Shown: piece after piece, positions 1-64,000 of the stretch
Layout of the letters: the number at the start of each line of letters is the position of its first letter
How positions within the stretch are numbered: position 1 is the first letter of the stretch
Origin: Thiosulfatihalobacter marinus
GTDB lineage: Bacteria > Pseudomonadota > Alphaproteobacteria > Rhodobacterales > Rhodobacteraceae
NCBI RefSeq assembly: GCF_016019955.1
Contig: NZ_JAECRZ010000005.1
Coordinates: forward strand, 1-64,000
Direction of reading: 5' to 3'
DNA length: 64,000 bases
The notes under the pieces: model-generated
The model's database searches: none
Told to the model about the DNA's origin: nothing
The model's input: the letters and a program-made list of their open reading frames with translations, nothing else
Made by a program: the position numbers and the translations under genes

Positions 1-24
1 ACCCCTTTGAAATATAGGGATTTC

Positions 25-99
25 TGGTGCTGCTGGGGAGGATTGAACTCCCGACCTCACCCTTACCAAGGGTGCGCTCTACCACTGAGCTACAGCAGC
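25..99 (-). tRNA. tRNA-Thr (anticodon GGT)
   Basis: The reverse strand gives a complete 75-base cloverleaf. The acceptor arms are GCTGCTG and CAGCAGC, followed by discriminator A and an encoded CCA end. The D-arm reads GCTC/GAGC, the anticodon stem CACCC/GGGTG encloses loop TTGGTAA, and the T-loop is TTCAATC. Anticodon GGT decodes ACC and ACT. It lies divergent from the murA operon. Confidence 0.96.
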
Positions 100-186
100 A
101 TTACCGTGGCGCGGGAGATAGCTGCAAAGCTTGATGCTTGCAACCCCAATCTGGACCCTTTTTTGCGGCTCATGTAAGGAATGACA

Positions 187-363
187 ATGGAACGTAAATC
201 GCCCCCCGCAAACAAGATGAACAAGGCCCAAAGCCGCGAAGACCGCCTGAAGGCGGCGCTCAAGGCGAATATGGGCCGCCGCAAGGCACAGGCGCGCGCG
301 CGCGCCGCCGGGGACAGCGAAACCCAGCGTTCCGAGGCAGGCAACAACAAAGGTCAGGACTGA
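187..363 (+). CDS. small basic hypothetical protein upstream of murA
   Basis: A 58-residue product rich in Arg, Lys, Ala and Gln, with no hydrophobic stretch, so probably cytosolic. An AAGGA Shine-Dalgarno at 176-180 fits the ATG at 187 (6-base spacing) better than the in-frame ATG at 181, which directly abuts it. The stop codon overlaps the murA start (TGATG), so the two are probably translationally coupled. I do not recognise a named family; similar short basic proteins may precede murA in related genomes, but that is from memory. Function unknown. Confidence 0.7.
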
Positions 364-1631
364 TGGATTCGATTATCGTGCGCGGCAACGGGCCGCTTAA
401 GGGGCAGATCCCGATCGCCGGGGCCAAGAATGCCTGTCTGACGCTGATGCCGGCGACGTTGCTCAGCGAAGAGCCGCTGACACTGACCAACGCGCCCCGG
501 TTGAGCGACATCAAGACGATGGCCGCCTTGCTGGAAAGCCTTGGGGCCGAGGTGACGAGCCTTCAGGACGGCAAGGTGCTGGCGATGTCGAGCCACGATT
601 TGACGTCAAGCCATGCCGATTACGATATCGTGCGCAAGATGCGCGCCTCCAACCTTGTGCTGGGGCCGCTCCTGGCGCGCACGGGCCATGCCGAGGTGTC
701 CTTGCCGGGCGGCTGTGCGATTGGCGCGCGGCCGATGGATCTGCATATTTTCGGGCTGGAGAAACTGGGCGCCGAGATTGAGCTGCGCGAGGGTTATCTG
801 CACGCAAAGGCGCCGCGCGGGCTGAAAGGGGCCGAGATTGATCTGGCCTTTGCCTCGGTCGGGGCGACCGAGAATATCCTGATGGCGGCGACGCTGGCCA
901 GGGGCTCCACGGTGATCCGCAACGCCGCGCGCGAGCCGGAAATCGTGGATCTGGCCACCTGTCTGCGTGCCATGGGGGCCCAGATCGAAGGTGACGGTAC
1001 GTCCGAGATCGTTGTGCAGGGCGTTGACCGCTTGCACGGCGCGACACACCCCGTTGTGGCCGACCGGATCGAGCTGGGCACCTACATGCTGGCCCCGGCC
1101 TTTTGCGGGGGCGAGGTGGAATGCCTGGGTGGGCGGCTGGACCTTGTGGGCGCCTTTGTCGAAAAGTTGCACGACGCCGGGATCGACGTGGAAGAGACCA
1201 AGGCCGGTCTGAAAGTGGCGCGCCGCAACGGGCGGGTCAAAGCGGTGGACATCACCACCCAGCCGTTCCCCGGATTTCCCACCGACCTTCAGGCGCAGAT
1301 GATGGCCTTGCTGAGCACCGCCGAGGGGACTTCGGTTCTGGAAGAGAAGATCTTTGAGAACCGTTTCATGCACGCGCCCGAGCTGATGCGCATGGGCGCC
1401 GAGATCGAGGTGCACGGCGGCACCGCGACGGTACGTGGTGTGGACCGGCTCAGGGGGGCGCCGGTGATGGCGACCGACCTGCGCGCCAGCGTGTCGCTGA
1501 TCCTTGCCGGTTTGGCGGCAGAGGGCGAAACCGTGGTCAGCCGGGTCTATCACCTGGATCGTGGCTATGAGCGGGTCGAGGAAAAGCTGGGCAATGTGGG
1601 TGCCCATATCGAGAGGGTTCGGGAAACGTGA
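363..1631 (+). CDS. murA: UDP-N-acetylglucosamine 1-carboxyvinyltransferase MurA
   Basis: First committed step of peptidoglycan synthesis in the cytosol: transfers enolpyruvate from PEP to UDP-GlcNAc. The 422-residue length is normal for the EPSP-synthase-like family. The N-terminus carries the AGAKNA motif with Lys22, and the active-site loop [11 protein letters not shown] holds the PEP-binding, fosfomycin-target Cys at about residue 118, so the usual sensitive form is encoded. The start overlaps the stop of the small upstream gene, and the stop overlaps the ATG of the following DUF2948 gene, giving a tight three-gene operon. Confidence 0.97.
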
Positions 1632-2107
1632 TGCAGGACGCAAGTTTCGAAGACGGGCGCGAGGCGCCGCTGCACCTTGGCGCGCTGGATGCAGAGGATC
1701 TGAAAATCCTGTCCACCCTGGCACAGGATGCGGTATTTCCGGCCGGTGAAATGAAATGGCTCCCGCGCGAGCGGCGCTTCGCGCTGTTGCTCAACCGGTT
1801 CCGCTGGGAAGATCTGAAGGCGGCGGAAACGCGGGGGCGCGCGGTGGAACGGGTGCAGGCGCTGCTGGTGATCGACAACGTGCTGCATGTGGCCAGCCAG
1901 GGGGTGGCGCGCGACGACAGTGACATGATCCTGTCGCTGCTGACGGTCACGTTCGAACCGGGGGAAGACGGGGCCGGGCATGTGGTGCTGACGCTGGCCG
2001 GGGATGGCGGTATCCGTCTGACGGTCGAGGCGCTGGAAGTGACCCTCAAGGATGTGACGCGCCCCTACGTGGCACCCTCCCGTCACGTGCCGAAACACGA
2101 AGTCTGA
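1631..2107 (+). CDS. DUF2948 family protein
   Basis: A 158-residue cytosolic protein of a family found mainly in Alphaproteobacteria and usually next to murA and hisD. Recognisable parts are the opening LHLGALDAEDL and the central FALLLNRFRWE. The ATG at 1631 is preferred over the GTG at 1628 because it overlaps the murA stop in the normal ATGA-like way. There is no signal peptide or membrane segment. The function is unknown; constant linkage to murA and hisD is the only hint I have. Confidence 0.85.
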   Translation: MQDASFEDGREAPLHLGALDAEDLKILSTLAQDAVFPAGEMKWLPRERRFALLLNRFRWEDLKAAETRGRAVERVQALLVIDNVLHVASQGVARDDSDMILSLLTVTFEPGEDGAGHVVLTLAGDGGIRLTVEALEVTLKDVTRPYVAPSRHVPKHEV

Positions 2108-2206
2108 ACCAGGCCGCTCGTCAAGCCCGCGCGGGCTTTCCTCGCGGTGCCGTGGCGCTTGAGGCTGGCGCGTCGGGGCGGTATGAGCGCCCCAAAGGAG
2201 AGTCAG

Positions 2207-3508
2207 ATGCCCCAGTTCCTGAACGCCGCCGACACCGATTTCGAACCCCGGTTCACCGCCCTTCTGGGCGCCAAGCGCGAAGACAGCCCGGATGTGGACG
2301 CGGTGGTGGCCGACATCATCGCCGATGTGCGCGCGCGCGGTGACGCGGCGGTGATCGAGCTGACGGCGAAATTCGACCGGCTGGATCTGACACCGCAGAC
2401 GCTGCGCTTTTCGGAAGCGGAGATAGAAACCCACTGCGCTCTGGTGAACGCCGCCGACCGCGCCGCGCTGGAGCTGGCGGCGGAGAGAATCCGCGCCTAT
2501 CACGCACGCCAGATGCCAGAGGATGCCAGCTGGACCGACGAGACCGGTGCCATGCTGGGCTGGCGCTGGAGCGCGGTTTCGGCGGCGGGGCTTTATGTGC
2601 CGGGCGGGCTGGCATCTTACCCGTCCTCGGTGCTGATGAATGCCATTCCCGCCAAGGTCGCCGGTGTCGAGCGGCTGGCCATCGTGGTGCCCACGCCTGA
2701 CGGGGTGGCCAATCCGCTCGTGTTGCTGGCCGCGCGGCTGGCCGGGGTGGACGAGGTCTACCGGATCGGCGGGGCTCAGGCGGTGGCGGCGCTGGCCTAT
2801 GGCACCCAAACCATCGCCCCGGTGGACAAGATCACCGGGCCGGGCAATGCCTTTGTGGCCGCCGCCAAGCGGCGGGTGTTCGGCAAGGTCGGCATAGACA
2901 TGATCGCGGGGCCCTCCGAAATCCTCGTGATCGCCGACAAGGACAACAACCCCGACTGGATCGCACTCGACCTGCTCAGCCAGGCCGAACATGACGAAAG
3001 CGCCCAGTCGATCCTGATCACCGACGATGCCGCCTTTGGGCAAGCTGTGGCCAGGGCCGTGGACGCGCGTCTGGAAACGCTGACGCGCCGCGCCATTGCC
3101 GGGGTCAGCTGGCGCGATTTCGGCGCGGTGATCACTGTGCCCGATCTGAAAACCGCCGCTGCCCTGTCCAACCGTATCGCTCCCGAACACCTGGAACTTT
3201 GCGTGGCCGATCCAGATACACTCAGCACGCAGATTACCCACGCCGGAGCAATCTTCCTGGGCCAGTACACGCCCGAGGCGATCGGAGACTATGTCGGCGG
3301 CCCCAACCACGTGCTGCCCACGGCCCGTTCGGCCCGGTTTTCCTCGGGCCTCAGTGTGATGGACTTCCTCAAGCGCACCACCCTGTCTAAAATGACACCT
3401 CAGGCCCTGCGCGCCATCGGCCCCGCCGCCGAAACCCTGGCCATCTCGGAAAGCCTTGAGGCCCACGGTCTGAGCGTGCGCGCCCGGCTCGACGCGCTGA
3501 ACGACTGA
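2207..3508 (+). CDS. hisD: histidinol dehydrogenase HisD
   Basis: Catalyses the last two steps of histidine synthesis, the NAD-dependent oxidation of L-histidinol to L-histidine through the aldehyde. The 433-residue product has the family hallmarks GLYVPGG, GPGNAFVAAAKR, IAGPSEILV, and a C-terminal NHVLPT segment. The ATG at 2207 is chosen because AAAGGAG at 2194-2200 is a good ribosome site and the protein then begins MPQFLNAADTDFE, typical of the family. The open frame extends upstream to 2147 without a better start. It ends convergently with dat. Confidence 0.96.
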   Translation: MPQFLNAADTDFEPRFTALLGAKREDSPDVDAVVADIIADVRARGDAAVIELTAKFDRLDLTPQTLRFSEAEIETHCALVNAADRAALELAAERIRAYHARQMPEDASWTDETGAMLGWRWSAVSAAGLYVPGGLASYPSSVLMNAIPAKVAGVERLAIVVPTPDGVANPLVLLAARLAGVDEVYRIGGAQAVAALAYGTQTIAPVDKITGPGNAFVAAAKRRVFGKVGIDMIAGPSEILVIADKDNNPDWIALDLLSQAEHDESAQSILITDDAAFGQAVARAVDARLETLTRRAIAGVSWRDFGAVITVPDLKTAAALSNRIAPEHLELCVADPDTLSTQITHAGAIFLGQYTPEAIGDYVGGPNHVLPTARSARFSSGLSVMDFLKRTTLSKMTPQALRAIGPAAETLAISESLEAHGLSVRARLDALND

Positions 3509-3519
3509 CCCCCCGCTCT

Positions 3520-3580
3520 TCTTTTGGCCGAAAATATCCCGGGGGAATCGCGGCTTGCCGCGATGGGGGCAGCGCCCCCC
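3520..3580. terminator. bidirectional terminator-like hairpins between hisD and dat
   Basis: The convergent gap contains two stems: ATCGCGGC/GCCGCGAT (3547-3564, loop TT) and GGGGGC/GCCCCC (3565-3579). They follow the motif TTTTGGCCGAAAATATCCC, which in reverse complement resembles the arms of the palindromic elements at 8891 and 13684. Both genes end here, so a shared terminator is likely. No clear T-tract is present. Confidence 0.5.
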
Positions 3581-3592
3581 AACCCGCCCGCC

Positions 3593-4453
3593 TCAGATCG
3601 CGGCCTTGCGGCTTTCTTCCAGGTAGATCTCGCGCAGACGGCGGGCAATCGGGCCCGGCGTGCCATCGCCCAGCCTGACGCCGTCAATCTCGACGACCGG
3701 CATGACAAAGGCGCTGGCCGAGGTGGTAAAGGCCTCGTCCGCCGCCTGCGCCTCCTGAATGGTGAACAGCCGCTCCTCGACCTTCAGCTGCGCCTCCTGC
3801 GCCATGCGCAGCACCGCCTTGCGGGTGATGCCGTGCAGAATGTCGGAGGACAGGGGGCGGGTCACGATGGTGTTGCCCTTGACGAAATAGGCATTGTTCG
3901 ACGTCCCTTCGGTGACATAGCCGTCCTCCACCATCCACGCATCGTCACACCCGGCCTTCTTGGCCATCATCTTGCCCATGGACGGGTACAGCAACTGCAC
4001 CGTCTTGATATCGCGCCGTCCCCAGCGGATATCGTCTATGGAAATGATCCTGGCACCCTTTTGCGCCGCCGGGCTGTCGGCCAGGCCGGGCTTGTTTTGC
4101 GTAAAGAGCACGATGCCGGGCGGTGTACCCTCCGCGGGAAACACAAAATCCCGATCACCATCCGAGCCGCGCGTGACCTGAAGATAGATCAGGCCCTCGT
4201 CGATGCCATTCAGCTCAACCAGCTTGCGGCAAATATCGAGAAGCTCTTTAGTCGAGCAAGGCTCTGCCATGTCCAGCGCGTCCAGCGAGCGTTTCAGGCG
4301 CATGGCGTGGCCGTCAAAATCGATCAGCTTGCCGTCCAGCACCGACGTGACTTCGTAAACCGCGTCCGCCATCAGGAAGCCCCGGTCAAAGATCGAGATC
4401 GTCGCCTCGGTTTCGGGAAGGTAGGTGCCATTGACGTAAACGGTGCGGGTCAT
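3593..4453 (-). CDS. dat: D-amino-acid transaminase (class IV PLP aminotransferase)
   Basis: A fold-type IV PLP enzyme of 286 residues that probably moves the amino group between D-alanine, D-glutamate and their 2-oxo acids. The PLP lysine is in RRDIKTVQLL (Lys150), and the cofactor phosphate region in VTEGTSNNAYF (Glu182). The N-terminal YVNGTYLPETEA and DRGFLMADAVYE match D-amino-acid transaminases better than branched-chain ones. The start is at 4453 because homology begins at MTRTVYVNG; the frame is open further upstream. It lies downstream, on the same strand, of the dgcN-dgcA genes, which supports a role in D-glutamate turnover. Confidence 0.85.
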   Translation of the reverse strand: MTRTVYVNGTYLPETEATISIFDRGFLMADAVYEVTSVLDGKLIDFDGHAMRLKRSLDALDMAEPCSTKELLDICRKLVELNGIDEGLIYLQVTRGSDGDRDFVFPAEGTPPGIVLFTQNKPGLADSPAAQKGARIISIDDIRWGRRDIKTVQLLYPSMGKMMAKKAGCDDAWMVEDGYVTEGTSNNAYFVKGNTIVTRPLSSDILHGITRKAVLRMAQEAQLKVEERLFTIQEAQAADEAFTTSASAFVMPVVEIDGVRLGDGTPGPIARRLREIYLEESRKAAI

Positions 4454-4516
4454 GTGTGTCTTCTCTGCTAGGTTTGGTGGCGATGCCGGTTTCTTTTGGT
4501 GGATTCTGCGCACTTG

Positions 4517-5353
4517 TCAACGCACGGCGCCCCTGCGCGCATCCCCCGCGATGATCTGTCCCTTGCGAAAACTCGGTTTGCCGTATTCGGCATTCAGCCA
4601 CGCGAACCGGACGATTCCGTTCTTGATCGTGTCGATCAACAGGCAACGGGTGCCCACCTTTTTGCCGGTGCTGGCCCAGGCGCCATCGAACATACAGACC
4701 AGCCCGTCGGGCGTGGCGATCCAGCGGCCAAAGTTCAGTTGCAGCCTGCCACTGTTGCCGACCATGTGCTGTTCACCGCGCCCCTTTTCAAACCAGATGG
4801 CAAAGCCGCGCTTTTCCATGTTCATGAAGCTGCGCTGCATCAGGGCCTGTTCCAGGCCCGGATCGCGCTTGAGGCGGCTGGCATGGGCCGGGTCTGCCCT
4901 CATGGCTTTCGTATCGGCCATGGCGGCGGGCGCGTTGCCGCTAAAGTTGACCGGCGCACGGCCAAAGACGGACGGCGCGGTCTTGCCGTTGACCGGCGTA
5001 TAGACGGCCGAGACCTTGCGGGTTGGCTCGACCGGCCTGGCCACGACCTGCCCGTTCACCGCATACAGGATACAGTCGCGCCGCCCTTTCTTCAGGAAAG
5101 CCCGGCAGTTTGCCAGCGCCTCGTCGCCGGCTGCCTTGGCCGAGCTGGCTCCCCAGCGCGTGCCCCAGGCACCATCCGGTGACAGGGCGAAACCGGTGTT
5201 GGACGGTTTGCCTTTCAACTCCTGCAACTCTCCGGCCTGTTTTCGGGTCAGTGTGACGGTCCAGCTTTCCTGGGCCTGGGCCTGAGCCTGGGCCGAAACA
5301 GCGGCCGCGCCAAGCTGGGCGAGGGCCAGCAGCACAAGAGTGACAAATTTCAT
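4517..5353 (-). CDS. secreted hypothetical protein with Cys pair
   Basis: A 278-residue protein with a clear Sec signal peptide (MKFVTLVLLALAQLGAAA, then a run of Ala-Gln pairs). Around residues 65-105 is WGxxS...A..ALxxC, then KKGRRDCILYAVNG, a two-cysteine segment seen in many secreted proteins of this family of bacteria; a disulfide is likely. The C-terminal half is basic and has WIATPDGLVCMFDG. The Ala-Gln run is encoded by four near-identical hexamers at 5269-5292. It sits between dat and dgcA on the same strand. Function unknown; exported to the periplasm by inference. Confidence 0.7.
   Translation of the reverse strand: MKFVTLVLLALAQLGAAAVSAQAQAQAQESWTVTLTRKQAGELQELKGKPSNTGFALSPDGAWGTRWGASSAKAAGDEALANCRAFLKKGRRDCILYAVNGQVVARPVEPTRKVSAVYTPVNGKTAPSVFGRAPVNFSGNAPAAMADTKAMRADPAHASRLKRDPGLEQALMQRSFMNMEKRGFAIWFEKGRGEQHMVGNSGRLQLNFGRWIATPDGLVCMFDGAWASTGKKVGTRCLLIDTIKNGIVRFAWLNAEYGKPSFRKGQIIAGDARRGAVR
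5269..5292 (-). repeat. four-copy hexamer tandem repeat in a signal-peptide region
   Basis: Units CCTGGG, CCTGGG, CCTGAG, CCTGGG follow one another on the plus strand and encode alternating Ala-Gln at the predicted signal-peptidase site of the secreted protein. A gain or loss of units would keep the frame, since the unit is six bases. Confidence 0.7.
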
Positions 5354-5472
5354 CGGACAATGCCTTTCACAATATCAAATGCGGTAAACGCTAAAGCGGC
5401 GGTCAGGCACCTGCAAGGCCGACCCGCGTCAGGCGAGAAACGCACAGTCATGACCGGTGGCTGCGCCCATTC

Positions 5473-6435
5473 TCATCCCCACAAGGCCGGGGATGGCGGA
5501 TGCACGCCCGCTGCGTCAAACCGCAGCGGTGTGTCGCGGTCTTCGGCCAGCAGGAGCGGGCCGTCAAGATCCGTGACCATCGCGCCCTGCGCCACCAGCG
5601 TGGCCGGCGCCATGGCAAGGCTTGATCCGACCATGCAGCCCACCATGATCCTATAGCCTTCGGTCCGCGCCGCGTCGCGCAGAGCCAGCGCCTCGGTCAA
5701 CCCTCCGGTCTTGTCGAGTTTGATGTTCACAACGTCATATTTACCCTGCAACGCCGGAAGGCTGGCCCGGTCATGGCAGCTTTCGTCGGCACAGACGGGC
5801 ACCGGGCGTTCCATGCCGATCAGCGCGTCATCGTCACCCGCCGGCAAAGGCTGCTCCACCAACGCCACGCCCAGACGCTGCATGTGCGGCGCGAAATCGG
5901 CGTAAATCTCGGCGCTCCAGCCTTCATTGGCATCCACGATGATGGTGGCATCGGGTGCGCCCGCGCGCACAGCCTCCAGCCGGGGCATGTCGTTATCCGT
6001 TCCCAGCTTGATCTTTAGAAGCGGGCGGAAGGCGTTGGCCGCTGCCTGTTCGCGCATCTTTTCCGGGGTGTCGAGCGACAGGGTATAGGCGGTGATTTCC
6101 GGCCCCGGTGCGGGCAGTCCGGCAAGCTCCCAGACAGGTTTGCCGGTCGTTTTCGCTTCGAGATCCCACAACGCACAGTCCAGCGCGTTGCGCGCCGCCC
6201 CGGCGGGCAGCGTGTAAAGCCCGGCGCGATTGACCGGGGCATTTACGCTGTTGATCAGGTCGGTCACGTTTTCCAGCGACTCGCCATAACGCGCATAGGG
6301 CACGCATTCGCCCCAACCCGTAACGCCGTTTTCACTGACGCGCACGGTCAGCACCCTGGCCTCGGTGCGCGATCCGCGCGAAATGGTGAACGCCTGCGCC
6401 AGCTTGAACACGTCGCGAGTGACGGAGATTTGCAT
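5473..6435 (-). CDS. dgcA: enolase-superfamily epimerase, N-acetyl-D-glutamate racemase type (DgcA)
   Basis: A 320-residue muconate-lactonizing subgroup enolase. Visible active-site residues are the Lys pair in LLKIKLG (141 and 143), metal ligands in IVDANEGW (Asp168), VEQPLP (Glu194) and CADES (Asp217), and the second base in NIKLDKTGG (Lys242). Such enzymes are called dipeptide epimerases, but the gene directly upstream is dgcN (DUF1611), and the pair matches the D-glutamate route in which DgcN acetylates D-Glu and DgcA racemises N-acetyl-D-Glu. A role in L-Ala-D/L-Glu epimerisation during murein recycling remains possible. Confidence 0.8.
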   Translation of the reverse strand: MQISVTRDVFKLAQAFTISRGSRTEARVLTVRVSENGVTGWGECVPYARYGESLENVTDLINSVNAPVNRAGLYTLPAGAARNALDCALWDLEAKTTGKPVWELAGLPAPGPEITAYTLSLDTPEKMREQAAANAFRPLLKIKLGTDNDMPRLEAVRAGAPDATIIVDANEGWSAEIYADFAPHMQRLGVALVEQPLPAGDDDALIGMERPVPVCADESCHDRASLPALQGKYDVVNIKLDKTGGLTEALALRDAARTEGYRIMVGCMVGSSLAMAPATLVAQGAMVTDLDGPLLLAEDRDTPLRFDAAGVHPPSPALWG

Positions 6436-6528
6436 GACTGTCCTTTCTGCCCGCCCGGCGCACCGCCCGGGCTCTTGTCCTATCTGTGACCGGGGTGCGC
6501 CCCCGGCGCAAGACCGGGGCAGGCGGCT

Positions 6529-7536
6529 TTAGATCGCGGCCAGCGCGTCCACCAGCTTGCCCGCACCAAAGCGGAACGGATCGGTGGCTGGCAGATCCAT
6601 GTCGGCTTCGAGCCCGGCAAGATACGCGAGGGCCTCGTCCTCGGCCATGTGCTGTGTATTGACCGAAAGCCCGACGACCTGGCAGGCGGGATTGGCCACG
6701 CGCGCAAGGCTCAGCGCCTGATCGCGCAGGGCGTCCAGCGAGGGCAGGGCATAGGAGGGCAGGCCGCGCATATGGGTGCGGGTGGGTTCGTGGCACAGGA
6801 TCAGCGCGTCGGGCTGACCGCCATGGATCAGCGCCATGGTCACACCGGAATAGGACACATGAAACAGAGAGCCCTGCCCCTCGATATGGTCCCAGTGGTC
6901 GGGCTCATTGTCGGGGGTCAGCCATTCCACGGAACCTGCCATGAAATCCGCGATCACCGCGTCCAGCGGCACCCCGTCGCCAGTGATGAGAATCCCGGTC
7001 TGGCCCGTGGCGCGGAAGGTCGATTTCATGCCCCGCCCGCGCATTTCGGCGTCCATGCACAGCGCGGTATACATCTTGCCCACGGAACAATCGGTGCCCA
7101 CGGCCAGGCACCGCTTGCCGCTGCGTTTGACACCATTGGCGATGGGATAATCCACTTCCGGAACCCGCACGTCATGCAGCGTGCGCCCGGTTGCATTGGC
7201 CACGGCCACAAGATCGGGTTCGTCACGCAGCAGGTTATGCAGACCCGAGGCCAGGTCGAACCCTTCTTCCAGAGCCATGACCAGCACTTTTTTCCACTCG
7301 GGCGAGATCACGCCGCCACGGTTGGCCACGCCGATCACCAGCGTCCTGGCCCCGGCTTCGCGGGCCTCGGTCAATGTCATGTCAGAAAGGCCCAGATCAG
7401 CCTTGCAGCCCTCCATGCGGAACTGGCCCACGGCGTTTTGTGGGCGCCAGTCCCGGATGCCGATAGCCACCTTTGCGGCCAGCATGTCGGGCGCGTCGCC
7501 CAGAAAAAGCAGGTACGGGGTTTCGATCATCGACAT
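6529..7536 (-). CDS. dgcN: DUF1611 family D-glutamate N-acetyltransferase (DgcN-like)
   Basis: A 335-residue DUF1611 protein. A P-loop-like segment GTDCSVGK lies at about residues 147-154, followed by a RATGQTGILITGDG stretch characteristic of the family. In the described D-glutamate catabolic pair this protein makes N-acetyl-D-glutamate for DgcA. The start at 7536 is preferred over the longer open frame (to 7623) because AAGGAAA lies just upstream. It is first in a same-strand series dgcN-dgcA-secreted protein-dat, with gaps of about 60-120 bases, so co-transcription is plausible. Confidence 0.8.
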   Translation of the reverse strand: MSMIETPYLLFLGDAPDMLAAKVAIGIRDWRPQNAVGQFRMEGCKADLGLSDMTLTEAREAGARTLVIGVANRGGVISPEWKKVLVMALEEGFDLASGLHNLLRDEPDLVAVANATGRTLHDVRVPEVDYPIANGVKRSGKRCLAVGTDCSVGKMYTALCMDAEMRGRGMKSTFRATGQTGILITGDGVPLDAVIADFMAGSVEWLTPDNEPDHWDHIEGQGSLFHVSYSGVTMALIHGGQPDALILCHEPTRTHMRGLPSYALPSLDALRDQALSLARVANPACQVVGLSVNTQHMAEDEALAYLAGLEADMDLPATDPFRFGAGKLVDALAAI

Positions 7537-7851
7537 GGCGCGGTTTCCTTGAACTACGTATCTTGGGCGGCAGTTTCCACTATTTCGAACGAAATTTTCT
7601 TGTGAAGCGGCGTGGGAATGCAATTCCTGGTGAAGAAACTTCGATAAATTTGAGCGTTCGCGACATTTTATCCTGTTACCCTGGGTCTAATCCAGCAAAG
7701 TTGCCAATAGCACAGAAAGGCTGCCCTTTTTCTTCCGCGGCGCAGCGCGACCATGCCGCAGTTGCACAGAAACCGCTTGCAGAGATGTGCGCAATTTAAT
7801 ACCGCTGTGCGCAACCCTGACGCAATTTCGTTACCGAAAGGCCAGACAGAT
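7537..7851. promoter_or_regulatory. divergent dgcN/mcl1 intergenic region with TGTGCGCAA repeats
   Basis: This 315-base gap has no convincing gene. Near mcl1 it holds two direct copies of TGTGCGCAA at 7786-7794 and 7806-7814, 20 bases apart, followed by a related GACGCAATTT at 7818. Spacing of about two helical turns suggests a regulator site controlling mcl1. The central part is comparatively AT-rich, as expected of promoters for the two divergent genes. Confidence 0.5.
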
Positions 7852-8811
7852 ATGAGCTTCCGCATCCAGCCCGCCGCCCCGGCCCGCCCCAACCGCTGCC
7901 AGCTTTTTGGCCCGGCCAGCAACACCAAGCTGTTTGCCAAGATGGCCGCTTCGGCTGCCGACGTGATCAATATCGATCTCGAAGATTCCGTGGCGCCCAG
8001 CGACAAGGAAATGGCCCGCGCCAACGCGATCGACGCAATCAACTCGGTGGATTGGGGCAAGAAGACCCTGTCGGTGCGTATCAACGGGCTGGATACGCCG
8101 TATTGGTATCGCGACGTGGTGGACCTGCTGGAACAGGCTGGCGACAGGCTTGACCAGATCATGATCCCCAAGGTGGGCTGCGCCGAAGATATCTATGCCG
8201 TGGATGCGTTGGTCACGGCCATTGAACGGGCCAAGGGACGCGTAAAACCCATCGCTTTCGAGGTGATCATCGAATCGGCTGCCGGGATCGCCCATGTCGA
8301 AGCCATCGCCGCAGCCTCACCCCGGCTGGAAGCGATGAGCCTTGGCGCCGCGGATTTCGCCGCCTCGATGGGAATGCAGACCACCGGCATAGGTGGCACG
8401 CAGGAAAACTACTACATGATCCGCGAGGGCACCAAACACTGGTCCGACCCGTGGCACTGGGCGCAGGCCGCCATCGTCGCCGCCTGCCGCACCCATGGTG
8501 TACTGCCGGTGGACGGACCGTTTGGCGATTTTTCCGACGACGAGGGATACGTCGCCCAGGCCAAACGCTCGGCCACCCTGGGTATGGTGGGTAAATGGGC
8601 CATCCACCCCAAACAGATCGCACTGGCCAACGACGTGTTTACCCCGTCCGTGGAGGCTGTGACCGAAGCCCGCGAGATTCTTGCCGCGATGGAACAGGCC
8701 AAGGCCAACGGCGAAGGCGCGACAGTTTACAAAGGGCGCCTTGTTGACATCGCTTCGATCAAGCAGGCCGAAGTGGTCGTGGCCCAGGCCGAGCTGATCG
8801 CGGCGGGTTGA
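7852..8811 (+). CDS. mcl1: L-malyl-CoA/beta-methylmalyl-CoA lyase
   Basis: A CitE-like TIM-barrel lyase of 319 residues. It cleaves beta-methylmalyl-CoA to glyoxylate and propionyl-CoA, and malyl-CoA to acetyl-CoA and glyoxylate, as used in the ethylmalonyl-CoA pathway of acetate assimilation. Visible family motifs are INIDLEDSVAPSDKE, the Mg2+-binding Glu in EVIIESAAGI and Asp in SLGAADFAASMG, and KWAIHPKQI near the C-terminus. The start is set at 7852 because the family begins MSFRIQPAAPARPNR; the frame runs upstream to 7753. Presence of this gene fits a Rhodobacteraceae host lacking or supplementing the glyoxylate shunt. Confidence 0.93.
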   Translation: MSFRIQPAAPARPNRCQLFGPASNTKLFAKMAASAADVINIDLEDSVAPSDKEMARANAIDAINSVDWGKKTLSVRINGLDTPYWYRDVVDLLEQAGDRLDQIMIPKVGCAEDIYAVDALVTAIERAKGRVKPIAFEVIIESAAGIAHVEAIAAASPRLEAMSLGAADFAASMGMQTTGIGGTQENYYMIREGTKHWSDPWHWAQAAIVAACRTHGVLPVDGPFGDFSDDEGYVAQAKRSATLGMVGKWAIHPKQIALANDVFTPSVEAVTEAREILAAMEQAKANGEGATVYKGRLVDIASIKQAEVVVAQAELIAAG

Positions 8812-8836
8812 ATGCATGCGCGCAAGACCTGCCGGG

Positions 8837-8856
8837 CGGGGCTGTTTTCGGCCCCG
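8837..8856 (+). terminator. hairpin behind mcl1
   Basis: CGGGGC (8837-8842) pairs with GCCCCG (8851-8856) around a T-rich loop, followed by TCTT. It lies 26 bases after the mcl1 stop and is a plausible intrinsic terminator, although the T-tract is weak. Confidence 0.5.
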
Positions 8857-8890
8857 TCTTGGCGCGCCTGTCGCGCGGAGCCTCCGGCGG

Positions 8891-8946
8891 GAGTATTTTT
8901 GGCAAAATGAAGAGCGGGTCCATCCTTCATTTTGCCCCAAATACTC
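8891..8946. repeat. palindromic intergenic element A
   Basis: Two 22-base arms (8891-8912 and 8925-8946) are inverted copies with two mismatches; the left arm reads GAGTATTTTTGGCAAAATGA. The element is closely related to the one at 13684-13745. It sits in the 295-base gap between mcl1 and the lysE-family gene, which otherwise holds nothing recognisable. It could act as a terminator or as a mobile or structural repeat. Confidence 0.75.
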
Positions 8947-9106
8947 AAACAGGCTCAGCTTGCTGAGCCACGCCCAACCAGAGGAAGGGCCGCAGGCCAC
9001 GACGATGGGCGGGAGCGATCCGGTGCCGGCAAATCATCAGGGTTCGTGGGGGCAGGCGCACGAATTTTGATTCCCTTGTGCGGCGGATTTGCGACAGGTT
9101 GAAGCC

Positions 9107-9703
9107 ATGACACCTGAAACTCTCGTGGCTCTCAGCCTTTACGCCTTTGTGTCTTCGGTCACGCCGGGACCGAATAACCTGATGCTGATGGCCTCGGGTG
9201 CCAATTTCGGTTTTCTGCGCACCGTGCCTCACATGCTGGGGATCGGGGTGGGGTTTGTGGTAATGATCCTGCTGGTCGGGATCGGATTGATGCAGCTTTT
9301 TGATGCCATGCCGCTTGCTCATGACGTGTTGCGCGGCATTTCTGTGGCCTATCTTTTGTGGCTGGCTTGGAAAGTGGCCCATGCCGGGGCGCCTGAAAGG
9401 AGAGTGGGCGCGGGGCGTCCGATGACATTTTTGCAAGCGGCACTGTTCCAGTGGGTCAATCCCAAGGCCTGGAGCATGGCACTGACCGCGATTGCGCTTT
9501 ACGCGCCTGATCGGTCCATCTGGGCGATCGGCCTTGTGGGGGCGGTTTTCGGCGCGATCAATTTGCCCAGCGTCAGCTTGTGGACAGTGTTGGGAAAGCA
9601 GATACGGCGGCTACTGACTTCGCGCGTGCGATTGGCGGTGTTCAACTGGACGATGGCGGCGCTGTTGGTGGCTTCGCTTTATCCGGTTGTTTTCGAAGGC
9701 TGA
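9107..9703 (+). CDS. LysE/RhtB family exporter
   Basis: A 198-residue inner-membrane protein with about six hydrophobic segments. The family signature SSVTPGPNNLMLMASGANFG lies at residues 12-31, and the conserved FQWVNPKAW is near residue 115. Members export amino acids such as lysine, threonine or homoserine lactone; the substrate here cannot be told. The ATG at 9107 is used because the family begins just before this motif. Its 3' end overlaps the convergent GyrI-like gene by 25 bases. Confidence 0.85.
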   Translation: MTPETLVALSLYAFVSSVTPGPNNLMLMASGANFGFLRTVPHMLGIGVGFVVMILLVGIGLMQLFDAMPLAHDVLRGISVAYLLWLAWKVAHAGAPERRVGAGRPMTFLQAALFQWVNPKAWSMALTAIALYAPDRSIWAIGLVGAVFGAINLPSVSLWTVLGKQIRRLLTSRVRLAVFNWTMAALLVASLYPVVFEG

Positions 9704-10320
9704 ATTGGTTGTCGCAGAAGGGTGCGTTGTTTTTCTGGCGCGACGCGGCGCGGGTCTCCGAGATAGATCTCGTGATGTGGTCCGTTGAAGGTGCCGCCCA
9801 GTTCGGACATCAGTACGTCGTGCAAATGCGCGAGTGTCGGTGCCTCGTTCGCATAGGGGCCGACATGCAGGGTTTGCAGGCAGTCACCTTTTTGTCGCCG
9901 CTCCAGCCGCAGCGCACTCAATACCGCGATGTCCGCGCCCTTGCGGGTCAGCTTGCCGCGCATCAAGGCGCGCGCGGTTTCAAGCTCTGAAGCGGTCGTG
10001 TGATCGGGCTGGCGAATCAGGGTTGCCCATTGCCACGCCGCGCGTTCGCCGGTGAGGAACACGGCGGGATCCTCGGCCCACCAGAGCGCCTCGAGCGGAG
10101 GCACGACGAAATCGGCGCCTTTGGCCTTGTGGGCAAACTTTAGGGCATAGGCCACCGGGTACAGCACCGCGAGCGCGTTCGCATAGGTGGGGCCAGAGGG
10201 ATCGCCCTGGCCGTCGATGGCAAGGAATGTCATCTCTGGTACGGTGATCCGATCCCAGCGGCCCGGTTTGCCGGTGTAAAACGGTTTGTCCGCTGTCTTG
10301 AAGTCGTGCTTGTCGTGCAT
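9679..10320 (-). CDS. GyrI-like small-molecule-binding protein
   Basis: A 213-residue cytosolic protein of the stand-alone GyrI-like class. Typical segments are FLAIDGQGDPSG near residue 33, VVPPLEALWWAEDP in the middle, and LQTLHVGPYANEAPTLAHLH towards the end. These proteins bind or hydrolyse small hydrophobic molecules. The gene starts one base after the AraC-GyrI regulator gene ends, so the two are an operon: a free effector-binding domain made with a regulator that has the same kind of domain fused. Confidence 0.8.
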   Translation of the reverse strand: MHDKHDFKTADKPFYTGKPGRWDRITVPEMTFLAIDGQGDPSGPTYANALAVLYPVAYALKFAHKAKGADFVVPPLEALWWAEDPAVFLTGERAAWQWATLIRQPDHTTASELETARALMRGKLTRKGADIAVLSALRLERRQKGDCLQTLHVGPYANEAPTLAHLHDVLMSELGGTFNGPHHEIYLGDPRRVAPEKQRTLLRQPIQPSKTTG

Positions 10321-10321
10321 G

Positions 10322-11158
10322 TCATGCGCCTTTCAGCGGCAGGCAGATTTCGGTGAGCAGGCTTTCGGGTGGGGTTTCCAGAGGAGAGTTGAGAGACAGT
10401 TCATAGCAGGGGGCGTCATCGGGCAGTTCCCCTGATTGCGAAAGCCACGTGCCGTAGAGCATATCGTAGCCCTTTTGCAGCTGGGCATAGGGCCCCTTGA
10501 AGGTCAGCACCGCGACACGCCCGCCGGCCAGCATTGCTGATTCAAGCCCCTCGGGCAGGGAGTTTTCGCGCCATTCGGCCCCGGCAAAGCTGCGCAGGTC
10601 GGATTCGGGAGTGGCGGTGGGATCGTCGTAGTAGATCCCGACCATGAGGCCAAGCTTTGGCCAAAGGCCTCGTGTCTGGGCGAAGGCCGAGACCGCATCA
10701 AAGCTGCGCCCGATCCGGGCATAGGCGCCGCGATGAGGCAGTCCGGCAATGGTGCGGGGCGGATCGGTGCGGATGGTGACGGGATACATGGCAAGAACCT
10801 GTGGCTGGTTGGACGGCAAGGGTGGCAGGACACCGCCCTTTTGGCGGAAAGCCAGTGGGCTGAGGCCATACTGGCCGGTAAAGGCGCGGGAAAAGCTGCG
10901 TGTATTTTCATACCCGACCTTGGCGGCGATCGTAGACACGGGGGCGGTGTGGTCCAATAGCAGGTTGGCCGCACGGTGAAGGCGCACACGGCGCACGGCC
11001 TGGGCACAGGTTTCACCGGTCATGGTGTGAAACACGCGATGCCAGTGAAACCGAGACAGCGCCGCCACATCCGCCAGTCGGTCCAGCGACAGATCGCCTG
11101 CCGGGTTGTCATGGATGTAGCGCAGCACGCGCATCAGCCTGTCTTCGTAGCTTTGCAT
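10322..11158 (-). CDS. AraC family regulator with C-terminal GyrI-like domain
   Basis: A 278-residue Rob/SoxS-like regulator. Residues 5-105 form the two helix-turn-helix units (DLSLDRLADVAALSRFHWHR, then VGYENTRSFSRAFTGQYG), and the rest is a GyrI-like effector-binding domain (PPRTIAGLPHRGAY, LTFKGPYAQLQKGYDML). The start at 11158 gives the normal short leader before the DNA-binding domain; the frame is open to 11260. It probably controls its own operon, including the GyrI-like gene that follows one base later. The inducer is unknown. Confidence 0.85.
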   Translation of the reverse strand: MQSYEDRLMRVLRYIHDNPAGDLSLDRLADVAALSRFHWHRVFHTMTGETCAQAVRRVRLHRAANLLLDHTAPVSTIAAKVGYENTRSFSRAFTGQYGLSPLAFRQKGGVLPPLPSNQPQVLAMYPVTIRTDPPRTIAGLPHRGAYARIGRSFDAVSAFAQTRGLWPKLGLMVGIYYDDPTATPESDLRSFAGAEWRENSLPEGLESAMLAGGRVAVLTFKGPYAQLQKGYDMLYGTWLSQSGELPDDAPCYELSLNSPLETPPESLLTEICLPLKGA

Positions 11159-11311
11159 CCGGTCCTCGTATCTGGTGCCTTTCAGCTGTGCCACGCGGGT
11201 GGGGCACAAGTCTTGCTGAACTTCGGGTATCAGAATCGCCGGGATTGCGCCCCGTTGCAATTACGCGCCGTCAGCGTCATATAGCGAAAACGTGACATCC
11301 CGGAGTGATCC

Positions 11312-12274
11312 ATGACCAATTATCTCGACTTCGAAAAACCGCTGGCCGAAATCGAAGGCAAGGCCGAGGAGTTGCGGGCGATGGCCCGGCAGAACGCGGA
11401 AATGGATGTGAGCGATGAGGCCGCGGCACTGGATCGCAAGGCCGCAGAACTGTTGGGCGATCTTTACAAGGATTTGACACCCTGGCGTAAATGCCAGGTG
11501 GCGCGGCATCCCGCGCGCCCCCATTGCAAGGACTACATAGACGCGCTGTTTTCCGAGTACACGCCGCTGGCCGGGGACCGGAACTTTGCTGACGACCATG
11601 CGGTCATGGGCGGGCTGGCGCGGTTCAATGACAAACCGGTTATGGTGATCGGCCATGAAAAGGGCAATGACACCAAATCGCGCATCGAACGCAACTTTGG
11701 CATGGCGCGCCCGGAAGGCTATCGCAAGGCGATTCGCCTGATGGAGATGGCTGACAAGTTCGGCCTGCCGGTGGTGACGCTAGTGGACACGCCCGGCGCC
11801 TATCCGGGCAAGGGTGCCGAAGAACGGGGCCAGTCGGAGGCGATTGCGCGCGCCACCGAGAAATGCCTGCAAATCGGAGTTCCGCTGGTTTCGGTGGTGA
11901 TCGGCGAAGGCGGATCGGGTGGGGCGGTGGCCTTTGCCACGGCCAACCGTGTCGCGATGCTGGAGCATTCGGTCTATTCGGTAATCTCGCCAGAGGGCTG
12001 CGCGTCGATCCTGTGGAAGGATGCGGACAAAATGCGCGAAGCCGCCGAAGCGCTGCGGCTGACGGCACAGGATCTCAGGAAACTGGGGGTGGCGGACCGG
12101 ATCATCGACGAACCTTTGGGTGGCGCACATCGCGACCGCGCCAGGACCATCGAGGCCGTGGGCGCGGCGATTGCCGAGATGCTCGACGAGATGGGCAACC
12201 AAAAGCCGAAAGACCTTGTCAAGGCACGACGCGAAAAGTTTCTGGGGTTGGGCGCCAAGGGTCTTGCCGCCTGA
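11312..12274 (+). CDS. accA: acetyl-CoA carboxylase carboxyltransferase subunit alpha
   Basis: A 320-residue subunit that, with AccD, transfers carboxyl from carboxybiotin to acetyl-CoA to give malonyl-CoA, the first step of fatty-acid synthesis. Family segments are [17 protein letters not shown] at the N-terminus, [36 protein letters not shown], and the oxyanion-hole region [15 protein letters not shown]. Length matches the bacterial subunit. It is monocistronic or followed by the exporter gene 37 bases later. Confidence 0.96.
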
Positions 12275-12311
12275 ACCTTGCACGCGACCCGGCCCTTGGT
12301 AGGGTGGCGTC

Positions 12312-13634
12312 GTGTGGAACGTTCTGAAAAACCGTGAATTCGCACGCCTGTTCGGCGCGCAGGTGGTGGCGCTGACGGGCACCGGCCTGCTGACCGTGGC
12401 GCTGGGCCTGCTGGCGTTCGATCTGGCCGGCCCGGCTGCGGGTGCAGTTCTGGGCACGGCTTATGCCATCAAGATGATTGCCTATGTGGGTCTGTCGCCG
12501 ATTGCCGGCGCTTTGGTGGCACGGCTGCCCCGGCGGGCGGTTCTGGTGGCGATGGACGCGGTTCGCTTCGTTGTGGCGCTGAGTCTACCGTTCGTGGAAA
12601 CGATCGGGCAGGTCTATGCGTTGGTATTCCTGCTTCAGGCCGCCTCGGCCACGTTTACGCCGACGTTCCAGGCCATGATCCCCGATATACTGACCGAGGA
12701 AGCGGCATATACGCGCGGGCTGTCGCTCTCGCGGCTGGCCTATGACCTCGAAAATCTCCTCTCGCCGGCTTTGGCGGGGATGCTGTTGCTGGTCATGAGT
12801 TATCACGGGTTGTTTGCGGGGACGGCGGTCGGGTTTCTCGGATCCGGCCTTCTGATCCTGCGCACGAAACCGCCGGTGCGTATGCCCGAGGTGGCCCGCC
12901 CGTTTTTCCAGCGCATGACGCGGGGAAGCTGGATCTACCTGAATACGCCTCGCCTGCGGGGGCTGCTGGTCTTCAACCTGGGCGCCGCGGCCGTGGGGGC
13001 GTTCGTACTGGTCAATACGGTGGTACTGGTACGGGAAACATACGGGTTGGGCGAAGCGGCGCTCGCGCTTGCGATGGGCGCGTTCGGAGCAGGCAGCATG
13101 GCCGCGGCGCTGGCCCTGCCGTACTTGCTGGACCGGGTTGCGGATCGGCGGGTCATGGGCGTGGCGTCGGGGCTTCTGGCAGGGCTGACGCTGGCGCATG
13201 GCGCATGGATGGGGCTGTTTGGGCCGGTTGCGTGGGGCGGGTTCCTGGGGCTATGGACGCTGACGGGATTGTTCTATTCTGCGGTGTTGACACCGGCGGG
13301 AAGGCTTCTGCGCCGGTCCTCCCACGTAGAGGACCGCTCGGCAGTATTTACAGCGCAATTCGCGCTGAGCCATGCGTGTTGGCTGATCACCTATCCTCTG
13401 GCCGGGTATGTGGCCACTTGGGGCGCGATGTGGGCGTCGCTGACATTGATGGGAGCCGTGGCCGCCCTGGCCACCGGACTGGCGCTGTTGTTTTGGCGAT
13501 CCGATGCGGCGGTGAAGCACAGCCACCCCGAACTGGCAGCGGACCACCCGCATGTGGTGGCGCATGGCATCGGGCCGCACCGGCATGTGATCGTGATCGA
13601 CGATGAACACCGGGTATGGCCTTCTCAAGGGTAA
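12312..13634 (+). CDS. MFS exporter, NreB-like with His-rich tail
   Basis: A 440-residue inner-membrane protein with about 10-12 hydrophobic segments. The N-terminal LKNREFARLFGAQVVALTGT and the RGLSLSRLAYDLENLLSP segment recall the NreB/NrsD nickel-resistance exporters. The last 35 residues contain about nine histidines (HSHPELAADHPH, HRHVIVIDDEHRVWP), a soluble metal-binding tail also found in that group. Ni2+ or Co2+ efflux is therefore the favoured role but is an inference. The GTG at 12312 is the only start that keeps the family N-terminus. Confidence 0.7.
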   Translation: MWNVLKNREFARLFGAQVVALTGTGLLTVALGLLAFDLAGPAAGAVLGTAYAIKMIAYVGLSPIAGALVARLPRRAVLVAMDAVRFVVALSLPFVETIGQVYALVFLLQAASATFTPTFQAMIPDILTEEAAYTRGLSLSRLAYDLENLLSPALAGMLLLVMSYHGLFAGTAVGFLGSGLLILRTKPPVRMPEVARPFFQRMTRGSWIYLNTPRLRGLLVFNLGAAAVGAFVLVNTVVLVRETYGLGEAALALAMGAFGAGSMAAALALPYLLDRVADRRVMGVASGLLAGLTLAHGAWMGLFGPVAWGGFLGLWTLTGLFYSAVLTPAGRLLRRSSHVEDRSAVFTAQFALSHACWLITYPLAGYVATWGAMWASLTLMGAVAALATGLALLFWRSDAAVKHSHPELAADHPHVVAHGIGPHRHVIVIDDEHRVWPSQG

Positions 13635-13651
13635 GCGGGGGCGCTGCCCCC

Positions 13652-13676
13652 CGTTGAAAATCAAAGATTTTCAACG
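13652..13676 (+). terminator. hairpin behind the NreB-like gene
   Basis: CGTTGAAAATC (13652-13662) and GATTTTCAACG (13666-13676) are perfect inverted copies around AAA, 18 bases after the exporter stop. The stem is strong. A second palindrome (13684-13745) follows immediately. Confidence 0.6.
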
Positions 13677-13683
13677 CCCCCCG

Positions 13684-13745
13684 GAGTATTTCCGGAACAA
13701 TGAAAGCGGGTGGTGGTACTGTCTTTCAATGTTCCGAAAATACTC
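13684..13745. repeat. palindromic intergenic element B
   Basis: Two 23-base arms (13684-13706 and 13723-13745) are inverted copies with two mismatches; the left arm begins GAGTATTTCCGGAACAATGA. It shares its GAGTATTT..GG..CAATGAAAG plan with element A at 8891. Both sit behind a plus-strand gene and are preceded by a CCGG-type run. Confidence 0.75.
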
Positions 13746-13769
13746 ATTGCGCAGGAATTGCCGCGCGCG

Positions 13770-14423
13770 TCACCGTGCGAGAAGGCGCAGGCCCTGAGTG
13801 ACATCGGTGCGCACGGCAAGGCGCAGGCCTGGCTCGTCTCCAGCGCGCAGAGCCGCGATGATCAGTCGGTGATAATGTGGCGGTTCTGTCTTGCGCAGGC
13901 GACCGTAGAGCGCGCGCATGGTAGGGCCGAGTTGCAGCCAGACGGTTTCTGCCATGGCAAGCATCGCGGGCGCCTGCGCGCGCAGGTACAGCGTACGGTG
14001 GAATTCGAGATTCGATTGGATATAGCCCACCGCGTCGCGGCGCGCGACGGCCTCGGACACGTTGGAATTTATGGCCGTCAGGCGTTCGATCAGCGCCATG
14101 TGGGCGCGGGGTAAGGCGCGGCTGGCCAGTTCGACCTCGATCAGGGCTCGAAGGGCCGCAAGTTCTTCGAGGCGTTCGGAGGTAAGCTCGGGGGTGGAGA
14201 CCCGCCCCGAGCTGGACAGGAACAGCGCCCCTTCGGCGACAAGGCGGCGCACGGCCTCTCGGGCCGGGGTCATCGAGACGCCGAATTCCTTGCCGATGCC
14301 GCGCAGGGTGAGTGCCTCGCCCGGGGCAAGGCGGCCATACATGATGCGCGTGCGCAGAGCTCGATAGACGCGGTCATGGGCGGACGTGGACGCGTCTTGC
14401 TGGGGGCGGGGTGGGTTTATCAT
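13770..14423 (-). CDS. GntR family (FCD) transcriptional regulator
   Basis: A 217-residue regulator: winged helix at residues 15-80 (VYRALRTRIMYGRLAPGEAL, then GVSMTPAREAVRRLVAEGAL) and a helical FCD ligand-binding domain (LRALIEVELASRAL, HRTLYLRA). The start at 14423 gives a normal short N-terminus; the frame is open for 90 more codons but these are low-complexity and unlike the family. A perfect 12-base palindrome 7 bases upstream may be its operator. The target genes are not evident from the neighbours. Confidence 0.85.
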   Translation of the reverse strand: MINPPRPQQDASTSAHDRVYRALRTRIMYGRLAPGEALTLRGIGKEFGVSMTPAREAVRRLVAEGALFLSSSGRVSTPELTSERLEELAALRALIEVELASRALPRAHMALIERLTAINSNVSEAVARRDAVGYIQSNLEFHRTLYLRAQAPAMLAMAETVWLQLGPTMRALYGRLRKTEPPHYHRLIIAALRAGDEPGLRLAVRTDVTQGLRLLAR

Positions 14424-14430
14424 CCCATGA

Positions 14431-14442
14431 ATGTGATCACAT
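14431..14442. promoter_or_regulatory. palindromic operator candidate before the GntR gene
   Basis: ATGTGATCACAT is a perfect 12-base palindrome immediately upstream of the start codon at 14423. GntR-family dimers bind sites of this size, so autoregulation is plausible. Confidence 0.5.
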
Positions 14443-14467
14443 ATTCCCCCGGGGTCAATCGGACACT

Positions 14468-15163
14468 TCAGCCGGTGACAAAACGGTACTTGTGCAGGTG
14501 ATGCCCGTGGTCGCGCAGCCAGCGGCGCGGGCTTTCGTATGGGCCGTGGATGCGTTCGACCGTGGTCCAGAATGCCGGAGCATGGTTCATTTCGGCCAGG
14601 TGGGCGACCTCGTGCGCGGCGACGTAATCGAGCACTTCGGGCGGGGCCATGACCAGCCGCCATGAGAACATCAGTGCGCCTCGGGAAGAACACGACCCCC
14701 ATCGCGAACGCGTGTCGCGCAGGGTCAGCCGCGTATGGCTGCGACCCAGGCAGGCGGAGTAGTGGGTGACGGCCTCGCTCAGGAGATGGCGGGCGAGTTC
14801 CTTGAGATAGCCTTGAAGGCGGGCGCCGGTGCGGGCCGAATCGCCAGGCACGGCAATGCTGTCATGACCGAGCACGATGCTGCGCCCGGAGCCAGCCACC
14901 ACGTGGCGCATCTGCCCGGCAATGGGCAGTGTCGTGCCGAGGGTGACGGGCCGTTGCGCCGGGCTATGGGCCAGTTGTCGGGACAGCCAGTCGCGTTTGT
15001 CGCGGGCGAAGGCCAGCGCCTCGGCATCCCGCACACCCTTGGGCAGGGTCAGCGTGATGCGACCGTCCAGCCGCGAGACCCGCAAGCTGATACGCCGCGC
15101 GCGCGCCGAACGGCGCAGCGTGACCGTCAACGGCGGCGTTCCGGGGAGGATATGTTGCGTCAT
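14468..15163 (-). CDS. YgjP-type (DUF45) zinc metallopeptidase
   Basis: A 231-residue SprT-fold protein. Zinc ligands are in AAHEVAHLAEMNHAPAFW (His184, His188 and His194, with catalytic Glu185), and the preceding TRSRWGSCSS motif (151-160) is typical of the DUF45/YgjP family. There is no signal peptide, so it is likely cytosolic. Its substrate is unknown; the family is often annotated as M48-like. It lies upstream of the GntR gene on the same strand. Confidence 0.85.
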   Translation of the reverse strand: MTQHILPGTPPLTVTLRRSARARRISLRVSRLDGRITLTLPKGVRDAEALAFARDKRDWLSRQLAHSPAQRPVTLGTTLPIAGQMRHVVAGSGRSIVLGHDSIAVPGDSARTGARLQGYLKELARHLLSEAVTHYSACLGRSHTRLTLRDTRSRWGSCSSRGALMFSWRLVMAPPEVLDYVAAHEVAHLAEMNHAPAFWTTVERIHGPYESPRRWLRDHGHHLHKYRFVTG

Positions 15164-15272
15164 GCGCGTTCCTTGGCCGGTTTGAGCGTGTTACCCTTTG
15201 ACACGCCTCTTTTGATATGGCAGGTGGCGCGAACCGTCGAGTAGACTCACACCGAATTAAAGGGGATTACCC

Positions 15273-15599
15273 ATGCCCAAGGAAGAATGGGGCGTCAAGC
15301 GCGTGTGCCCGACCACCGGCAAACGCTTTTATGACCTGAACAAGAACCCGATCGTCAGCCCGTATACTGGCGAGGTTGTGGAAGTGGAAGCCGGCAAGAG
15401 CCGGATGATCGCGGCTGATGCCGAGGATGCAGTTACGGCCAAGGCCAAGGCTGCGGCTACGGATGATTCCGATGCGGTTCTGGACGACGATGATTCCGTC
15501 GATCTGGAGCTTGAGGACGATGTTCTGGACGATGATGAAGACGACAATGTGTCGTTGGACGAAATCGCCGACGTGCCCAGTAACGAAGACGATGAATAA
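15273..15599 (+). CDS. TIGR02300 (FYDLN acid) family protein
   Basis: A 108-residue protein with a short conserved head (VKRVCPTTGKRFYDLNKNP, then IVSPYTGE) and a very acidic tail of Asp and Glu (about residues 65-108). This arrangement defines the alphaproteobacterial FYDLN-acid family of unknown function. It is monocistronic, with a hairpin behind it and tRNA-Ala downstream. Confidence 0.9.
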   Translation: MPKEEWGVKRVCPTTGKRFYDLNKNPIVSPYTGEVVEVEAGKSRMIAADAEDAVTAKAKAAATDDSDAVLDDDDSVDLELEDDVLDDDEDDNVSLDEIADVPSNEDDE

Positions 15600-15606
15600 A
15601 TTTTTC

Positions 15607-15636
15607 GGGGCGGGATTTTCCACTTGATCCCGCCCC
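15607..15636 (+). terminator. terminator hairpin behind the TIGR02300 gene
   Basis: GGGGCGGGAT (15607-15616) pairs perfectly with ATCCCGCCCC (15627-15636). It begins 7 bases after the stop codon and lies before tRNA-Ala. The T-run precedes rather than follows the stem. Confidence 0.6.
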
Positions 15637-15681
15637 GGCGAGCGCCTAAATAGCGCGCACAAGCCGATGGCTTGGAAATTT

Positions 15682-15757
<76 letters not shown>

Positions 15758-15816
15758 AATCCTTCTGATTTACGTTCTGATGACTGCGCCGTTGGCTGCT
15801 GAATGTCATTTGTCCC

Positions 15817-16803
15817 TCACTGATCACGCAGTCTCAGGGTGGCCGTGAAGCGATGCGTTTTTTGGTTTGATGGTTGGTCCGGATCGGCAAGAAGACCGAC
15901 CGCCCGTCGCGCCAAAGGCTCGACCGGGACCGCCACGGTTGTCAGGCCGTTGCCGATCCAACTATAGAATGACGGATCACCATAGCCGACAAACCCGAAT
16001 CCCTTGCCGCGCAGGGCGTCCCCTTCCATCAGCGCCTTGAGGGCGCCGCTGGACAGTTCGAACCCGCCACAGACAAGCGCCGTAGCCGCCCCCGTTTCCA
16101 GGAGCCGCGACACCTGGCTGTAGGCTCCGTCCAGCGTGGCGTCGCCGGTGAAAATCAGTTCCGGCGTGTCGGGCAGATTGGCCGCGCGTATGCCTTTCTG
16201 GAAAGCCGTCGCGCGGGCGCGGCCCGACGACAGGGCCTGATCGGCGCCGACATAGGCAATTCTGCTGTGGCCCTTCGCGACGAGATGGGCCACCGCGCCG
16301 GCGATGGCTTTGTCATCCTCGATTTGTACGGAAAAGTCGGGCGGGGGTGTGTCGCGGGTTCGGATCAGGTGCACGACTGTCATGTTGGCCGTTGCCGGCT
16401 GGCCCGGCAGCGGCGCGCCCGGCGCCGGGACCATTACCACGCCATCTGCCTGGATTTCCGACAGCCGCGCAAGCGCCATGGTCTCGGTCTCGGGATCGTC
16501 GCCGGTCAGATGAATGATCAGTTGCAGCGACGCGTCTTCGCAGGCCAGCGCCATGGCATTGGCAAAGCGGGCGTAGAATTCATTGACGATATTGGGCAGC
16601 AACAGGCCGACGATCCGGGTGCGACCGCCACGCATGGTGCGCGCGGCGGCATTGCGCACATAGCCAAGTTCGTGCGCGCGGCGCAGAACCGCGTCGCGAG
16701 TTGCCTTTTGCACATTGGGGTGCCCGGTAAGCGCGCGCGACACCGTCATGTGTGAAATCCCGAGGTCACGGGCTATGGACTTTATGGTTACGCGGCCCGA
16801 CAC
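15817..16803 (-). CDS. LacI family regulator of the kinase-enolase operon
   Basis: A 328-residue LacI-type repressor: helix-turn-helix at about residues 6-27 (ARDLGISHMTVSRALTG) and a periplasmic-binding-protein-like sensor domain (RIVGLLLPNIVNEFYARF, GHSRIAYVGADQ). The GTG at 16803 is chosen because the DNA-binding domain begins at once and an AGAAGGGG site lies upstream; the frame extends another 114 codons without family similarity. It is divergent from the kinase operon, with a perfect 16-base palindrome between them, so it very likely controls that operon. The sensor ligand is presumably the pathway substrate. Confidence 0.88.
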   Translation of the reverse strand: MSGRVTIKSIARDLGISHMTVSRALTGHPNVQKATRDAVLRRAHELGYVRNAAARTMRGGRTRIVGLLLPNIVNEFYARFANAMALACEDASLQLIIHLTGDDPETETMALARLSEIQADGVVMVPAPGAPLPGQPATANMTVVHLIRTRDTPPPDFSVQIEDDKAIAGAVAHLVAKGHSRIAYVGADQALSSGRARATAFQKGIRAANLPDTPELIFTGDATLDGAYSQVSRLLETGAATALVCGGFELSSGALKALMEGDALRGKGFGFVGYGDPSFYSWIGNGLTTVAVPVEPLARRAVGLLADPDQPSNQKTHRFTATLRLRDQ

Positions 16804-16879
16804 GATGCGCCCCTTCTTTTCCGCAGGAATAGCATTCCTGGCCGTCAGTGTCTTGACAGAAGTCCCGTGAAAACTGTAG

Positions 16880-16895
16880 ATGTTCACGTGAACAT
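16880..16895. promoter_or_regulatory. LacI-type operator
   Basis: ATGTTCACGTGAACAT is a perfect 16-base palindrome with the central CG usual for LacI-family sites. It lies 77 bases before the regulator start and just before the kinase ribosome site, which makes the kinase start at 16915 more likely than an upstream GTG at 16867. Confidence 0.75.
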
Positions 16896-16914
16896 TGCAA
16901 GGAGTTTTGCCGCT

Positions 16915-17925
16915 GTGTCCGATTTTGGCGACAAATGCGCGGGGTTGCTGGGGGAGCTTGGCATCGCGCGGGCCGATGAAATCCGCAAGGTCACGCCCCT
17001 GACAGGGGGTGTTGCCTCTGACATTGCGCGGGTCGATCTGGCGGATCGCGCGATTTGTGTGAAATTCGCGTTGCCCAAGTTGAAGGTGGCTGCTGACTGG
17101 CGCGCGCCGGTGCATCGAAACGCAGCGGAATACGCCTGGCTGCAAGTGGCGGCAAAGGTCTGCCCCGCGGCGTCGGTGGCATTATTTGGCCGGTCCGAGG
17201 CGCTGCATGGGTTTGCCATGGAATACGTGGCCGGCGCGGATGTGTACCTGTGGAAACAGGCGTTGCTGGAGGAGGCCCCGGACCGGGGCGAAGCCGGAGC
17301 GGTGGGCGACATGCTGGGCCGGATTCACCGGGCTTCGGCGGCGCGCGGATTTGATCGGACGGCCTTTGACAACCGGGATGATTTCCGGGCGCTGCGGATC
17401 GAACCGTACCTGACCTATACCACAGGGACGCACCCGGATCTGGCCGACAGGTTCGCCGCTCTGGAGGACATGCTTTTCCAGGCCGATGCCGTTTTGGTGC
17501 ATGGCGATGTCAGCCCCAAGAATATCCTGATGCGTGGCGCTGGTCCGGTAATGCTGGATGCGGAATGCGCCACCATGGGGGATGCCAGCTTTGATCTGGC
17601 GTTCTGCCTGAACCACCTTGTGCTGAAGGCGGTGCATTTGCCGGGCTCGCGCGATGGCCTGCTGGCGCGCGCCGGTCGGTTCTGGGCGGCCTATGCGGCT
17701 CATGTGGACTGGGAGGATGCCGCGGCGCTGGAGGCGCGGGTCTGTGCGCTGTTGCCGGGGCTGATGCTGGGGCGGGTCGATGGCAAATCGCCGGTCGAGT
17801 ACCTGCGGGAGGACGAACGGGAATTTGTGCGCGCGGCGGGGCGGGATCTTATGGGCGATCCGGCACCGACACTTGCGCGTTTTGCAGACAGATTGAAAGA
17901 CCGGATGAAGGGAATGACACAGTGA
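16915..17925 (+). CDS. aminoglycoside-phosphotransferase-fold small-molecule kinase
   Basis: A 336-residue APH/choline-kinase-like protein. Kinase motifs visible are the ATP-binding Lys in ICVKFALP (Lys50), the catalytic loop VLVHGDVSPKNIL (Asp198, Asn203) and the metal-binding Asp in VMLDAECATMGD (Asp215). The GTG at 16915 is preferred because AAGGAG stands at 16899-16904. It is first in a LacI-controlled operon with an enolase paralogue, FAH hydrolase and SDR, so it is more likely to phosphorylate a catabolic substrate (a hydroxy acid or sugar acid) than an antibiotic. The stop overlaps the next start. Confidence 0.8.
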   Translation: MSDFGDKCAGLLGELGIARADEIRKVTPLTGGVASDIARVDLADRAICVKFALPKLKVAADWRAPVHRNAAEYAWLQVAAKVCPAASVALFGRSEALHGFAMEYVAGADVYLWKQALLEEAPDRGEAGAVGDMLGRIHRASAARGFDRTAFDNRDDFRALRIEPYLTYTTGTHPDLADRFAALEDMLFQADAVLVHGDVSPKNILMRGAGPVMLDAECATMGDASFDLAFCLNHLVLKAVHLPGSRDGLLARAGRFWAAYAAHVDWEDAAALEARVCALLPGLMLGRVDGKSPVEYLREDEREFVRAAGRDLMGDPAPTLARFADRLKDRMKGMTQ

Positions 17926-19232
17926 CGGCAATTGCATCGGTAAAAGGTCGGCGGGTCTGGGATTCGCGCGGCAATCCGACAGTCGAGGTGGACGTTGTAC
18001 TGGAAAACGGCGTGCTGGGCCGCGCGATTGCGCCCGCCGGCGCGTCGCGCGGGACACGCGAGGCGATTGACCTGCGCGATGGCGGCGCGGCGCTGCGCGG
18101 CATGGATGTAAAGCGGGCGCTGGCCAGCGTGAACGGCCCGATTGCACATGCCTTGATCGGGCGCGACGTGGCGGATCAGGCGCGGGTGGACGCAGCCATT
18201 CTGGCGCTGGATGCCTCGCCGCTGAAAGAGAGCCTGGGGGGCAATGCCACGGTGGCGGTCTCGCTGGCGGTTCTGCACGCGGCGGCGGCGGATGCCCGAA
18301 GGCCGCTGTGGCGGCATGTGGCCGATCATTACGGCACGGACGCGTCGTTGCCCCTGCCGGAAATCCAGATATTCGGCGGCGGCGCCCATGCCGGGCGGCG
18401 TGTGGATATTCAGGATTTCATGATCATGGTGCCCGGCGCGCGGAATTTCGACGAGGTGATGGAAATTACCAGCGAGGTCTATTTCGCCGCCGGGGATATC
18501 ATGGCGCAAAAGGGCCGTATGGCCGGTGTGGCCGACGAAGGCGGCTGGTGGCCGGTGTTTGACAGCAACGAAGAGGCGCTGGAAACGCTGGTGGCCGCGA
18601 TTGAAAAGGCCGGGGAAAAACCGGGCGACCGGGTGGTGATCTCGTTGGATATTGCCGCGTCGGAATTTGGCAGCAAAGGCGCCTACCGGCTGGCGCTGGA
18701 AGATCGCTCCATGGACAGCGCCGCGCTGATCGACATGCTGGGGGGGTGGCTGGACGCCTATCCGATTGCCTCGATCGAAGACCCGGTGGGCGAAGACGAC
18801 GTGGCCGGCATGATCGAATTCACCCGCCGTTTTGGCGACCGGGTCCAGATCATCGGGGATGATTACCTTGTCACCAATGCCGCCCTGGTGGACGAGGCGG
18901 CGGAGGCCGGGGCGTGTAACGCGGTGCTGGTCAAGGTGAACCAGGCAGGAACCGTGACCGAAAGCGTCGAAACCTTCCTTGCCGCCCGTGCCAGGGGATG
19001 GGGGGCCATCGTATCGGCCCGGTCAGGTGAAACCGAGGATGTATCGATCAGCCACCTGTCCACCGGGCTGGGCGGCGGTCAGCTCAAGGTCGGGTCGTTT
19101 ACCCGGTCCGAACGCATGGTGAAATGGAACGAATGCCTGCGCATTCAGGACGACCTGGGGCAGGCCAGCTTTGTTGGCGGTGCACCCTTGGCCGCAACCT
19201 GGTGGGGCGCGAAACAGAAGGAAACAACATGA
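17922..19232 (+). CDS. divergent enolase paralogue (catabolic, substrate unknown)
   Basis: A 436-residue protein clearly homologous to glycolytic enolase over its whole length. It retains the metal ligands (Asp243, Glu286, Asp313), the catalytic base in LVKVNQAGT (Lys338), the acid in VADEGGWWP (Glu206), the Lys in GGQLKVG (Lys389) and His156. It departs where enolases are invariant: the SHRS loop reads SARS (His replaced by Ala366), GASTG reads GASRG, and QEFMI reads QDFMI. This suggests the fold acting on a different, perhaps larger, phosphorylated acid supplied by the kinase. GTG start, overlapping the kinase stop; the FAH gene overlaps its end. Automatic annotation as phosphopyruvate hydratase would probably mislead. 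Confidence 0.85.
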   Translation: MTAIASVKGRRVWDSRGNPTVEVDVVLENGVLGRAIAPAGASRGTREAIDLRDGGAALRGMDVKRALASVNGPIAHALIGRDVADQARVDAAILALDASPLKESLGGNATVAVSLAVLHAAAADARRPLWRHVADHYGTDASLPLPEIQIFGGGAHAGRRVDIQDFMIMVPGARNFDEVMEITSEVYFAAGDIMAQKGRMAGVADEGGWWPVFDSNEEALETLVAAIEKAGEKPGDRVVISLDIAASEFGSKGAYRLALEDRSMDSAALIDMLGGWLDAYPIASIEDPVGEDDVAGMIEFTRRFGDRVQIIGDDYLVTNAALVDEAAEAGACNAVLVKVNQAGTVTESVETFLAARARGWGAIVSARSGETEDVSISHLSTGLGGGQLKVGSFTRSERMVKWNECLRIQDDLGQASFVGGAPLAATWWGAKQKETT

Positions 19233-20077
19233 AACTGATGCGATACGGCGACCGGTACGGCGCCAAGACTCCCTGTTTGCTGGATAACGACGGCGTGGCG
19301 CGCGATGCCTCGTCGCTGGTGGGTGATTTTGGCCCGCGCAGCCTGGCCGGAGGGGCGCTTGACAAGCTGCGCGATGTGGACCCGGCCAGCCTGCCCAGGG
19401 CCGATATCGCGGGCAAGCGGCTGGCCCCGCCAGTGGCGCAGCCCTTCAATATCTGGTGTGTCGGTCTGAACTATTCGGATCATGCCGACGAGGCCGGTTT
19501 GCCGGTTCCGGACGAGCCGATCCTGTTCAACAAGTCCTCATCCACCTATTGCGGCCCGAATGACGATCTTCTTTACAGTCCGAAGATGACCAAGCTGGAT
19601 TGGGAAGTGGAACTGGGCATCGTGATCGGCAAGCCCGCGCTGAACATCGATCGCGCCGGGGCGATGGACCATATCGCGGGGTTCGTGCTGGTCAACGATG
19701 TGTCGGAACGCGCCTGGCAGATGGAACGGTCGGGTCAGTGGGTCAAGGGCAAGTCCTTTCCCAATTTCTGCCCCACCGGCCCCGTGCTGGTCACGCCCGA
19801 CGAGATCGGCGACGTGAACAGCCTGGGCATGTGGCTGGACGTGAACGGCACCCGGATGCAGACGGGCAATACGGGTACGATGATCTTTGATGTGGAAACC
19901 ATCGTGTCCTACATGTCGGAATTCACCCGGCTGGAACCGGGCGATCTGATCTGCACCGGTACGCCGCCGGGCGTGGGGGCCGGGATGGATCCGCAGGTCT
20001 GGCTGAAACCCGGCGACAGCGTGCGCCTTGGGATCGACGGGTTGGGTGAGCAGGTCCAGACCGTGGTGCATCTGTAG
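19229..20077 (+). CDS. fumarylacetoacetate hydrolase (FAH) family protein
   Basis: A 282-residue FAH-fold enzyme. Metal ligands are visible in LDWEVELGIVIG (Glu126, Glu128) and VNDVSER (Asp157), with GKSFPNFCPTGP resembling the segment found in 2,4-diketo-3-deoxy-fuconate hydrolases and related beta-diketone hydrolases. It would cleave a C-C bond of, or decarboxylate, a 2,4-dioxo acid. The ATG overlaps the enolase-like stop (ATGA), so translation is coupled. Together with the SDR downstream it recalls the last two steps of the L-2-keto-3-deoxyfuconate pathway. Confidence 0.88.
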   Translation: MKLMRYGDRYGAKTPCLLDNDGVARDASSLVGDFGPRSLAGGALDKLRDVDPASLPRADIAGKRLAPPVAQPFNIWCVGLNYSDHADEAGLPVPDEPILFNKSSSTYCGPNDDLLYSPKMTKLDWEVELGIVIGKPALNIDRAGAMDHIAGFVLVNDVSERAWQMERSGQWVKGKSFPNFCPTGPVLVTPDEIGDVNSLGMWLDVNGTRMQTGNTGTMIFDVETIVSYMSEFTRLEPGDLICTGTPPGVGAGMDPQVWLKPGDSVRLGIDGLGEQVQTVVHL

Positions 20078-20135
20078 GGCAGGGGCAAGCCGGGGGCCGT
20101 ACCAAGGGGCCTGGTGGGAAAGCAAAGGAAAACCG

Positions 20136-20888
20136 ATGAACTCTTACGATTTGAATGATCAGCGCGCCGTCATTACCGGCGGGGCGCGGGGAATGGGGCT
20201 GGGCATTGCCGAACTGTTCCTTGCTTCGGGGGCGAGCGTGTCTCTGTGGGATCTGAGCGGCGAGGCGCTGGCTACGGCCGCGCGCCACCTGAACGCCGCC
20301 GACCGGGTGGACACGCAAACCGTCGACGTGTCGGACTATGGGGCGGTCGAAACGGCCACGGCACGGGCAAGGGCCGCGATGGGTGGGATCGACATTCTGG
20401 TCAATGCGGCCGGAATCGCCGGAGGGAATATGCCGCTGGATAAGTATGATCTCGACCTGTGGAACCTGACTCAGAAAGTCAATGTGAATGGTATTTTCCA
20501 CACGTGTCGTGCGATCGTGCCGATCATGAAAGAGGGCGATTATGGCCGTATCGTCAATGTTTCGTCCATGGCCGGCAAGGACGGCAACCCCAACGCCAGC
20601 GCCTATTCGGTTTCCAAGGCGGCGGTGATTGCCATGACCAAGAGCCTGGGCAAGGAGCTTGCCACCACCGGGATTCGGGCCAATGTCATCACGCCGGCCG
20701 TGATCGAGACGCCGATGGTCAAGGATGTCACGGATGAGCAGTTGACATATATGCTGTCGAAAATCCCGATGGGGCGGATGGGCACGGTTGAAGAGATCGC
20801 GCGTCTGTCCGCTTGGTTGTGCAGCCGGGACTGCTCGTATTCCACCGGCGCCGTGTTCGATATTTCCGGCGGGCGGGCGACGTATTAG
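20136..20888 (+). CDS. SDR family oxidoreductase
   Basis: A 250-residue classical short-chain dehydrogenase. The cofactor motif is VITGGARGMGLGIA, followed by NAAGIAGG, the catalytic Ser in NVSSMAGKDG and YSVSKAAV (Tyr and Lys), and a C-terminal FDISGGRATY. An Asp-containing WDLSGE after the second strand suggests NAD rather than NADP. It is the last gene of the LacI-controlled kinase operon, 58 bases after the FAH gene, with AAAGGA upstream of the ATG. A likely job is oxidising a 2-keto-3-deoxy acid to the diketo substrate of the FAH enzyme; this is inference. Confidence 0.88.
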   Translation: MNSYDLNDQRAVITGGARGMGLGIAELFLASGASVSLWDLSGEALATAARHLNAADRVDTQTVDVSDYGAVETATARARAAMGGIDILVNAAGIAGGNMPLDKYDLDLWNLTQKVNVNGIFHTCRAIVPIMKEGDYGRIVNVSSMAGKDGNPNASAYSVSKAAVIAMTKSLGKELATTGIRANVITPAVIETPMVKDVTDEQLTYMLSKIPMGRMGTVEEIARLSAWLCSRDCSYSTGAVFDISGGRATY

Positions 20889-21013
20889 GATCTGTGTTTC
20901 GCAGGCGGGTATGTCTGGCCATCCCGCCGCGATGCACAAGGATCGTTGACGACGGCGAAGGCAGAAATGGCCGGCGCGTGTGGCGCGCGCACGGAGGGAG
21001 ATTCCGCCGTTGT

Positions 21014-21742
21014 TCAGAATAGCAGCCGCACTGCCAGCAACACGAGGATCGCCATGATGACACGATCAAAGGCCTGTCTGGAAATCCGTCGCCCGAGAAG
21101 ATCGCCGATCGGCATTCCGAGAACCAGGGGCAGGATGGCAATCAGACCATAGAGCACCCGTTCCGGTGTCAAGATTCCGAGGGCCAGCTGGGTTGGCAGC
21201 TGAACCACGGCCATGGCCAGGAAATAGAGAGACATTACGGCTATGAATTGTCTGCGGTCGAATCCCACGGCATTCATGAAAGAGACGGATATTGGCGCCG
21301 ACAGCCCAACGGCGCCCTGAAAAATGCCGCCCAGCGCGCCGATCGGGATCACGATTTTGCGCGCGGTGGCCTGGGCAAGGTGCCAGCGCGGATTCCGCAG
21401 CCGAAAGAAAACATAGCCCAGGACAACAATCGCCAGTGTCTTGGTCAGGATCGCGCTGTCCAGACGGGCCAGCATTACAGTCCCGAATCCGGCCCCGGCC
21501 ATTGCGGCCAAGGCAAAGGACAGGGCGAAGCCCCGGCCAGGAAAGTCACGTCGGTAGCGAAAAACCTGCCAGCCGTTGGAGGCGAGGTTGGGCAGCAGGA
21601 ATACGGCCACCGCGAATGGCACGTCTACAAGGATCGACATGATCGGTACCGCCAGAAAAGGGGCGCCAGCCCCTGTGGCGCCCTTCAGAACCCCGCCCAA
21701 ACCGAATGCCAGGAAGACCAGCAGCAGGGTTTCAGGCGACAT
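21014..21742 (-). CDS. TSUP (TauE/SafE) family permease
   Basis: A 242-residue inner-membrane protein of the sulfite exporter TauE/SafE family with about eight hydrophobic segments. The duplicated family motif appears as FGLGGVLKGATGAGAPFLAVP near the N-terminus and GALGGIFQGAVGLSAP in the second half (each quoted in part). The ATG at 21742 is used; the further open frame starts with TTG. It ends the TAXI-TRAP operon (45 bases after the cupin). It probably moves an organic or sulfur-containing anion; direction and substrate are unknown. Confidence 0.82.
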   Translation of the reverse strand: MSPETLLLVFLAFGLGGVLKGATGAGAPFLAVPIMSILVDVPFAVAVFLLPNLASNGWQVFRYRRDFPGRGFALSFALAAMAGAGFGTVMLARLDSAILTKTLAIVVLGYVFFRLRNPRWHLAQATARKIVIPIGALGGIFQGAVGLSAPISVSFMNAVGFDRRQFIAVMSLYFLAMAVVQLPTQLALGILTPERVLYGLIAILPLVLGMPIGDLLGRRISRQAFDRVIMAILVLLAVRLLF

Positions 21743-21787
21743 CTGCCGCCCCAACCAGGGTGCGCTGTGGCCTGTTGCCCAAGCCCT

Positions 21788-22315
21788 TCATTTGGCATCG
21801 TTGAGCACGAACATGATCGTGCAGGGCTCTGTTCCCCGGTTGGACCAGGCGTGATTGGTGCCTTGCTGAATGACGACATCGCCGGCTTTCAGAAGAACGT
21901 CGTCCTCATCCATCAACATGTAGATCTCGCCGCTCAGGATGATGGAATAGTCCAGGCTGTCGGTCCTGTGCATGAAAGGGTGACGCGCGCCCTGCACGAC
22001 ATTGGCGCCTGCGCCCATTTCGGCAAAGGCGGTCGCGCCGTCGAGGGTGGCAAGGACCTCGGGGTTTTCGGGATCGAACTGGACAATCCGAAACACCGCC
22101 CCGTTTGCGGGAGGGTGCAATATCAGGGGGCCGGTCACCGGGTCTTCGTGTGTTTCCATCGGGGCGGGCGTTTGCGAGTGTTGCCAAAGATTGGTCAATG
22201 TCACGCCCGGTCGGTTCGGGCGTTGCAAGATGCAGGTCGCCTCTGAATCCATGATGACCCTGGCAATGCCGTTTTCGTCGTGACCGGTTACAACCCGTCT
22301 GAATTTCTGCGCCAT
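21788..22315 (-). CDS. cupin domain protein
   Basis: A 175-residue single-domain cupin. The barrel motif region reads RHPFMHRTDSLDYSIILSGE then AGDVVIQQGTNHAWSNRG, with His and Glu residues that can hold a metal. The start lies one base from the stop of the TRAP permease gene, so it is in the TAXI-TRAP operon. Comparable proteins are annotated as cupins in aromatic-acid or hydroxy-acid loci, but I cannot assign a reaction. Confidence 0.82.
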   Translation of the reverse strand: MAQKFRRVVTGHDENGIARVIMDSEATCILQRPNRPGVTLTNLWQHSQTPAPMETHEDPVTGPLILHPPANGAVFRIVQFDPENPEVLATLDGATAFAEMGAGANVVQGARHPFMHRTDSLDYSIILSGEIYMLMDEDDVLLKAGDVVIQQGTNHAWSNRGTEPCTIMFVLNDAK

Positions 22316-22316
22316 T

Positions 22317-24218
22317 TCACGCCTCCTTCTTTTTCGGGGTGGCTGCGCCACCGGCCTGTTCCGTGGGTCTGGTCGTGACCCAGATGACACCCAATCCCGC
22401 AAGTCCGGCCACATCGGATAACCACCCTTGATACAAGAGAGCCATTCCCGAAGCTCCGGCCAGAAGCCGCATGATCGGCGACAGCGGTGCTCGGGCATAG
22501 CCAACGACAGCCATGGCAATTCCGACAACGCCAATCCCGCCCGACAAGATCGCGCCCGCGATGCCGGGCAGGGAACCTGACAGCATCAGACCCGGCCCAA
22601 AGACAAACATGAACGGCAGGATGAACGACGTGATGCCATAGGCGAAAGCGGTCCAGCCCACGCGATTGATGTCTGCCCCGGCAATGCCTGCGGCGACGTA
22701 GGATGCAAGCGCGACAGGCGGGGTAATCGTGGACACGCAGCCATAAAAGAAGACGAACAAATGGGCCGTCAGCAGCGGGATACCCATTTTGGCCAGGGCC
22801 GGTGCCACCACCGTGGCAAGCACCAGATAGGCCGCCGTTGTTGGCAGGCCCATCCCGAGGATGATGGCGGTCAGCATCGTCAACAGAAGAGCGATAAAGA
22901 CAACCCCTCCGGAGGCTGAAACGATCAGACCTGATATCTTGGATCCCAACCCGGTAATCCCCAGCGTTCCGGCGATGATACCCGCCGCGGCGCAGGCGAT
23001 GGCAATCGGCACCACGGCCTTGGCGCCCTCCGTGACAGCCTTTGCCGATTTTGCGACCAGACTGCGATCTATCCTGCGGGTCCAGACGATATGGCATCCA
23101 AGAAGGATGAGGATGGAATAGAACGATGCCTTGAAGGGTGAAAAGCCGTTCAGCATCATGGCGATCAGCGTTGCAAACGGAATTATGAACTGTCCGCCCT
23201 TTACCAGAACCAGCCACAACGGTTCGTCATCTTCCCTGGCAGGGGGCGCTGGAACCAGCCCGCTTTTGCCCGCTTGCAGGTGGACAACGAACAGCAGGCT
23301 TGCAAAGAACAGCAATGCCGGCACCAAGGCCGCCTTCATGATATTGGCGTAGGGGGTGCCCACCACTTCGGCCATGATAAAGGCCGCCGCCCCCATTACC
23401 GGCGGCATGATCTGTCCCCCGGTTGACACGACCGCCTCGATCGCGCCTGCCTGATGCGGTTGGTAGCCTTCCCGTTTCATCATCGGGATGGTGAGCGTAC
23501 CGGTCACGGCAACGTTGCCGGCGGCAGAGCCAGAGATCATGCCCAACAGGGTGCTGAACAAAACGGCCGTCTTGGCGCCCGCAGCCCGCATGTTTTTCGT
23601 GGCGCGATTTGCCAGTTTGAAGAAAAAGTCTCCGGCTCCGAAATTGCTCAGGAAAGCGCCATAGATGGAAAACAGGATAATATAGGTTGATGATACCCCC
23701 AGCGGAATTCCAAAAACCCCCTGGCTGGTGGTGGTCAGAAACTCGGACATCCGGGTCAGGCTGTAGCCGCGCCCCTGAAGAATGCCGGGCAGGTATGGTG
23801 AATAGAACGGATAGGTAAAGAATACCACGCAGATGATCGCAAGAACCAGCCCGACGCCGCGCCGGGCGGCCTCCAGCACCAGGGCAATGACGACGACGCC
23901 TACCCATGCGTCCATGGGTACCGTTTCGCCACCGCTGAAGGCGATGTCCTTCCAGCGCGACATCAAATAGACAGAACTGGCAATGCTGATTGCGATCAGC
24001 GCAACGCGGGAAAGCTTGTCCACCGCTGAATCTGCGTATCGCTTTGCCGAGGGGCTCGCCAGAAACAGCAGGACCAGCATCATCATCAAATGAAAGATTC
24101 GGATGTCGCGTGTCGATAGTACAAACAGGCCGGAAACATTCAAAAGGTGAAATGTACCAACCGCAAAGGCCACGACAAGTATGGCACGGTCAAAAGCCTT
24201 ATCCATGGTTGCGAGCAT
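22317..24218 (-). CDS. TRAP transporter fused permease (DctQM-like, TAXI partner)
   Basis: A 633-residue inner-membrane protein with many hydrophobic segments, the fused small/large TRAP permease that works with TAXI-type binding proteins. Typical stretches are GAGDFFFKLANRATKNM, SGSAAGNVAVTGTLTIPMMK, AGAIEAVVSTGGQIMPPVMG and GMGLPTTAAYLVLA. The ATG at 24218 has a GGAG upstream; a second ATG lies at 24206. It follows the binding-protein gene after a hairpin-bearing gap and precedes the cupin by one base. It uses Na+ or H+ gradients to import a carboxylate. Confidence 0.92.
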   Translation of the reverse strand: MLATMDKAFDRAILVVAFAVGTFHLLNVSGLFVLSTRDIRIFHLMMMLVLLFLASPSAKRYADSAVDKLSRVALIAISIASSVYLMSRWKDIAFSGGETVPMDAWVGVVVIALVLEAARRGVGLVLAIICVVFFTYPFYSPYLPGILQGRGYSLTRMSEFLTTTSQGVFGIPLGVSSTYIILFSIYGAFLSNFGAGDFFFKLANRATKNMRAAGAKTAVLFSTLLGMISGSAAGNVAVTGTLTIPMMKREGYQPHQAGAIEAVVSTGGQIMPPVMGAAAFIMAEVVGTPYANIMKAALVPALLFFASLLFVVHLQAGKSGLVPAPPAREDDEPLWLVLVKGGQFIIPFATLIAMMLNGFSPFKASFYSILILLGCHIVWTRRIDRSLVAKSAKAVTEGAKAVVPIAIACAAAGIIAGTLGITGLGSKISGLIVSASGGVVFIALLLTMLTAIILGMGLPTTAAYLVLATVVAPALAKMGIPLLTAHLFVFFYGCVSTITPPVALASYVAAGIAGADINRVGWTAFAYGITSFILPFMFVFGPGLMLSGSLPGIAGAILSGGIGVVGIAMAVVGYARAPLSPIMRLLAGASGMALLYQGWLSDVAGLAGLGVIWVTTRPTEQAGGAATPKKKEA

Positions 24219-24231
24219 GTTGTCTCCGATC

Positions 24232-24257
24232 CGGGACGCCTGGCAAGCGGCGCCCCG
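24232..24257 (-). promoter_or_regulatory. hairpin between TAXI binding protein and permease
   Basis: In the minus-strand transcript CGGGGCGCC pairs with GGCGUCCCG through nine positions including one G-U, with an 8-base loop. It lies 27 bases after the binding-protein stop. Such hairpins commonly protect the upstream message or dampen readthrough, giving excess binding protein. Confidence 0.5.
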
Positions 24258-24284
24258 AAATGTCTGTTGCGGCATCGGCCAGAT

Positions 24285-25217
24285 CTATTTTGTGAAATAG
24301 GCGGCTGCGCCAGGGTGCAGCGGGATTTTCAATTCCAGGGACCGTTGAGGATCAATCTGGCGCGCATGGGCGTTTTCCGCCCGGAAGGCATCCAGATTGT
24401 CATAAATGGCTGCCGTGATCTTCATCGCCGTTTCGTCGCTCATGCTGGCGTCCACGATCAGCATGTTGTTGACACCCAGAAGCGCCCCGTCCGTGTCTGT
24501 GTTGTACACGTCAGCCGGGATGATCACCTTGTTGTAATTGGGGTATTTGGCCAGCGCGGCCTCGATATCGGCGTCTGACATCGGGATATACTTGAGCTTT
24601 GTGTTGGTTTGTGCCTGCATCACGGCACCCGCGGGATAGCCGCTGAGGGCAAAGGCAGCATCCACATTGCCGTCGGCAAGCTGGCTGAATCCGTCCGAGT
24701 AGCTCAGGAAGCTCGGCGTGATGTCGTCCATGGTCAGGCCCTGAAGGTCCAGAACCTGAGTCAGGAACGGAATTGTGCCGCCGCCTGCCGGGCCAACCGC
24801 CACGCGTTTGCCTTTCAGATCGGCAATGGAATTGATGCCGGACCCGTCCAGAGTCATCATGTGCAAGACACTGAAGTGCAGAGATCCGATCGCCCGCAGA
24901 TTCATCGGCCCGGCCTTTTTGTATGGGCCGACTCCCTTGTTGGCGAGAACCGCCAGATTGTTGTTGGTAATCGCGATGTCCACCTCGCCCGAGTTTACAA
25001 GGCGGGGGTTCTGCACCGACCCCTGTGTGACAACCGGAACCATGGTAAGGCCTTCGGCATGTTCATTCACCAGTGTCGAGATCGCCTGGCCCACCGGGTA
25101 AAATGCGCCGCCCTGGCTTGCCGTTCCGATTCTCAACTCTTCCGCCACCGTGCTGGTAGCTGCCAAAGCGGCAACCCCCAATGTCGCAACGCGCAAACCG
25201 TTTAGAATACTTTTCAT
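24285..25217 (-). CDS. TAXI family TRAP solute-binding protein
   Basis: A 310-residue periplasmic protein with a Sec signal peptide (residues 1-25, ending TSTVAEE). The TAXI signature is RIGTASQGGAFYPVGQAIS directly after it, followed by GKRVAVGPAGGGT. It captures a carboxylate or amino-acid-like ligand for the fused permease downstream. An ATCGAT-core site pair stands about 110 bases before the start, linking the operon to the local GntR regulon. Confidence 0.92.
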   Translation of the reverse strand: MKSILNGLRVATLGVAALAATSTVAEELRIGTASQGGAFYPVGQAISTLVNEHAEGLTMVPVVTQGSVQNPRLVNSGEVDIAITNNNLAVLANKGVGPYKKAGPMNLRAIGSLHFSVLHMMTLDGSGINSIADLKGKRVAVGPAGGGTIPFLTQVLDLQGLTMDDITPSFLSYSDGFSQLADGNVDAAFALSGYPAGAVMQAQTNTKLKYIPMSDADIEAALAKYPNYNKVIIPADVYNTDTDGALLGVNNMLIVDASMSDETAMKITAAIYDNLDAFRAENAHARQIDPQRSLELKIPLHPGAAAYFTK

Positions 25218-25327
25218 GTCGTCCTCCCTAATGACCGCCGTCGGCGCGGTATCTCTCTGGGCGAAGACGTTGAAGGCTGTCCTCGCCGAGAGCAGAGTAC
25301 TATGGGCAATTTGGTCAAATCAAGAAT

Positions 25328-25366
25328 AATATCGATTTTTCAGGATTACCGAAATTTTTATCGATC
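25328..25366. promoter_or_regulatory. ATCGAT-core sites before the TAXI-TRAP operon
   Basis: AATATCGATTTT (25328-25339) and TTTTATCGATC (25356-25366) lie in an AT-rich patch of an otherwise GC-rich sequence, 110-150 bases before the TAXI start. They match sites found in front of the other operons of this island. The rest of the 356-base gap (25218-25573) is GC-rich and shows no gene. Confidence 0.6.
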
Positions 25367-25573
25367 TGCTGCCGCCGCCAACGCCTTGCACAACTGCCTG
25401 CGCGGACAGGGCCGGAAGTGACCGGGCAGGTCAGTTGTGGGCGACCACCTGAGTGATCGCCCTGGAACCTGGACAAGCTGCCCGGGGTTCATCAATTCCG
25501 GAGACGCAGCCCGATTTGCGCATGGCTGTCGTGTGCGGCAGTGCCCGCGCACCGCCGCCCTACATGCCCCGGT

Positions 25574-26782
25574 TCAAGGGCGGACCGAATTCAGAAGCGA
25601 GACGAATTCATCGTTTGTAAGGATGTCGCGTTTCTGAATGCCAAAGGCCTTGACCTTGTCCAAAAGCTCGGCGCTTTGTGCGTCGTTCAGTGCGGGCAGA
25701 CCCAGTTCTTCGACCTTGTAGGTGATCGACGCCTTGCCGCTTTTCTTGCCCAGTACAACCTCGCCGGTGCGCCCGGTCAGGGCGGGGTGGGTACCGAACA
25801 TCACCATCGGATCGTGCATCACGTATTGGATGCCGATACCGGATTCGCGGATGAAATTGCCATGGCCCAGCACCGGCTTGTTGCGGGCGATCGGGATATT
25901 GGACAACTCTGAAATCAGGGCTCCCAGTTCGGGCAGTTTGTCGAGCTTGTAATGCGTGTCGTACCCGTAAAGCAGGTGCAGCCCCAGCATCAGTTCTTCG
26001 AGTGCCGCGTTGCCCGTGCGCTCTCCCAATCCATTGGCGCAGCTGTGAACCACCTCGGCGCCGGCGGCCACGGCAGCGAGCTCAGTGGCAACGCCCATGC
26101 CGAAATCGTTGTGTGTGTGGATTTCGATCGGCAGGCCGGTCATGCCCTTGACCCAACCCACCATGTATTTGATCGCTTCCGGCGTGGCACAGCCCATCGT
26201 GTCGACGATCCCAATCGAATCCGGCGGGCTTTCGTTCATAATGCCCTTGCACAGGTTTTCCAGATCGTCGCGCCGCGCCCGTGTCGTGTCATAAGGGAAA
26301 AACACGGCATACAGGCCCTGTTCGCGCGCATAGTTGATCACGTCGCGGCTTTTCTTGAACACATCCTCCCAGGTCCAGCCAAACTGGGTCACAAGCTTCG
26401 GGTAGCCGATGGGCACCTCGATGATCACACCGTCCGCCCCGCATTCGAGCGCCATGTCGATGTCCTGTTTCATCGCCCGTGCAAAGGTGAATATCTTGGA
26501 TTTCAGCCCGAGGGCGGAGATTTCCTTGATGGCTTGCGCGTCCTGTGGCGATACGGCGGGCATACCTGCCTCGATCCGGTCGACGCCCACCTCATCCATC
26601 TTCGTGGCGATACGGACCTTGTCATCGATGGAAAAAACCACGCCCGGTGTCTGCTCGCCGTCGCGCAGGGTGGCGTCATGGATTTGAACTTGTGGCGGGA
26701 GAAGCAAAGACTCGCGGACTTCGGGCTGGAAATTATAGGGGCTGACCCACCATTTCCCCTCCTCGTAATGGTTTTCACGCAT
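25574..26782 (-). CDS. DRE-TIM metallolyase, homocitrate/isopropylmalate synthase-like
   Basis: A 402-residue TIM-barrel enzyme. The family head is HDATLRDGEQTPGVVFS with the metal Asp, and the metal His pair is in IEIHTHNDFGMG; a later GKKSGKASI matches the synthase C-terminal part. The length equals NifV-type homocitrate synthases, and it lacks the long regulatory domain of leucine-pathway LeuA. It would condense acetyl-CoA (or another acyl-CoA) with a 2-oxo acid. It stands alone, with an ATCGAT-type site 71 bases upstream, so it belongs to the catabolic island rather than to leucine synthesis. Confidence 0.85.
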   Translation of the reverse strand: MRENHYEEGKWWVSPYNFQPEVRESLLLPPQVQIHDATLRDGEQTPGVVFSIDDKVRIATKMDEVGVDRIEAGMPAVSPQDAQAIKEISALGLKSKIFTFARAMKQDIDMALECGADGVIIEVPIGYPKLVTQFGWTWEDVFKKSRDVINYAREQGLYAVFFPYDTTRARRDDLENLCKGIMNESPPDSIGIVDTMGCATPEAIKYMVGWVKGMTGLPIEIHTHNDFGMGVATELAAVAAGAEVVHSCANGLGERTGNAALEELMLGLHLLYGYDTHYKLDKLPELGALISELSNIPIARNKPVLGHGNFIRESGIGIQYVMHDPMVMFGTHPALTGRTGEVVLGKKSGKASITYKVEELGLPALNDAQSAELLDKVKAFGIQKRDILTNDEFVSLLNSVRP

Positions 26783-26852
26783 GGGTTTTCCTTCGATTGG
26801 TTGCGATCCTAGCTGCTGAAGATTTATCGCACATTCATACCGCTCGCAAGAA

Positions 26853-26866
26853 AAAACGATATTTTA
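26853..26866. promoter_or_regulatory. ATCGAT-type site before the DRE-TIM gene
   Basis: On the minus strand the site reads TAAAATATCGTTTT, one base from the island consensus, about 71 bases upstream of the start at 26782. It lies in the 362-base divergent gap (26783-27144) that also holds the GntR-gene site. Nothing else in the gap looks functional. Confidence 0.55.
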
Positions 26867-27094
26867 GCCTTGTGAGGACGTTTCTAGTATTTTCGCCGCT
26901 TCCACTGGATTCCGGGCGGGATTCACGGGCGATGCGCCAACGGGGTTGGCGACAAAAACACGTGCCCGAATAGGAGGGATGACCAGGCAGGTCGTAAGAA
27001 ATCAAGAGGATTAAAGACGTTAGCCGGCCTGCCCAGAGCCTGTGGCTGGGGTGAGTGGCCCGCGAGCCATGGGCCAATACCAAAAACAAGCGGG

Positions 27095-27108
27095 AAATAT
27101 CGATATAA
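27095..27108. promoter_or_regulatory. ATCGAT-core site before the island GntR gene
   Basis: AAATATCGATATAA, 37 bases upstream of the GntR start. Its position suggests autoregulation by the encoded regulator. Confidence 0.6.
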
Positions 27109-27144
27109 ATTGAACTGTCGTTTATTTTTTGCTTTAGTCACTTC

Positions 27145-27807
27145 ATGAATATTTCCATAGACGCATCGCAAGCAAACCAATCGTCCACCCAGCGCACCTA
27201 TCTGACGCTGCGCAATGAGATCATCACCGGACGCCTGGCGCCGGGTGAGCGTCTGAAAGTGGAAACGCTCAAGGAAAACTATGGCACTGGGGCCTCTCCT
27301 ATCCGGGAGGCGCTTAGCTTGCTGACTTCGGATCAGCTGGTCGAGCGTCTGGATCAGCGCGGTTTTCGTGTTGCCGATACCAGCCGACAGCAGTTCCAGG
27401 AAATTCTGAACCTGCGCTGCACCCTGGAAGACATGGCGCTGCGCCAGAGCATCGACAAAGGCGGACAGCAATGGGAAGAGCAACTGGTGCTGGTCCATCA
27501 CTACATGGGGCGCACCGATCGGGCCGATCTGGAGCTGTTCGAGGAGCGCCACAAAAGTTTCCATATGGCACTGCTTTCGGCCTGCGACTCTCCGATTCTG
27601 ATGAGATTCTGCGGGCAGCTTTACGATCTGAACGTGCGTTACAGATTTCTTGCCGGGCGATCCAAGACCTATAGCCGCCGAAATGTCGAGGACGAACATC
27701 AGGCAATTCTTGACGCGGCCGTGAGCCGGGACATCGAGCAGGCTTCGGCGCTTCTGATGGATCACTACCGAAGCACGGGCGCCTTTCTGGCTGACCTGAT
27801 CGATTAG
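27145..27807 (+). CDS. GntR family (FCD) regulator of the catabolic island
   Basis: A 220-residue regulator: winged helix at residues 17-80 (TYLTLRNEIITGRLAPGERL, then GASPIREALSLL) and an FCD domain (LRCTLEDMALRQSI, RHKSFHMALLSAC). FCD domains usually bind carboxylates with a metal. It is the only intact regulator in 21-40 kb, and the same ATCGAT-core motif stands before it and every other transcription unit of the island, so it is the best candidate for the common regulator. It is followed after five bases by the GST gene. Confidence 0.88.
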   Translation: MNISIDASQANQSSTQRTYLTLRNEIITGRLAPGERLKVETLKENYGTGASPIREALSLLTSDQLVERLDQRGFRVADTSRQQFQEILNLRCTLEDMALRQSIDKGGQQWEEQLVLVHHYMGRTDRADLELFEERHKSFHMALLSACDSPILMRFCGQLYDLNVRYRFLAGRSKTYSRRNVEDEHQAILDAAVSRDIEQASALLMDHYRSTGAFLADLID

Positions 27808-27812
27808 GTCCG

Positions 27813-28649
27813 GTGGAGCCGAGCGCGCATAAATCTGGCGCCGAGCTGCACCTTTACCATGGGGCGACGAGCGTCTGCTCTGCCAAAGTACGTCTTGGCC
27901 TGGCGGAACTGGGCCTTGGGTGGACCGGCCAGATACTTGACCTGGGCGCGGGTGAACAGAATGCGCAATGGTATGTCAGGTTGAATCCGAAGGGTGTTGT
28001 GCCGACATTGCTGGATGGCGATCTGGTGGTTGCCGACTCCAGTGTCATCCTTGAACATCTTGCAGAAAAGCTGCCCGATTCGACGTTCGTGCCCAAGGAT
28101 ACGGGCTTGCGTGTCAGGTCCAGAATGTGGCTTGCCGATTGTATCGACATCCACGCCGCGATCAATACGTTGACCTATTCGACCGCAAAGCGCCGGCAGA
28201 TACTGGCGAGCAAGTCTCCCGAAGAAATCGAAGCGGCCCTGGCGGGGATGACCCATCCGGCCAACGCGGCAAAGCGGCGGGACATTCTGGCCAATGGAAT
28301 GGAGTCCGTGCATGTCATGGCGGCGTTCTTTGCGCTTAGGCTGATGTTTGATCGAATGCAGGCGGATTTGGAAACATCGCGGTGGCTGGCGGGAGACAGT
28401 TTCAGTATCGCGGATGCCGCGATTGTCGCCTACGTGGATCGGCTGGATCGTCTTGGGCTGGGCGGATTGTGGAACGGGCGTACGCCAAAGGTTGGCGACT
28501 GGTTGGACGCCGCGCGGGCCCGCAAGAGCTATGGCGCGGCGATTGAAGCCTTTGCCGGTCCTTGCGAGGCCGACCGCGAAAAGAGCCTTCGGGATGACAA
28601 CTGGGCGATGGTTTCCCAAAAGTGGACTGCCTATCTGGGAGGGGCCTAG
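27813..28649 (+). CDS. glutathione S-transferase family protein
   Basis: A 278-residue cytosolic GST. The thioredoxin-like N-terminal domain has GATSVCSAKVRLGLAELG, NPKGVVPTLLDGD (cis-Pro) and ADSSVILEHLAEKL (glutathione Ser). The helical C-terminal domain contains RWLAGDSFSIADAAIVAYVD. In catabolic loci GSTs may be maleylpyruvate-type isomerases or ether-cleaving enzymes; neither can be chosen here. A GTG start lies five bases after the GntR stop, so the genes are co-transcribed. Confidence 0.82.
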   Translation: MEPSAHKSGAELHLYHGATSVCSAKVRLGLAELGLGWTGQILDLGAGEQNAQWYVRLNPKGVVPTLLDGDLVVADSSVILEHLAEKLPDSTFVPKDTGLRVRSRMWLADCIDIHAAINTLTYSTAKRRQILASKSPEEIEAALAGMTHPANAAKRRDILANGMESVHVMAAFFALRLMFDRMQADLETSRWLAGDSFSIADAAIVAYVDRLDRLGLGGLWNGRTPKVGDWLDAARARKSYGAAIEAFAGPCEADREKSLRDDNWAMVSQKWTAYLGGA

Positions 28650-28762
28650 ATCGGGCAGGCTGATCTTGTTCACCGCTTCGCACCCACCGCGTGGGCAACC
28701 CGGAGGCGTTGCAAAAGTGCCAACACGGGCGAAAATCCGCAACCTAACGGTGATGAAGGCAG

Positions 28763-28776
28763 TTTTATCGATTTTA
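28763..28776. promoter_or_regulatory. ATCGAT-core site before the second cupin gene
   Basis: TTTTATCGATTTTA, 40 bases before the ATG at 28816, in an AT-rich stretch of the 166-base gap after the GST gene. Confidence 0.6.
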
Positions 28777-28815
28777 TAATGTACTGAGAGATTAAATGGA
28801 TTTTATGGAGTCGAT

Positions 28816-29457
28816 ATGTCCAGCATCATGATGTCCGTCAGTTCAGGCCGAGCCCTGCCCAATGAAACGCGCGCATGCACAGCCCTGTTCAGCGCCTATT
28901 GGCTTTCGCGGGGAAGTGCGGAAACGCAGGGTTCACGGATAGGTCGCGGTGAAGGCGCCTTGCTGAAACAGGGCGAGGCAATCGCCTTTCGGGGGCAGAC
29001 CGAATGCGACTGGGTCCGGTTTGATCTGAGTATTGCGACAGCGCCAGAAGACGCGATCCTTGCCGCGCCCATATCCTTGCCGACCCAACCCACTGACGCG
29101 GCCTGTCTGTTGCGCCTGGATCAGGTTACTTTTCCGCCGGGCGGGATTGCCTGGCGCCATGTTCACCCGGGGGATGGCATCCGTTTTCTGATCCGTGGCG
29201 GGCTGCGTATCATTGGCGATACCCACCAGGAGACGGCGGGACCTGGCCATGCCTGGTTCGAACACGCCAATTCGCCGGTTCGGGCGGAAGCGGATCAACA
29301 GGCCGCAACAACCAGTTTCGTGCGCTTCATGGTGTTGCCGTCTGCGTTTGTCGGCAAGCCAACCATTCAGATACTGGACAAGCATGAGGCGGAACAACCG
29401 CGCGTGCAGGTCACGCAGCGCCATGTCGACAAGCTGGCTTATGTGGTGCCCGGATAA
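28816..29457 (+). CDS. cupin-like protein
   Basis: A 213-residue protein with a cupin barrel in its C-terminal half (FPPGGIAWRHVHPGDGIRFL, then AGPGHAWFEHANSPVRAEA), carrying His and Glu positions suited to metal binding. The N-terminal half is less conserved but has a second weak barrel-like stretch (EGALLKQGEAIAFRG), so this may be a bicupin. It is monocistronic, with an ATCGAT-core site upstream, and overlaps the 3' end of the convergent HbpS-like gene by 19 bases. The reaction is unknown. Confidence 0.7.
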   Translation: MSSIMMSVSSGRALPNETRACTALFSAYWLSRGSAETQGSRIGRGEGALLKQGEAIAFRGQTECDWVRFDLSIATAPEDAILAAPISLPTQPTDAACLLRLDQVTFPPGGIAWRHVHPGDGIRFLIRGGLRIIGDTHQETAGPGHAWFEHANSPVRAEADQQAATTSFVRFMVLPSAFVGKPTIQILDKHEAEQPRVQVTQRHVDKLAYVVPG

Positions 29458-29936
29458 GTGTCCGACAGGGACGAGTCGCGCCATCCCTGGGCAGGGGTGT
29501 CGGGCTCTGAAAACAGACCGACATGCTGAATGGCCTGAATGGCGCAATACTCGTCCTTGTCCGATGTGTCGCCGCTGATCCCGACGGCACCGATTGTAAC
29601 GGCGGCCTTGTCGCGCACCAGAACGCCACCGGGTACTGGGATCAACCGTCCGTCGGAAGCAGTGGCCAGCGAGGCCTGAAAGGTGGGTCGATTGGCCAGC
29701 CGGTCCCGGATCAGGCGGCTGGAAATCCCCATGCCCAAGGCGCCCCACGCTTTGCCGAAGGCCACATCGAACCGCATGAGCCCGGAGCCGTCCTCGCTTT
29801 TGACCACGATTGGTTTGCCGCCAACGTCCAGAACTACGACCGTCAGGGGCAAGAGCTTCTCAACCCGGCCCAGCCGGAGGGCCTCGTCCGCGATGGCGGC
29901 GCCATGTGCAAGGGAAAGGCTGGTTTGCAAACGCAT
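29439..29936 (-). CDS. GlcG/HbpS family (DUF336) protein
   Basis: A 165-residue heme-binding-protein-like domain. Family segments are VVVLDVGGKPIVVKSEDGSG, AFGKAWGALGMG, PVPGGVLVRD and IGAVGISGDTSDKDEYCA. Relatives are encoded beside glycolate, dicarboxylate and aromatic catabolic genes; few have a proven role. The start at 29936 gives the usual short N-terminus. It is the last gene of the DctPQM operon, 14 bases after dctM. Confidence 0.85.
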   Translation of the reverse strand: MRLQTSLSLAHGAAIADEALRLGRVEKLLPLTVVVLDVGGKPIVVKSEDGSGLMRFDVAFGKAWGALGMGISSRLIRDRLANRPTFQASLATASDGRLIPVPGGVLVRDKAAVTIGAVGISGDTSDKDEYCAIQAIQHVGLFSEPDTPAQGWRDSSLSDTYPGTT

Positions 29937-29950
29937 TCGCGCGCTCCTTG

Positions 29951-31270
29951 TCAGGACATCAGATCGGGCAACCATGTTACCACTTGGGGGAAAGCCAGCA
30001 AGACGCCGATGGTAATGACATCCGCTACGAAGAACAGGGTTATGCCGCGGAACACCTGCCCCAGCGAGATGTCGGGGCGCACCCCATTCACGACAAAACA
30101 GTTCAGCCCGATCGGTGGCGTGATCAAGCAGACTTCGGCCATTTTCACCACGATGATGCCGAACCAGATCGAATCAAACCCAAGAGCGATGACGGCCGGG
30201 TAGACCACGGGGAGGGTAAGCAGCAGCATTCCGATGGCGTCCATGAACATGCCCAGAACAGCATAGGCCAGGAGAATGAAGATCATGATGACCATTGGCG
30301 GCATGTCCAATTGTATGATCCAGGCCGTAAATGCCTCGGGCAGGCCAGAAAACCCGAGAAACCGGACAAAGATCAGCACGCCCCAGATCAGCGAGAAAAT
30401 CATGACGGTCAGGCGGGCGGACTCCATCAATGATCCCCGGATGTCCTTGAAGGACGTGCCGCGCAGCAATGCCACGACAAACACAACCGCCGCGCCAAGC
30501 GCACCTGCCTCTGTCGGGGTTGCCCAGCCGCCATAAATGGCCGAGATGATAATGAGCACGACGACGAAGATGGGCGACACGCCAGGCAGGGACTGTACCC
30601 TTTCTTTCCATGTGTGGCCGGACACCGAGGGTGCCTCGTGCGGCCGGATCAATGCCCAGACGATAATGATGCCCGCATAGATCAAGGCCGACACCGCTCC
30701 GGGCAGAAAGCCGGCCAGGAGCAGCTTGCCGACGGACTCTTCGACAATGATGGCATAGATCACAATAATCGCCGATGGAGGGATCAACGTTGCCAGTGTA
30801 CCGCCGGCGGCAACCACGCCAGCGGCGAGTTTCTTGTCATAGCCGTATTTGAGCATCTCCGGGATTGCGACCCGGGAAAACACAGCGGCGGTTGCCGTGG
30901 ATGCACCGGACACAGCGGCAAACCCCGCCGTTGCAAACACGGTTGCAACCGCCAGACCGCCGGGCACCCAGCCGAACCATTTGCGTGCGGCGTCGAACAA
31001 TTGTTGAGTCATCCCCGCGTGAAACGCCAAGAAGCCTATGAAGATAAACATGGGCAGGACGCTCAGGGCGTAGGTTGAGGACTTGGCGTGGGGAATCGTG
31101 CCGACAATCCCGGCAGCCGGTCCCCAGCCCAACAATTCGACCAGGCCCAATAGCCCCACAACCGAGGCGGCGAACACCACCCGCACACCCGAAAACGTGA
31201 GCACGAGAAGCAAACCCAGGGCCAGAAGGCCGACCAGAAACGGATCAGAAAAACCAATACCCAGGATCAT
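29951..31270 (-). CDS. TRAP transporter large permease DctM (system 1)
   Basis: A 439-residue inner-membrane subunit with about 12 hydrophobic segments. Typical DctM stretches are LPMFIFIGFLAFHAGMTQ, SGASTATAAVFSRVAIPEM, TLATLIPPSAIIVIYAI and MFMDAIGMLLLTLPVVYP. It moves substrate with Na+ or H+ after delivery by DctP. The start overlaps the dctQ stop by four bases (ATGA), so the pair is translationally coupled. Confidence 0.94.
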   Translation of the reverse strand: MILGIGFSDPFLVGLLALGLLLVLTFSGVRVVFAASVVGLLGLVELLGWGPAAGIVGTIPHAKSSTYALSVLPMFIFIGFLAFHAGMTQQLFDAARKWFGWVPGGLAVATVFATAGFAAVSGASTATAAVFSRVAIPEMLKYGYDKKLAAGVVAAGGTLATLIPPSAIIVIYAIIVEESVGKLLLAGFLPGAVSALIYAGIIIVWALIRPHEAPSVSGHTWKERVQSLPGVSPIFVVVLIIISAIYGGWATPTEAGALGAAVVFVVALLRGTSFKDIRGSLMESARLTVMIFSLIWGVLIFVRFLGFSGLPEAFTAWIIQLDMPPMVIMIFILLAYAVLGMFMDAIGMLLLTLPVVYPAVIALGFDSIWFGIIVVKMAEVCLITPPIGLNCFVVNGVRPDISLGQVFRGITLFFVADVITIGVLLAFPQVVTWLPDLMS

Positions 31271-31893
31271 GCCGCATCCTCCGGCTTTTCGGCGTCTTCG
31301 CCCATGATTTCGTGGATTTCGTCTTGGGCCTGCTCGGCAACGTCCTTGGCAATGACAACCGAGATCGGGGTGCGATCGGGGTTTAGGAACAATCGGACCG
31401 ATCCCCAGAGCTGCGTCAGAAGCCGCAGGAACCAGAGTGAAAAAGCAACCGGAACCAGGAGCTTTGACGGCCAGACCGGGAATTCGGCATCGATGGTTGT
31501 GTCCCCCAACGTGTAAGACCGCAGGAAATGGCCCGCGCTGAACCAGATCAGCACAGCAACGATGAAAAGCGCGACAAGCGTGCCAAAGATCTCGGCAGCC
31601 CAGAGCGCCCGACCGTGCAGGCGCCCGACAAGCAATTCCATGCGGATATGTGCGCCCATCCTCTGGCAATAGGCTGCACCGAGAAAGGCCATGCTGGCCA
31701 TGGAAAGCTCGACAAGATCGATATACCCGGTGATTGGCGTGTTGAACAAAGAGCGCAGAACGATCTGGAACACACCCAGTACCATCAGCAGGAAAATCGC
31801 CAGGGCCGCGAACATGTTCGCGGCGTTTTCAAAGGGCATGAGAAACCTGTCAACGCGCTGCAACAGCGGTTTGCGGAACGTGGTATCTGTCAC
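31267..31893 (-). CDS. TRAP transporter small permease DctQ (system 1)
   Basis: A 208-residue four-helix membrane subunit. Hydrophobic segments begin at about residues 25, 60, 100 and 145, with the conserved AAYCQRMGAHIRMELLVGRL between helices 2 and 3. The C-terminus is acidic. It pairs with the DctM whose gene overlaps its end. A 65-base hairpin-bearing gap separates it from dctP. Confidence 0.92.
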   Translation of the reverse strand: MTDTTFRKPLLQRVDRFLMPFENAANMFAALAIFLLMVLGVFQIVLRSLFNTPITGYIDLVELSMASMAFLGAAYCQRMGAHIRMELLVGRLHGRALWAAEIFGTLVALFIVAVLIWFSAGHFLRSYTLGDTTIDAEFPVWPSKLLVPVAFSLWFLRLLTQLWGSVRLFLNPDRTPISVVIAKDVAEQAQDEIHEIMGEDAEKPEDAA

Positions 31894-31918
31894 GGGATAA
31901 TCCAGTCAGTCATTTGTG

Positions 31919-31940
31919 GCTGGCCCGGAAAAGGGCCAGC
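31919..31940 (-). promoter_or_regulatory. hairpin between dctP and dctQ (system 1)
   Basis: GCTGGCCC (31919-31926) and GGGCCAGC (31933-31940) form a perfect 8-base stem with a 6-base loop, starting 18 bases after the dctP stop. It probably raises DctP level relative to the membrane subunits. Confidence 0.55.
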
Positions 31941-31958
31941 GCGTTGCTTTGTACCGGC

Positions 31959-32999
31959 CTATTTGGCGGCTTCGGCCTCTTGTGCATATTGCCAGACCGC
32001 GTCAAACAGCCCTTGGGCGTCGAATTTGTCCTGGTTGTCGGCGATCCAGGCATCCCAGACGGGTTTGCCGGCGACTTCCCTGAAGGCTTTGAGTTGTTCA
32101 TCGGAATAGGTGATCTTGGTCAATGTTTCTTCGAACATCGGCAGGTTCTTCTTGTCCTGCTCGGCATAGGCCGCCTGTTCGACTTCCATGATCAACTCGC
32201 GCTGGCTCATCAGGAAATCCTGATATTGCGGCGGCAGGGCCTCGTAGGCGGTCTTGTTGAACACCCAGCCGCATTCGGACGTGCCGGGCGCCAGGTTGGA
32301 GGTGAACCAATCGGCCTCTTCATTGATCTTGAACGACACATGCGCATAGGTGTACGGGAATGCTGCGGCATCAAGTGCGCCGCGCTGGAAGGCGGTAGAG
32401 GTTTCGCCGGCAGGCAGGGTTTGCTTGACCGCACCAAGTTTCTCCATCGCCGTACCAAGGCCGCCTCCGGCCCTTACCCGCAGGCCAGACCAGTCAGACA
32501 GATCCTGTGGGGGGGTGCCCTTGCCCAGAATCTCGTACTGCGGCAGCAGGCCGGAAACATAGGGAATGGCATTCCAGCGTTCCATGTCGGCGACGATTGC
32601 AGGATGCTCGAACAGCTTGGAGCGCACGTATCGATCCACATCCGGATCGCCCAGCGGCAGGAATGGTAGCGAGAATACCATCCATGCCGGGTTTTTGCCC
32701 GGATGGTAGAAATTGCAGATCGCCGCGCCTTCGAAGGCGTTCAATTTCAGCCCGTCCAGGTTTTCGCGCGCGCCGGACAGCTGGCCGCCATAGAAAATCT
32801 TGATCTGGAAGTTGCCATCGGTGGCTTCCGAGGCGCGTTTGGCCATCTCTTCCATACCGGCCGAAAGGGCCCGAGGGTTGCCCCACATCGAAATCTTCCA
32901 AAAGACTTTGGGCCCCTCGATTTCCGCAGCGCCAACACCGCCTGCCGCCAATGTCGAGGCGAGAAGCAGCGATTTCATCAGAGAATGTCGTAGTTTCAT
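31959..32999 (-). CDS. TRAP solute-binding protein DctP (system 1)
   Basis: A 346-residue periplasmic protein with a signal peptide (cleavage after about residue 24, LAAGGVGAAE). DctP-type segments include GAAICNFYHPGKNPAWMVFS, SGLRVRAGGGLGTAMEKLGA and the C-terminal WDAWIADNQDKFDAQ. The arginine that usually grips a carboxylate falls in the LRVRAGGG segment. It is the first gene of dctPQM-hbpS, with an ATCGAT-core site 55 bases upstream. The substrate is unknown, but an organic acid is likely. Confidence 0.92.
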   Translation of the reverse strand: MKLRHSLMKSLLLASTLAAGGVGAAEIEGPKVFWKISMWGNPRALSAGMEEMAKRASEATDGNFQIKIFYGGQLSGARENLDGLKLNAFEGAAICNFYHPGKNPAWMVFSLPFLPLGDPDVDRYVRSKLFEHPAIVADMERWNAIPYVSGLLPQYEILGKGTPPQDLSDWSGLRVRAGGGLGTAMEKLGAVKQTLPAGETSTAFQRGALDAAAFPYTYAHVSFKINEEADWFTSNLAPGTSECGWVFNKTAYEALPPQYQDFLMSQRELIMEVEQAAYAEQDKKNLPMFEETLTKITYSDEQLKAFREVAGKPVWDAWIADNQDKFDAQGLFDAVWQYAQEAEAAK

Positions 33000-33053
33000 G
33001 GTGTCCTCCCGTGGTCGCCGCAGTCAGTGGGGATATTTTCCACTGTGCGGCAT

Positions 33054-33067
33054 TAAAATCGATATTA
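33054..33067. promoter_or_regulatory. ATCGAT-core site before dctP (system 1)
   Basis: TAAAATCGATATTA, an almost perfect palindrome 55 bases before the dctP start, between dctP and the end of the malonyl-CoA decarboxylase gene. Confidence 0.6.
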
Positions 33068-33086
33068 TTGGAAAAATTTCACAAGT

Positions 33087-34358
33087 CTACTTATTTATCT
33101 CCTGAGCGGATCGCTGGAGCCGCGCCGCTTGTTTTGCGAGGTTGCGCACCGGCCCGGATGCGGCCACGCCGTGGTTGTCCGCGAAATTCTCAATGTTCTG
33201 TGTGATTTTGGCCTGGTCGTACAGATAGTTCACCATGGCTCCGCCCGATTGGGCGAGGCCCTTCTCGGAAATGTCGGCCTCAGCGTGAATTGCGTGAACC
33301 AACGCTCCGTTGGCCAGGTGAAAGCGTGCGACCGGATCGAGCGGCTTGCCATCCGGCTTCTTGATGTCCAGCAAGTAGTGCGCCGCCAATTTTTTCAGCC
33401 GCGCCGAATCGTCGGCAAGGTCCACGATGCCCTGGCTGTTGGCCCAGCGGGCCAATCCGGGGATGGGCGAAAGCGTCACGAACCGCTTCAGATTGGGCAC
33501 CTCAAGCGACAGATCGCGCACCACCTGCTTGATCAGCGAGTTGCCAAAGGAGATGCCTGACAATCCGTCCTGGCAGTTTGATATCGAATAGAAAACGGCG
33601 GTATCGGCGTCCTCGGCCCGTTGCTCCTTGCGTTCTACGGACAGCAAATCCTGGATCGATCCGGGAACCCCCTTGGTAAGCGCGACCTCAACGAAGATCA
33701 GCGGGTCATCGGGCATCGCGGGATGAAAGAACGCGAAACATCGCCTGTCTGCGGGTTGCAGGCGCCGCCTCAGATCATTCCAGTTGCGGATTTCATGCAC
33801 CGCTTCATAGGCAATGATCCGCTCGAGAATCGATGCGGGCGTGTCCCATGTGATCTGACGCAGGACCAGAAATCCGCGATTGAACCAGCTTTTGAACAGG
33901 TGAATCAAATCGTGATCCGTGCGGCCGAGCGTCTGTTCCTCGCCAATCCGCTTCAGCAAATCCGCGCGCATGTTCACCAGGTCCGCCGTTGCGCCGGGCG
34001 CCCTGTTCAGACGGCGGAACAAATCCTGGCGCCGGGCTTCGCTGGCCTGTGCCAGAGCCTGGAAAGTCTGGGTTGATGCGTTCTCCCGATAGGCCTGCGC
34101 AAGGGTTATGATTTGGTCCGGGTCGATATCCAGCTGTGTGTTCAAGAACCGATAGAATTCCAGTCGTGCGTCCTTTGGGTGTTGTTTGATCGCCTCAAGA
34201 ATATCCGCTGCAAGCTGAAGCCCGGAGGCCTCTGACTGTTCTTCCAGCAACGCGATGCACATCTGCGAAAGCGTGCCCGGCGCCCCGGCCTTGCGCTGGA
34301 ACGGTTGTCGTTCGAGGAGGGTGGTCAGGATGTCGCCAAGGGGGCCAGTCGTTGCCAT
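33087..34358 (-). CDS. malonyl-CoA decarboxylase
   Basis: A 423-residue enzyme converting malonyl-CoA to acetyl-CoA and CO2. The catalytic C-terminal domain shows the Ser region FYSISNCQDGLSGISFG (256-272) and the His motif in FHLANGALVHAIHAEAD (His347), both as in the mammalian and rhizobial enzymes; the N-terminal half is the helical oligomerisation domain. Neither a malonyl-CoA synthetase nor the MdcA-type decarboxylase is nearby, so malonyl-CoA must come from another reaction of the island or from metabolism at large. It follows the YciI gene by 12 bases in a two-gene operon. Confidence 0.93.
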   Translation of the reverse strand: MATTGPLGDILTTLLERQPFQRKAGAPGTLSQMCIALLEEQSEASGLQLAADILEAIKQHPKDARLEFYRFLNTQLDIDPDQIITLAQAYRENASTQTFQALAQASEARRQDLFRRLNRAPGATADLVNMRADLLKRIGEEQTLGRTDHDLIHLFKSWFNRGFLVLRQITWDTPASILERIIAYEAVHEIRNWNDLRRRLQPADRRCFAFFHPAMPDDPLIFVEVALTKGVPGSIQDLLSVERKEQRAEDADTAVFYSISNCQDGLSGISFGNSLIKQVVRDLSLEVPNLKRFVTLSPIPGLARWANSQGIVDLADDSARLKKLAAHYLLDIKKPDGKPLDPVARFHLANGALVHAIHAEADISEKGLAQSGGAMVNYLYDQAKITQNIENFADNHGVAASGPVRNLAKQAARLQRSAQEINK

Positions 34359-34370
34359 TTCGGGTTCCGT

Positions 34371-34757
34371 TCATGCGAGATTTGTTTTGCCGGTCGACAG
34401 GCCGACACTCAGTGACAGGCTGCCTTCGTTCACCAACCATTTTCGCAGCGTGTAGCTGCGCGCGCCGGTGCTGTGCATCGGGTCAGCCTGTGCGATTTCA
34501 TGGGCCTGCGCCATGGACGCGGCCCGCAGCACGATAAGACCAGCCCCCAGCATTTCGTCGCCGCTGGAATCAGACAGCGGACCGGCAAGAACCAGAACGG
34601 AGCCTTCCTCGAGCCTGCGCTGGTAGTCGAGATGATCCGGAAGCGTCTCCTTGACAGCCTCCGGTGTGCCAACCGGCGTTGATTCCACAACGAACAGTTC
34701 TAAAGCCAAAGCGCCACGCTCTTTCGCATGTGCCTTGTAATCGTTCCATGCCACCAT
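34371..34757 (-). CDS. YciI family protein
   Basis: A 128-residue ferredoxin-like-fold protein. The pattern HLDYQRRLEEGSVLVLAGPL followed by GLIVLRAASMAQAHEIAQAD is typical of YciI-like proteins, which resemble muconolactone isomerase-type enzymes and occur in aromatic catabolic operons. The N-terminal His that is usually active is in the LPDHLDYQ segment. First gene of the operon with malonyl-CoA decarboxylase, under the divergent ATCGAT-site promoter. Confidence 0.8.
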   Translation of the reverse strand: MVAWNDYKAHAKERGALALELFVVESTPVGTPEAVKETLPDHLDYQRRLEEGSVLVLAGPLSDSSGDEMLGAGLIVLRAASMAQAHEIAQADPMHSTGARSYTLRKWLVNEGSLSLSVGLSTGKTNLA

Positions 34758-34786
34758 AGTTCACCTCCATTTTCCTGAACGATCCT

Positions 34787-34823
34787 AAAATATCGATTTT
34801 ATTTGACAAGTCAAAATATCGTA
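34787..34823. promoter_or_regulatory. paired ATCGAT-type sites in the divergent promoter
   Basis: AAAATATCGATTTT (34787-34800), the best copy in the window, and AAAATATCGTA (34813-34823) lie between the divergent YciI/decarboxylase and nitroreductase/OsmC/TRAP operons, 26 bases apart. One bound regulator could govern both directions. Confidence 0.65.
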
Positions 34824-34943
34824 GTCAAAATGAAGGGAAGAGAGGCAGGGCGTTCCACGCCAACCTTTGATGCAGAAAAATGGCCGAGGCGGTGCCGCCG
34901 GCCCGGGAAACAAGTGCCTTCACCGAAGGCCGGAGACTGAGAT

Positions 34944-35609
34944 ATGGCCGGACTGACTGGCGAGGCATTGGAAATTGCCCGCAGCGAAGCGCAAGAGGCT
35001 GTGCGAGACTTGCGCAGCCGCAAGACGAAGCTGGATCAGGATGCGCTTGATCTGATCCTGACGGATGCACGCAGCCACTATGCCTGGCAGGACCGGAGTG
35101 TTCCGGTCGAGTTGCTGCACCGCTTGCATGAAATCACGGCGGCTGGCCCGACCAGCATGAATACCTGTCCGGCCCGTTTTGTGTTTGTTACCTCGGCGGA
35201 AGGCAAGAAGCGGCTGGCCAAGTCGTTGAAGGCAAAGAATATCGACAAGATGATGGCGGCGCCGGTGACGGCGATCATCGCCCACGATCTTGAATTCTGG
35301 CGCCACCTGCCGTTCCTGTTCCCGCACGAGGACCGGCGTCCGCATTTCGACGGCAAGCCGGAGCATTCCGAGGTCACAGCGTTTCGAAACGGCACCCTGC
35401 AAGGCGCCTATTTCATGATCGCCGCCCGCGCTCTTGGGCTGGATGTCGGTGCAATGAGCGGATTTTCGAATGAAGTTGTCGACGACGAGTTCTTCGCCGG
35501 GACGACGCTGCGTTCCAATTTCCTGTGTAATCTTGGCTATGCGGATGAGAGCGCGCTGTTCCAGAAACTGCCGCGTTTTGCGTTCGACCAAGTCTGTTCT
35601 TTCGCGTGA
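34944..35609 (+). CDS. nitroreductase family protein, malonic semialdehyde reductase (RutE)-like
   Basis: A 221-residue FMN-dependent nitroreductase-fold protein. The RutE/HadB subgroup is suggested by ITAAGPTSMNTCPARFVFVT, APVTAIIAHDLEFW and NGTLQGAYFMIAARALGLD. RutE reduces malonic semialdehyde to 3-hydroxypropionate; a related substrate is possible here. It begins the operon nitroreductase-OsmC-dctPQM-dioxygenase, divergent from malonyl-CoA decarboxylase. The two enzymes acting on malonyl-type compounds face each other across one promoter, an interesting link. Confidence 0.78.
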   Translation: MAGLTGEALEIARSEAQEAVRDLRSRKTKLDQDALDLILTDARSHYAWQDRSVPVELLHRLHEITAAGPTSMNTCPARFVFVTSAEGKKRLAKSLKAKNIDKMMAAPVTAIIAHDLEFWRHLPFLFPHEDRRPHFDGKPEHSEVTAFRNGTLQGAYFMIAARALGLDVGAMSGFSNEVVDDEFFAGTTLRSNFLCNLGYADESALFQKLPRFAFDQVCSFA

Positions 35610-35616
35610 GGATGCC

Positions 35617-36072
35617 ATGGCCATTCGACAGAAAACAGTGATCAGCATCAGAATGTCGGGTCACGCCACCAGTCATTCGCATTGCGTGGTTTCGGCGCGG
35701 GATCTGCGCCTGACAATCGACGAACCGATCGAGCGTGGCGGGACAAATCTTGGATTTTCGCCCACGGAAACGGCCTTTGCCTCACTTGTCGGGTGTACAA
35801 ACACGATCGGCCACAAATGCGCGCACAAGCTGGGCATCGATATCGGCAATCTGGAATTTGACATGGAAGTCGATTTCGACAGGCGTGGTGTATTGTTGCA
35901 GGAAGAAATCGAGGTGCCGTTCAAGGCAATCAGGCTGGTTGTGACGGCCAGCGGGCCGGCCGGTCAGTCCGAACTGGACCAGGTGGCGGCGGAAACCGAG
36001 AAATACTGTGCTGTTTCGAAAATGTACAAAAACGCCGGCACAGAAGTGGAAGTCAGTTGGATCACAAAATGA
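35617..36072 (+). CDS. OsmC family protein
   Basis: A 151-residue OsmC/Ohr-fold protein. The first redox-active position is the Cys in ASLVGCTNTIGHKCAHKLG (about residue 67) and the second lies in TEKYCAVSKMY (about 131), so both cysteines of the peroxidase pair are present. It may reduce an organic hydroperoxide formed during ring oxidation, or have a non-redox role as other catabolic OsmC proteins do. The ATG at 35617 is used, seven bases after the nitroreductase stop. Confidence 0.85.
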   Translation: MAIRQKTVISIRMSGHATSHSHCVVSARDLRLTIDEPIERGGTNLGFSPTETAFASLVGCTNTIGHKCAHKLGIDIGNLEFDMEVDFDRRGVLLQEEIEVPFKAIRLVVTASGPAGQSELDQVAAETEKYCAVSKMYKNAGTEVEVSWITK

Positions 36073-36105
36073 CTTCTTAAATGCAAACCATCAAGGGAGG
36101 AGATG

Positions 36106-37188
36106 ATGGGTATGTTGAACAAGGGATTGGCGCTGGGCGCGCTGATGGCCGGACTGGCCGCGGCCCCGGCTTTTGCCGCGGAAACGATCAAGGCCGTCGT
36201 CATTGACGGATATCCGGCGCGTGCGCTTTGGGTAAAGGAGTTCACCGAATTCTTTATCCCCGAAGTGGACAAGAAACTTGCCAAGACCGGCAATTACAAA
36301 ATGGACTGGCAGGAAAGCTATGGCGGCGCCATCGTGAAGCCAAAGGGCGTGCTTGAAGGTGTCAAGCTTGGCTTGGGTGATATCGGTATCGTCACGACGA
36401 TCTTCCACAGTTCCAAGCTGCCGTCGCAGGCGATTTCGGCGGTAACGCCGTTCGTGTCTGCAGATGCGCGCGTAGTGGCCAAGGCGGTGGATGAGATCGC
36501 AAAGGAATTCCCCACCATGCAAAGCGAGTTCGCCAAGCAGAACCAGGTTTATCTGGCCACGGGCGTTGTGCTTGACACCTATCAGGTGTTCTCCAAGGAG
36601 CCGATCAACTCGCTCAAGGACCTTGAGGGGCAGAAAGTGGCCGGGGCTGGCATGAATTTGCGCTATCTTGAAGGCATTGACGGCGCCGCCGGCGTGCGCG
36701 GCGGGCTGACGGATTTCTACAACATGCTGGATACCGGTCTGGTGGACAAAGCCATGCTTTGGCCCGAAGCGGCGAAGACGTTCAAGATCGCGGAAGTCGC
36801 TCCGTACATGTACAAGGCGGATCTTGGCGCTGTGAACTCCAAGACCGTTACCGTGAACGCGGATTACTGGGAAAAGCTGCCTGATGAAGTGAAGCAGGCG
36901 CTTCAGGAAGTGGCAGTGATGTATCGCGATCACGTGGCCGGCATTGCCATGGACCGCGCGGCGGCCAGCCGTGAAGCCTATGTCGCCGCCGGAGGCACGA
37001 TCACGGACGCTTCGGAAGCGGATCGGGCAGCCTGGGCAAATGCGATGCCCAATATCGCGGCCGAATGGGCCAAGACTCTGGACGACAAGGGAGAACCCGG
37101 GAGCGAGATGCTCAAGGCGTATCTCGGCAAGCTTGCGGCCGAAGGCTATACCGGCGTGCGTGACTGGTCGGCAGGCGCCGGCGGCTGA
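36106..37188 (+). CDS. TRAP solute-binding protein DctP (system 2)
   Basis: A 360-residue periplasmic binding protein. The signal peptide is MLNKGLALGALMAG up to the AAPAFAAE cleavage site. DctP-type parts are SYGGAIVKPKGVLEGVKLGL, SLKDLEGQKVAGAGMNLRYL and VNADYWEKLPDEVKQAL. Two tandem ATGs (36103, 36106) follow GGGAGG; the second has better spacing. It follows osmC by about 30 bases. No strong hairpin follows this gene, unlike the other binding-protein genes here. Confidence 0.9.
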   Translation: MGMLNKGLALGALMAGLAAAPAFAAETIKAVVIDGYPARALWVKEFTEFFIPEVDKKLAKTGNYKMDWQESYGGAIVKPKGVLEGVKLGLGDIGIVTTIFHSSKLPSQAISAVTPFVSADARVVAKAVDEIAKEFPTMQSEFAKQNQVYLATGVVLDTYQVFSKEPINSLKDLEGQKVAGAGMNLRYLEGIDGAAGVRGGLTDFYNMLDTGLVDKAMLWPEAAKTFKIAEVAPYMYKADLGAVNSKTVTVNADYWEKLPDEVKQALQEVAVMYRDHVAGIAMDRAAASREAYVAAGGTITDASEADRAAWANAMPNIAAEWAKTLDDKGEPGSEMLKAYLGKLAAEGYTGVRDWSAGAGG

Positions 37189-37212
37189 TCTGAAGAACCA
37201 AAGGGCCCGGCT

Positions 37213-37773
37213 GTGAAAACCTTGATATTTGGCAAATTCCTTCGGGCCCTTTCCGCTTTGACGGACAGGTTCGCGATCGGAACAAACGCTGCTGGCACGC
37301 TGGTCGTTCTGGGGCTGGTCGCAATCGTCAACTTTGACGTTGTCGCGCGCGGTGTATTCAACGCACCGTTTCTTGGCGCCGTCGAAGTCGTACAGTTTTC
37401 GATGGTGTTGATTGTATTCCTGCAATTGCCGGACGTTGTGCGAGTCAACCGGTTAACCCGGTCTGACGGCTTTCTGGTGGTGATCGGCGCACGTCATCCG
37501 CGCTTTGCCGCCGCATTGCGCCACGTCATCGACAGTGTATCGGCCGTCTTCATGGCGCTGATCGCCATCGCAATCTGGCCAGAGTTCACCGATATGTTTG
37601 AAACAAAGGACTATTTCGGTGTGCCCGGTGTATTCACGGCGCCCTGGTGGCCGATCAAGCTTGTCATCTTTCTCAGCGCTGCTCTTTGCACCCTGATCTT
37701 CGTGATCAAGGTTCTGCGCCCTGCTGTCCGGCCGGAACTGGTCCGTGCCCCCGAACACGAGGACAACCAATGA
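37213..37773 (+). CDS. TRAP transporter small permease DctQ (system 2)
   Basis: A 186-residue four-helix membrane protein with hydrophobic segments starting at about residues 28, 60, 97 and 140. The GTG at 37213 gives the correct N-terminus (MKTLIFGKFL after initiation). Its last codons overlap the dctM start. It is a divergent family member, lacking the usual RxxxHIRMD loop; the equivalent loop reads LPDVVRVNRLTRSDG. Confidence 0.85.
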   Translation: MKTLIFGKFLRALSALTDRFAIGTNAAGTLVVLGLVAIVNFDVVARGVFNAPFLGAVEVVQFSMVLIVFLQLPDVVRVNRLTRSDGFLVVIGARHPRFAAALRHVIDSVSAVFMALIAIAIWPEFTDMFETKDYFGVPGVFTAPWWPIKLVIFLSAALCTLIFVIKVLRPAVRPELVRAPEHEDNQ

Positions 37774-39077
37774 GTCCGCTTGAAATTGGCATGGCATCCG
37801 TCGCGGCCATTGTCGTCCTGATTTACCTGGGAATGTATATTCCGATCGCGCTTGGCGTGGTCAGCTTTGTCTCGATCTGGCTGATGCGCGACAATTTCGA
37901 CCTGGCGATGAACCTGCTCAAGATCGCGGTGGGTGACAGTGTCATGGAATACACCTTTGCCACGGTGCCGCTGTTTACTTTTATGGGGCTGGTGGTGTCG
38001 AAGGCGGGGCTTGGCGCGGATGTCTATGACGTGATGAGCACCGGGTTTCGCCGGGTCAAAGGCGGAATCGGCATGGCTACGGTCGGGGCAAACGCGGTGT
38101 TTGCGGCGGTAACGGGCTCCTCGATCGCCTCGGCGTCGGTGTTTTCAAAAGTGTCCGTGCCTCAAATGCTCAAGTACGACTACAATCCGCGCTTTGCCGT
38201 TGGTGTCGTGGCGGGATCGTCAGTGCTTGGGATGATCATTCCTCCGTCGGCCATGCTGATCATCTACAGCTTCGTTGCGGAACAATCGGTTGGCGAAATG
38301 TTTCTGGCGGGCGTGGTGCCGGGCCTGATGCTGGCCGCCGCCTATATCGGTGCGATATTTGTCATGGGCCGGTTCTTTCCCAAATTTGTCGGCGGCCGAC
38401 CGGCCGAAGATTTCGAACCGATGCCCTGGGGCGAGATCATGTCGAAAACGCTGCCGACGCTTGGGTTGATCGTGGTTGTTCTGGGGGGCATCTATACAGG
38501 CTGGCTGACCCCGGTCGAGGCTGGCGCGACCGGTTCTTTGGTGGCGCTGGTGATCGCCCTGGTACGCCGCCGCATTTCCGCGCGCGGGTTTTGGGAAGCG
38601 CTACTGGAAACCGGGCATATCACGGCCTCCATTCTGTTCCTGATCACCGCCGCGTCGATCTATTCCCGAATGTTGGGTCTTGCCGGGTTGCCCAACGAAC
38701 TGGGTGACATGCTGGCCAACAGCCAGGCGAGCTTTTTCATCGTGATGTTGCTGTACGTGCTTCTGATGCTGTTTCTGGGCACTTTGCTGGATACGGCGTC
38801 CATCATCCTGATCGTCGTGCCGCTGTTCCTGCCATTGGTCGAGCCGATGGGACTCAGCCTTGTATGGTTTGGTATCATTACCGTCGTGGGGGCCGAAATC
38901 GGATTGCTGACACCGCCGCTGGGCATCTCGTGTTTCGTGATCAAGGCGACACTCAATGACGATCGTATCACTCTGAAGGACGTATTTTTGGGGGCGCTGC
39001 CTTTTGCGGGCGTCATGCTCGTCGTCCTGATCCTGCTGATCCGCTATCCGGTGCTCAGCCTTGCAATTCTGAACTAG
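37770..39077 (+). CDS. TRAP transporter large permease DctM (system 2)
   Basis: A 435-residue membrane subunit. DctM landmarks are ATVPLFTFMGLVVSKAGLGA, GSSIASASVFSKVSVPQMLK, LGMIIPPSAMLIIYSFV and LGTLLDTASIILIVVPLFLP. The ATG at 37770 overlaps the dctQ stop by four bases; the longer open frame upstream is out of family. It shares an operon with the dioxygenase, so system 2 probably imports the aromatic acid or a derived dicarboxylate. Confidence 0.94.
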   Translation: MSPLEIGMASVAAIVVLIYLGMYIPIALGVVSFVSIWLMRDNFDLAMNLLKIAVGDSVMEYTFATVPLFTFMGLVVSKAGLGADVYDVMSTGFRRVKGGIGMATVGANAVFAAVTGSSIASASVFSKVSVPQMLKYDYNPRFAVGVVAGSSVLGMIIPPSAMLIIYSFVAEQSVGEMFLAGVVPGLMLAAAYIGAIFVMGRFFPKFVGGRPAEDFEPMPWGEIMSKTLPTLGLIVVVLGGIYTGWLTPVEAGATGSLVALVIALVRRRISARGFWEALLETGHITASILFLITAASIYSRMLGLAGLPNELGDMLANSQASFFIVMLLYVLLMLFLGTLLDTASIILIVVPLFLPLVEPMGLSLVWFGIITVVGAEIGLLTPPLGISCFVIKATLNDDRITLKDVFLGALPFAGVMLVVLILLIRYPVLSLAILN

Positions 39078-39086
39078 GAGGCGACC

Positions 39087-39956
39087 ATGCGTTCGGTCAC
39101 CAAAGACAACATCACCGAAGTTTTCACATCCTATCTTGGCGAGAACACCGATCCGCGCGTGCGCGAGGTTCTGAGTGCGATGGCCAGGCACCTGCACGAC
39201 TTTGCCCGCGAGGTGAACCTCACTCACGAGGAGTGGCGGACCGGCATCGCGTTTCTGACACGGGCAGGTGAAATCACCACGCCGGAACGCCAGGAATTCG
39301 TGCTGTTGTCAGATGTTCTGGGATTGTCTTCGCTGGTGGACATGCTGCATTCCACACCTGAGGCCACAAGCTCTTCCGTGCTTGGACCGTTTCACGTTTC
39401 CAACCCGCCGCCGCTGGCGTTTGGTGGCGACATGAAGCGGCAGTATGAGGGAAAGGTGGTGTTGGTCGAGGGAACCGTGCGCGGCACGGATGGCAACCCG
39501 ATCCCGGGCGCCCAGATCGATATCTGGCAGACCGCCCCCAACGGGATGTATTCCAGCCAGGACCCGGATCAGGATATACACAGCTTTCACGGATTGATGA
39601 CAGCCAATGACAAGGGGCGCTATGCCTTTACCACGGTGCGCCCCGTGGAGTACACCGTGCCGTCTGACGGCCCGGTCGGCGATATTCTGAACGCCGCCGG
39701 ACGGCATCCGTGGCGACCAAGCCACCTGCATTATATTGTCACCGCCGATGGCTACAGATCGCTGGTTACCGAAGTGTTCCCCGAAGATGACCCGTATCTG
39801 GATCAAGACACGGTATTCGGTGTGCGTGACGATCTGGTGATGAAATATGTCGAACAACCCGCCGACAGCTTTCCGGACGGGTACGAACTGTCAGGCACAG
39901 TGAAAGGCACCTATCTGCGGGTCGATTTCGATCTAGTTCTCGCTCCATCGATCTGA
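39087..39956 (+). CDS. intradiol ring-cleavage dioxygenase (hydroxyquinol/catechol 1,2-type)
   Basis: A 289-residue non-heme Fe(III) dioxygenase. The iron ligands are evident: Tyr155 in PNGMYSSQDP, Tyr189 in VEYTVPSDGP, His213 and His215 in RPSHLHYIV. An N-terminal dimerisation domain (residues 1-100) is present as in catechol and hydroxyquinol 1,2-dioxygenases, and the hydroxyquinol type is favoured by overall resemblance. The product would be a muconate or maleylacetate. No maleylacetate reductase or cycloisomerase is encoded in the window, so the lower pathway is incomplete here. Last gene of the TRAP system 2 operon. Confidence 0.88.
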   Translation: MRSVTKDNITEVFTSYLGENTDPRVREVLSAMARHLHDFAREVNLTHEEWRTGIAFLTRAGEITTPERQEFVLLSDVLGLSSLVDMLHSTPEATSSSVLGPFHVSNPPPLAFGGDMKRQYEGKVVLVEGTVRGTDGNPIPGAQIDIWQTAPNGMYSSQDPDQDIHSFHGLMTANDKGRYAFTTVRPVEYTVPSDGPVGDILNAAGRHPWRPSHLHYIVTADGYRSLVTEVFPEDDPYLDQDTVFGVRDDLVMKYVEQPADSFPDGYELSGTVKGTYLRVDFDLVLAPSI

Positions 39957-39959
39957 CCC

Positions 39960-40171
39960 GCGAAATCCGCGCGGCGGCAAGGCCGCCTTCGGGCAGCACG
40001 ACATTGGCATGATCGGCCACCTATTCGCGGAACGCCGCGACGCGTTCCCGCCGCAGGCGGCCATGGGCGGCGGCCTCGTCCAGCGAGTAGTCGCGCAGCA
40101 TGATCAGCTGTTTCCTGCCCCTTGAGAGCACGCAGATCGGTGATGGTGGGCGCATGTGCGGTGTCGTTCAT
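39960..40171 (-). pseudogene. decayed gene remnant (possibly ketopantoate hydroxymethyltransferase-like)
   Basis: From an ATG at 40171 the minus strand starts with PTITDLRALKG, which then shifts frame into a plausible continuation (QLIMLRDYSLDEAAAHG) and later meets a stop after RRERVAAFRE. The head recalls the start of PanB-like enzymes (K..Q.TMLR..TLDEA), but the middle of such a protein is absent. I read it as a frameshifted, internally deleted relic; the family is uncertain. The surrounding 395-base gap (39957-40351) otherwise shows no gene. Confidence 0.35.
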
Positions 40172-40351
40172 GAAATTCGGCTCTCGTATGTCTCAGGCGG
40201 GGCGCGACTCTTGCAATTTCCGCGTGTCGAGCGCGTGGGGCCGGGTGGAATGACGGGGGGGTGATGTGATCTGATGTATCGGGTCAAGACAACCGGCGCC
40301 TGACACGACACAATGGCGGCGGGGCAGGACGAATCACAGGGGTGCCGTGCA

Positions 40352-40798
40352 ATGTCACACACAACCATTGCTGAAATTGCCGCGCGCGCGGGCGCGTCGA
40401 CGGCCACGGCGGACCGGGTGCTGAACGCGCGCGCGGGTGTCCGCCCGGCCAATCGGCATCGCGTTCTCCGGGCGGCGCGGATCCTGGGTTATCTGCCGCT
40501 GGAGGGGGCGGTGGCCCTGCCGTCCAGGCCGGCGCGGCTGAAATATCTAATTCCTTACGGAGCCAACCCGTTCATGCACGAGGTGGCCGACACGATCCGG
40601 CGTTTTGCCCGCGAGCAGCCGCTTGTGGCGCGTTGCGACATCATTGTTCTGGAAGGGATCGGGCCGGAGCCTCAGGAAGCGGGGCTGGAAAGGCTGTCGC
40701 GCGACACTGACGGGGTGGGGGTGATCACCACGGACCATCCGCGCAGCCGCGAGGCGCTTGGCCGGTTATGTGCGGCGGGTGTGCGGGTGGCGACATGA
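40352..40798 (+). pseudogene. truncated LacI family regulator
   Basis: The N-terminal DNA-binding domain is intact (AARAGASTATADRVLNARAG) and the sensor domain begins normally (RLKYLIPYGANPFMHEVADT), but the protein stops after 148 residues at GVRVAT, whereas the family is about 340 residues. The stop overlaps the ATG of the SDR gene. It probably lost its C-terminal half with any genes between it and the SDR. A DNA-binding fragment might still be made. Confidence 0.75.
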
Positions 40799-41595
40799 CG
40801 GAGACTATGAAGGACATGGTGCTTCTGGTGACGGGGGCAGCGAGTGGGATCGGCCGCGCCGTGGCGCGCGAAGCGGTGGCGCAAGGGGTGCGGCGGCTGT
40901 TTGTGACGGATCGGAATCAGGCCGGGCTTGCGGCACTGGCACGGGATCTGGACGCGGGCGTGCAGGTGGAACAGGGTGTCGCCGACCTTGCGAACCCGGC
41001 GGCGCCGTCGCGCGTGGTGGCTGCCGCGAGGGCTGCGTTCGGGCGGGTTGACAGCTTGGTAAACGCGGCCGGGGTGACGACACGGGCCAGTTTTGCCGAT
41101 GGTACGTCCGAGGTGTTTGATTCCGTGTTCGCGGTGAATGCACGCGCGCCGTTCCTGTTGATGCAGGAGGTAATCGCGGACATGAAGGCGCGCGGCGCGG
41201 GCGGAACGATCGTGAATATCCAGTCGATCAACGCGCATTGTGGCGCGCCGGACCTGGCGATCTATTCCGCGTCGAAGGGCGCGTTGCAGACCCTGACCAA
41301 GAACGCAGCCCATGCCCATTTGCGCGATGGTATCCGGGTGAACGGCGTTAATCTGGGCTGGGTGCTGACCGAGGTCGAGCACGATATGCAGGCCAATATC
41401 CTTGGCGGCGGCGAAGATTGGGCTGCGCGCGCGGGCGCGCGGCTGCCGTTGGGGCGGCTGGTGTCCGCACAAGAGGCGGCACGGGTGACGGTACACCTGT
41501 TGTCACCCGCCTCTTTCCCGATGACGGGGGTGAATGTCGATCTGGAGCAATCGGTTACGGGTGCGCCATGCGAAAGCGTTCCGCCAGGAACCTGA
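40795..41595 (+). CDS. SDR family oxidoreductase
   Basis: A 266-residue classical SDR. Motifs are LLVTGAASGIGRAVAREA, NAAGVTTRASF, the Ser of NIQSINAHCG and YSASKGALQTL, and a C-terminal PMTGVNVDLEQS. An Asp in FVTDRNQ suggests NAD. The start at 40795 overlaps the truncated LacI stop (ATGA). It converges on the LacI gene at 41670 and probably belongs to the sugar cluster that continues to 52.5 kb. Confidence 0.85.
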   Translation: MTETMKDMVLLVTGAASGIGRAVAREAVAQGVRRLFVTDRNQAGLAALARDLDAGVQVEQGVADLANPAAPSRVVAAARAAFGRVDSLVNAAGVTTRASFADGTSEVFDSVFAVNARAPFLLMQEVIADMKARGAGGTIVNIQSINAHCGAPDLAIYSASKGALQTLTKNAAHAHLRDGIRVNGVNLGWVLTEVEHDMQANILGGGEDWAARAGARLPLGRLVSAQEAARVTVHLLSPASFPMTGVNVDLEQSVTGAPCESVPPGT

Positions 41596-41669
41596 CCCGT
41601 CGAATTTTGGCGGAGCGCGCGAAATGCCGATAGCTTGCGCGGCGTCCCGTCGTGTCCCTGCCTCAGGGA

Positions 41670-42725
41670 TCAAGCGGGTCGCCTTGGCGACCGTATTTGT
41701 CTGGCGGGCGGCGGTGCGGTGCTGTTGCGCAGGATCAGTTCCACCGGGATCGGCGCCTCGGGGGTATGGGCGGCCGGTTTGCGCGACAGGCGATCCAGCA
41801 GAACCCGCGCCGCGCGCCGGCCCATCCGGTGGCGATCCTGACGGATCGTGGTCAGGGCGGGCACGAAGTATTCCGACATCTCGATATCGTCAAAGCCAAC
41901 GACCGATATATCTTCGGGCACGCGCAGCCCGCCGGCTGTCAGCCCCGCAATCAGGCCGAATGCGACCATGTCGGCCGAACAGAACACCGCCGTGGGGCGG
42001 TCTTTCATGGCCAGGATGCGGGCCGCGGCCTCGTGTCCGGATTCCAGCGAGAAATCGCCGCGAATGATCCAGTCGGGTGGTGCGGGCAGGCCCAGGCGCG
42101 CCCGCTCTGCCACCATGCCCTCGCGCCGCGCATTGGTGAGCACATTGCCGTCCGGACCGGTGACATGTGCAATCTTGCGATGGCCGAGTTCGTAAAGGTG
42201 GCGGATCGCAAGACGGGCACCATGGGCGTTGTCGCTGGAGATCACCGGGAACGGCTGATCCGCGACCCATTCGCAGAGAAACACGATCCGGTCGCCCACG
42301 CCCAGATCGACACATTCCTGGAGGGTGGCGGCCGACAATTGCCCGTCCAGAGACACCGCGCCGTCGATCCGGCCGTCCAGAAAATAGCCTGCCAGCGCGG
42401 AATCCTGCATCGGATTGCTTTCCGTATCGGCGATCAGCACCGCGTATTCGGTGCCGGAAAATCCCTCGCTGAGGCCGGCAAGGATGCCAGAGTAGAATGG
42501 CTTGCCCAGGTTGGGGACCAGTACCAGCACAGCGTTTGCGCGCTGCATCCGCAGGTTCCGCGCCGCCTGGTTGACGCGGTAGCCGGTGCTTTGAATGGCC
42601 TGAAGCACGGCTTCCTTGGTGCGGTCGCTGACCAGGTCTGGGTTCGACAATACCCGGCTGACCGTGGCCGCGGACACGTTTGCGGCGCGGGCGACATCCT
42701 GGATTGTGGGCGGTTTGGTAATCAT
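41670..42725 (-). CDS. LacI family regulator of the Gfo/Idh-ABC sugar cluster
   Basis: A 351-residue LacI repressor: helix-turn-helix IQDVARAANVSAATVSRVLS (residues 8-27), hinge YRVNQAARNLRMQ, and a periplasmic-binding-type sensor (GHRKIAHVTGPDG, VPEDISVVGFDDIEMSEY). It is divergent from the SDR-Gfo-TIM-ABC operon, and two 14-base operators lie in the divergent gap, so it is the likely repressor of both its own gene and that operon. Confidence 0.92.
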   Translation of the reverse strand: MITKPPTIQDVARAANVSAATVSRVLSNPDLVSDRTKEAVLQAIQSTGYRVNQAARNLRMQRANAVLVLVPNLGKPFYSGILAGLSEGFSGTEYAVLIADTESNPMQDSALAGYFLDGRIDGAVSLDGQLSAATLQECVDLGVGDRIVFLCEWVADQPFPVISSDNAHGARLAIRHLYELGHRKIAHVTGPDGNVLTNARREGMVAERARLGLPAPPDWIIRGDFSLESGHEAAARILAMKDRPTAVFCSADMVAFGLIAGLTAGGLRVPEDISVVGFDDIEMSEYFVPALTTIRQDRHRMGRRAARVLLDRLSRKPAAHTPEAPIPVELILRNSTAPPPARQIRSPRRPA

Positions 42726-42782
42726 GAGGTCCGGGCGGTGAGGTCAATTTTGCGGTTGACACGAATCTGTCGTGATGTCGAT

Positions 42783-42842
42783 TATGTAATCGTTTTCATC
42801 ATGTGAAAAGAGACAAAGTCTCGAGCTGAAAACGATTACATA
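42783..42842. promoter_or_regulatory. two inverted LacI-type operators, 42 bases apart
   Basis: TATGTAATCGTTTTCA (42783-42798) and TGAAAACGATTACATA (42827-42842) are perfect inverted copies with centres 42 bases apart, four helical turns. Each contains the TAATCGTTTT half-site pair with a central CG usual for LacI family sites. They flank the region where the divergent promoters must lie. Confidence 0.75.
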
Positions 42843-42907
42843 GGGTGCAGGATGATAATGACGAAGAACCCAATGATGTCCTGGAGCGCAATTTCCAGGA
42901 CGGGGAG

Positions 42908-43642
42908 ATGCCGGTGAGGGCGGTGGCGCAATATGATTTTGCGGGCGCTCGTGCTGTGGTGATCGGCGCTAGCCGAGGCGGCATTGGCGCGGCGATCGCG
43001 CGGGCGTTTCAGGATGCGGGCGCGGAGGTCGAGATCACCGGCGCGGAACCAACCTGTATTCCCGAGGATGCGGCGCGCTTGGCTTATACGCAGTTGGACG
43101 TGACGGATGGTGCCGCGGTTGCGGCATTCGGCGCGGCGCGCGGGGTTGTGGACGTTCTGGTGAATTGTGCCGCTATTACCCGGCGTGGCGAAGAGATGGA
43201 CCCGGAATTCTTTAATCACGTGCTGGATGTGAACCTGACCGGATCGCTGCGCTGTGCGCAGGCGCTTCATCCGGGATTGGCTGCCGGCAAGGGGTGCGTG
43301 ATCAATATCGCGTCGATGTATGCGCGCTTTGGCGCGCCCCGCAATCCGGCCTATGGCGCGTCCAAGGCAGGGGTGGAGCAGCTGACGAAATCGCTGGCGA
43401 TTGCCTGGGCGGGGGACGGGATTCGCGTGAATGCCATTGCGCCGGGATTTATCGTGACCGAGCAATCGGCGCGCGCCCGGCAAGATCCCGCCTTTGTCCG
43501 GGGCATCGAGGCGCGTACGCCGCTGGCGCGCTGGGGCCGTCCGGAAGACATCGTTGGCGCGGCGTTGTTCCTGGCGTCGGATGCGGCGGGCTTTGTCACC
43601 GGCATGTCGATGCCGGTGGACGGCGGTTATTCGGTTATGTGA
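42908..43642 (+). CDS. SDR family oxidoreductase
   Basis: A 244-residue classical SDR, NAD(P)-binding motif VIGASRGGIGAAIARAF (with one extra Gly compared with TGxxxGIG), NCAAITRRGE, catalytic region NIASMYARFG and YGASKAGVEQL, and the terminal PVDGGYSVM. The ATG at 42908 with GGGGAG upstream is preferred to the GTG at 42845, which would leave almost no room between the operator and the start. First gene of the long LacI-controlled sugar operon; probably acts on a sugar or sugar acid. Confidence 0.85.
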   Translation: MPVRAVAQYDFAGARAVVIGASRGGIGAAIARAFQDAGAEVEITGAEPTCIPEDAARLAYTQLDVTDGAAVAAFGAARGVVDVLVNCAAITRRGEEMDPEFFNHVLDVNLTGSLRCAQALHPGLAAGKGCVINIASMYARFGAPRNPAYGASKAGVEQLTKSLAIAWAGDGIRVNAIAPGFIVTEQSARARQDPAFVRGIEARTPLARWGRPEDIVGAALFLASDAAGFVTGMSMPVDGGYSVM

Positions 43643-43652
43643 GGGCGACGGA

Positions 43653-44807
43653 ATGACGGAGATTTCCCGGATACGTGCGGCGGTGATCGGCACGGGTTTC
43701 ATTGGAACGGTGCATGTGCAGGCCCTGCGTCGTCTTGGTGTTCAGGTTGTCGGCGTCCTGGGTTCGTCCGCTGAACGCGGCGCGGCGCGCGCGGCCGAGA
43801 TCGGCGTGGACCATGCTTATCCATCGCTGGAGGCGGTGCTGGCGGACAAGAGTGTTGACGTGGTGCATGTGACCTCGCCCAATCATGCGCATTATCCGCA
43901 GGTGAAGGCGATCATCGCGGCGGGCAAGCATGTGGTGTGCGAAAAGCCGCTGGCCATGACCAGCGCGCAATCGGCGGAAATGGCAGAGCTTGCCCGGGCA
44001 TCGGGGCGAATTTGCGCGGTGTGTTACAACATTCGGTTCTATCCGTTGAACCAGCAGGCGCAGGGCATGGTGAAGGCGGGTGAGCTTGGGGATGTGCGCT
44101 TTGTCACCGGCCATTACCATCAGGACTGGCTTGCCAAGGAAACCGACTGGAACTGGCGGCTTGAGGCCGAGATCGGCGGCACCCTGCGGTCGGTCGGCGA
44201 CATTGGCACGCATTGGGTTGATCTGACCAGCTTTATCACCGGCCTGAAGGCAAAGGCGGTCTTTGCTGATCTCTCGACATTCCTGCCCGAACGCCAGCGC
44301 CCTGCCGGTCCGGTCGAGACTTTCTCGAGCGCCGCCGGTGCGACCGAGGCCGTGACCGTCGATACCGACGACGCCGCCGCGATCATGATCCGGTACGAGG
44401 GCGGCGCGAAGGGGGTGATGACCACGTCGCAGATCAACTTGGGCCGCAAGAACTCGCTGCAATGGGACATTGCCGGAAGCGCCGCCAGCGCGGCCTGGGA
44501 CAGCGAAATGCCGGATCACCTGTTCGTCGGGCACCGCGACGCGCCCAACCAGGTATTGGCGCGCGATTTCACCCTGATGAACCCGACGGGCACGCGGGCG
44601 GCTTCGCTGCCGCCGGGCCATGTCGAGGGCTTTGCTGACAGCTTTTTCGCTTTTTTCAGAGCGGTTTACGCGGACATCGCCACCGGGGCGCGCGGTGCCG
44701 ACAGCACCTGGGCCAGCTTTGATGACGGGCATTACGAGATGAAATTCTGCGACGCCGTGATCCAGTCGGCGCGCGAAGGCCGCTGGATCGAACTGGACGA
44801 GATTTGA
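43653..44807 (+). CDS. Gfo/Idh/MocA family oxidoreductase
   Basis: A 384-residue two-domain oxidoreductase. The Rossmann part has AAVIGTGFIGTVHVQALRRL and the EKP motif in HVVCEKPLAMT (catalytic Lys); the substrate domain has the GGTLRSVGDIGTHWVDL segment with the catalytic Asp/His pair. NAD(P) is probably tightly bound. It follows the SDR after ten bases. Such enzymes oxidise sugars at C1 or C3; with the TIM-barrel enzyme next door a 3-keto-sugar route is plausible. Confidence 0.9.
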   Translation: MTEISRIRAAVIGTGFIGTVHVQALRRLGVQVVGVLGSSAERGAARAAEIGVDHAYPSLEAVLADKSVDVVHVTSPNHAHYPQVKAIIAAGKHVVCEKPLAMTSAQSAEMAELARASGRICAVCYNIRFYPLNQQAQGMVKAGELGDVRFVTGHYHQDWLAKETDWNWRLEAEIGGTLRSVGDIGTHWVDLTSFITGLKAKAVFADLSTFLPERQRPAGPVETFSSAAGATEAVTVDTDDAAAIMIRYEGGAKGVMTTSQINLGRKNSLQWDIAGSAASAAWDSEMPDHLFVGHRDAPNQVLARDFTLMNPTGTRAASLPPGHVEGFADSFFAFFRAVYADIATGARGADSTWASFDDGHYEMKFCDAVIQSAREGRWIELDEI

Positions 44808-44817
44808 GGGAGAAGAC

Positions 44818-45732
44818 ATGAAACTTGGACTTCTGACCGCGCCGTTTGAGGGGACCGACCTGTCGGACGTGGCCGCGTGGACCGGCGCGAACGGGTTTTC
44901 CGCGCTGGAAATCGCCTGCTGGCCGGCCTCGGGCGGCGAGAAGCGCCGTTATGCCGGCACCAGCCACATCAATGTCGACGGGCTGAGCGCCGCTGAAGGC
45001 AATGAGGTCAAGGACATGCTGACGGGGCACGGGATCGAGATCTCGGGACTAGGCTATTACCCTAACCCTCTGCACGCCGATGCCGACCACAGGGATGAGG
45101 TGATCGGCCATCTGAAGAAGGTCATCACCGCGGCTGGCGTGATGGGCGTGCCGGTGGTCAACACGTTTATCGGCGGTGACCGCACGCTGAACGTCGACGA
45201 CAACTGGACCCGCGCGCAGAAGATATTCGCGCCCATCGTGACCCATGCGCGGGACGCCGGTGTGCGCCTGTGTTTCGAGAACTGCCCGATGATTTTCAGC
45301 CAGGATGAATGGCCGGGCGGGCACAACATAGCCTATTCGCCCCGGATCTGGCGCCGCGTTTTCGACGAATGGGGCGGCGATGTGGGCATGAATTTCGACC
45401 CGTCTCATCTGATTTGGCAGTTTATCGATCAGACCCGGTTCATTAAGGAGTTCGGCCCGCAGATTGCCCATGTCCACGCCAAGGATCTGATGGTGGATCA
45501 CGATGGGTTGTATGAAAACGGCATCCTGTCGGCGGGCATGGGCTGGCAGGTGCCGCGGCTGTGCGGGCTGGGCGATGTGGATTGGCCGGATTTCTTTTCG
45601 GGTCTCTACCGCACAGGCTATGACGGTCCGGTGATCATCGAGCACGAGGACAGGTTGTTTGAAGGGTCGGTCGAGAAGATCAGGCGCGGCTTTCTTCTGG
45701 CCCGTGACGTGCTGCAACCATTCATCAAATAG
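44818..45732 (+). CDS. sugar phosphate isomerase/epimerase family (TIM barrel)
   Basis: A 304-residue AP-endonuclease-2-like TIM-barrel protein. Metal-binding positions are visible in RLCFENCPMIF (Glu), GMNFDPSHLIW (Asp and His), IAHVHAKDLM (His) and VIIEHEDRL (Glu). Despite the family name, many members act on unphosphorylated keto-sugars, including as 3-keto-glycoside eliminases or epimerases. It lies between a Gfo/Idh gene and the binding protein of the ABC importer, consistent with a partner in sugar oxidation. Confidence 0.88.
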   Translation: MKLGLLTAPFEGTDLSDVAAWTGANGFSALEIACWPASGGEKRRYAGTSHINVDGLSAAEGNEVKDMLTGHGIEISGLGYYPNPLHADADHRDEVIGHLKKVITAAGVMGVPVVNTFIGGDRTLNVDDNWTRAQKIFAPIVTHARDAGVRLCFENCPMIFSQDEWPGGHNIAYSPRIWRRVFDEWGGDVGMNFDPSHLIWQFIDQTRFIKEFGPQIAHVHAKDLMVDHDGLYENGILSAGMGWQVPRLCGLGDVDWPDFFSGLYRTGYDGPVIIEHEDRLFEGSVEKIRRGFLLARDVLQPFIK

Positions 45733-45791
45733 AAGGGCGCGAAAGCCCCGCAAACTCAATCACACAAGTCTTCAAATGGGAGGAACCTGAC

Positions 45792-46820
45792 ATGAAGAAG
45801 TTTCTGACAAGTGCCGCGGCCATCGCCGTTGCGGCGACACTGGCCCCGGCCACGTTCGCCGCGGAATACACGATCGGTGTGTCCAACACCGTGCAGGGCA
45901 ACGGCTGGCGCGAAGAGATGATCTGTGCCATGCGCGCGCAGGCGCTGGTGGAGGAGGATGTCACCAACCTGATCGTGGCCCATCGCAACACCGATTCGGC
46001 CGGGCAGCTTGAAGATCTCAACAACCTGATCGAGGCTGGCGTGGACGCCATTGTGCTGAACCCGTCCAACCCGGATGCGCTCAACTCGGCGCTGGAAATG
46101 GCAATGGCAAAGGGCATCGTCGTCGTCGCGGTTGACGCGGGGGTTTCGGCGGAAGGCGCCTATATCCTGTCCAACAACCAGGAAGAATATGCCTATCTGG
46201 GCGCCAAATGGCTGTTCGAACAGGTCGGTGGCAAGGGTGACATCGTGTATATGCGCGGGATCGCGGGCGTTTCGGCCGATACCGACAGGGACAACGGGTT
46301 CAAGCGCGCCCTGGCGGAGTATCCCGGCATAAAGGTTGTGCATGAGGTGTTCACCGGCTGGCAGCAGGACCAGGGCAAGCAGCAGATGTTCGATTTCCTG
46401 GCCACCGGTATTCCATTCGATGGCGTATGGACCTCGGGCATCGACAATGTGATCGTGGACGCGTTTGTTGAATCCGGTGCGCCGCTGGTGCCGATCGTGG
46501 GCGCGGACAATGCCGGTTTCGTTCAATACCTTACCGAAGTTGACGGTCTGACCGGTGCCGCCGTGACCAACCCCGGTTCGGTAGGCGGTGCGGGAATTGC
46601 GCTGGCGGTGGATGTGTTGAACGGCAAGGCGCCGGGCAGCAAGACCGTTCTGGTGGACCCGGTGTTGTGGGAGAACGCCAGCGAGGAGGGCCGCGCCACG
46701 ATCATGGCGGCGCAAAACCCGAACCTTGATCCCGAATGGCCGGTTTCGGTGACGGTGCCGGGATGGACCGACTACACGATGGAACAGATCATCGCCTGCA
46801 AAGGCCCAGGCGACAGCTGA
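45792..46820 (+). CDS. sugar ABC transporter substrate-binding protein (ribose type)
   Basis: A 342-residue periplasmic protein with signal peptide (MKKFLTSAAAIAVAATLAPA to TFAAE) and the RbsB-type core: IGVSNTVQGNGWREEMICAM, EAGVDAIVLNPSNPDAL, VVVAVDAGVSAEGAY and DRDNGFKRAL. It has several cysteines (Cys55 region, C-terminal CKGP) that could pair. It feeds the ATPase and two permeases downstream. A 12-base hairpin follows it. Confidence 0.92.
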   Translation: MKKFLTSAAAIAVAATLAPATFAAEYTIGVSNTVQGNGWREEMICAMRAQALVEEDVTNLIVAHRNTDSAGQLEDLNNLIEAGVDAIVLNPSNPDALNSALEMAMAKGIVVVAVDAGVSAEGAYILSNNQEEYAYLGAKWLFEQVGGKGDIVYMRGIAGVSADTDRDNGFKRALAEYPGIKVVHEVFTGWQQDQGKQQMFDFLATGIPFDGVWTSGIDNVIVDAFVESGAPLVPIVGADNAGFVQYLTEVDGLTGAAVTNPGSVGGAGIALAVDVLNGKAPGSKTVLVDPVLWENASEEGRATIMAAQNPNLDPEWPVSVTVPGWTDYTMEQIIACKGPGDS

Positions 46821-46831
46821 TACCAAAGGAC

Positions 46832-46859
46832 TGCCCCTGTCCGGTCGCGGGCGGGGGCA
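46832..46859 (+). promoter_or_regulatory. hairpin behind the sugar-binding-protein gene
   Basis: A 12-pair stem (46832-46843 with 46848-46859, two G-U pairs, loop GTCG) begins 12 bases after the stop. It fits a partial terminator or message stabiliser that keeps the binding protein in excess over the ABC subunits. Confidence 0.6.
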
Positions 46860-46899
46860 AACCGACGACAAACTCCTCAACGAGAGACGACAGGCGCCC

Positions 46900-48384
46900 A
46901 TGAGCGGAACGCAGTTACTGGATGCAACCGGAATCGCCAAGAGTTTTGGCGCTGTTCGGGCATTGACCGAGGCAAGCCTGCATGTGTCGGAAGGTGAAAT
47001 CGTTGCGCTGATGGGCGCAAACGGGGCCGGAAAATCGACCTTTGTGAAAATCATTACCGGCGCCTTGCGCCCGGACAGCGGCACGGTGTTGATCCGGGGG
47101 CGCGAGGCGCGGGTGGGTAGCCCGGCGCAGGCGCGCCGTTCGGGGCTGGTACCGGTTTATCAGGAGCCATCGCTGATCCCGGATCTGGACGTGGCCGACA
47201 ATCTGCGCCTGACCGACACGCCTGTCGAGCCGTTCCGGCGCTGGGTGGAAGAGCTGGGAATCCGGCGACTGGCCCTGTCGGACATGATCGGGGATCTGCC
47301 GCTCGCGACCTTGCGCATACTTGATCTTGCGCGGGCTTTGGCCAGCGCGCCCGATGTGCTTTTGCTGGACGAGATGACGGCGGCACTGCCGACCGATCTG
47401 GTAGAGCGGGTGTTGAAGGTGATGCGCCAGAAGGCGGACGAGGGCATGGGTGTGATCTATGTGTCGCACCGGTTCGGCGAGATTTCCGAGTTGTGCGACC
47501 GCGCCACCGTGCTGCGGGACGGCATGTCGGTGGGCGATCTGAAGATTGAACCGGGGGTCGAGGACCGTGCCGTCGAATTGATGCTGGGCCAGAAACTGGA
47601 CCTGGCGGCGCGCGATATTCACAAGACGCGCGGCACGACAGGCGACAGGCCGCGGATGCGCGTGAAGGGTGTGGCGATTGCGCCAAAGGTGTCGGACATC
47701 TCGTTCGATCTATTCCCGGGCGAGGTGTTGGGGGTGGTGGCGCTGGAAGGGCAAGGGCAGGACGAGCTGTTCGAGTGCATGGCCGGGTTCATGCCGCCCA
47801 GGGCGGGCAGTATCGAGGTGAATGGCGTTGCGGCGGATTTCCGGCACCCGGCCGATGCCATTGCGGCGGGGGTGAAATTTGTCCCCGGAGACCGGGCCGA
47901 CGCGCTGTTGGCGCAGCGCTCGGTACGTGAGAATATCGCGTTGCCGTTTTCGGCGCGGATCCGCGCCTGGGGCGGGCTGAAGCTGCGCCATGAGCGTGCG
48001 CGGGTGGCGCATGCCATCGCACGTTTGCAGATCGACACCCGGGCGCAAGGCGAGGTGCAGCGCCTGTCGGGCGGCAACCAGCAGAAGGTGACGATCGGGC
48101 GCTGGTTGGCCACAGGGGTGGACACGTTGCTTTTGTTCGATCCGACACGCGGTATTGACGTGCGCACCAAGCGGCAGATCTATCCGCTGGTGCGCGAACT
48201 GGCTGAACAGGGCGCTTCGGTGCTTTTCTATACATCCGAGTTGGAGGAGATTCCGCTGGCCTGTGACCGGGCGGTTGTCATCTTCAATGGTCGCGTCGTC
48301 GACATCATCGACGCGGAAGTCGCCGACGAGCAGACCTTGTTGCGCGCGGCTTATGGGCTTGTGGCACAAGAGGGCGCGGCGTGA
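46900..48384 (+). CDS. sugar ABC transporter ATP-binding protein (RbsA-like, two domains)
   Basis: A 494-residue tandem ATPase. Domain 1 (residues 1-240) has Walker A LMGANGAGKST and Walker B VLLLDEMTAAL, but its signature region reads DLPLATLRILDLARAL, without a recognisable LSGGQ. Domain 2 has a degenerate Walker A (ALEGQGQDELFECM) yet an intact signature LSGGNQQKVTIGRWL and LLLFDPTRGID. One complete composite site would result, as in other ribose-type ATPases with unequal halves. The stop overlaps the first permease start. Confidence 0.92.
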   Translation: MSGTQLLDATGIAKSFGAVRALTEASLHVSEGEIVALMGANGAGKSTFVKIITGALRPDSGTVLIRGREARVGSPAQARRSGLVPVYQEPSLIPDLDVADNLRLTDTPVEPFRRWVEELGIRRLALSDMIGDLPLATLRILDLARALASAPDVLLLDEMTAALPTDLVERVLKVMRQKADEGMGVIYVSHRFGEISELCDRATVLRDGMSVGDLKIEPGVEDRAVELMLGQKLDLAARDIHKTRGTTGDRPRMRVKGVAIAPKVSDISFDLFPGEVLGVVALEGQGQDELFECMAGFMPPRAGSIEVNGVAADFRHPADAIAAGVKFVPGDRADALLAQRSVRENIALPFSARIRAWGGLKLRHERARVAHAIARLQIDTRAQGEVQRLSGGNQQKVTIGRWLATGVDTLLLFDPTRGIDVRTKRQIYPLVRELAEQGASVLFYTSELEEIPLACDRAVVIFNGRVVDIIDAEVADEQTLLRAAYGLVAQEGAA

Positions 48385-49322
48385 GCGGGATTATCAGGAA
48401 GAATGCCTGGGTGGCCGGGTTGCTGGCGCTTCTGGTTGTGCTGCTGGTCGCGACCAGGATGATCCAACCCGGTTTCGGAGTTTCCGGTCTGGAAAGCATT
48501 GCGCGCGCGGCGTTGCCGTTCGTTTTTGCCACGACCGGCATGGCGGTGGTGGTCATCGTCGGGGGGATCGATCTTTCTGTGGCTTCGATGATGGCGGTCT
48601 GTGCCGTGACGGCGGCGGTGCTGATGGAACGGATGGCCGGGGTGCCGGCGATCCTGATCGTATTGGCGTTGGGCCTGGCGATGGGGGTGATCAATGGCGG
48701 GCTGATCGTGGCAACGCGGGTCCCCGATATCGTGGTGACGTTGGCGATGCTGTTCGTCTGGGAAGGGGTGGCATTGCTGATCCTGGAATCCCCGGGAGGA
48801 TCGACCGCGGACTGGCTTCAGAAAAGCATTCGCGGCAGTTTCCTGATCCCGGGCCTGCCCAATGCGCTGGTGATCGCGACGGTCTGCATTGCGGTGGTCT
48901 GGTTGCCGATCCGGCGTGCGCGGCTGGGCATTGCCATTTATGCAACCGGATCGGATGAGCGGGCCGCGTTTCGTTCGGGCGTGGCGGTGGGGCGCACAAG
49001 GATCGCGGCCTATGGAATATGCGGGCTGTTCAGCGCCTTTGGCGGGCTGAGCCTGGCGGCGCTGACCGGTATCGGCGAGCCGGTGCCCGGCCCCTACCTG
49101 CTGGCCTCGGTCGCGGCGGTTGTGTTGGGGGGGGTGGTCCTGGGTGGCGGACGGGGCGGGTTGCTGGGCCCGATCATCGCGGTTTTCATCTTGAGGATCG
49201 TGCGAACGATCCTGACACTTTTGGCTGTGGACCCGAATGTCACGACCATCATTGAAGGCACGATCATGGTCGGTGTCGTGATGCTGGGCACCGCCGCCAC
49301 GATGCGGGGAGCAAGAACATGA
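48381..49322 (+). CDS. sugar ABC transporter permease (RbsC-like) 1
   Basis: A 313-residue inner-membrane protein with about eight to ten hydrophobic segments. Typical parts are GMAVVVIVGGIDLSVASMM, VNGLI-like INGGLIVATRVPDIVVTLAM and AIYATGSDERAAFRSGVAV. A GTG start overlaps the ATPase stop, and its own stop overlaps the next permease gene. It forms a heterodimeric channel with permease 2. Confidence 0.9.
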   Translation: MSGIIRKNAWVAGLLALLVVLLVATRMIQPGFGVSGLESIARAALPFVFATTGMAVVVIVGGIDLSVASMMAVCAVTAAVLMERMAGVPAILIVLALGLAMGVINGGLIVATRVPDIVVTLAMLFVWEGVALLILESPGGSTADWLQKSIRGSFLIPGLPNALVIATVCIAVVWLPIRRARLGIAIYATGSDERAAFRSGVAVGRTRIAAYGICGLFSAFGGLSLAALTGIGEPVPGPYLLASVAAVVLGGVVLGGGRGGLLGPIIAVFILRIVRTILTLLAVDPNVTTIIEGTIMVGVVMLGTAATMRGART

Positions 49323-50326
49323 GCATGGTTGTTACCGATCCCCCCCTGGTCCGGTTCGGGCGGTTCCTGCGGGACAATCCGGTCATTCCGCTTGTGGTGT
49401 TCCTGTTTGTGTTGGTGGCGGTTCTGGAGATCATGCGGCCCGGCATCGTCACGCCCTTCCGCGCCGGGCGCGACGGGGTGATCTCGACCTTCTGGCTGGG
49501 CAATCTGATCAAGTTCGCCATACCTCTGGCGATGCTCGCGGCCTGCCAGGTGCTGACGATGCTGACGGCGGGAATCGATCTGTCCGCCGGCATCGTGGCG
49601 ACGGTGGCGGCGTTTGTCTGCGCGACGCTGAGTTCGATCTGGGGGGTCGGGCCGGCGGTGGCGACCGCACTTCTCGCCGGGTTGGTCGTGGGGGTTGTCA
49701 ACGGGATCGGTGTGGGGCTGGTGCGGGTGCATCCGCTGATCATGACGCTGGGCACCGGGCTGATTGCGACCGGCGTTCTCCAGGTTTACCAGCGCCTTGT
49801 CATCAATGCCGGGTCGGAAATCCCCGGTTTCCTGACATGGCTGGGTACCGGGCGGACGCTGGCCATGCCGAACGGGTTGTTCCTGTTCGTGCCCTTTGCT
49901 TTGTTCATCTTCTGGCTGATGCGGTTTACCGGGTTCGGGCGTCTTCTGTTCGCGCTGGGCTCGAACGAGAATGCGGCCAAGCTGTCAGGGGTACGGGCAT
50001 GGCAGGTCTATGTCGCGCTTTATGCGTTGTCGGGGGTTATCGCGGCGCTGGCCGGGCTGTTGTATCTGGGGATCATCCGGCAAACATCGCTGAGTCTTGC
50101 CAACCCGCTGATGCTGCCGTCGGTGGCGGCGGCGGTGATCGGCGGCACGTCTATTTTTGGCGGACGGGGCAGCTATGCCGGGGCCATAGTGGGCGCGCTG
50201 ATCATCCGGGTGCTGGATACGATGCTGACACTGATGCAGATGCCCGAAGGCGCGCGCACGGTTCTGTTCGGGCTGATCATTCTTGCGGTGACCGCGATTT
50301 ACGTGCGGATCACGGGCAGCCGATAG
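49319..50326 (+). CDS. sugar ABC transporter permease (RbsC-like) 2
   Basis: A 335-residue membrane protein similar to permease 1: LTMLTAGIDLSAGIVATVAA, VNGIGVGLVRVHPLIMTLG and LFALGSNENAAKLSGV. An N-terminal stretch of about 35 residues precedes the first membrane helix. The start overlaps permease 1 by four bases, and a Gfo/Idh gene follows after 12 bases. Confidence 0.9.
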   Translation: MSMVVTDPPLVRFGRFLRDNPVIPLVVFLFVLVAVLEIMRPGIVTPFRAGRDGVISTFWLGNLIKFAIPLAMLAACQVLTMLTAGIDLSAGIVATVAAFVCATLSSIWGVGPAVATALLAGLVVGVVNGIGVGLVRVHPLIMTLGTGLIATGVLQVYQRLVINAGSEIPGFLTWLGTGRTLAMPNGLFLFVPFALFIFWLMRFTGFGRLLFALGSNENAAKLSGVRAWQVYVALYALSGVIAALAGLLYLGIIRQTSLSLANPLMLPSVAAAVIGGTSIFGGRGSYAGAIVGALIIRVLDTMLTLMQMPEGARTVLFGLIILAVTAIYVRITGSR

Positions 50327-50338
50327 AAGGAGAGCGCC

Positions 50339-51415
50339 ATGGCGAAATTTCGCGTTGCCGGAATAAGTTTTGACCACATGCACATGGGCGATTTGCTGCG
50401 CATGGTGCACGCGCATCCTGAGGCCGAGATCGCTGGCTTGTATGACCCGGACCGCGCCCGGATGCAGGCGGCAATTGACGCTTTTTCAGTTCCCGAGGAC
50501 CGCGTTTTCACGGATTTCGACGCCTGCATGGCGGCGGGTCCATACGACATGGCATTGCTGTGCGCGGCCACGGCCGACCATGCCGCATATACAGAGAAAT
50601 TGGCGCCGCATGGCGTGCACGTGTTTGTGGAAAAACCGTTCGCGGCTTCTGCGGAGGACGCGCGGCGCATGATCGCGGCAATGGAGGGGACGGGCAGGCA
50701 GCTGGTGATCAACTGGCCTCTGCGCTGGGTGGAAAGCCACGTCACCGCCAAGCGTCTGATCGACGATGGCCTGATCGGCGAACTGCGCGAGGTGCATTTC
50801 TATGACGGCAATCGTGGGCCCTTGTACCATCTTGCCGACAAGATCGAGGTCAGTGCGGAAGATGTAGAGCGCCAGAAGCAGTCAAGCTGGTGGTACAAGA
50901 AAGCATCGGGCGGTGGCGCCCTGCTGGACTATATGGGGTATGGCGCGACGTTGGGCACGTGGTACATGAATGGACAGGCCCCGCTGGAAGTCACATGTTG
51001 CGTGGATGAAACGCCGGGCATAGAAGTGGATCAGCACGCCATTGCCGTGTGTCGCTATGCTCGCGGCCTGTCCAAGATGGAAACGCGTTGGGGCACCTTC
51101 ACCGATCCGTGGACAATACAACCGCAGCCGACCTGCGGGTTTGTCTTCGTCGGTACGGACGGCACGATCTCGTCCCCGGATTACGCGACCCATGTGACCG
51201 TGCAGACCCGCGTCCGCCCCGAGCGACATGAGATCCCCGCTGACCCGCTGCCCGAAGGTGCGCGCAATGCCATCGAGTATGTCCTGGGCTGTCTGCGACG
51301 TGGCGACCGTGTCAAGGGGCCGCTGGATCCGGCGCTGTGCCTGATCGCGCAGAGGATTGTCGATACCGCCGTGCGGTCCGCCGCGGAAAAACGCACGTTG
51401 AAGCTTTTGCCATGA
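50339..51415 (+). CDS. Gfo/Idh/MocA family oxidoreductase
   Basis: A 358-residue member whose Rossmann domain lacks the usual GxGxxG and instead begins VAGISFDHMHMGDLL, as seen in a GFO subgroup; the EKP motif is present in VFVEKPFAAS. The substrate domain has ASGGGALLDYMGYGATLGTW. It comes directly after the ABC permeases and overlaps the next oxidoreductase gene by four bases. The unusual nucleotide-binding loop means the cofactor should be checked. Confidence 0.85.
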   Translation: MAKFRVAGISFDHMHMGDLLRMVHAHPEAEIAGLYDPDRARMQAAIDAFSVPEDRVFTDFDACMAAGPYDMALLCAATADHAAYTEKLAPHGVHVFVEKPFAASAEDARRMIAAMEGTGRQLVINWPLRWVESHVTAKRLIDDGLIGELREVHFYDGNRGPLYHLADKIEVSAEDVERQKQSSWWYKKASGGGALLDYMGYGATLGTWYMNGQAPLEVTCCVDETPGIEVDQHAIAVCRYARGLSKMETRWGTFTDPWTIQPQPTCGFVFVGTDGTISSPDYATHVTVQTRVRPERHEIPADPLPEGARNAIEYVLGCLRRGDRVKGPLDPALCLIAQRIVDTAVRSAAEKRTLKLLP

Positions 51416-52527
51416 GCGACGATTCCGCCGATACCGATACCTACGCGCTAAAGGCGGATGATCTCCAGGAGATGGCCGTTCCCAAGTTGGCATATGAACC
51501 GCCTGCGCCCAAAAGCTACCGCCCCAGGATCGGCATGATCGGTACTGGCGGGATCGCCAACAGTCATCTGGACGCTTATCGCGCTGCCGGGTGGGATGTC
51601 GCGGCGCTGTGGAATCGCAGCCGGAACAAGGCCGAGGAAAAGGCGGCGGCGTATTGTCCCGGCGCGCGGGTTGCGGATGACATGCAGAGCCTGCTGGACG
51701 ACAGCGGCATTGATGTTGTCGACATCACTCTGCCGACCGAGATTCGCGCGCCGGTGATCGAGGCGGCGTTGATGGCGGGCAAGCACGTGCTGAGCCAGAA
51801 GCCCTTTGTCAGCGATCTGGACACCGGCGAGGCACTGGTCAGGCTGGCGGAGGATCGGGGTGTGAAGCTGGCGGTGAATCAGAACGGGCGGTGGTCGCCG
51901 CATTTGGGATGGATGCGCGAAGCTTGCCGGGCCGGGCTGATTGGCGACGTGGTTTCGATTCATGCCGCGTTGCACTGGAACCACGGCTGGACGGCCGGTA
52001 CGCCGTTTGACGATATCGTGGACCTGATCCTGTATGATTTCGGCATCCACTGGTTTGATTTTGTCGCGTCGATCGCCGGTGATCGCGTGGAAAGCGTGTT
52101 TGCCATGGCGGCACATGCGCGTGGCCAGGCCAACAGGGTGCCGCTGATGGCGCAGGCGCTGATCCGCATGGAAGGCGGGCAGGCAAGCCTGATTTTCGAC
52201 GGTGGCGCGGCGCATGGTGCGCGCGACACCACCTATGTGGCCGGGCGTGACGGCAGCCTTGTTTCGGATGGCCCGGACCTGGGCAACCAGCGCGTGACCC
52301 TGACGACGGCGAGTGGCATTGCGCGCCCCGAGTTGCGGGGAAGCTGGTTCAATGACGGGTTTGCCGGAGCCATGGGCGAATTGCTGTGCGCAATCGAGGC
52401 GGACAGGATGCCGCTGAACTCGGCACGAGACAACCTTGGGTCGCTGGCGTTGACCTTTGCCGCGCTGCGCGCGCGCGCAACTGGGCGCGAGGTAGCCGTG
52501 GGCTCGGTGCGTCGGCTGGACGGCTAG
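51412..52527 (+). CDS. Gfo/Idh/MocA family oxidoreductase with QKP motif
   Basis: A 371-residue oxidoreductase with an N-terminal extension of about 35 residues before the Rossmann motif IGMIGTGGIANSHLDAYRAA. The canonical EKP triplet reads QKP (HVLSQKPFVSD); the catalytic Lys is kept. The substrate domain shows DLILYDFGIHWFDFVASIAG. It is the third Gfo/Idh gene of the cluster and the last gene of the operon. The start is the ATG at 51412, overlapping the preceding stop. Confidence 0.85.
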   Translation: MSDDSADTDTYALKADDLQEMAVPKLAYEPPAPKSYRPRIGMIGTGGIANSHLDAYRAAGWDVAALWNRSRNKAEEKAAAYCPGARVADDMQSLLDDSGIDVVDITLPTEIRAPVIEAALMAGKHVLSQKPFVSDLDTGEALVRLAEDRGVKLAVNQNGRWSPHLGWMREACRAGLIGDVVSIHAALHWNHGWTAGTPFDDIVDLILYDFGIHWFDFVASIAGDRVESVFAMAAHARGQANRVPLMAQALIRMEGGQASLIFDGGAAHGARDTTYVAGRDGSLVSDGPDLGNQRVTLTTASGIARPELRGSWFNDGFAGAMGELLCAIEADRMPLNSARDNLGSLALTFAALRARATGREVAVGSVRRLDG

Positions 52528-52550
52528 CGATCGGATTTACCGGATACGGA

Positions 52551-53291
52551 TCACGTCTCGGGCAGGGCGACTTCGTCGAGTGTTCGTTGCAGTTCCTCGA
52601 TGTCACGCTCGTTCTTGGTCAGCAGGTCCCTGGCCCGCTGCCGCGCCAGTTCGGGATCCCGGTCGCGGATGGCTTCGGCGATCCAGAGGTGATCGGGGAT
52701 GTTGCGGATGTAGCCCTGGTTGGCCCCGGTGAAGAGGGCGAAATTGCTGCGCAGCAATTTTTCGACCGCCTTGGCCAGCGACCGCAAAAGCGGATTGCCC
52801 GATGCCTCCAGCAGGACGGAGTGGAATTCGGCGTCCCAGTGCACGGATTTCTCCATGTTTCGGGTATTGCCCGCCATCTGCTCGTAGCATTCAAAGAGGC
52901 GCAGTATCTGGGTGGAGGTGGCGCGTTGTGCCGCCAGGGCGGCGGCCTCGGGTTCGATGATCTGGCGCAGTTCGGACAGCGCCTTGATCAGCCCCTTGTT
53001 GGTGGACTTGTCCGCGATCATCCAATCGATCATCTGCGGATCCAGCAGGTTCCAGTCCTCGGGAGGACGCACGCTGGTGCCTTTCTTGCGCGCCGAGACA
53101 ACCAGGTTCTTGCCCGCCAGTGTCTTGACCGCCTCGCGCACTGCGTTGCGGCTGGCGCCGAATTCGTCGATCAGATCCTGTTCGAACAGAAAGGTCTTTC
53201 CCGGCGCCATTTCGCCGGCCACGATGCGCCGTCCCAGCACATCCACGATATGCTGGGTGATGTTATGTCCCGGTTTTGGCGCATTGGTCAT
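52551..53291 (-). CDS. GntR family (FCD/FadR-like) regulator
   Basis: A 246-residue regulator: winged helix (IVDVLGRRIVAGEMAPGKTF, then FGASRNAVREAVKTLAGKNL) and FCD domain (LSELRQIIEPEAAALAAQRA, WDAEFHSVLLEASGNPLL). It is the last gene of SDR-RraA-GntR and probably controls both that operon and the divergent ABC/dehydratase operon through the palindrome at 54783. Confidence 0.88.
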   Translation of the reverse strand: MTNAPKPGHNITQHIVDVLGRRIVAGEMAPGKTFLFEQDLIDEFGASRNAVREAVKTLAGKNLVVSARKKGTSVRPPEDWNLLDPQMIDWMIADKSTNKGLIKALSELRQIIEPEAAALAAQRATSTQILRLFECYEQMAGNTRNMEKSVHWDAEFHSVLLEASGNPLLRSLAKAVEKLLRSNFALFTGANQGYIRNIPDHLWIAEAIRDRDPELARQRARDLLTKNERDIEELQRTLDEVALPET

Positions 53292-53294
53292 TGA

Positions 53295-53969
53295 TCAGAA
53301 CTTTCCGTGCTCCAGATAGGCGTCCACCGGATCGGTGCCCGACAGAATCGCGGCGCGCACCTTGTCTTCGGCGGTCATCACGTTTTCCACCTCGGTCACG
53401 ACCGCCTGGGCAATCTCGGCGGGGATGATGACGACCCCGTCGAAATCGGCAAGCACATAATCGCCGTTGCGGATCAGAACGTCGCCGATGGTGATCGGTT
53501 CGCCGGTGGCGTCGGGCACCCATTTGCCGACGATATCGCGGGGGGTGCGAAACTTGCAGAAGACCGGGAAGCCGATCTTGCGGATAAAGGCATTGTCACG
53601 GCTGCCACCATCCACGACATAGCCGCGAATGCCCCGGTACTTGAGCGTTTCGGCCGAAAGCTCTCCCATCAGGGCCAGGCTTGGCGAGTTGGGTTGGCAG
53701 ATCACGACATGGCCGGCGGGCGCGTCGGACAGGAATTGCACCCAGGGCAGCAGATAGTCGGTTTCGGGGTTGGCGCGCTCGGTATCAAAGGCAACGCCAC
53801 GCAGGGTGAAGACAGGGCCGCAACAGCGGGTTTCCGCGTCCAGCCCGACAATGTCGTGCGGCAACACGCAATTCTGGCGGCCCATGGCGCGCATGACATC
53901 GTAGATGGCGCCGGAATAGCAGTTTTCGAGCCGGTCGGTGAGGGTGGTTGCGTTTGTCATCGGGTCCAT
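53295..53969 (-). CDS. RraA family protein (pyruvate-type aldolase candidate)
   Basis: A 224-residue RraA/HMG-aldolase-like protein. The active-site segment RGIRGYVVDGGSRDNAFI keeps the Arg-Asp pair, and the C-terminal ADFDGVVIIPAEIAQAV is typical. True RraA (RNase E regulator) is about 160 residues; the longer form and catabolic context favour a metal-dependent aldolase splitting a 2-keto-3-deoxy acid into pyruvate and an aldehyde. Three bases separate it from the GntR gene and six from the SDR gene. Confidence 0.85.
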   Translation of the reverse strand: MDPMTNATTLTDRLENCYSGAIYDVMRAMGRQNCVLPHDIVGLDAETRCCGPVFTLRGVAFDTERANPETDYLLPWVQFLSDAPAGHVVICQPNSPSLALMGELSAETLKYRGIRGYVVDGGSRDNAFIRKIGFPVFCKFRTPRDIVGKWVPDATGEPITIGDVLIRNGDYVLADFDGVVIIPAEIAQAVVTEVENVMTAEDKVRAAILSGTDPVDAYLEHGKF

Positions 53970-53975
53970 GTTCCT

Positions 53976-54758
53976 TCAGATCCAGCCGCCATTGACGGGA
54001 AAGACGCCCGAGGTGCACATGCGCGAATCGTCGGCCAGCAGGAAGGCGACGAGATTGGCCACGTCTTCGGGTTCGATCAGGTCGGGCAGGCATTGCCCGG
54101 CATGGATCTCGCGCTCCAGCTCGGGGGTGAGCCACAGCTTGACCTGGCGTTCGGTGCGCACGAATCCCGGCGTGACACAGTTGACGCGGATACGGTCTGG
54201 CCCCAGTTCGCGGGCCAGCCCGTTTGTCAGCCCCTCGATGCCGGATTTTGCGGTGACATAGGCCGACAGGTTGTCCAGCCCGACGCGCCAGCTCATCGAG
54301 CCCATGTTGACGATGGCGCCACCGCCGGCGGATTTCATTGCGTCGGCAACGGCCTGAGCGGCGAAAAACTGGTGATCCAGGTTGACTTGCAGCGCGGCGC
54401 GCCAGCTTTGCGGCGTCACCTCGCCGATTGCATGGCGGGTGTCGTTCGCGGCGTTGTTCACCAGGCCGCGTATCGGGCCGGTCTGTTCCATGACCCCGGC
54501 CACACCGGCTTTCAGAGCGCCAAGATCGGTGATGTCCAGCGCGCGGAACACGGGCAGGTGGCGCGGGGCGGTTTGTGCAATCGCCGCGACCAGCGCCGCG
54601 CCGGCCGCGGCGTCGATATCGACAAATCCGACCCGTGCGCCCAGCCCGGTCAACCGCTGTACGATCGCTGCGCCGATACCGCTGCCACCGCCGGTGATGA
54701 GAACCGCGCGATCCACTAGGCTGGGAAATGAAGCAAATTCAGTTGTTTGCGCTGACAC
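53976..54758 (-). CDS. SDR family oxidoreductase
   Basis: A 260-residue classical SDR: cofactor motif LITGGGSGIGAAIVQRL, NNAANDTRHAIGE, catalytic region NMGSMSWRVG and YVTAKSGIEGL, terminal GVFPVNGGWI. The Asp of FVDIDAAA suggests NAD. The GTG at 54758 with AGGGAGG upstream is preferred to the ATG at 54797, which lies inside the operator. A sugar or aldonolactone dehydrogenase is likely by context. Confidence 0.87.
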   Translation of the reverse strand: MSAQTTEFASFPSLVDRAVLITGGGSGIGAAIVQRLTGLGARVGFVDIDAAAGAALVAAIAQTAPRHLPVFRALDITDLGALKAGVAGVMEQTGPIRGLVNNAANDTRHAIGEVTPQSWRAALQVNLDHQFFAAQAVADAMKSAGGGAIVNMGSMSWRVGLDNLSAYVTAKSGIEGLTNGLARELGPDRIRVNCVTPGFVRTERQVKLWLTPELEREIHAGQCLPDLIEPEDVANLVAFLLADDSRMCTSGVFPVNGGWI

Positions 54759-54782
54759 GCTGGCCTCCCTGAGATGTGTCTC

Positions 54783-54797
54783 ATGAGACGGTCTCAT
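54783..54797. promoter_or_regulatory. GntR-type operator in the divergent gap
   Basis: ATGAGACGGTCTCAT is a perfect palindrome around a central G, 25 bases before the SDR start. It matches the size and plan of sites bound by FCD-type GntR dimers, and the GntR gene is in the operon that starts here. Confidence 0.65.
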
Positions 54798-54803
54798 TTC
54801 AGG

Positions 54804-54833
54804 TACTACTTGTCAAATGTAAAATACTACTTG
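54804..54833. repeat. TACTACTTG direct repeat in the divergent gap
   Basis: TACTACTTG occurs at 54804-54812 and 54825-54833, exactly 21 bases apart (two helical turns). It overlaps an inverted repeat CATTTCAGGTA/TACTTGAAATG (54795-54805, 54828-54838). These are probably extra regulator contacts or promoter elements for the ABC operon. The rest of the 225-base gap shows no gene. Confidence 0.5.
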
Positions 54834-54983
54834 AAATGAAAACAAATCCCACTTAACGATTCTGGCGTGGCGCCGGGAATCACCGAAATCCGGTGGTGCA
54901 ACAAGAGCTGAACAGCCGCCGCCGGGGGGATAGCGCCCATGGGGCGCGACGGTTTGGCGAAATCGAAACGGGAGGAAAACCAG

Positions 54984-56261
54984 ATGAACATACCCTTCAA
55001 GACAACGTTGCGGACGACCTGCGTGGCCGCTGCCGTACTTGGGATCGGCGCGGTTGCCGCATCGGCCGAGCCGAAGACCAACATGATGCACCAATGGGCG
55101 CAGGGGTCTGAAGCGGCCGCCATTGCCAAGCTGGGCGAAATGTACGAAGCCGCCGGAGGCAAGTGGGAGCAAACCGCGATTGCGGGGCATACCTCGAACA
55201 CCCTGGCCAAGCTGCGCTCGGATGTGGTGTCGGGGAACGCGCCTGCGGCGGTTCAGCTCAAGGGCCCCGAGATTGCGGAGTGGAATGCCACCGGCGCCAC
55301 GGCCAATCTTGACGAAACCGCCGCTGCACAGGGCTGGGACGATGTCGTGGCCCCTGAATTGCTGACGGTGATGAAGCCGACAGGCAGTTGGGTGGCGGCG
55401 CCGATGAACATCCACCGCGTGAACTGGATGTATTCGTCCAAGGCGATCCTGGACGATCTGGGCATCGACGTGCCCAAAACCTGGGACGAGTTCAACGCCG
55501 CCTGCGACAAGGTTCAGGCCGCGGGCAAGACCTGCATCGCCCATGGCGCCGCGGACTGGTCCGACACCACGACCTTTGACAGCGTCGTTTACGGCATGGA
55601 CGCCGAATTGTATCGCAAGGCCTTTCAGGAGGCCGATCTGGACGCATTGCGCAGCGATGGCATGGTCAAGGCGTTTGCCCAACTGCGCAAGATGGTCGGC
55701 TATATGGATGACGGCATCAACGGGCGCTCGTGGGAGCAGTCGATGACCATGACCATGACCGGAGAAGCGGCATTTTTCCTGATGGGTGACTGGACGGTGG
55801 CCTCGGCCAACCTGGCCGGGTTCAAGGAAGACATGGATTATGTCTGTACCCAGGCACCGGTGGACTGGGGCGGGACGGGCTTTATCCTGAACGCGGATTC
55901 GGTGGTGTTCTTTAAGCAGAAGGATCCCGACTATATCGAAGGGCAGAAACTTTTGGCCAAGACGATCATGTCGCCCGAGTTCCAGGTGACGTTCAACGTG
56001 GCCAAGGGATCGATCCCGGCGCGGACCGATGTGGACCTGTCGACCGGCGGTTTCACAAACTGTCAGCAGAAAAGCCTGGCGGACCTGAAAGTGTCGGTGG
56101 ACACCGGTACGCTGGTCCGGTCGATGGCGCACAACATGACGGTGCTGCAAAAGTATCGTGGCGCGATGATGGAAGTGATCACGGAATTCGTGGCCGATGA
56201 CAGCATCTCGCCCCAGGAGGCCGCCAATCAGCTGGCCGACGCGGTCGAGTTGCAGATGTAA
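54984..56261 (+). CDS. ABC transporter substrate-binding protein (maltose/Ugp type)
   Basis: A 425-residue periplasmic protein with signal peptide (about 30 residues, ending VAASAEPK). Family 1 features are LRSDVVSGNAPAAVQLKGPE, PMNIHRVNWMYSSKAILDDL, GEAAFFLMGDWTVASA and TIMSPEFQVTFNVAKGSIPA. The ATG at 54984 is chosen because the signal peptide begins there and GGAGG lies upstream. It presents a sugar or sugar acid to the two permeases that follow. Confidence 0.92.
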   Translation: MNIPFKTTLRTTCVAAAVLGIGAVAASAEPKTNMMHQWAQGSEAAAIAKLGEMYEAAGGKWEQTAIAGHTSNTLAKLRSDVVSGNAPAAVQLKGPEIAEWNATGATANLDETAAAQGWDDVVAPELLTVMKPTGSWVAAPMNIHRVNWMYSSKAILDDLGIDVPKTWDEFNAACDKVQAAGKTCIAHGAADWSDTTTFDSVVYGMDAELYRKAFQEADLDALRSDGMVKAFAQLRKMVGYMDDGINGRSWEQSMTMTMTGEAAFFLMGDWTVASANLAGFKEDMDYVCTQAPVDWGGTGFILNADSVVFFKQKDPDYIEGQKLLAKTIMSPEFQVTFNVAKGSIPARTDVDLSTGGFTNCQQKSLADLKVSVDTGTLVRSMAHNMTVLQKYRGAMMEVITEFVADDSISPQEAANQLADAVELQM

Positions 56262-56277
56262 GCTCTCCCACGTTGCT

Positions 56278-56304
56278 CCGGTCCGCCCCCGATTGGCGGG
56301 CCGG
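56278..56304 (+). promoter_or_regulatory. hairpin behind the Ugp-type binding-protein gene
   Basis: CCGGTCCGCC (56278-56287) pairs with GGCGGGCCGG (56295-56304), one T-G pair, 7-base loop. It starts 16 bases after the stop and precedes the permease genes. Like the other binding-protein hairpins, it may set subunit ratios. Confidence 0.55.
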
Positions 56305-56345
56305 GGTGATGAATTTGCCGCCCGTCACCACGAGGAGACCCCGCG

Positions 56346-57272
56346 ATGCAGTCCCCACCGGACGTTCGCCACCCGCCGAAAGCCACCCGCCGCTGGGCGG
56401 ATATGGTGCCGCAGTTGGTGCTGGCCCCCACGCTGATCGCCGCCCTTGTCTGGGTCATCGGATTTTCATTGTGGACGCTTTGGATCTCGGTATCCCAATC
56501 GACGCTTTTGCCGGACATGGCCTATCAGGGCTTTGAACATTACGCCAAGCTATGGGGCAGCAAACGCTGGACCGTGGCATATCAGAACCTGTTCATCTTT
56601 GGCTCGCTTTATGTTGTCGGCACGCTGATTGTTGGCACGCTTCTGGCGGTTCTGATCGACCAGCGGGTTCGGTTCGAAGGCATCTGGCGGACAATCTACC
56701 TGTATCCGCTGGCAATCTCTTTCATCGTGACCGGCACTGTCTGGCGCTGGATATTTCATCCCAATACGGGTGTGGAACTGGCCCTGAAAGATATGGGCTG
56801 GGTCGCCGCCCGGTTCGACTGGATCACCGATCGGGACCTGGCGCTGTATGTCGTGGTGATCACCGGTATCTGGCACGCCTCGGGTTTTGCCATGGCGCTG
56901 ATCCTTGCAGGGCTGCGTTCGGTGGACGGAGATCTGGTGAAGGCGGCGCAGATCGACGGAGCGTCGATGCCGCGTATCTATCGCAGGGTGGTGCTGCCGA
57001 CGATCTGGCCGATCTTTGTCGCGGTGGCTGTGGTGCTGCTGCAATTCGCCATCAAGACCTATGACCTTGTTGTCGCCCTGACGCAGGGCGGGCCGGGGGT
57101 GTCGACAACGGTGCCCGCAATCGTTGTTTACGACCTGATGTTTCAGCGTGGCCAGATCGCGCAGGGGGCCGCCGCGGCGGTGATGATCCTTGTCGCGCTG
57201 GCGCTTGTGCTGATCCCCTATGCCGTCTGGACCGGCTGGCAGAAACGCAAGGAGGGCACCCGCCATGGCTGA
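56346..57272 (+). CDS. ABC transporter permease (MalF/UgpA type)
   Basis: A 308-residue inner-membrane protein with six hydrophobic segments and the EAA motif as LVKAAQIDGASMPRIYRRVV near residue 200. The N-terminus is cytosolic and basic. It pairs with the next permease, whose gene overlaps by eight bases. Confidence 0.93.
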   Translation: MQSPPDVRHPPKATRRWADMVPQLVLAPTLIAALVWVIGFSLWTLWISVSQSTLLPDMAYQGFEHYAKLWGSKRWTVAYQNLFIFGSLYVVGTLIVGTLLAVLIDQRVRFEGIWRTIYLYPLAISFIVTGTVWRWIFHPNTGVELALKDMGWVAARFDWITDRDLALYVVVITGIWHASGFAMALILAGLRSVDGDLVKAAQIDGASMPRIYRRVVLPTIWPIFVAVAVVLLQFAIKTYDLVVALTQGGPGVSTTVPAIVVYDLMFQRGQIAQGAAAAVMILVALALVLIPYAVWTGWQKRKEGTRHG

Positions 57273-58173
57273 TGCCACGACACATCAGGAATTCGATCCG
57301 CTGGCCACCGGCGGCATGCGCCGCAGGCTGGTTTCCAAGGCCATCGTCTATGGCGCGCTGGGCCTGTTTGCCCTGGTGTACCTGACGCCGCTATTGATCA
57401 TTTCACTGAATACCCTGCGCCCGCTGGAGGACATCGTGCGGACCGGCTTCATCGCACTCCCCGAGGCCGAAACGATGACGCTCAGGTACTGGGGCGAGGC
57501 GTGGGGTAGCTTTTGCATTGGCGGCACCTGTGAGGGCGTTTCGCGGTTCTACAAGAACTCGCTGATGATGACGATCCCGGCCACGGTGCTGTCGACGCTG
57601 TTCGGATTGCTGAACGGTTACGTCCTGTCCAAGTGGCGGTTCCGATATGACGGGCTGGTGTTCGGTCTGATCACGCTGGGCGTGTTCATGCCGCAACAGA
57701 TGACCCTGCTGCCCTGGGCCTTCGTGCTGGGCAAGCTGGGTCTGTCCAACACGATCGGCGGGCTGGTCTTTGTGCATACGGTCCAGGGAATTTCCTTTAC
57801 CACGTTGTTCTGCCGCAACTATTTCGTGTCGATCCCCGACGACCTGATCAAGGCCGCGCGGATCGACGGGGCCGGGTTCTGGCGGATTTTCCGCCGGATC
57901 ATCCTGCCGCTGTCGCCGCCCATCGTGATCGTGACGGTGATCTGGCAGTTCACCGGCATCTGGAACGAGTTCCTGTTCGGGACCGTTTTCACCTCTGGCG
58001 CCAACCAACCCATCACCTCGGCCATCGTTGCCTTTTCGGGCAGCGGCACCGGCGAGCGGCACTACAATGTCGAGGCCGCCGCCGTGATCATGGCCGCGAT
58101 CCCGCCGCTTTTGATCTATGTCGTCGGGGGCAAATATTTCGTGCGCGGTCTCACTCAGGGCGCCGTCAAATAG
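57265..58173 (+). CDS. ABC transporter permease (MalG/UgpE type)
   Basis: A 302-residue membrane protein with six hydrophobic segments; the EAA loop reads LIKAARIDGAGFWRIFRRII. An insertion with two cysteines (GSFCIGGTCEGVSRFY) lies in the first periplasmic loop, possibly a disulfide. The ATG at 57265 overlaps the end of the other permease gene. Confidence 0.92.
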   Translation: MADATTHQEFDPLATGGMRRRLVSKAIVYGALGLFALVYLTPLLIISLNTLRPLEDIVRTGFIALPEAETMTLRYWGEAWGSFCIGGTCEGVSRFYKNSLMMTIPATVLSTLFGLLNGYVLSKWRFRYDGLVFGLITLGVFMPQQMTLLPWAFVLGKLGLSNTIGGLVFVHTVQGISFTTLFCRNYFVSIPDDLIKAARIDGAGFWRIFRRIILPLSPPIVIVTVIWQFTGIWNEFLFGTVFTSGANQPITSAIVAFSGSGTGERHYNVEAAAVIMAAIPPLLIYVVGGKYFVRGLTQGAVK

Positions 58174-58185
58174 GAAGCGAAAATC

Positions 58186-59283
58186 ATGTCGTCACTTACC
58201 ATCAGGGATCTGCGCAAGAGCTATGGCAATGTCGAGGTCCTGACTGACATCAACCTGGAGGCCGAAAGCGGCGAGTTCGTCGCGCTGGTTGGCCCGTCGG
58301 GCTGTGGGAAATCCACCCTGCTGAGTATCATCGCCGGGCTGGAAAGCGTGACCTCGGGCGAGGTGCGGATCGAGGATCGGGTGGTCAATAATGACGCGCC
58401 CAAGGACCGCGACATCGCCATGGTGTTCCAGTCTTACGCGCTTTATCCCACCATGACCGTGCGCGAGAACATGACCTTTGGCATGGAATGCCGGAACGTG
58501 CCCAGGGCTGAGCAGAAAGAGACCGTCGAAAAGGTTGCGGACCTGCTCCAGATCGGGCCGCTGCTGAATCGCAAGCCCAGCCAGCTTTCGGGCGGGCAGC
58601 GTCAGCGGGTTGCCATGGGCCGCGCGCTGGTGCGTGATCCCAAGCTGTTCCTGTTCGACGAACCGTTGTCGAACCTGGACGCCAAGCTGCGCATCGAGAT
58701 GCGCTCGGAGATCAAGAAGCTGCACCAGAGGGTGGGCAAGACCACCGTCTACGTGACCCATGATCAGGTGGAGGCGATGACCCTGGCAAGCCGTATCGCG
58801 GTGATGTACAAGGGCGTTCTTCAGCAATACGACACGCCCAAGGAAATCTATGAACGCCCGCGCAACAAGTTTGTTGCGGGATTCATGGGATCGCCGACGA
58901 TGAATTTCCTTGATGCCAAGGTGGTCGCGCATGGGGATGGTCTGGGGCTGACAGTGGACGGGGGCGATGGTGCGGTGATGCCGGTGACATCGGAAAAATC
59001 GGCCGGGCTGACGCAGGGCCAGCCGGTGGTGTTTGGTGTGCGCCCGGAACATTTCAACCCGGTCCACGCCCATCGCGGCGATCCGATCGCGACGCTGAAA
59101 GTGCTGGTGGACATGGTGGAACCCACCGGATCGGAAACCATCCTGATGAGCCGCGTCGCCGGGCAGAACGTGGTTGCCAGCGTGGAACCGGACGATGCCC
59201 CGAACGAGGGCGAGACCGTCGAGCTGGCCATCAACATGGGCAAGATCTGTTTGTTCGACCCGGCAACCGAGTTGCGGCTGTAG
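58186..59283 (+). CDS. ABC transporter ATP-binding protein (MalK/UgpC type)
   Basis: A 365-residue ATPase. Walker [11 protein letters not shown] (39-48), Q-loop [12 protein letters not shown], signature [15 protein letters not shown], Walker [13 protein letters not shown] and the switch His in [11 protein letters not shown] are all canonical. The C-terminal part is the TOBE regulatory domain. It energises the two permeases upstream. Confidence 0.95.
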
Positions 59284-59369
59284 CCCGCGACGGGCCGGGC
59301 CATTGGTCCGGTTGCCGCCGCACATTTTTCCGGCCCGAAACCGGGCAGATAATCGACAGGTTTTCGAAG

Positions 59370-61151
59370 ATGAAACTCAGATCGCGCGCATGGTTCGACA
59401 ATCCCGACAACGCGGACATGACCGCGATCTATGTCGGGCATTACCTAAATTACGGCCTGACGCTGGAAGAGCTGCAATCGGGCAAGCCGATCATCGGCAT
59501 TGCCCAGACCGGCAGCGACCTGTCGCCTTGCAACCGTCATCACATCGAACTGGCCAAGCGGGTGCGGTCGGGGATCGAGGCGGCGGGGGGCTTGTGTTTT
59601 GAATTCCCGGTCCATCCGATCCAGGAGAACGGCAAACGCCCGACGGCGGCGCTGGATCGGAACCTGACCTATCTTGGCCTTGTGGAATGCCTGCACGGCT
59701 ATCCGCTTGACGGGGTGGTTTTGACCATCGGTTGCGACAAGACCACGCCGGCGCTTTTGATGGGTGCGGCCACGGTGAACATTCCGGCGATTGCGTTTTC
59801 GGTGGGGCCGATGCTGAACGGCTGGCACAATGGCAAGAGGGCGGGCACCGGCACCACGATCTGGGCGGCGCGCCAGAAGATGGCCACAGGCGAGATCGGC
59901 TATGATGCGTTCATGGACGTGGCGACCGCCTCGATCCCGTCTGTCGGGTTTTGCAACACGATGGGCACGGCCACCACGATGAATTCGCTGGCCGAGGCGC
60001 TGGGGATGCAATTGCCCGGAGCGGCGGCGATCCCGGCGCCTTATCGCGCGCGCGGGCAGATGGCCTATCGGACCGGGCAGAGGATCGTCGATCTGGTGCG
60101 GGAGGATATAAAGCCTTCGGATATCATGACGCGGGGGGCGTTTGAAAACGCGATTGTCGTCAACTCGGCGCTGGGCGGCAGCACCAACGCGCCGATCCAT
60201 CTGAACGCGGTGGCACGGCACATGGGGGTGGCGCTGAGCAATGATGATTGGCAGGATCTGGGCCACGACATTCCGCTTCTGACAAACCTGCAACCGGCGG
60301 GGGACTATCTGGGTGAGGATTTCTTTCACGCCGGCGGGGTGCCGGCGGTGGTGTCCGAGCTGATCCGGGCGGGCAGGCTGCCTACGCCGGAGGCGCTGAC
60401 CGTTTCGGGCGCGACAATCGCGGAAAACTGCGCAGCCGAGACTATCCGTGACACGGATGTGATCCGCCCGTTCGAGACCCCGCTGAAGCCGGCGGCCGGA
60501 TTCTGCAATCTCAGCGGAAACCTGTTTGACAGCGCGATCCTGAAAACCTCGGTGATTTCGGAAACCTTTCGCCAGCGCTATCTTTCCAATGCCGAACACC
60601 CCGGCGTTGTCGACCTGCGCGCGATCGTGTTTGACGGGCCCGAAGATTATCACGCCCGGATCGAAGACCCGGCGCTGAAGATCGATCAGAACTGTCTTCT
60701 GGTGATCCGCGGGGCCGGGCCGCTGGGCCATCCCGGCGGTGCCGAGGTGGTCAACATGCAGCCCCCCGCCTACCTGATCCGCCAGGGGATCACCGAATTG
60801 CCGACGCTGGGGGATGGGCGACAGTCCGGCACTTCGGGCAGCCCGTCGATCCTGAACGCCAGCCCCGAGGCCGCCGCCGGGGGCAATCTTGCCCTGTTGC
60901 GCACCAATGATCTGGTGCAGATCGACCTGCCCAACCGCAAGGTGAACATGCTGGTGGGCGACGATGAGATCGCCGCGCGCCGTGCCGAGCTTGAAGCTGC
61001 GGGCGGGTACCGCTATCCGGCCAGCCAGACGCCCTGGCAGATGCTGCAACGGCGCATCGTCGGGCAGTTCGACGGCGGCATGGTGATCGAGGAGGCGACA
61101 GGGTTTCAGCGTGTGGCGCAGACCATGGGGTTGCCGCGCGACAATCATTAG
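59370..61151 (+). CDS. IlvD/Edd family sugar-acid dehydratase
   Basis: A 593-residue dehydratase of the arabinonate/xylonate type, turning an aldonate into its 2-keto-3-deoxy form. The iron-sulfur cysteines are visible in [20 protein letters not shown] and [20 protein letters not shown], arranged as in [2Fe-2S] members, with [12 protein letters not shown] later. The length matches pentonate dehydratases rather than the 610-residue IlvD. It follows the ABC genes in the same direction (86-base gap) and supplies the natural substrate of the RraA-type aldolase. Confidence 0.9.
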
Positions 61152-61176
61152 GCGCGGTTTTCCGTAGGTAGGTGCC

Positions 61177-62049
61177 CTAGACGAATTTTCGGAAAATGCG
61201 GGTGCTGTCGAACATTTCTTCCAGTTCGCCCATGCGCGTCTTGGTTTCGCTCCAGTTCTTTTCCTGCACCGCTGCAATGATGGTTTCGGTCAGCAGCATC
61301 ATGGCGATGGTGGAATCCCAGGCAGATGGCGCCTCGATCCGGCAATTCAGTGTGATCGAGGCGTGGGTTGCCACCGGCGATTGCCACTGGTCGGTGATCA
61401 GGATGATCTCGGCGCCCCGGCTGGCGGCGATTTCGGCCAGGCGCAGAACCGAGTTTTCGTAGCGGCGTATGTCATAAATGACGACCACGTCGCCCTTTGC
61501 CATATCCAGAAGCGCGTGCGGCCAGGCGTTGGACGTGCCGCGCACATGGCGCACGTCGCGCCGGATGACCTGCATGTGCAGGTGAAAATATTCGGACAGC
61601 GTATGGGTGATGCGCCCGCCCGTCACAAAGATACGGCGGTTCGTGTCGGCCAGAATGTCGGTGACGCGGTCAAACGTGGCCACGTCCAGCCCGGCCAGCG
61701 TTTGCCGGATATTCGACAGGACGGAATCGGCAAACCGGTTCAGGATATGGGCATCGGGCGCGTCGCGGGACCAGGTGTCATGTTTGGCGATCGGGTCGGA
61801 CATGGCCGCCGCCACCTCGGCCCGCAGCGCCTCCTGAAATCCGGGAAAGCCGCTGTAGCCCAGCTTTTGCACCAGCCGCGCCACTGTGGGTGTGGAAACT
61901 CCGGCATTCTCCGCCAGCCGCGTGATCGATCCCATACCCGAGGAGGGGTAGTTCTCCAGGATGACCCCGACAAGCTGACGCTCGGCGCGGGTGAGTTGAT
62001 CATAGACCTGACGGATCAGTTCCTGGGCTGTGTTGTCCACGGTGCACAT
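61177..62049 (-). CDS. MurR/RpiR family regulator
   Basis: About 290 residues: an N-terminal HTH_6 domain (LTRAERQLVGVILENYPSSG, then AENAGVSTPTVARLVQKLG) and a SIS sugar-phosphate-binding domain (RIFVTGGRITHTLSEYFHLH, GDVVVIYDIRRYENSVLRLA). The ATG at 62049 directly follows AGAAGG; the GTG at 62040 has better spacing and may be the true start. The ATG at 62079 is unlikely because it lies in the palindrome. It is divergent from the amidohydrolase/TRAP operon and convergent with the dehydratase gene. Confidence 0.87.
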   Translation of the reverse strand: MCTVDNTAQELIRQVYDQLTRAERQLVGVILENYPSSGMGSITRLAENAGVSTPTVARLVQKLGYSGFPGFQEALRAEVAAAMSDPIAKHDTWSRDAPDAHILNRFADSVLSNIRQTLAGLDVATFDRVTDILADTNRRIFVTGGRITHTLSEYFHLHMQVIRRDVRHVRGTSNAWPHALLDMAKGDVVVIYDIRRYENSVLRLAEIAASRGAEIILITDQWQSPVATHASITLNCRIEAPSAWDSTIAMMLLTETIIAAVQEKNWSETKTRMGELEEMFDSTRIFRKFV

Positions 62050-62068
62050 CCTTCTGCGCTTTGGTCTG

Positions 62069-62088
62069 TTTGTAAGCATAATTACAAA
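62069..62088. promoter_or_regulatory. RpiR-type operator
   Basis: TTTGTAAGCATAATTACAAA: seven-base inverted arms TTTGTAA/TTACAAA around six bases, in the divergent gap before the RpiR gene. The arms resemble TTGTAA/TTACAA sites of RpiR-family regulators such as HexR. A second inverted repeat, TGAAAAC/GTTTTCA (62094-62115), lies beside it. Confidence 0.65.
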
Positions 62089-62174
62089 AGGAATGAAAAC
62101 GAAGAAAAGTTTTCAGAAAAGATGTTGACAGGTGAGGCGGGGGTGAAGAAACCTGTTCGTCAACAGGAGGCCGC

Positions 62175-62936
62175 ATGACGGATATGCGCAGGATGAGTCA
62201 GGCAGTACATGTTGAGGGGGCGCAGGGCGTATCCCCGGTGTTGTTTCTTTGCGAGCATGCCTCGAACCATTTTCCCGGGGAATTCGGCGATTTGGGATTG
62301 TCCGGTGACGTACGCCAAAGCCATGTGGCCTGGGACCCGCACGCATTGACCATTGCCAGGAGGCTGGCAGGCGGATTCAATGCACCGCTGGTGTCGGGCG
62401 GCGCGTCGCGCCTGATATATGATTGTAACCGCCCGCCCGAAGCGCCCGATGCCGTGCCCGAGCAAAGCGAGATCTATGCCATTCCCGGCAATCAGGCGCT
62501 GAGTGAAGCGGCACGCGAGGCACGGGTAGAGGGGATATATCACCCGTTCTGCCAGGCGGTGGACGACACGATCGCGGCAAGCGCGCCGCAGGTCATCGTG
62601 ACGATCCACACCTTTACGCCGGTTTATTTCAACAGGCCGCGCAGCGTGGAGATCGGCATTCTGCATGACAGCGACAGCCGCCTTGCCGATGCCATGCTGG
62701 CCCGCGGCGTTGGTGGCTATGACACGCGCCGAAACGATCCCTATGGGCCGGAACACGGCGTGACCCATTCGCTCAGGCTGCACGCGATTGCGCGCGGTTT
62801 GCTCAATGTGATGATCGAGGTCAGGAACGACCTGACGCCGGATGAGGACCGGATGACCAGACTTTGCCGCGCCCTGTCACTCAGCCTGTCCGGGGCGCTT
62901 GCCGATATGGGCATCACGACGCGGGGGGCGGCCTGA
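62175..62936 (+). CDS. N-formylglutamate amidohydrolase family protein
   Basis: A 253-residue FGase-family zinc hydrolase. Family motifs are VLFLCEHASNHFP, SRLIYDCNRPP, VIVTIHTFTPVYF and RNDPYGPEHGVTHSLRLH. These enzymes hydrolyse N-formyl-L-glutamate, but related ones act on other N-acyl amino acids. Its stop overlaps the start of the TRAP small subunit (TGATG), so the transported compound is probably its substrate or a product of the same route. Confidence 0.88.
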   Translation: MTDMRRMSQAVHVEGAQGVSPVLFLCEHASNHFPGEFGDLGLSGDVRQSHVAWDPHALTIARRLAGGFNAPLVSGGASRLIYDCNRPPEAPDAVPEQSEIYAIPGNQALSEAAREARVEGIYHPFCQAVDDTIAASAPQVIVTIHTFTPVYFNRPRSVEIGILHDSDSRLADAMLARGVGGYDTRRNDPYGPEHGVTHSLRLHAIARGLLNVMIEVRNDLTPDEDRMTRLCRALSLSLSGALADMGITTRGAA

Positions 62937-63442
62937 TGCCACGGTTTCTGCTTGGTTATGTTCGAGTTGTGGACGGGTTCAACCGCCGGGTGGGGCGGTT
63001 CGCGATGTATGGCATCTTTGTGATGATGGGCATTCTGCTTTGGTCCTCGATTTCGAAGACCTTTTTTCTCCCGTCGCTGTGGACGCTGGAAATGGCGCAG
63101 TTCGCCATGGTCGGATATTACATCCTTGGCGGCGCCTATTCGCTGCAACTGGGTTCGAATGTGCGCATGGACCTGTTTTATGGCGGCTGGAGCGACCGGC
63201 AGAAAGCCTGGGTGGATGCCTTTACGGTCTTCTTCCTGATCTTCTACCTCGTGATCCTGCTGATGGGTGGCTACGAATCAACAAGCTATTCCTTCCAGTA
63301 CAATGAACGCAGCCCGACCGCGTGGCGCCCCTACCTGTGGCCGGTCAAGGTGACGATGATGATCGGCATCCTGATGATGTTGCTGCAAGCCATTTCCGAA
63401 TTCCTCAAAGACGTCGCCAAACTGCGCGGGGTGGAGATCTGA
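62936..63442 (+). CDS. TRAP transporter small permease DctQ (system 3)
   Basis: A 168-residue four-helix membrane protein; hydrophobic segments begin at about residues 22, 55, 95 and 137, with AYSLQLGSNVRMDLFYGG as the usual loop. It overlaps both neighbours by one base. No binding-protein gene precedes it in the operon; one would have to be downstream of the window or elsewhere. Confidence 0.9.
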   Translation: MPRFLLGYVRVVDGFNRRVGRFAMYGIFVMMGILLWSSISKTFFLPSLWTLEMAQFAMVGYYILGGAYSLQLGSNVRMDLFYGGWSDRQKAWVDAFTVFFLIFYLVILLMGGYESTSYSFQYNERSPTAWRPYLWPVKVTMMIGILMMLLQAISEFLKDVAKLRGVEI

Positions 63443-64000
63443 TGTCCTATGAAATGATCGCCATCCTGATGTTCTCGACCATGATGCTGATGCTCATGAC
63501 CGGGCAGCGTGTGTTTGGCGCGATAGGCTTTGTCGGGGTCTTGTCGGCGGTGCTTTTGTGGGGGCCGGGCGGGTCGGATATCGGGTTTTCGGCGGCGATG
63601 AAGCTGATGAAATGGTATCCGCTCCTGACCCTGCCGATGTTCATCTTCATGGGCTATGTTCTGTCGGAATCCAAGATCGCCGACGATCTGTACAAGATGT
63701 TCCATGTCTGGATGGGGCCGGTGCGCGGTGGTCTGGCGATTGGTACGATTTTGTTGATGGTGCTGGTTTCGGCAATGAACGGGCTGTCGGTGGCCGGCAT
63801 GGCGATTGGCGCGACGATAGCCTTGCCGGAACTGTTGAAACGCAACTATGACAAGCGGATGGTGACGGGGGTGATCCAGGCCGGATCCAGCCTGGGCATC
63901 CTGGTGCCGCCCTCTGTTGTGCTGGTGCTGTATGCGATGATCGCGCGCCAGCCGGTGGGACAGCTGTGGCTGGCGGGCGTGTTTCCTGGCCTGATGATGG
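63442..64000 (+). CDS. TRAP transporter large permease DctM (system 3), cut by window end
   Basis: Only the first 186 codons are inside the window; the frame is still open at the end. Translation gives MSYEMIAILMFSTMMLMLMT, then YPLLTLPMFIFMGYVLSES, MNGLSVAGMAIGATIALPEL and GSSLGILVPPSVVLVLYAM, clear DctM landmarks. The ATG overlaps the dctQ stop. Confidence 0.93.
   Translation, partial: MSYEMIAILMFSTMMLMLMTGQRVFGAIGFVGVLSAVLLWGPGGSDIGFSAAMKLMKWYPLLTLPMFIFMGYVLSESKIADDLYKMFHVWMGPVRGGLAIGTILLMVLVSAMNGLSVAGMAIGATIALPELLKRNYDKRMVTGVIQAGSSLGILVPPSVVLVLYAMIARQPVGQLWLAGVFPGLMM

Follow-up and report, generated by a model that had tools for sequence, protein, structure and literature searches.

A conserved kinase and enolase paralogue in a LacI-linked operon, a probable undescribed route from a small sugar acid to central metabolism

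Within the 64,000-nucleotide stretch of Thiosulfatihalobacter marinus DNA that was analysed (the window), we find a kinase gene and an enolase-paralogue gene whose products probably constitute an undescribed route from a leftover small sugar acid to a central metabolite. What is reported below on which genes are present and how far they are conserved, on the fixed changes in the active site, on a canonical enolase in the same genomes and on a dehydratase is computational observation. Among the open-licence papers listed by literature searches, none deals with this kinase–enolase set or with an L-glycerate kinase, in agreement with an earlier note on this DNA which knew of no described pathway with this combination.

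The pair opens a genuine four-gene operon behind a divergent lacI, encoding an APH-fold kinase, the enolase paralogue, a FAH hydrolase and a short-chain dehydrogenase (SDR-B). The LacI-family regulator (15817–16806, minus strand; PF00356 and PF13377) is separated from the ribosome-binding site of the kinase gene by the operator TGTTCACGTGAACA, an exact 14-bp palindrome at 16881–16894 that has no other match within the window at up to two mismatches (at least one match at this stringency occurred in 11 of 100 shuffles). The kinase gene (16915–17925, plus strand) most likely starts at the GTG at 16915, with AGGAG upstream at 16900–16904, inside a longer reading frame from 16867. The genes for the enolase paralogue (17922–19232, plus strand) and the FAH-family protein (19229–20077, plus strand) each share 4 bp with the end of the gene before, and that of SDR-B (20136–20888, plus strand; PF13561) follows after a gap of 58 bp. 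The four overlapping or nearly abutting genes and the perfect LacI palindrome that the earlier note had described are thus borne out, coordinates included.

Conservation of this arrangement was assessed in the best-ranked 80 of at least 568 kinase loci, a sample which leans towards close relatives and whose genes were predicted with our own gene caller, some of them being mis-called. The paralogue is present in 77 of these 80 loci and directly adjoins the kinase in 64, and a divergent LacI orthologue lies upstream of the kinase in 26. Of 28 relatives, 24 have an exact copy of the operator at the equivalent position and 3 more a copy with one mismatch; this recurrence at the same place, together with the gene pair in 77/80 loci, takes the observation beyond chance. 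In some relatives the same operator also precedes sugar-ABC or TTT operons. A second set of nine family loci, eight of which are very probably the same genomes as loci of the larger set, has the pair adjacent in eight. Linkage of all four genes, as the earlier note envisaged it, stands for the kinase and enolase paralogue, whereas FAH and SDR are also in the module at only 20 of the best 80 loci; a FAH of diketo-hydrolase type follows the enolase gene in only 25 of them, so that kinase and enolase paralogue make up an independent unit. The module occurs in haloarchaea, Actinobacteria, Bacteroidota, Sphingobium and other Alphaproteobacteria; one marine type strain with the cluster is Pelagimonas varians DSM 23678.

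The enolase paralogue has both enolase domains (PF03952 and PF00113) and scores 443.8 bits against TIGR01060, above the NCBIfam enolase cut-off of 300; in all nine annotated clusters seen it is labelled phosphopyruvate hydratase or enolase. This score would suit a pair of ordinary isozymes, in which a D-glycerate 2-kinase of new type and an additional enolase for 2-phosphoglycerate would be regulated together with a sugar pathway. So would the surroundings of the kinase gene in Rhizobium sp. N324, which include genes of D-2-hydroxyacid-dehydrogenase type and for PEP carboxylase. We nonetheless regard isozymes as unlikely. At other sites the genome encodes a canonical enolase, about 43% identical to the paralogue (446.9 against 287 bits), and a MOFRL-domain glycerate kinase; a canonical enolase accompanies the paralogue in every kinase-positive genome checked (two of these, G245 and G059, have the same coordinates), and kinase-negative genomes have a single enolase in 11 of 11 cases. 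In a tree of 42 paralogue and 22 canonical rows, hand-chosen from those of the residue comparison, the paralogues form a group separate from the canonical enolases. Also against isozymes, three substitutions, E165D, G204A and H366A, separate 91/91 paralogue rows (five of which, L196–L200, duplicate counted genes) from 38/38 canonical rows (one of which probably duplicates another) in an alignment that excludes rows of 350 aa or fewer and L125; the canonical rows were chosen by SHRSGE, so that the count for His366 is partly a product of selection, 37 of 42 fetched loci having held this motif and the remaining five, all at 302–319 bits, having been assigned to the paralogues. The canonical copy, the separate tree group, the fixed active-site changes and the linkage to an APH-fold kinase support, at the level of sequence, the earlier reading that this protein is unlikely to serve as a redundant enolase of glycolysis.

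Beyond the fold family, the paralogue shares a set of active-site residues with glycolytic enolase: D243, E286, D313, E206, K338, R367, S368 and K389 are retained, and both the protein of the window and the full-length aligned rows have the metal ligands, general-base lysine and phosphate-binding Arg-Ser. The residue claims of the earlier note all hold, including GASR for GAST, QDFMI for QEFMI and SARS for SHRS in the window protein. As marks of the family these motifs fare less well, since many members have GAST or GASK, and it is D165, A204 and A366 that are fixed family-wide. The new arginines of GASR and HAGRR were considered as marks of an extra carboxylate and rejected as not diagnostic: though common near the window, they give way to GAST, HARGG and other sequences in more distant members. 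The invariant Glu position corresponds to yeast E168; the changed Gly, which precedes DEGG, and the changed His, that of SHRS, we take to be yeast G209 and H373, and the role of His373 is likewise presumed, as in part is the placing of A204 and A366 on the leaving-group side.

With that placing, all three fixed changes would lie on the leaving-group side, which lends some appeal to a C3 leaving group other than hydroxide, for example in a sequence from 3-sulfolactate through 2-phosphosulfolactate to PEP and sulfite, or in a 3-O- or 3-amino-substituted acid; a TauE/SafE-family exporter gene after that of SDR-B in the window would also fit. In a solved enolase, according to an excerpt of PMC4450660, Glu165, Glu206, Lys338, Arg367 and Ser368 touch 2-PGA, and set against the fixed substitutions these contacts suggest that the active site is conserved where it meets the phospho-carboxylate and altered around the leaving group, a point on which the preferred reading below also draws. 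ComA makes phosphosulfolactate from PEP and sulfite, as stated in an extract of PMC5695019, so that its reverse would be sound chemistry. A phmmer search of the 1,265 proteins called in the loci gave no homologue of the exporter, nor did tblastn in the best 80 of at least 568 loci or in a same-genus locus (L220), and we therefore keep the sulfonate hypothesis only as a low-ranking rival, other leaving groups as a class being improbable. Both the exporter gene and an HMGL-like gene (25574–26782) were rejected as pathway parts, neither having a match in those best 80 loci.

The kinase shows the motifs HGD-x-S-x-x-N and D-x-E in 91 of 93 rows, and its AlphaFold model (pLDDT 91.8) has methylthioribose kinase as nearest fold; motifs and fold together place it in the APH phosphotransferase family, PF01636 (68.3 bits) being its sole Pfam domain match. 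Among solved structures, methylthioribose kinase also comes nearest in sequence (37 bits), yet identity is only about 15% and the score against the methylthioribose kinase family is 43.9 bits, short of the equivalog cut-off of 275. We propose that it is a hydroxy-acid 2-kinase. The ATP-dependent phosphorylation of glycerate that we favour would be shared with glycerate kinases of classes I, II (MOFRL) and III, from which it differs in its APH/methylthioribose-kinase fold; it has no match to PF02595 or MOFRL and so falls outside classes I and II, while class III is described, in the portion of PMC2063504 used here, as related to phosphoribulokinase and uridine kinase.

The FAH-family protein is nearest to L-2,4-diketo-3-deoxyrhamnonate hydrolase, scoring 352.6 bits against NF053535 (2,4-didehydro-3-deoxy-L-rhamnonate hydrolase), under the equivalog cut-off of 500, and 257 bits against PDB 8gsr. 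Its catalytic His-Glu pair is present (His85 and Glu88), and it is a candidate 2,4-diketo-3-deoxy acid hydrolase. Orthologues of SDR-B adjoin the module in relatives; the protein has an SDR fold, its nearest named families are generic, and neither its closest families nor its closest structures include a named 4-dehydrogenase; from context it may be the 2-keto-3-deoxy acid 4-dehydrogenase.

A second cluster, at 52551–61151 and overlooked in the earlier note, appears to be the other half of the pathway. It comprises, on the minus strand, a GntR/FCD regulator (52551–53291; PF07729 and PF00392; 79% identical in the same-genus locus), an RraA-like protein (53295–53969; PF03737; 82% identical beside the module in L087, with no match in the same-genus locus) and a second SDR, SDR-C (53976–54797; PF13561; 73%), putatively, from context, a sugar 1-dehydrogenase. 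On the plus strand follow a CUT1-type sugar importer, consisting of a solute-binding protein (54984–56261; PF13416; 89%), two permeases (56346–57272, PF00528, 84%; 57265–58173, 92%) and a MalK/UgpC-type ATPase (58186–59283; PF00005 and PF17912; 89%), and an IlvD/EDD sugar-acid dehydratase (59370–61151; PF00920, 334.9 bits), the proposed producer of the 2-keto-3-deoxy acid; percentages are identities in the same-genus locus. Relatives of the solute-binding protein, at 55–89% identity, occur in 15 of 97 loci. The dehydratase is 76% identical to one that, in the same-genus genome, is clustered with the kinase, enolase, FAH and SDR genes.

This dehydratase bears on the order of reactions proposed in the earlier note, in which the kinase would phosphorylate a sugar acid at C2 and the paralogue would form a 2-keto-3-deoxy acid enol phosphate before SDR and FAH act. 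In its favour, the residues at D165 and A366 take up less space than those of canonical enolase, which could leave room for a larger C3 substituent, and the window's IlvD family, the one dehydratase family covered systematically, is in the module operon at only 4 of the best 80 of at least 568 loci. Since an IlvD dehydratase is encoded in the window and accompanies the module in five relatives, sharing its operon in four of them, dehydration of the sugar acid needs neither kinase nor enolase, and that order is probably wrong. It would also need the enol phosphate to be released by a further enzyme, none being recognised in the gene lists read, and it sits poorly with a FAH of diketo-hydrolase type at only 25 of the best 80 loci; we judge it distinctly unlikely.

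The reading we prefer, at close to an even chance, is a non-phosphorylative sugar pathway split over the two clusters, in which the pair converts the hydroxy-acid product of FAH to phosphoenolpyruvate, L-glycerate being favoured. The substrates, reaction order and stereochemistry throughout are ones that we infer. A sugar would be imported by the ABC transporter, oxidised to the sugar acid by SDR-C and dehydrated by the IlvD-type enzyme to a 2-keto-3-deoxy acid; SDR-B would then oxidise C4, and FAH would hydrolyse the product to pyruvate and a 2-hydroxy acid, namely glycerate if a hexose retains its 6-hydroxyl. The kinase would phosphorylate this acid at its 2-hydroxyl, after which the paralogue would eliminate the C3 group, the favoured series running from L-glycerate through 2-phospho-L-glycerate to PEP. 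In favour of this reading are the conserved kinase–enolase module, the canonical enolase that accompanies it, the pattern of retained and fixed altered active-site residues, the type of the FAH and the second-cluster genes that relatives keep with the module. The diketo-hydrolase route gives pyruvate with lactate or glycolate from a deoxyhexose or pentose in the part of PMC6336799 that covers it, and by the same chemistry a hexose would give glycerate. Such route III pathways for L-rhamnose, L-fucose and pentoses likewise have an ABC importer, SDRs, a sugar-acid dehydratase, FAH and pyruvate as product; relative to what that part describes, the present system adds the kinase and enolase paralogue, proposed to assimilate the second product.

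L-glycerate is favoured because D-glycerate could be handled by the genome's MOFRL glycerate kinase and canonical enolase. In Rhizobium sp. N324 the PEP carboxylase gene lies two genes upstream of the kinase gene, as expected if PEP is produced. Several observations pull the other way. A gene of C-terminal-binding-protein type (D-2-hydroxyacid dehydrogenase family) lies near the module in Rhizobium, Rhodococcus and Halomarina and, these dehydrogenases being stereospecific, suggests a D-configured acid; Retention of Lys338, which as base takes the proton in the D series, likewise weakens the L-series reading. Three characterised class II kinases take L-glycerate at 13–34% of the D rate (PMC2063504, same portion), so that a special L-glycerate kinase would not be strictly needed, which lowers the odds of this reading slightly. 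The sugar scheme as a whole is weakened by the 32 kb between the two clusters, by the lack of an operator copy at the second, by a second, equally similar IlvD copy (77%) on contig C11, and by the finding of no lactonase among the genes examined in either cluster. Some module clusters contain extradiol-dioxygenase and other aromatic-type genes, which the scheme leaves unexplained.

Enolase is among the most conserved metabolic enzymes and is usually taken to catalyse one reaction. It is a serious possibility, if somewhat short of even, that the paralogues are an enolase subfamily of Bacteria and haloarchaea that does not use 2-phospho-D-glycerate; together with the kinase it would instead form PEP, either from 2-phospho-L-glycerate or from some other 2-phospho acid whose C3 group differs. 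If so, we know of no earlier catabolic two-metal enolase that acts on a different substrate, and of no earlier route dedicated to turning L-glycerate into PEP. The subfamily, which has a kinase and an operator to itself and is fixed for its altered active-site residues, would then be a mis-annotated central-carbon enzyme, and it would account for how cells recover the other product of sugar breakdown by the diketo-hydrolase route. The subfamily offers a natural test of the residues that set enolase stereochemistry and leaving group.

Two genes downstream of the operon may tentatively belong to the system. One encodes a cupin (21788–22390, minus strand; PF07883) whose family turns up repeatedly around the module, in 11 of the best 80 of at least 568 loci (8 proteins by phmmer). 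A TRAP-TAXI transporter with fused permease and binding protein (22317–25217, minus strand; TIGR02123 and TIGR02122) also lies near LacI and module in L044, the sole locus with both among those best 80.

The operon that the earlier note had described, four genes behind a LacI gene and a palindromic operator, is real, its genes, coordinates and operator all being confirmed. A LacI gene on the reverse strand (15817-16806) diverges from a kinase gene (likely 16915-17925), which is followed by a second, altered enolase (the paralogue, 17922-19232), an FAH gene for a proposed 2,4-diketo-3-deoxy acid hydrolase (19229-20077) and an SDR gene (20136-20888), with 4-bp overlaps at the kinase/paralogue and paralogue/FAH joints and 58 bp between FAH and SDR. 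Within the window nothing else matches the palindrome TGTTCACGTGAACA (16881-16894), even with two mismatches allowed; the genome as a whole holds it exactly once only, with five further places at two mismatches. A tRNA-Ala (GGC) gene (15682-15757) adjoins the LacI gene, and directly after the SDR lies a TauE/SafE-family exporter gene (21014-21754) that has no match in the best 80 of at least 568 kinase loci. An HMGL-like enzyme of the isopropylmalate/homocitrate synthase group (25574-26782), upstream of a TRAP-TAXI operon, scores 335 bits at best, under the cut-offs of the 25 families listed.

The paralogue is not the cell's glycolytic enolase. A canonical enolase on another contig of the same genome scores 446.9 bits against 287 bits for the paralogue, to which it is ~43% identical. 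The main suspicion of the earlier note, that the paralogue was unlikely to be a spare glycolytic copy, was right. The kinase has matches in 29 of 198 genomes of the family, 10 strong (E 4e-88 or better; this genome and nine others) and 19 weak (E 6.5e-7 or worse). In the stretch fetched from each of the nine other strong genomes the paralogue is present, at 61-86% identity; it adjoins the kinase in eight, while in L037 the two are 7.5 kb apart and on opposite strands. These ten genomes hold two enolases each, and all 11 kinase-negative genomes searched hold one. A canonical enolase, scoring 408-449 bits, is present in each of 25 genomes drawn from named loci (one probably already counted), together with one or more lower-scoring enolase matches; in the genome of L076 the lower-scoring match is split in two pieces at contig ends. 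A canonical enolase therefore accompanies the kinase in every kinase-positive genome checked (this one, nine of the family and 25 wider), which the earlier note had asked to see examined.

Kinase and paralogue form a conserved module. Scanning one genome per species gave at least 568 confirmed kinase relatives, and among the best 80 loci the paralogue is present in 77, directly adjacent on the same strand in 64 and further off in 13. It was not found in L089, where the contig ends, or in the fetched stretches of L094 and L101, whose genomes have a second enolase match elsewhere. Of these 80 loci, 25 have FAH (at least 60% identity) after the enolase and 25 have an SDR (at least 45% identity); the complete four-gene set is present in 20, of which 18 also have LacI; the expected linkage of four families thus holds for kinase and paralogue and only in part for the full set.

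The active-site residues listed for the paralogue in the earlier note are all as quoted. Three positions differ in every row between 91 paralogue and 38 canonical sequences (E165 to D, G204 to A, H366 to A) and six more are nearly fixed apart, the paralogue set including five repeats and the canonical set probably one, and the canonical rows having been picked by holding SHRSGE, so that the histidine difference is partly by choice. We take the histidine at 366 to have a leaving-group-side role in enolase. D165, A204 and A366 also occur in haloarchaeal, Actinobacteria and Bacteroidota members, and in a tree of chosen rows a branch with SH-aLRT 100 sets the 42 paralogue sequences apart from the 22 canonical ones. 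Papers on enolases name Glu165, Glu206, Lys338, Arg367 and Ser368 as contacting 2-PGA in Chloroflexus, in the same numbering (PMC4450660), and E168, E211, K345 and K396 as catalytic in yeast (PMC4922564). Read against these residues, the paralogue keeps the phosphate/carboxylate end and the base, with residues on the leaving-group side altered; its structure model has a mean pLDDT of 86.8. Excluded from this comparison was L125, a distant homologue on an Enterobacter plasmid: of the three changes it has just the Asp of QDF, and at position 206 a Lys replaces enolase's general-acid Glu. On that plasmid (10277-12939) a kinase homologue (33%) diverges from the enolase-like protein (36%, annotated hypothetical), beside U32 peptidase, aminotransferase, nucleotidyltransferase and MFS genes that look biosynthetic. 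The window's kinase has an APH fold with intact motifs (predicted structure, pLDDT 91.8); its closest fold is methylthioribose kinase, but it scores far under that family's cut-off.

A same-genus relative (L220) joins the operon to sugar import, in the order LacI, kinase, enolase, FAH, SDR, then GntR and SDR-C on the other strand, sugar ABC genes and an IlvD-type dehydratase. Relatives of the latter genes lie in the window at 52551-61151: GntR, RraA, SDR-C (53976-54797, reverse strand), a binding protein, two permeases, an ATPase and IlvD (59370-61151, forward). All of these eight but RraA, which has no match in L220, share 73-92% identity with their counterparts there. IlvD (72-76% identical) shares an operon with the module in four of the best 80 loci (L048, L065, L083, L087), the first of which additionally has a DgoD-type dehydratase and a DapA-like aldolase. 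Since the genome holds another IlvD that resembles the L220 enzyme equally well (77% identity), near an ABC system on contig C11 (27186-28964, L230), the copy serving the pathway is assigned by gene neighbourhood only. Region 46900-52527, a ribose-type sugar ABC system (by eye) and then two Gfo/Idh/MocA oxidoreductases, ends beside the GntR-RraA-SDR cluster and is probably another sugar pathway.

Among 28 relatives with a divergent LacI, the LacI-kinase intergenic stretch holds the operator exactly in 24 and with one mismatch in three; the one-mismatch version in L105, the remaining relative, is not a perfect palindrome. The 26 genomes searched have one to four sites each at up to one mismatch. 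Seven loci (L044, L055, L066, L070, L086, L128, L168) have an extra site, exact or one mismatch off, before a sugar ABC operon, and both L128 and L130 have one before a tripartite tricarboxylate transporter, with another ~1 kb upstream of a sugar ABC operon in L169; the LacI regulon is therefore import of a sugar or sugar acid plus the kinase-enolase pathway. L087 has no operator site, and LacI is absent from its fetched stretch too.

The order proposed in the earlier note, in which kinase and enolase-like enzyme dehydrate a phospho-acid before SDR and FAH act, is probably wrong given the window's IlvD: if this enzyme converts the sugar acid to a 2-keto-3-deoxy acid, neither is needed for that dehydration. 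The two clusters have the same gene layout as Route III (diketo-hydrolase, non-phosphorylative) pathways, which yield pyruvate plus lactate or glycolate (PMC6336799). FAH scores 257 bits against L-2,4-diketo-3-deoxyrhamnonate hydrolase (8gsr), and its His-Glu pair has the spacing of His83-Glu86, named catalytic in the same paper. Kinase and paralogue probably act after FAH, the simplest placing being on its second product, which on chemical grounds would be glycerate from a hexose with a free 6-hydroxyl; glycerate kinase and enolase steps would then give PEP. Upstream of the kinase in Rhizobium sp. N324 come first a hydroxyacid-dehydrogenase-type gene and then one for PEP carboxylase. Because the genome holds a MOFRL glycerate kinase, D-glycerate would need nothing new; L-glycerate, our leading guess, would call for at least a new dehydratase. 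Those MOFRL kinases that have been characterised accept L-glycerate at just 13-34% of their rate with the D form (PMC2063504), and L-sugar acids give L-configured three-carbon products, such as L-glyceraldehyde from L-KDGal (PMC11219438). The D-2-hydroxyacid-dehydrogenase-type genes near the module in several lineages and the lysine base kept in the paralogue count against L-glycerate, and better fit a D-configured C2 acid with a different C3 group. The enzyme pair is real, conserved and apparently undescribed, and belongs to a sugar pathway whose kind is largely known.

An even phylum sample has the kinase (E 1e-20 or better) in 7 of 299 genomes, this one and one of its genus included, so the system is widespread but sparse. 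Kinase and enolase lie together on annotated plasmids of Haladaptatus and Halomarina (haloarchaea), two Rhodococcus, Methylobacterium, Sphingobium, Roseibium and Paracoccus, and 4.3 kb apart on one of Rhizobium sp. N324, and all nine records call the enolase either phosphopyruvate hydratase or enolase; in Persicobacter (Bacteroidota) kinase and paralogue are adjacent. On the haloarchaeal plasmids L124 and L131 the pair is part of an archaeal sugar-acid island, together with several mandelate-racemase-family dehydratases, an IlvC-like gene, SDRs and cupins. Four loci of Rhizobium, Rhodococcus and Sphingobium (L126, L127, L133, L134) show the same pair used in an aromatic-type pathway: it stands there with a VOC protein or, in L133, an HpaD-like dioxygenase, and with alcohol dehydrogenase, cupin and FAH; a carboxymuconolactone-decarboxylase-like protein is present in most of them.
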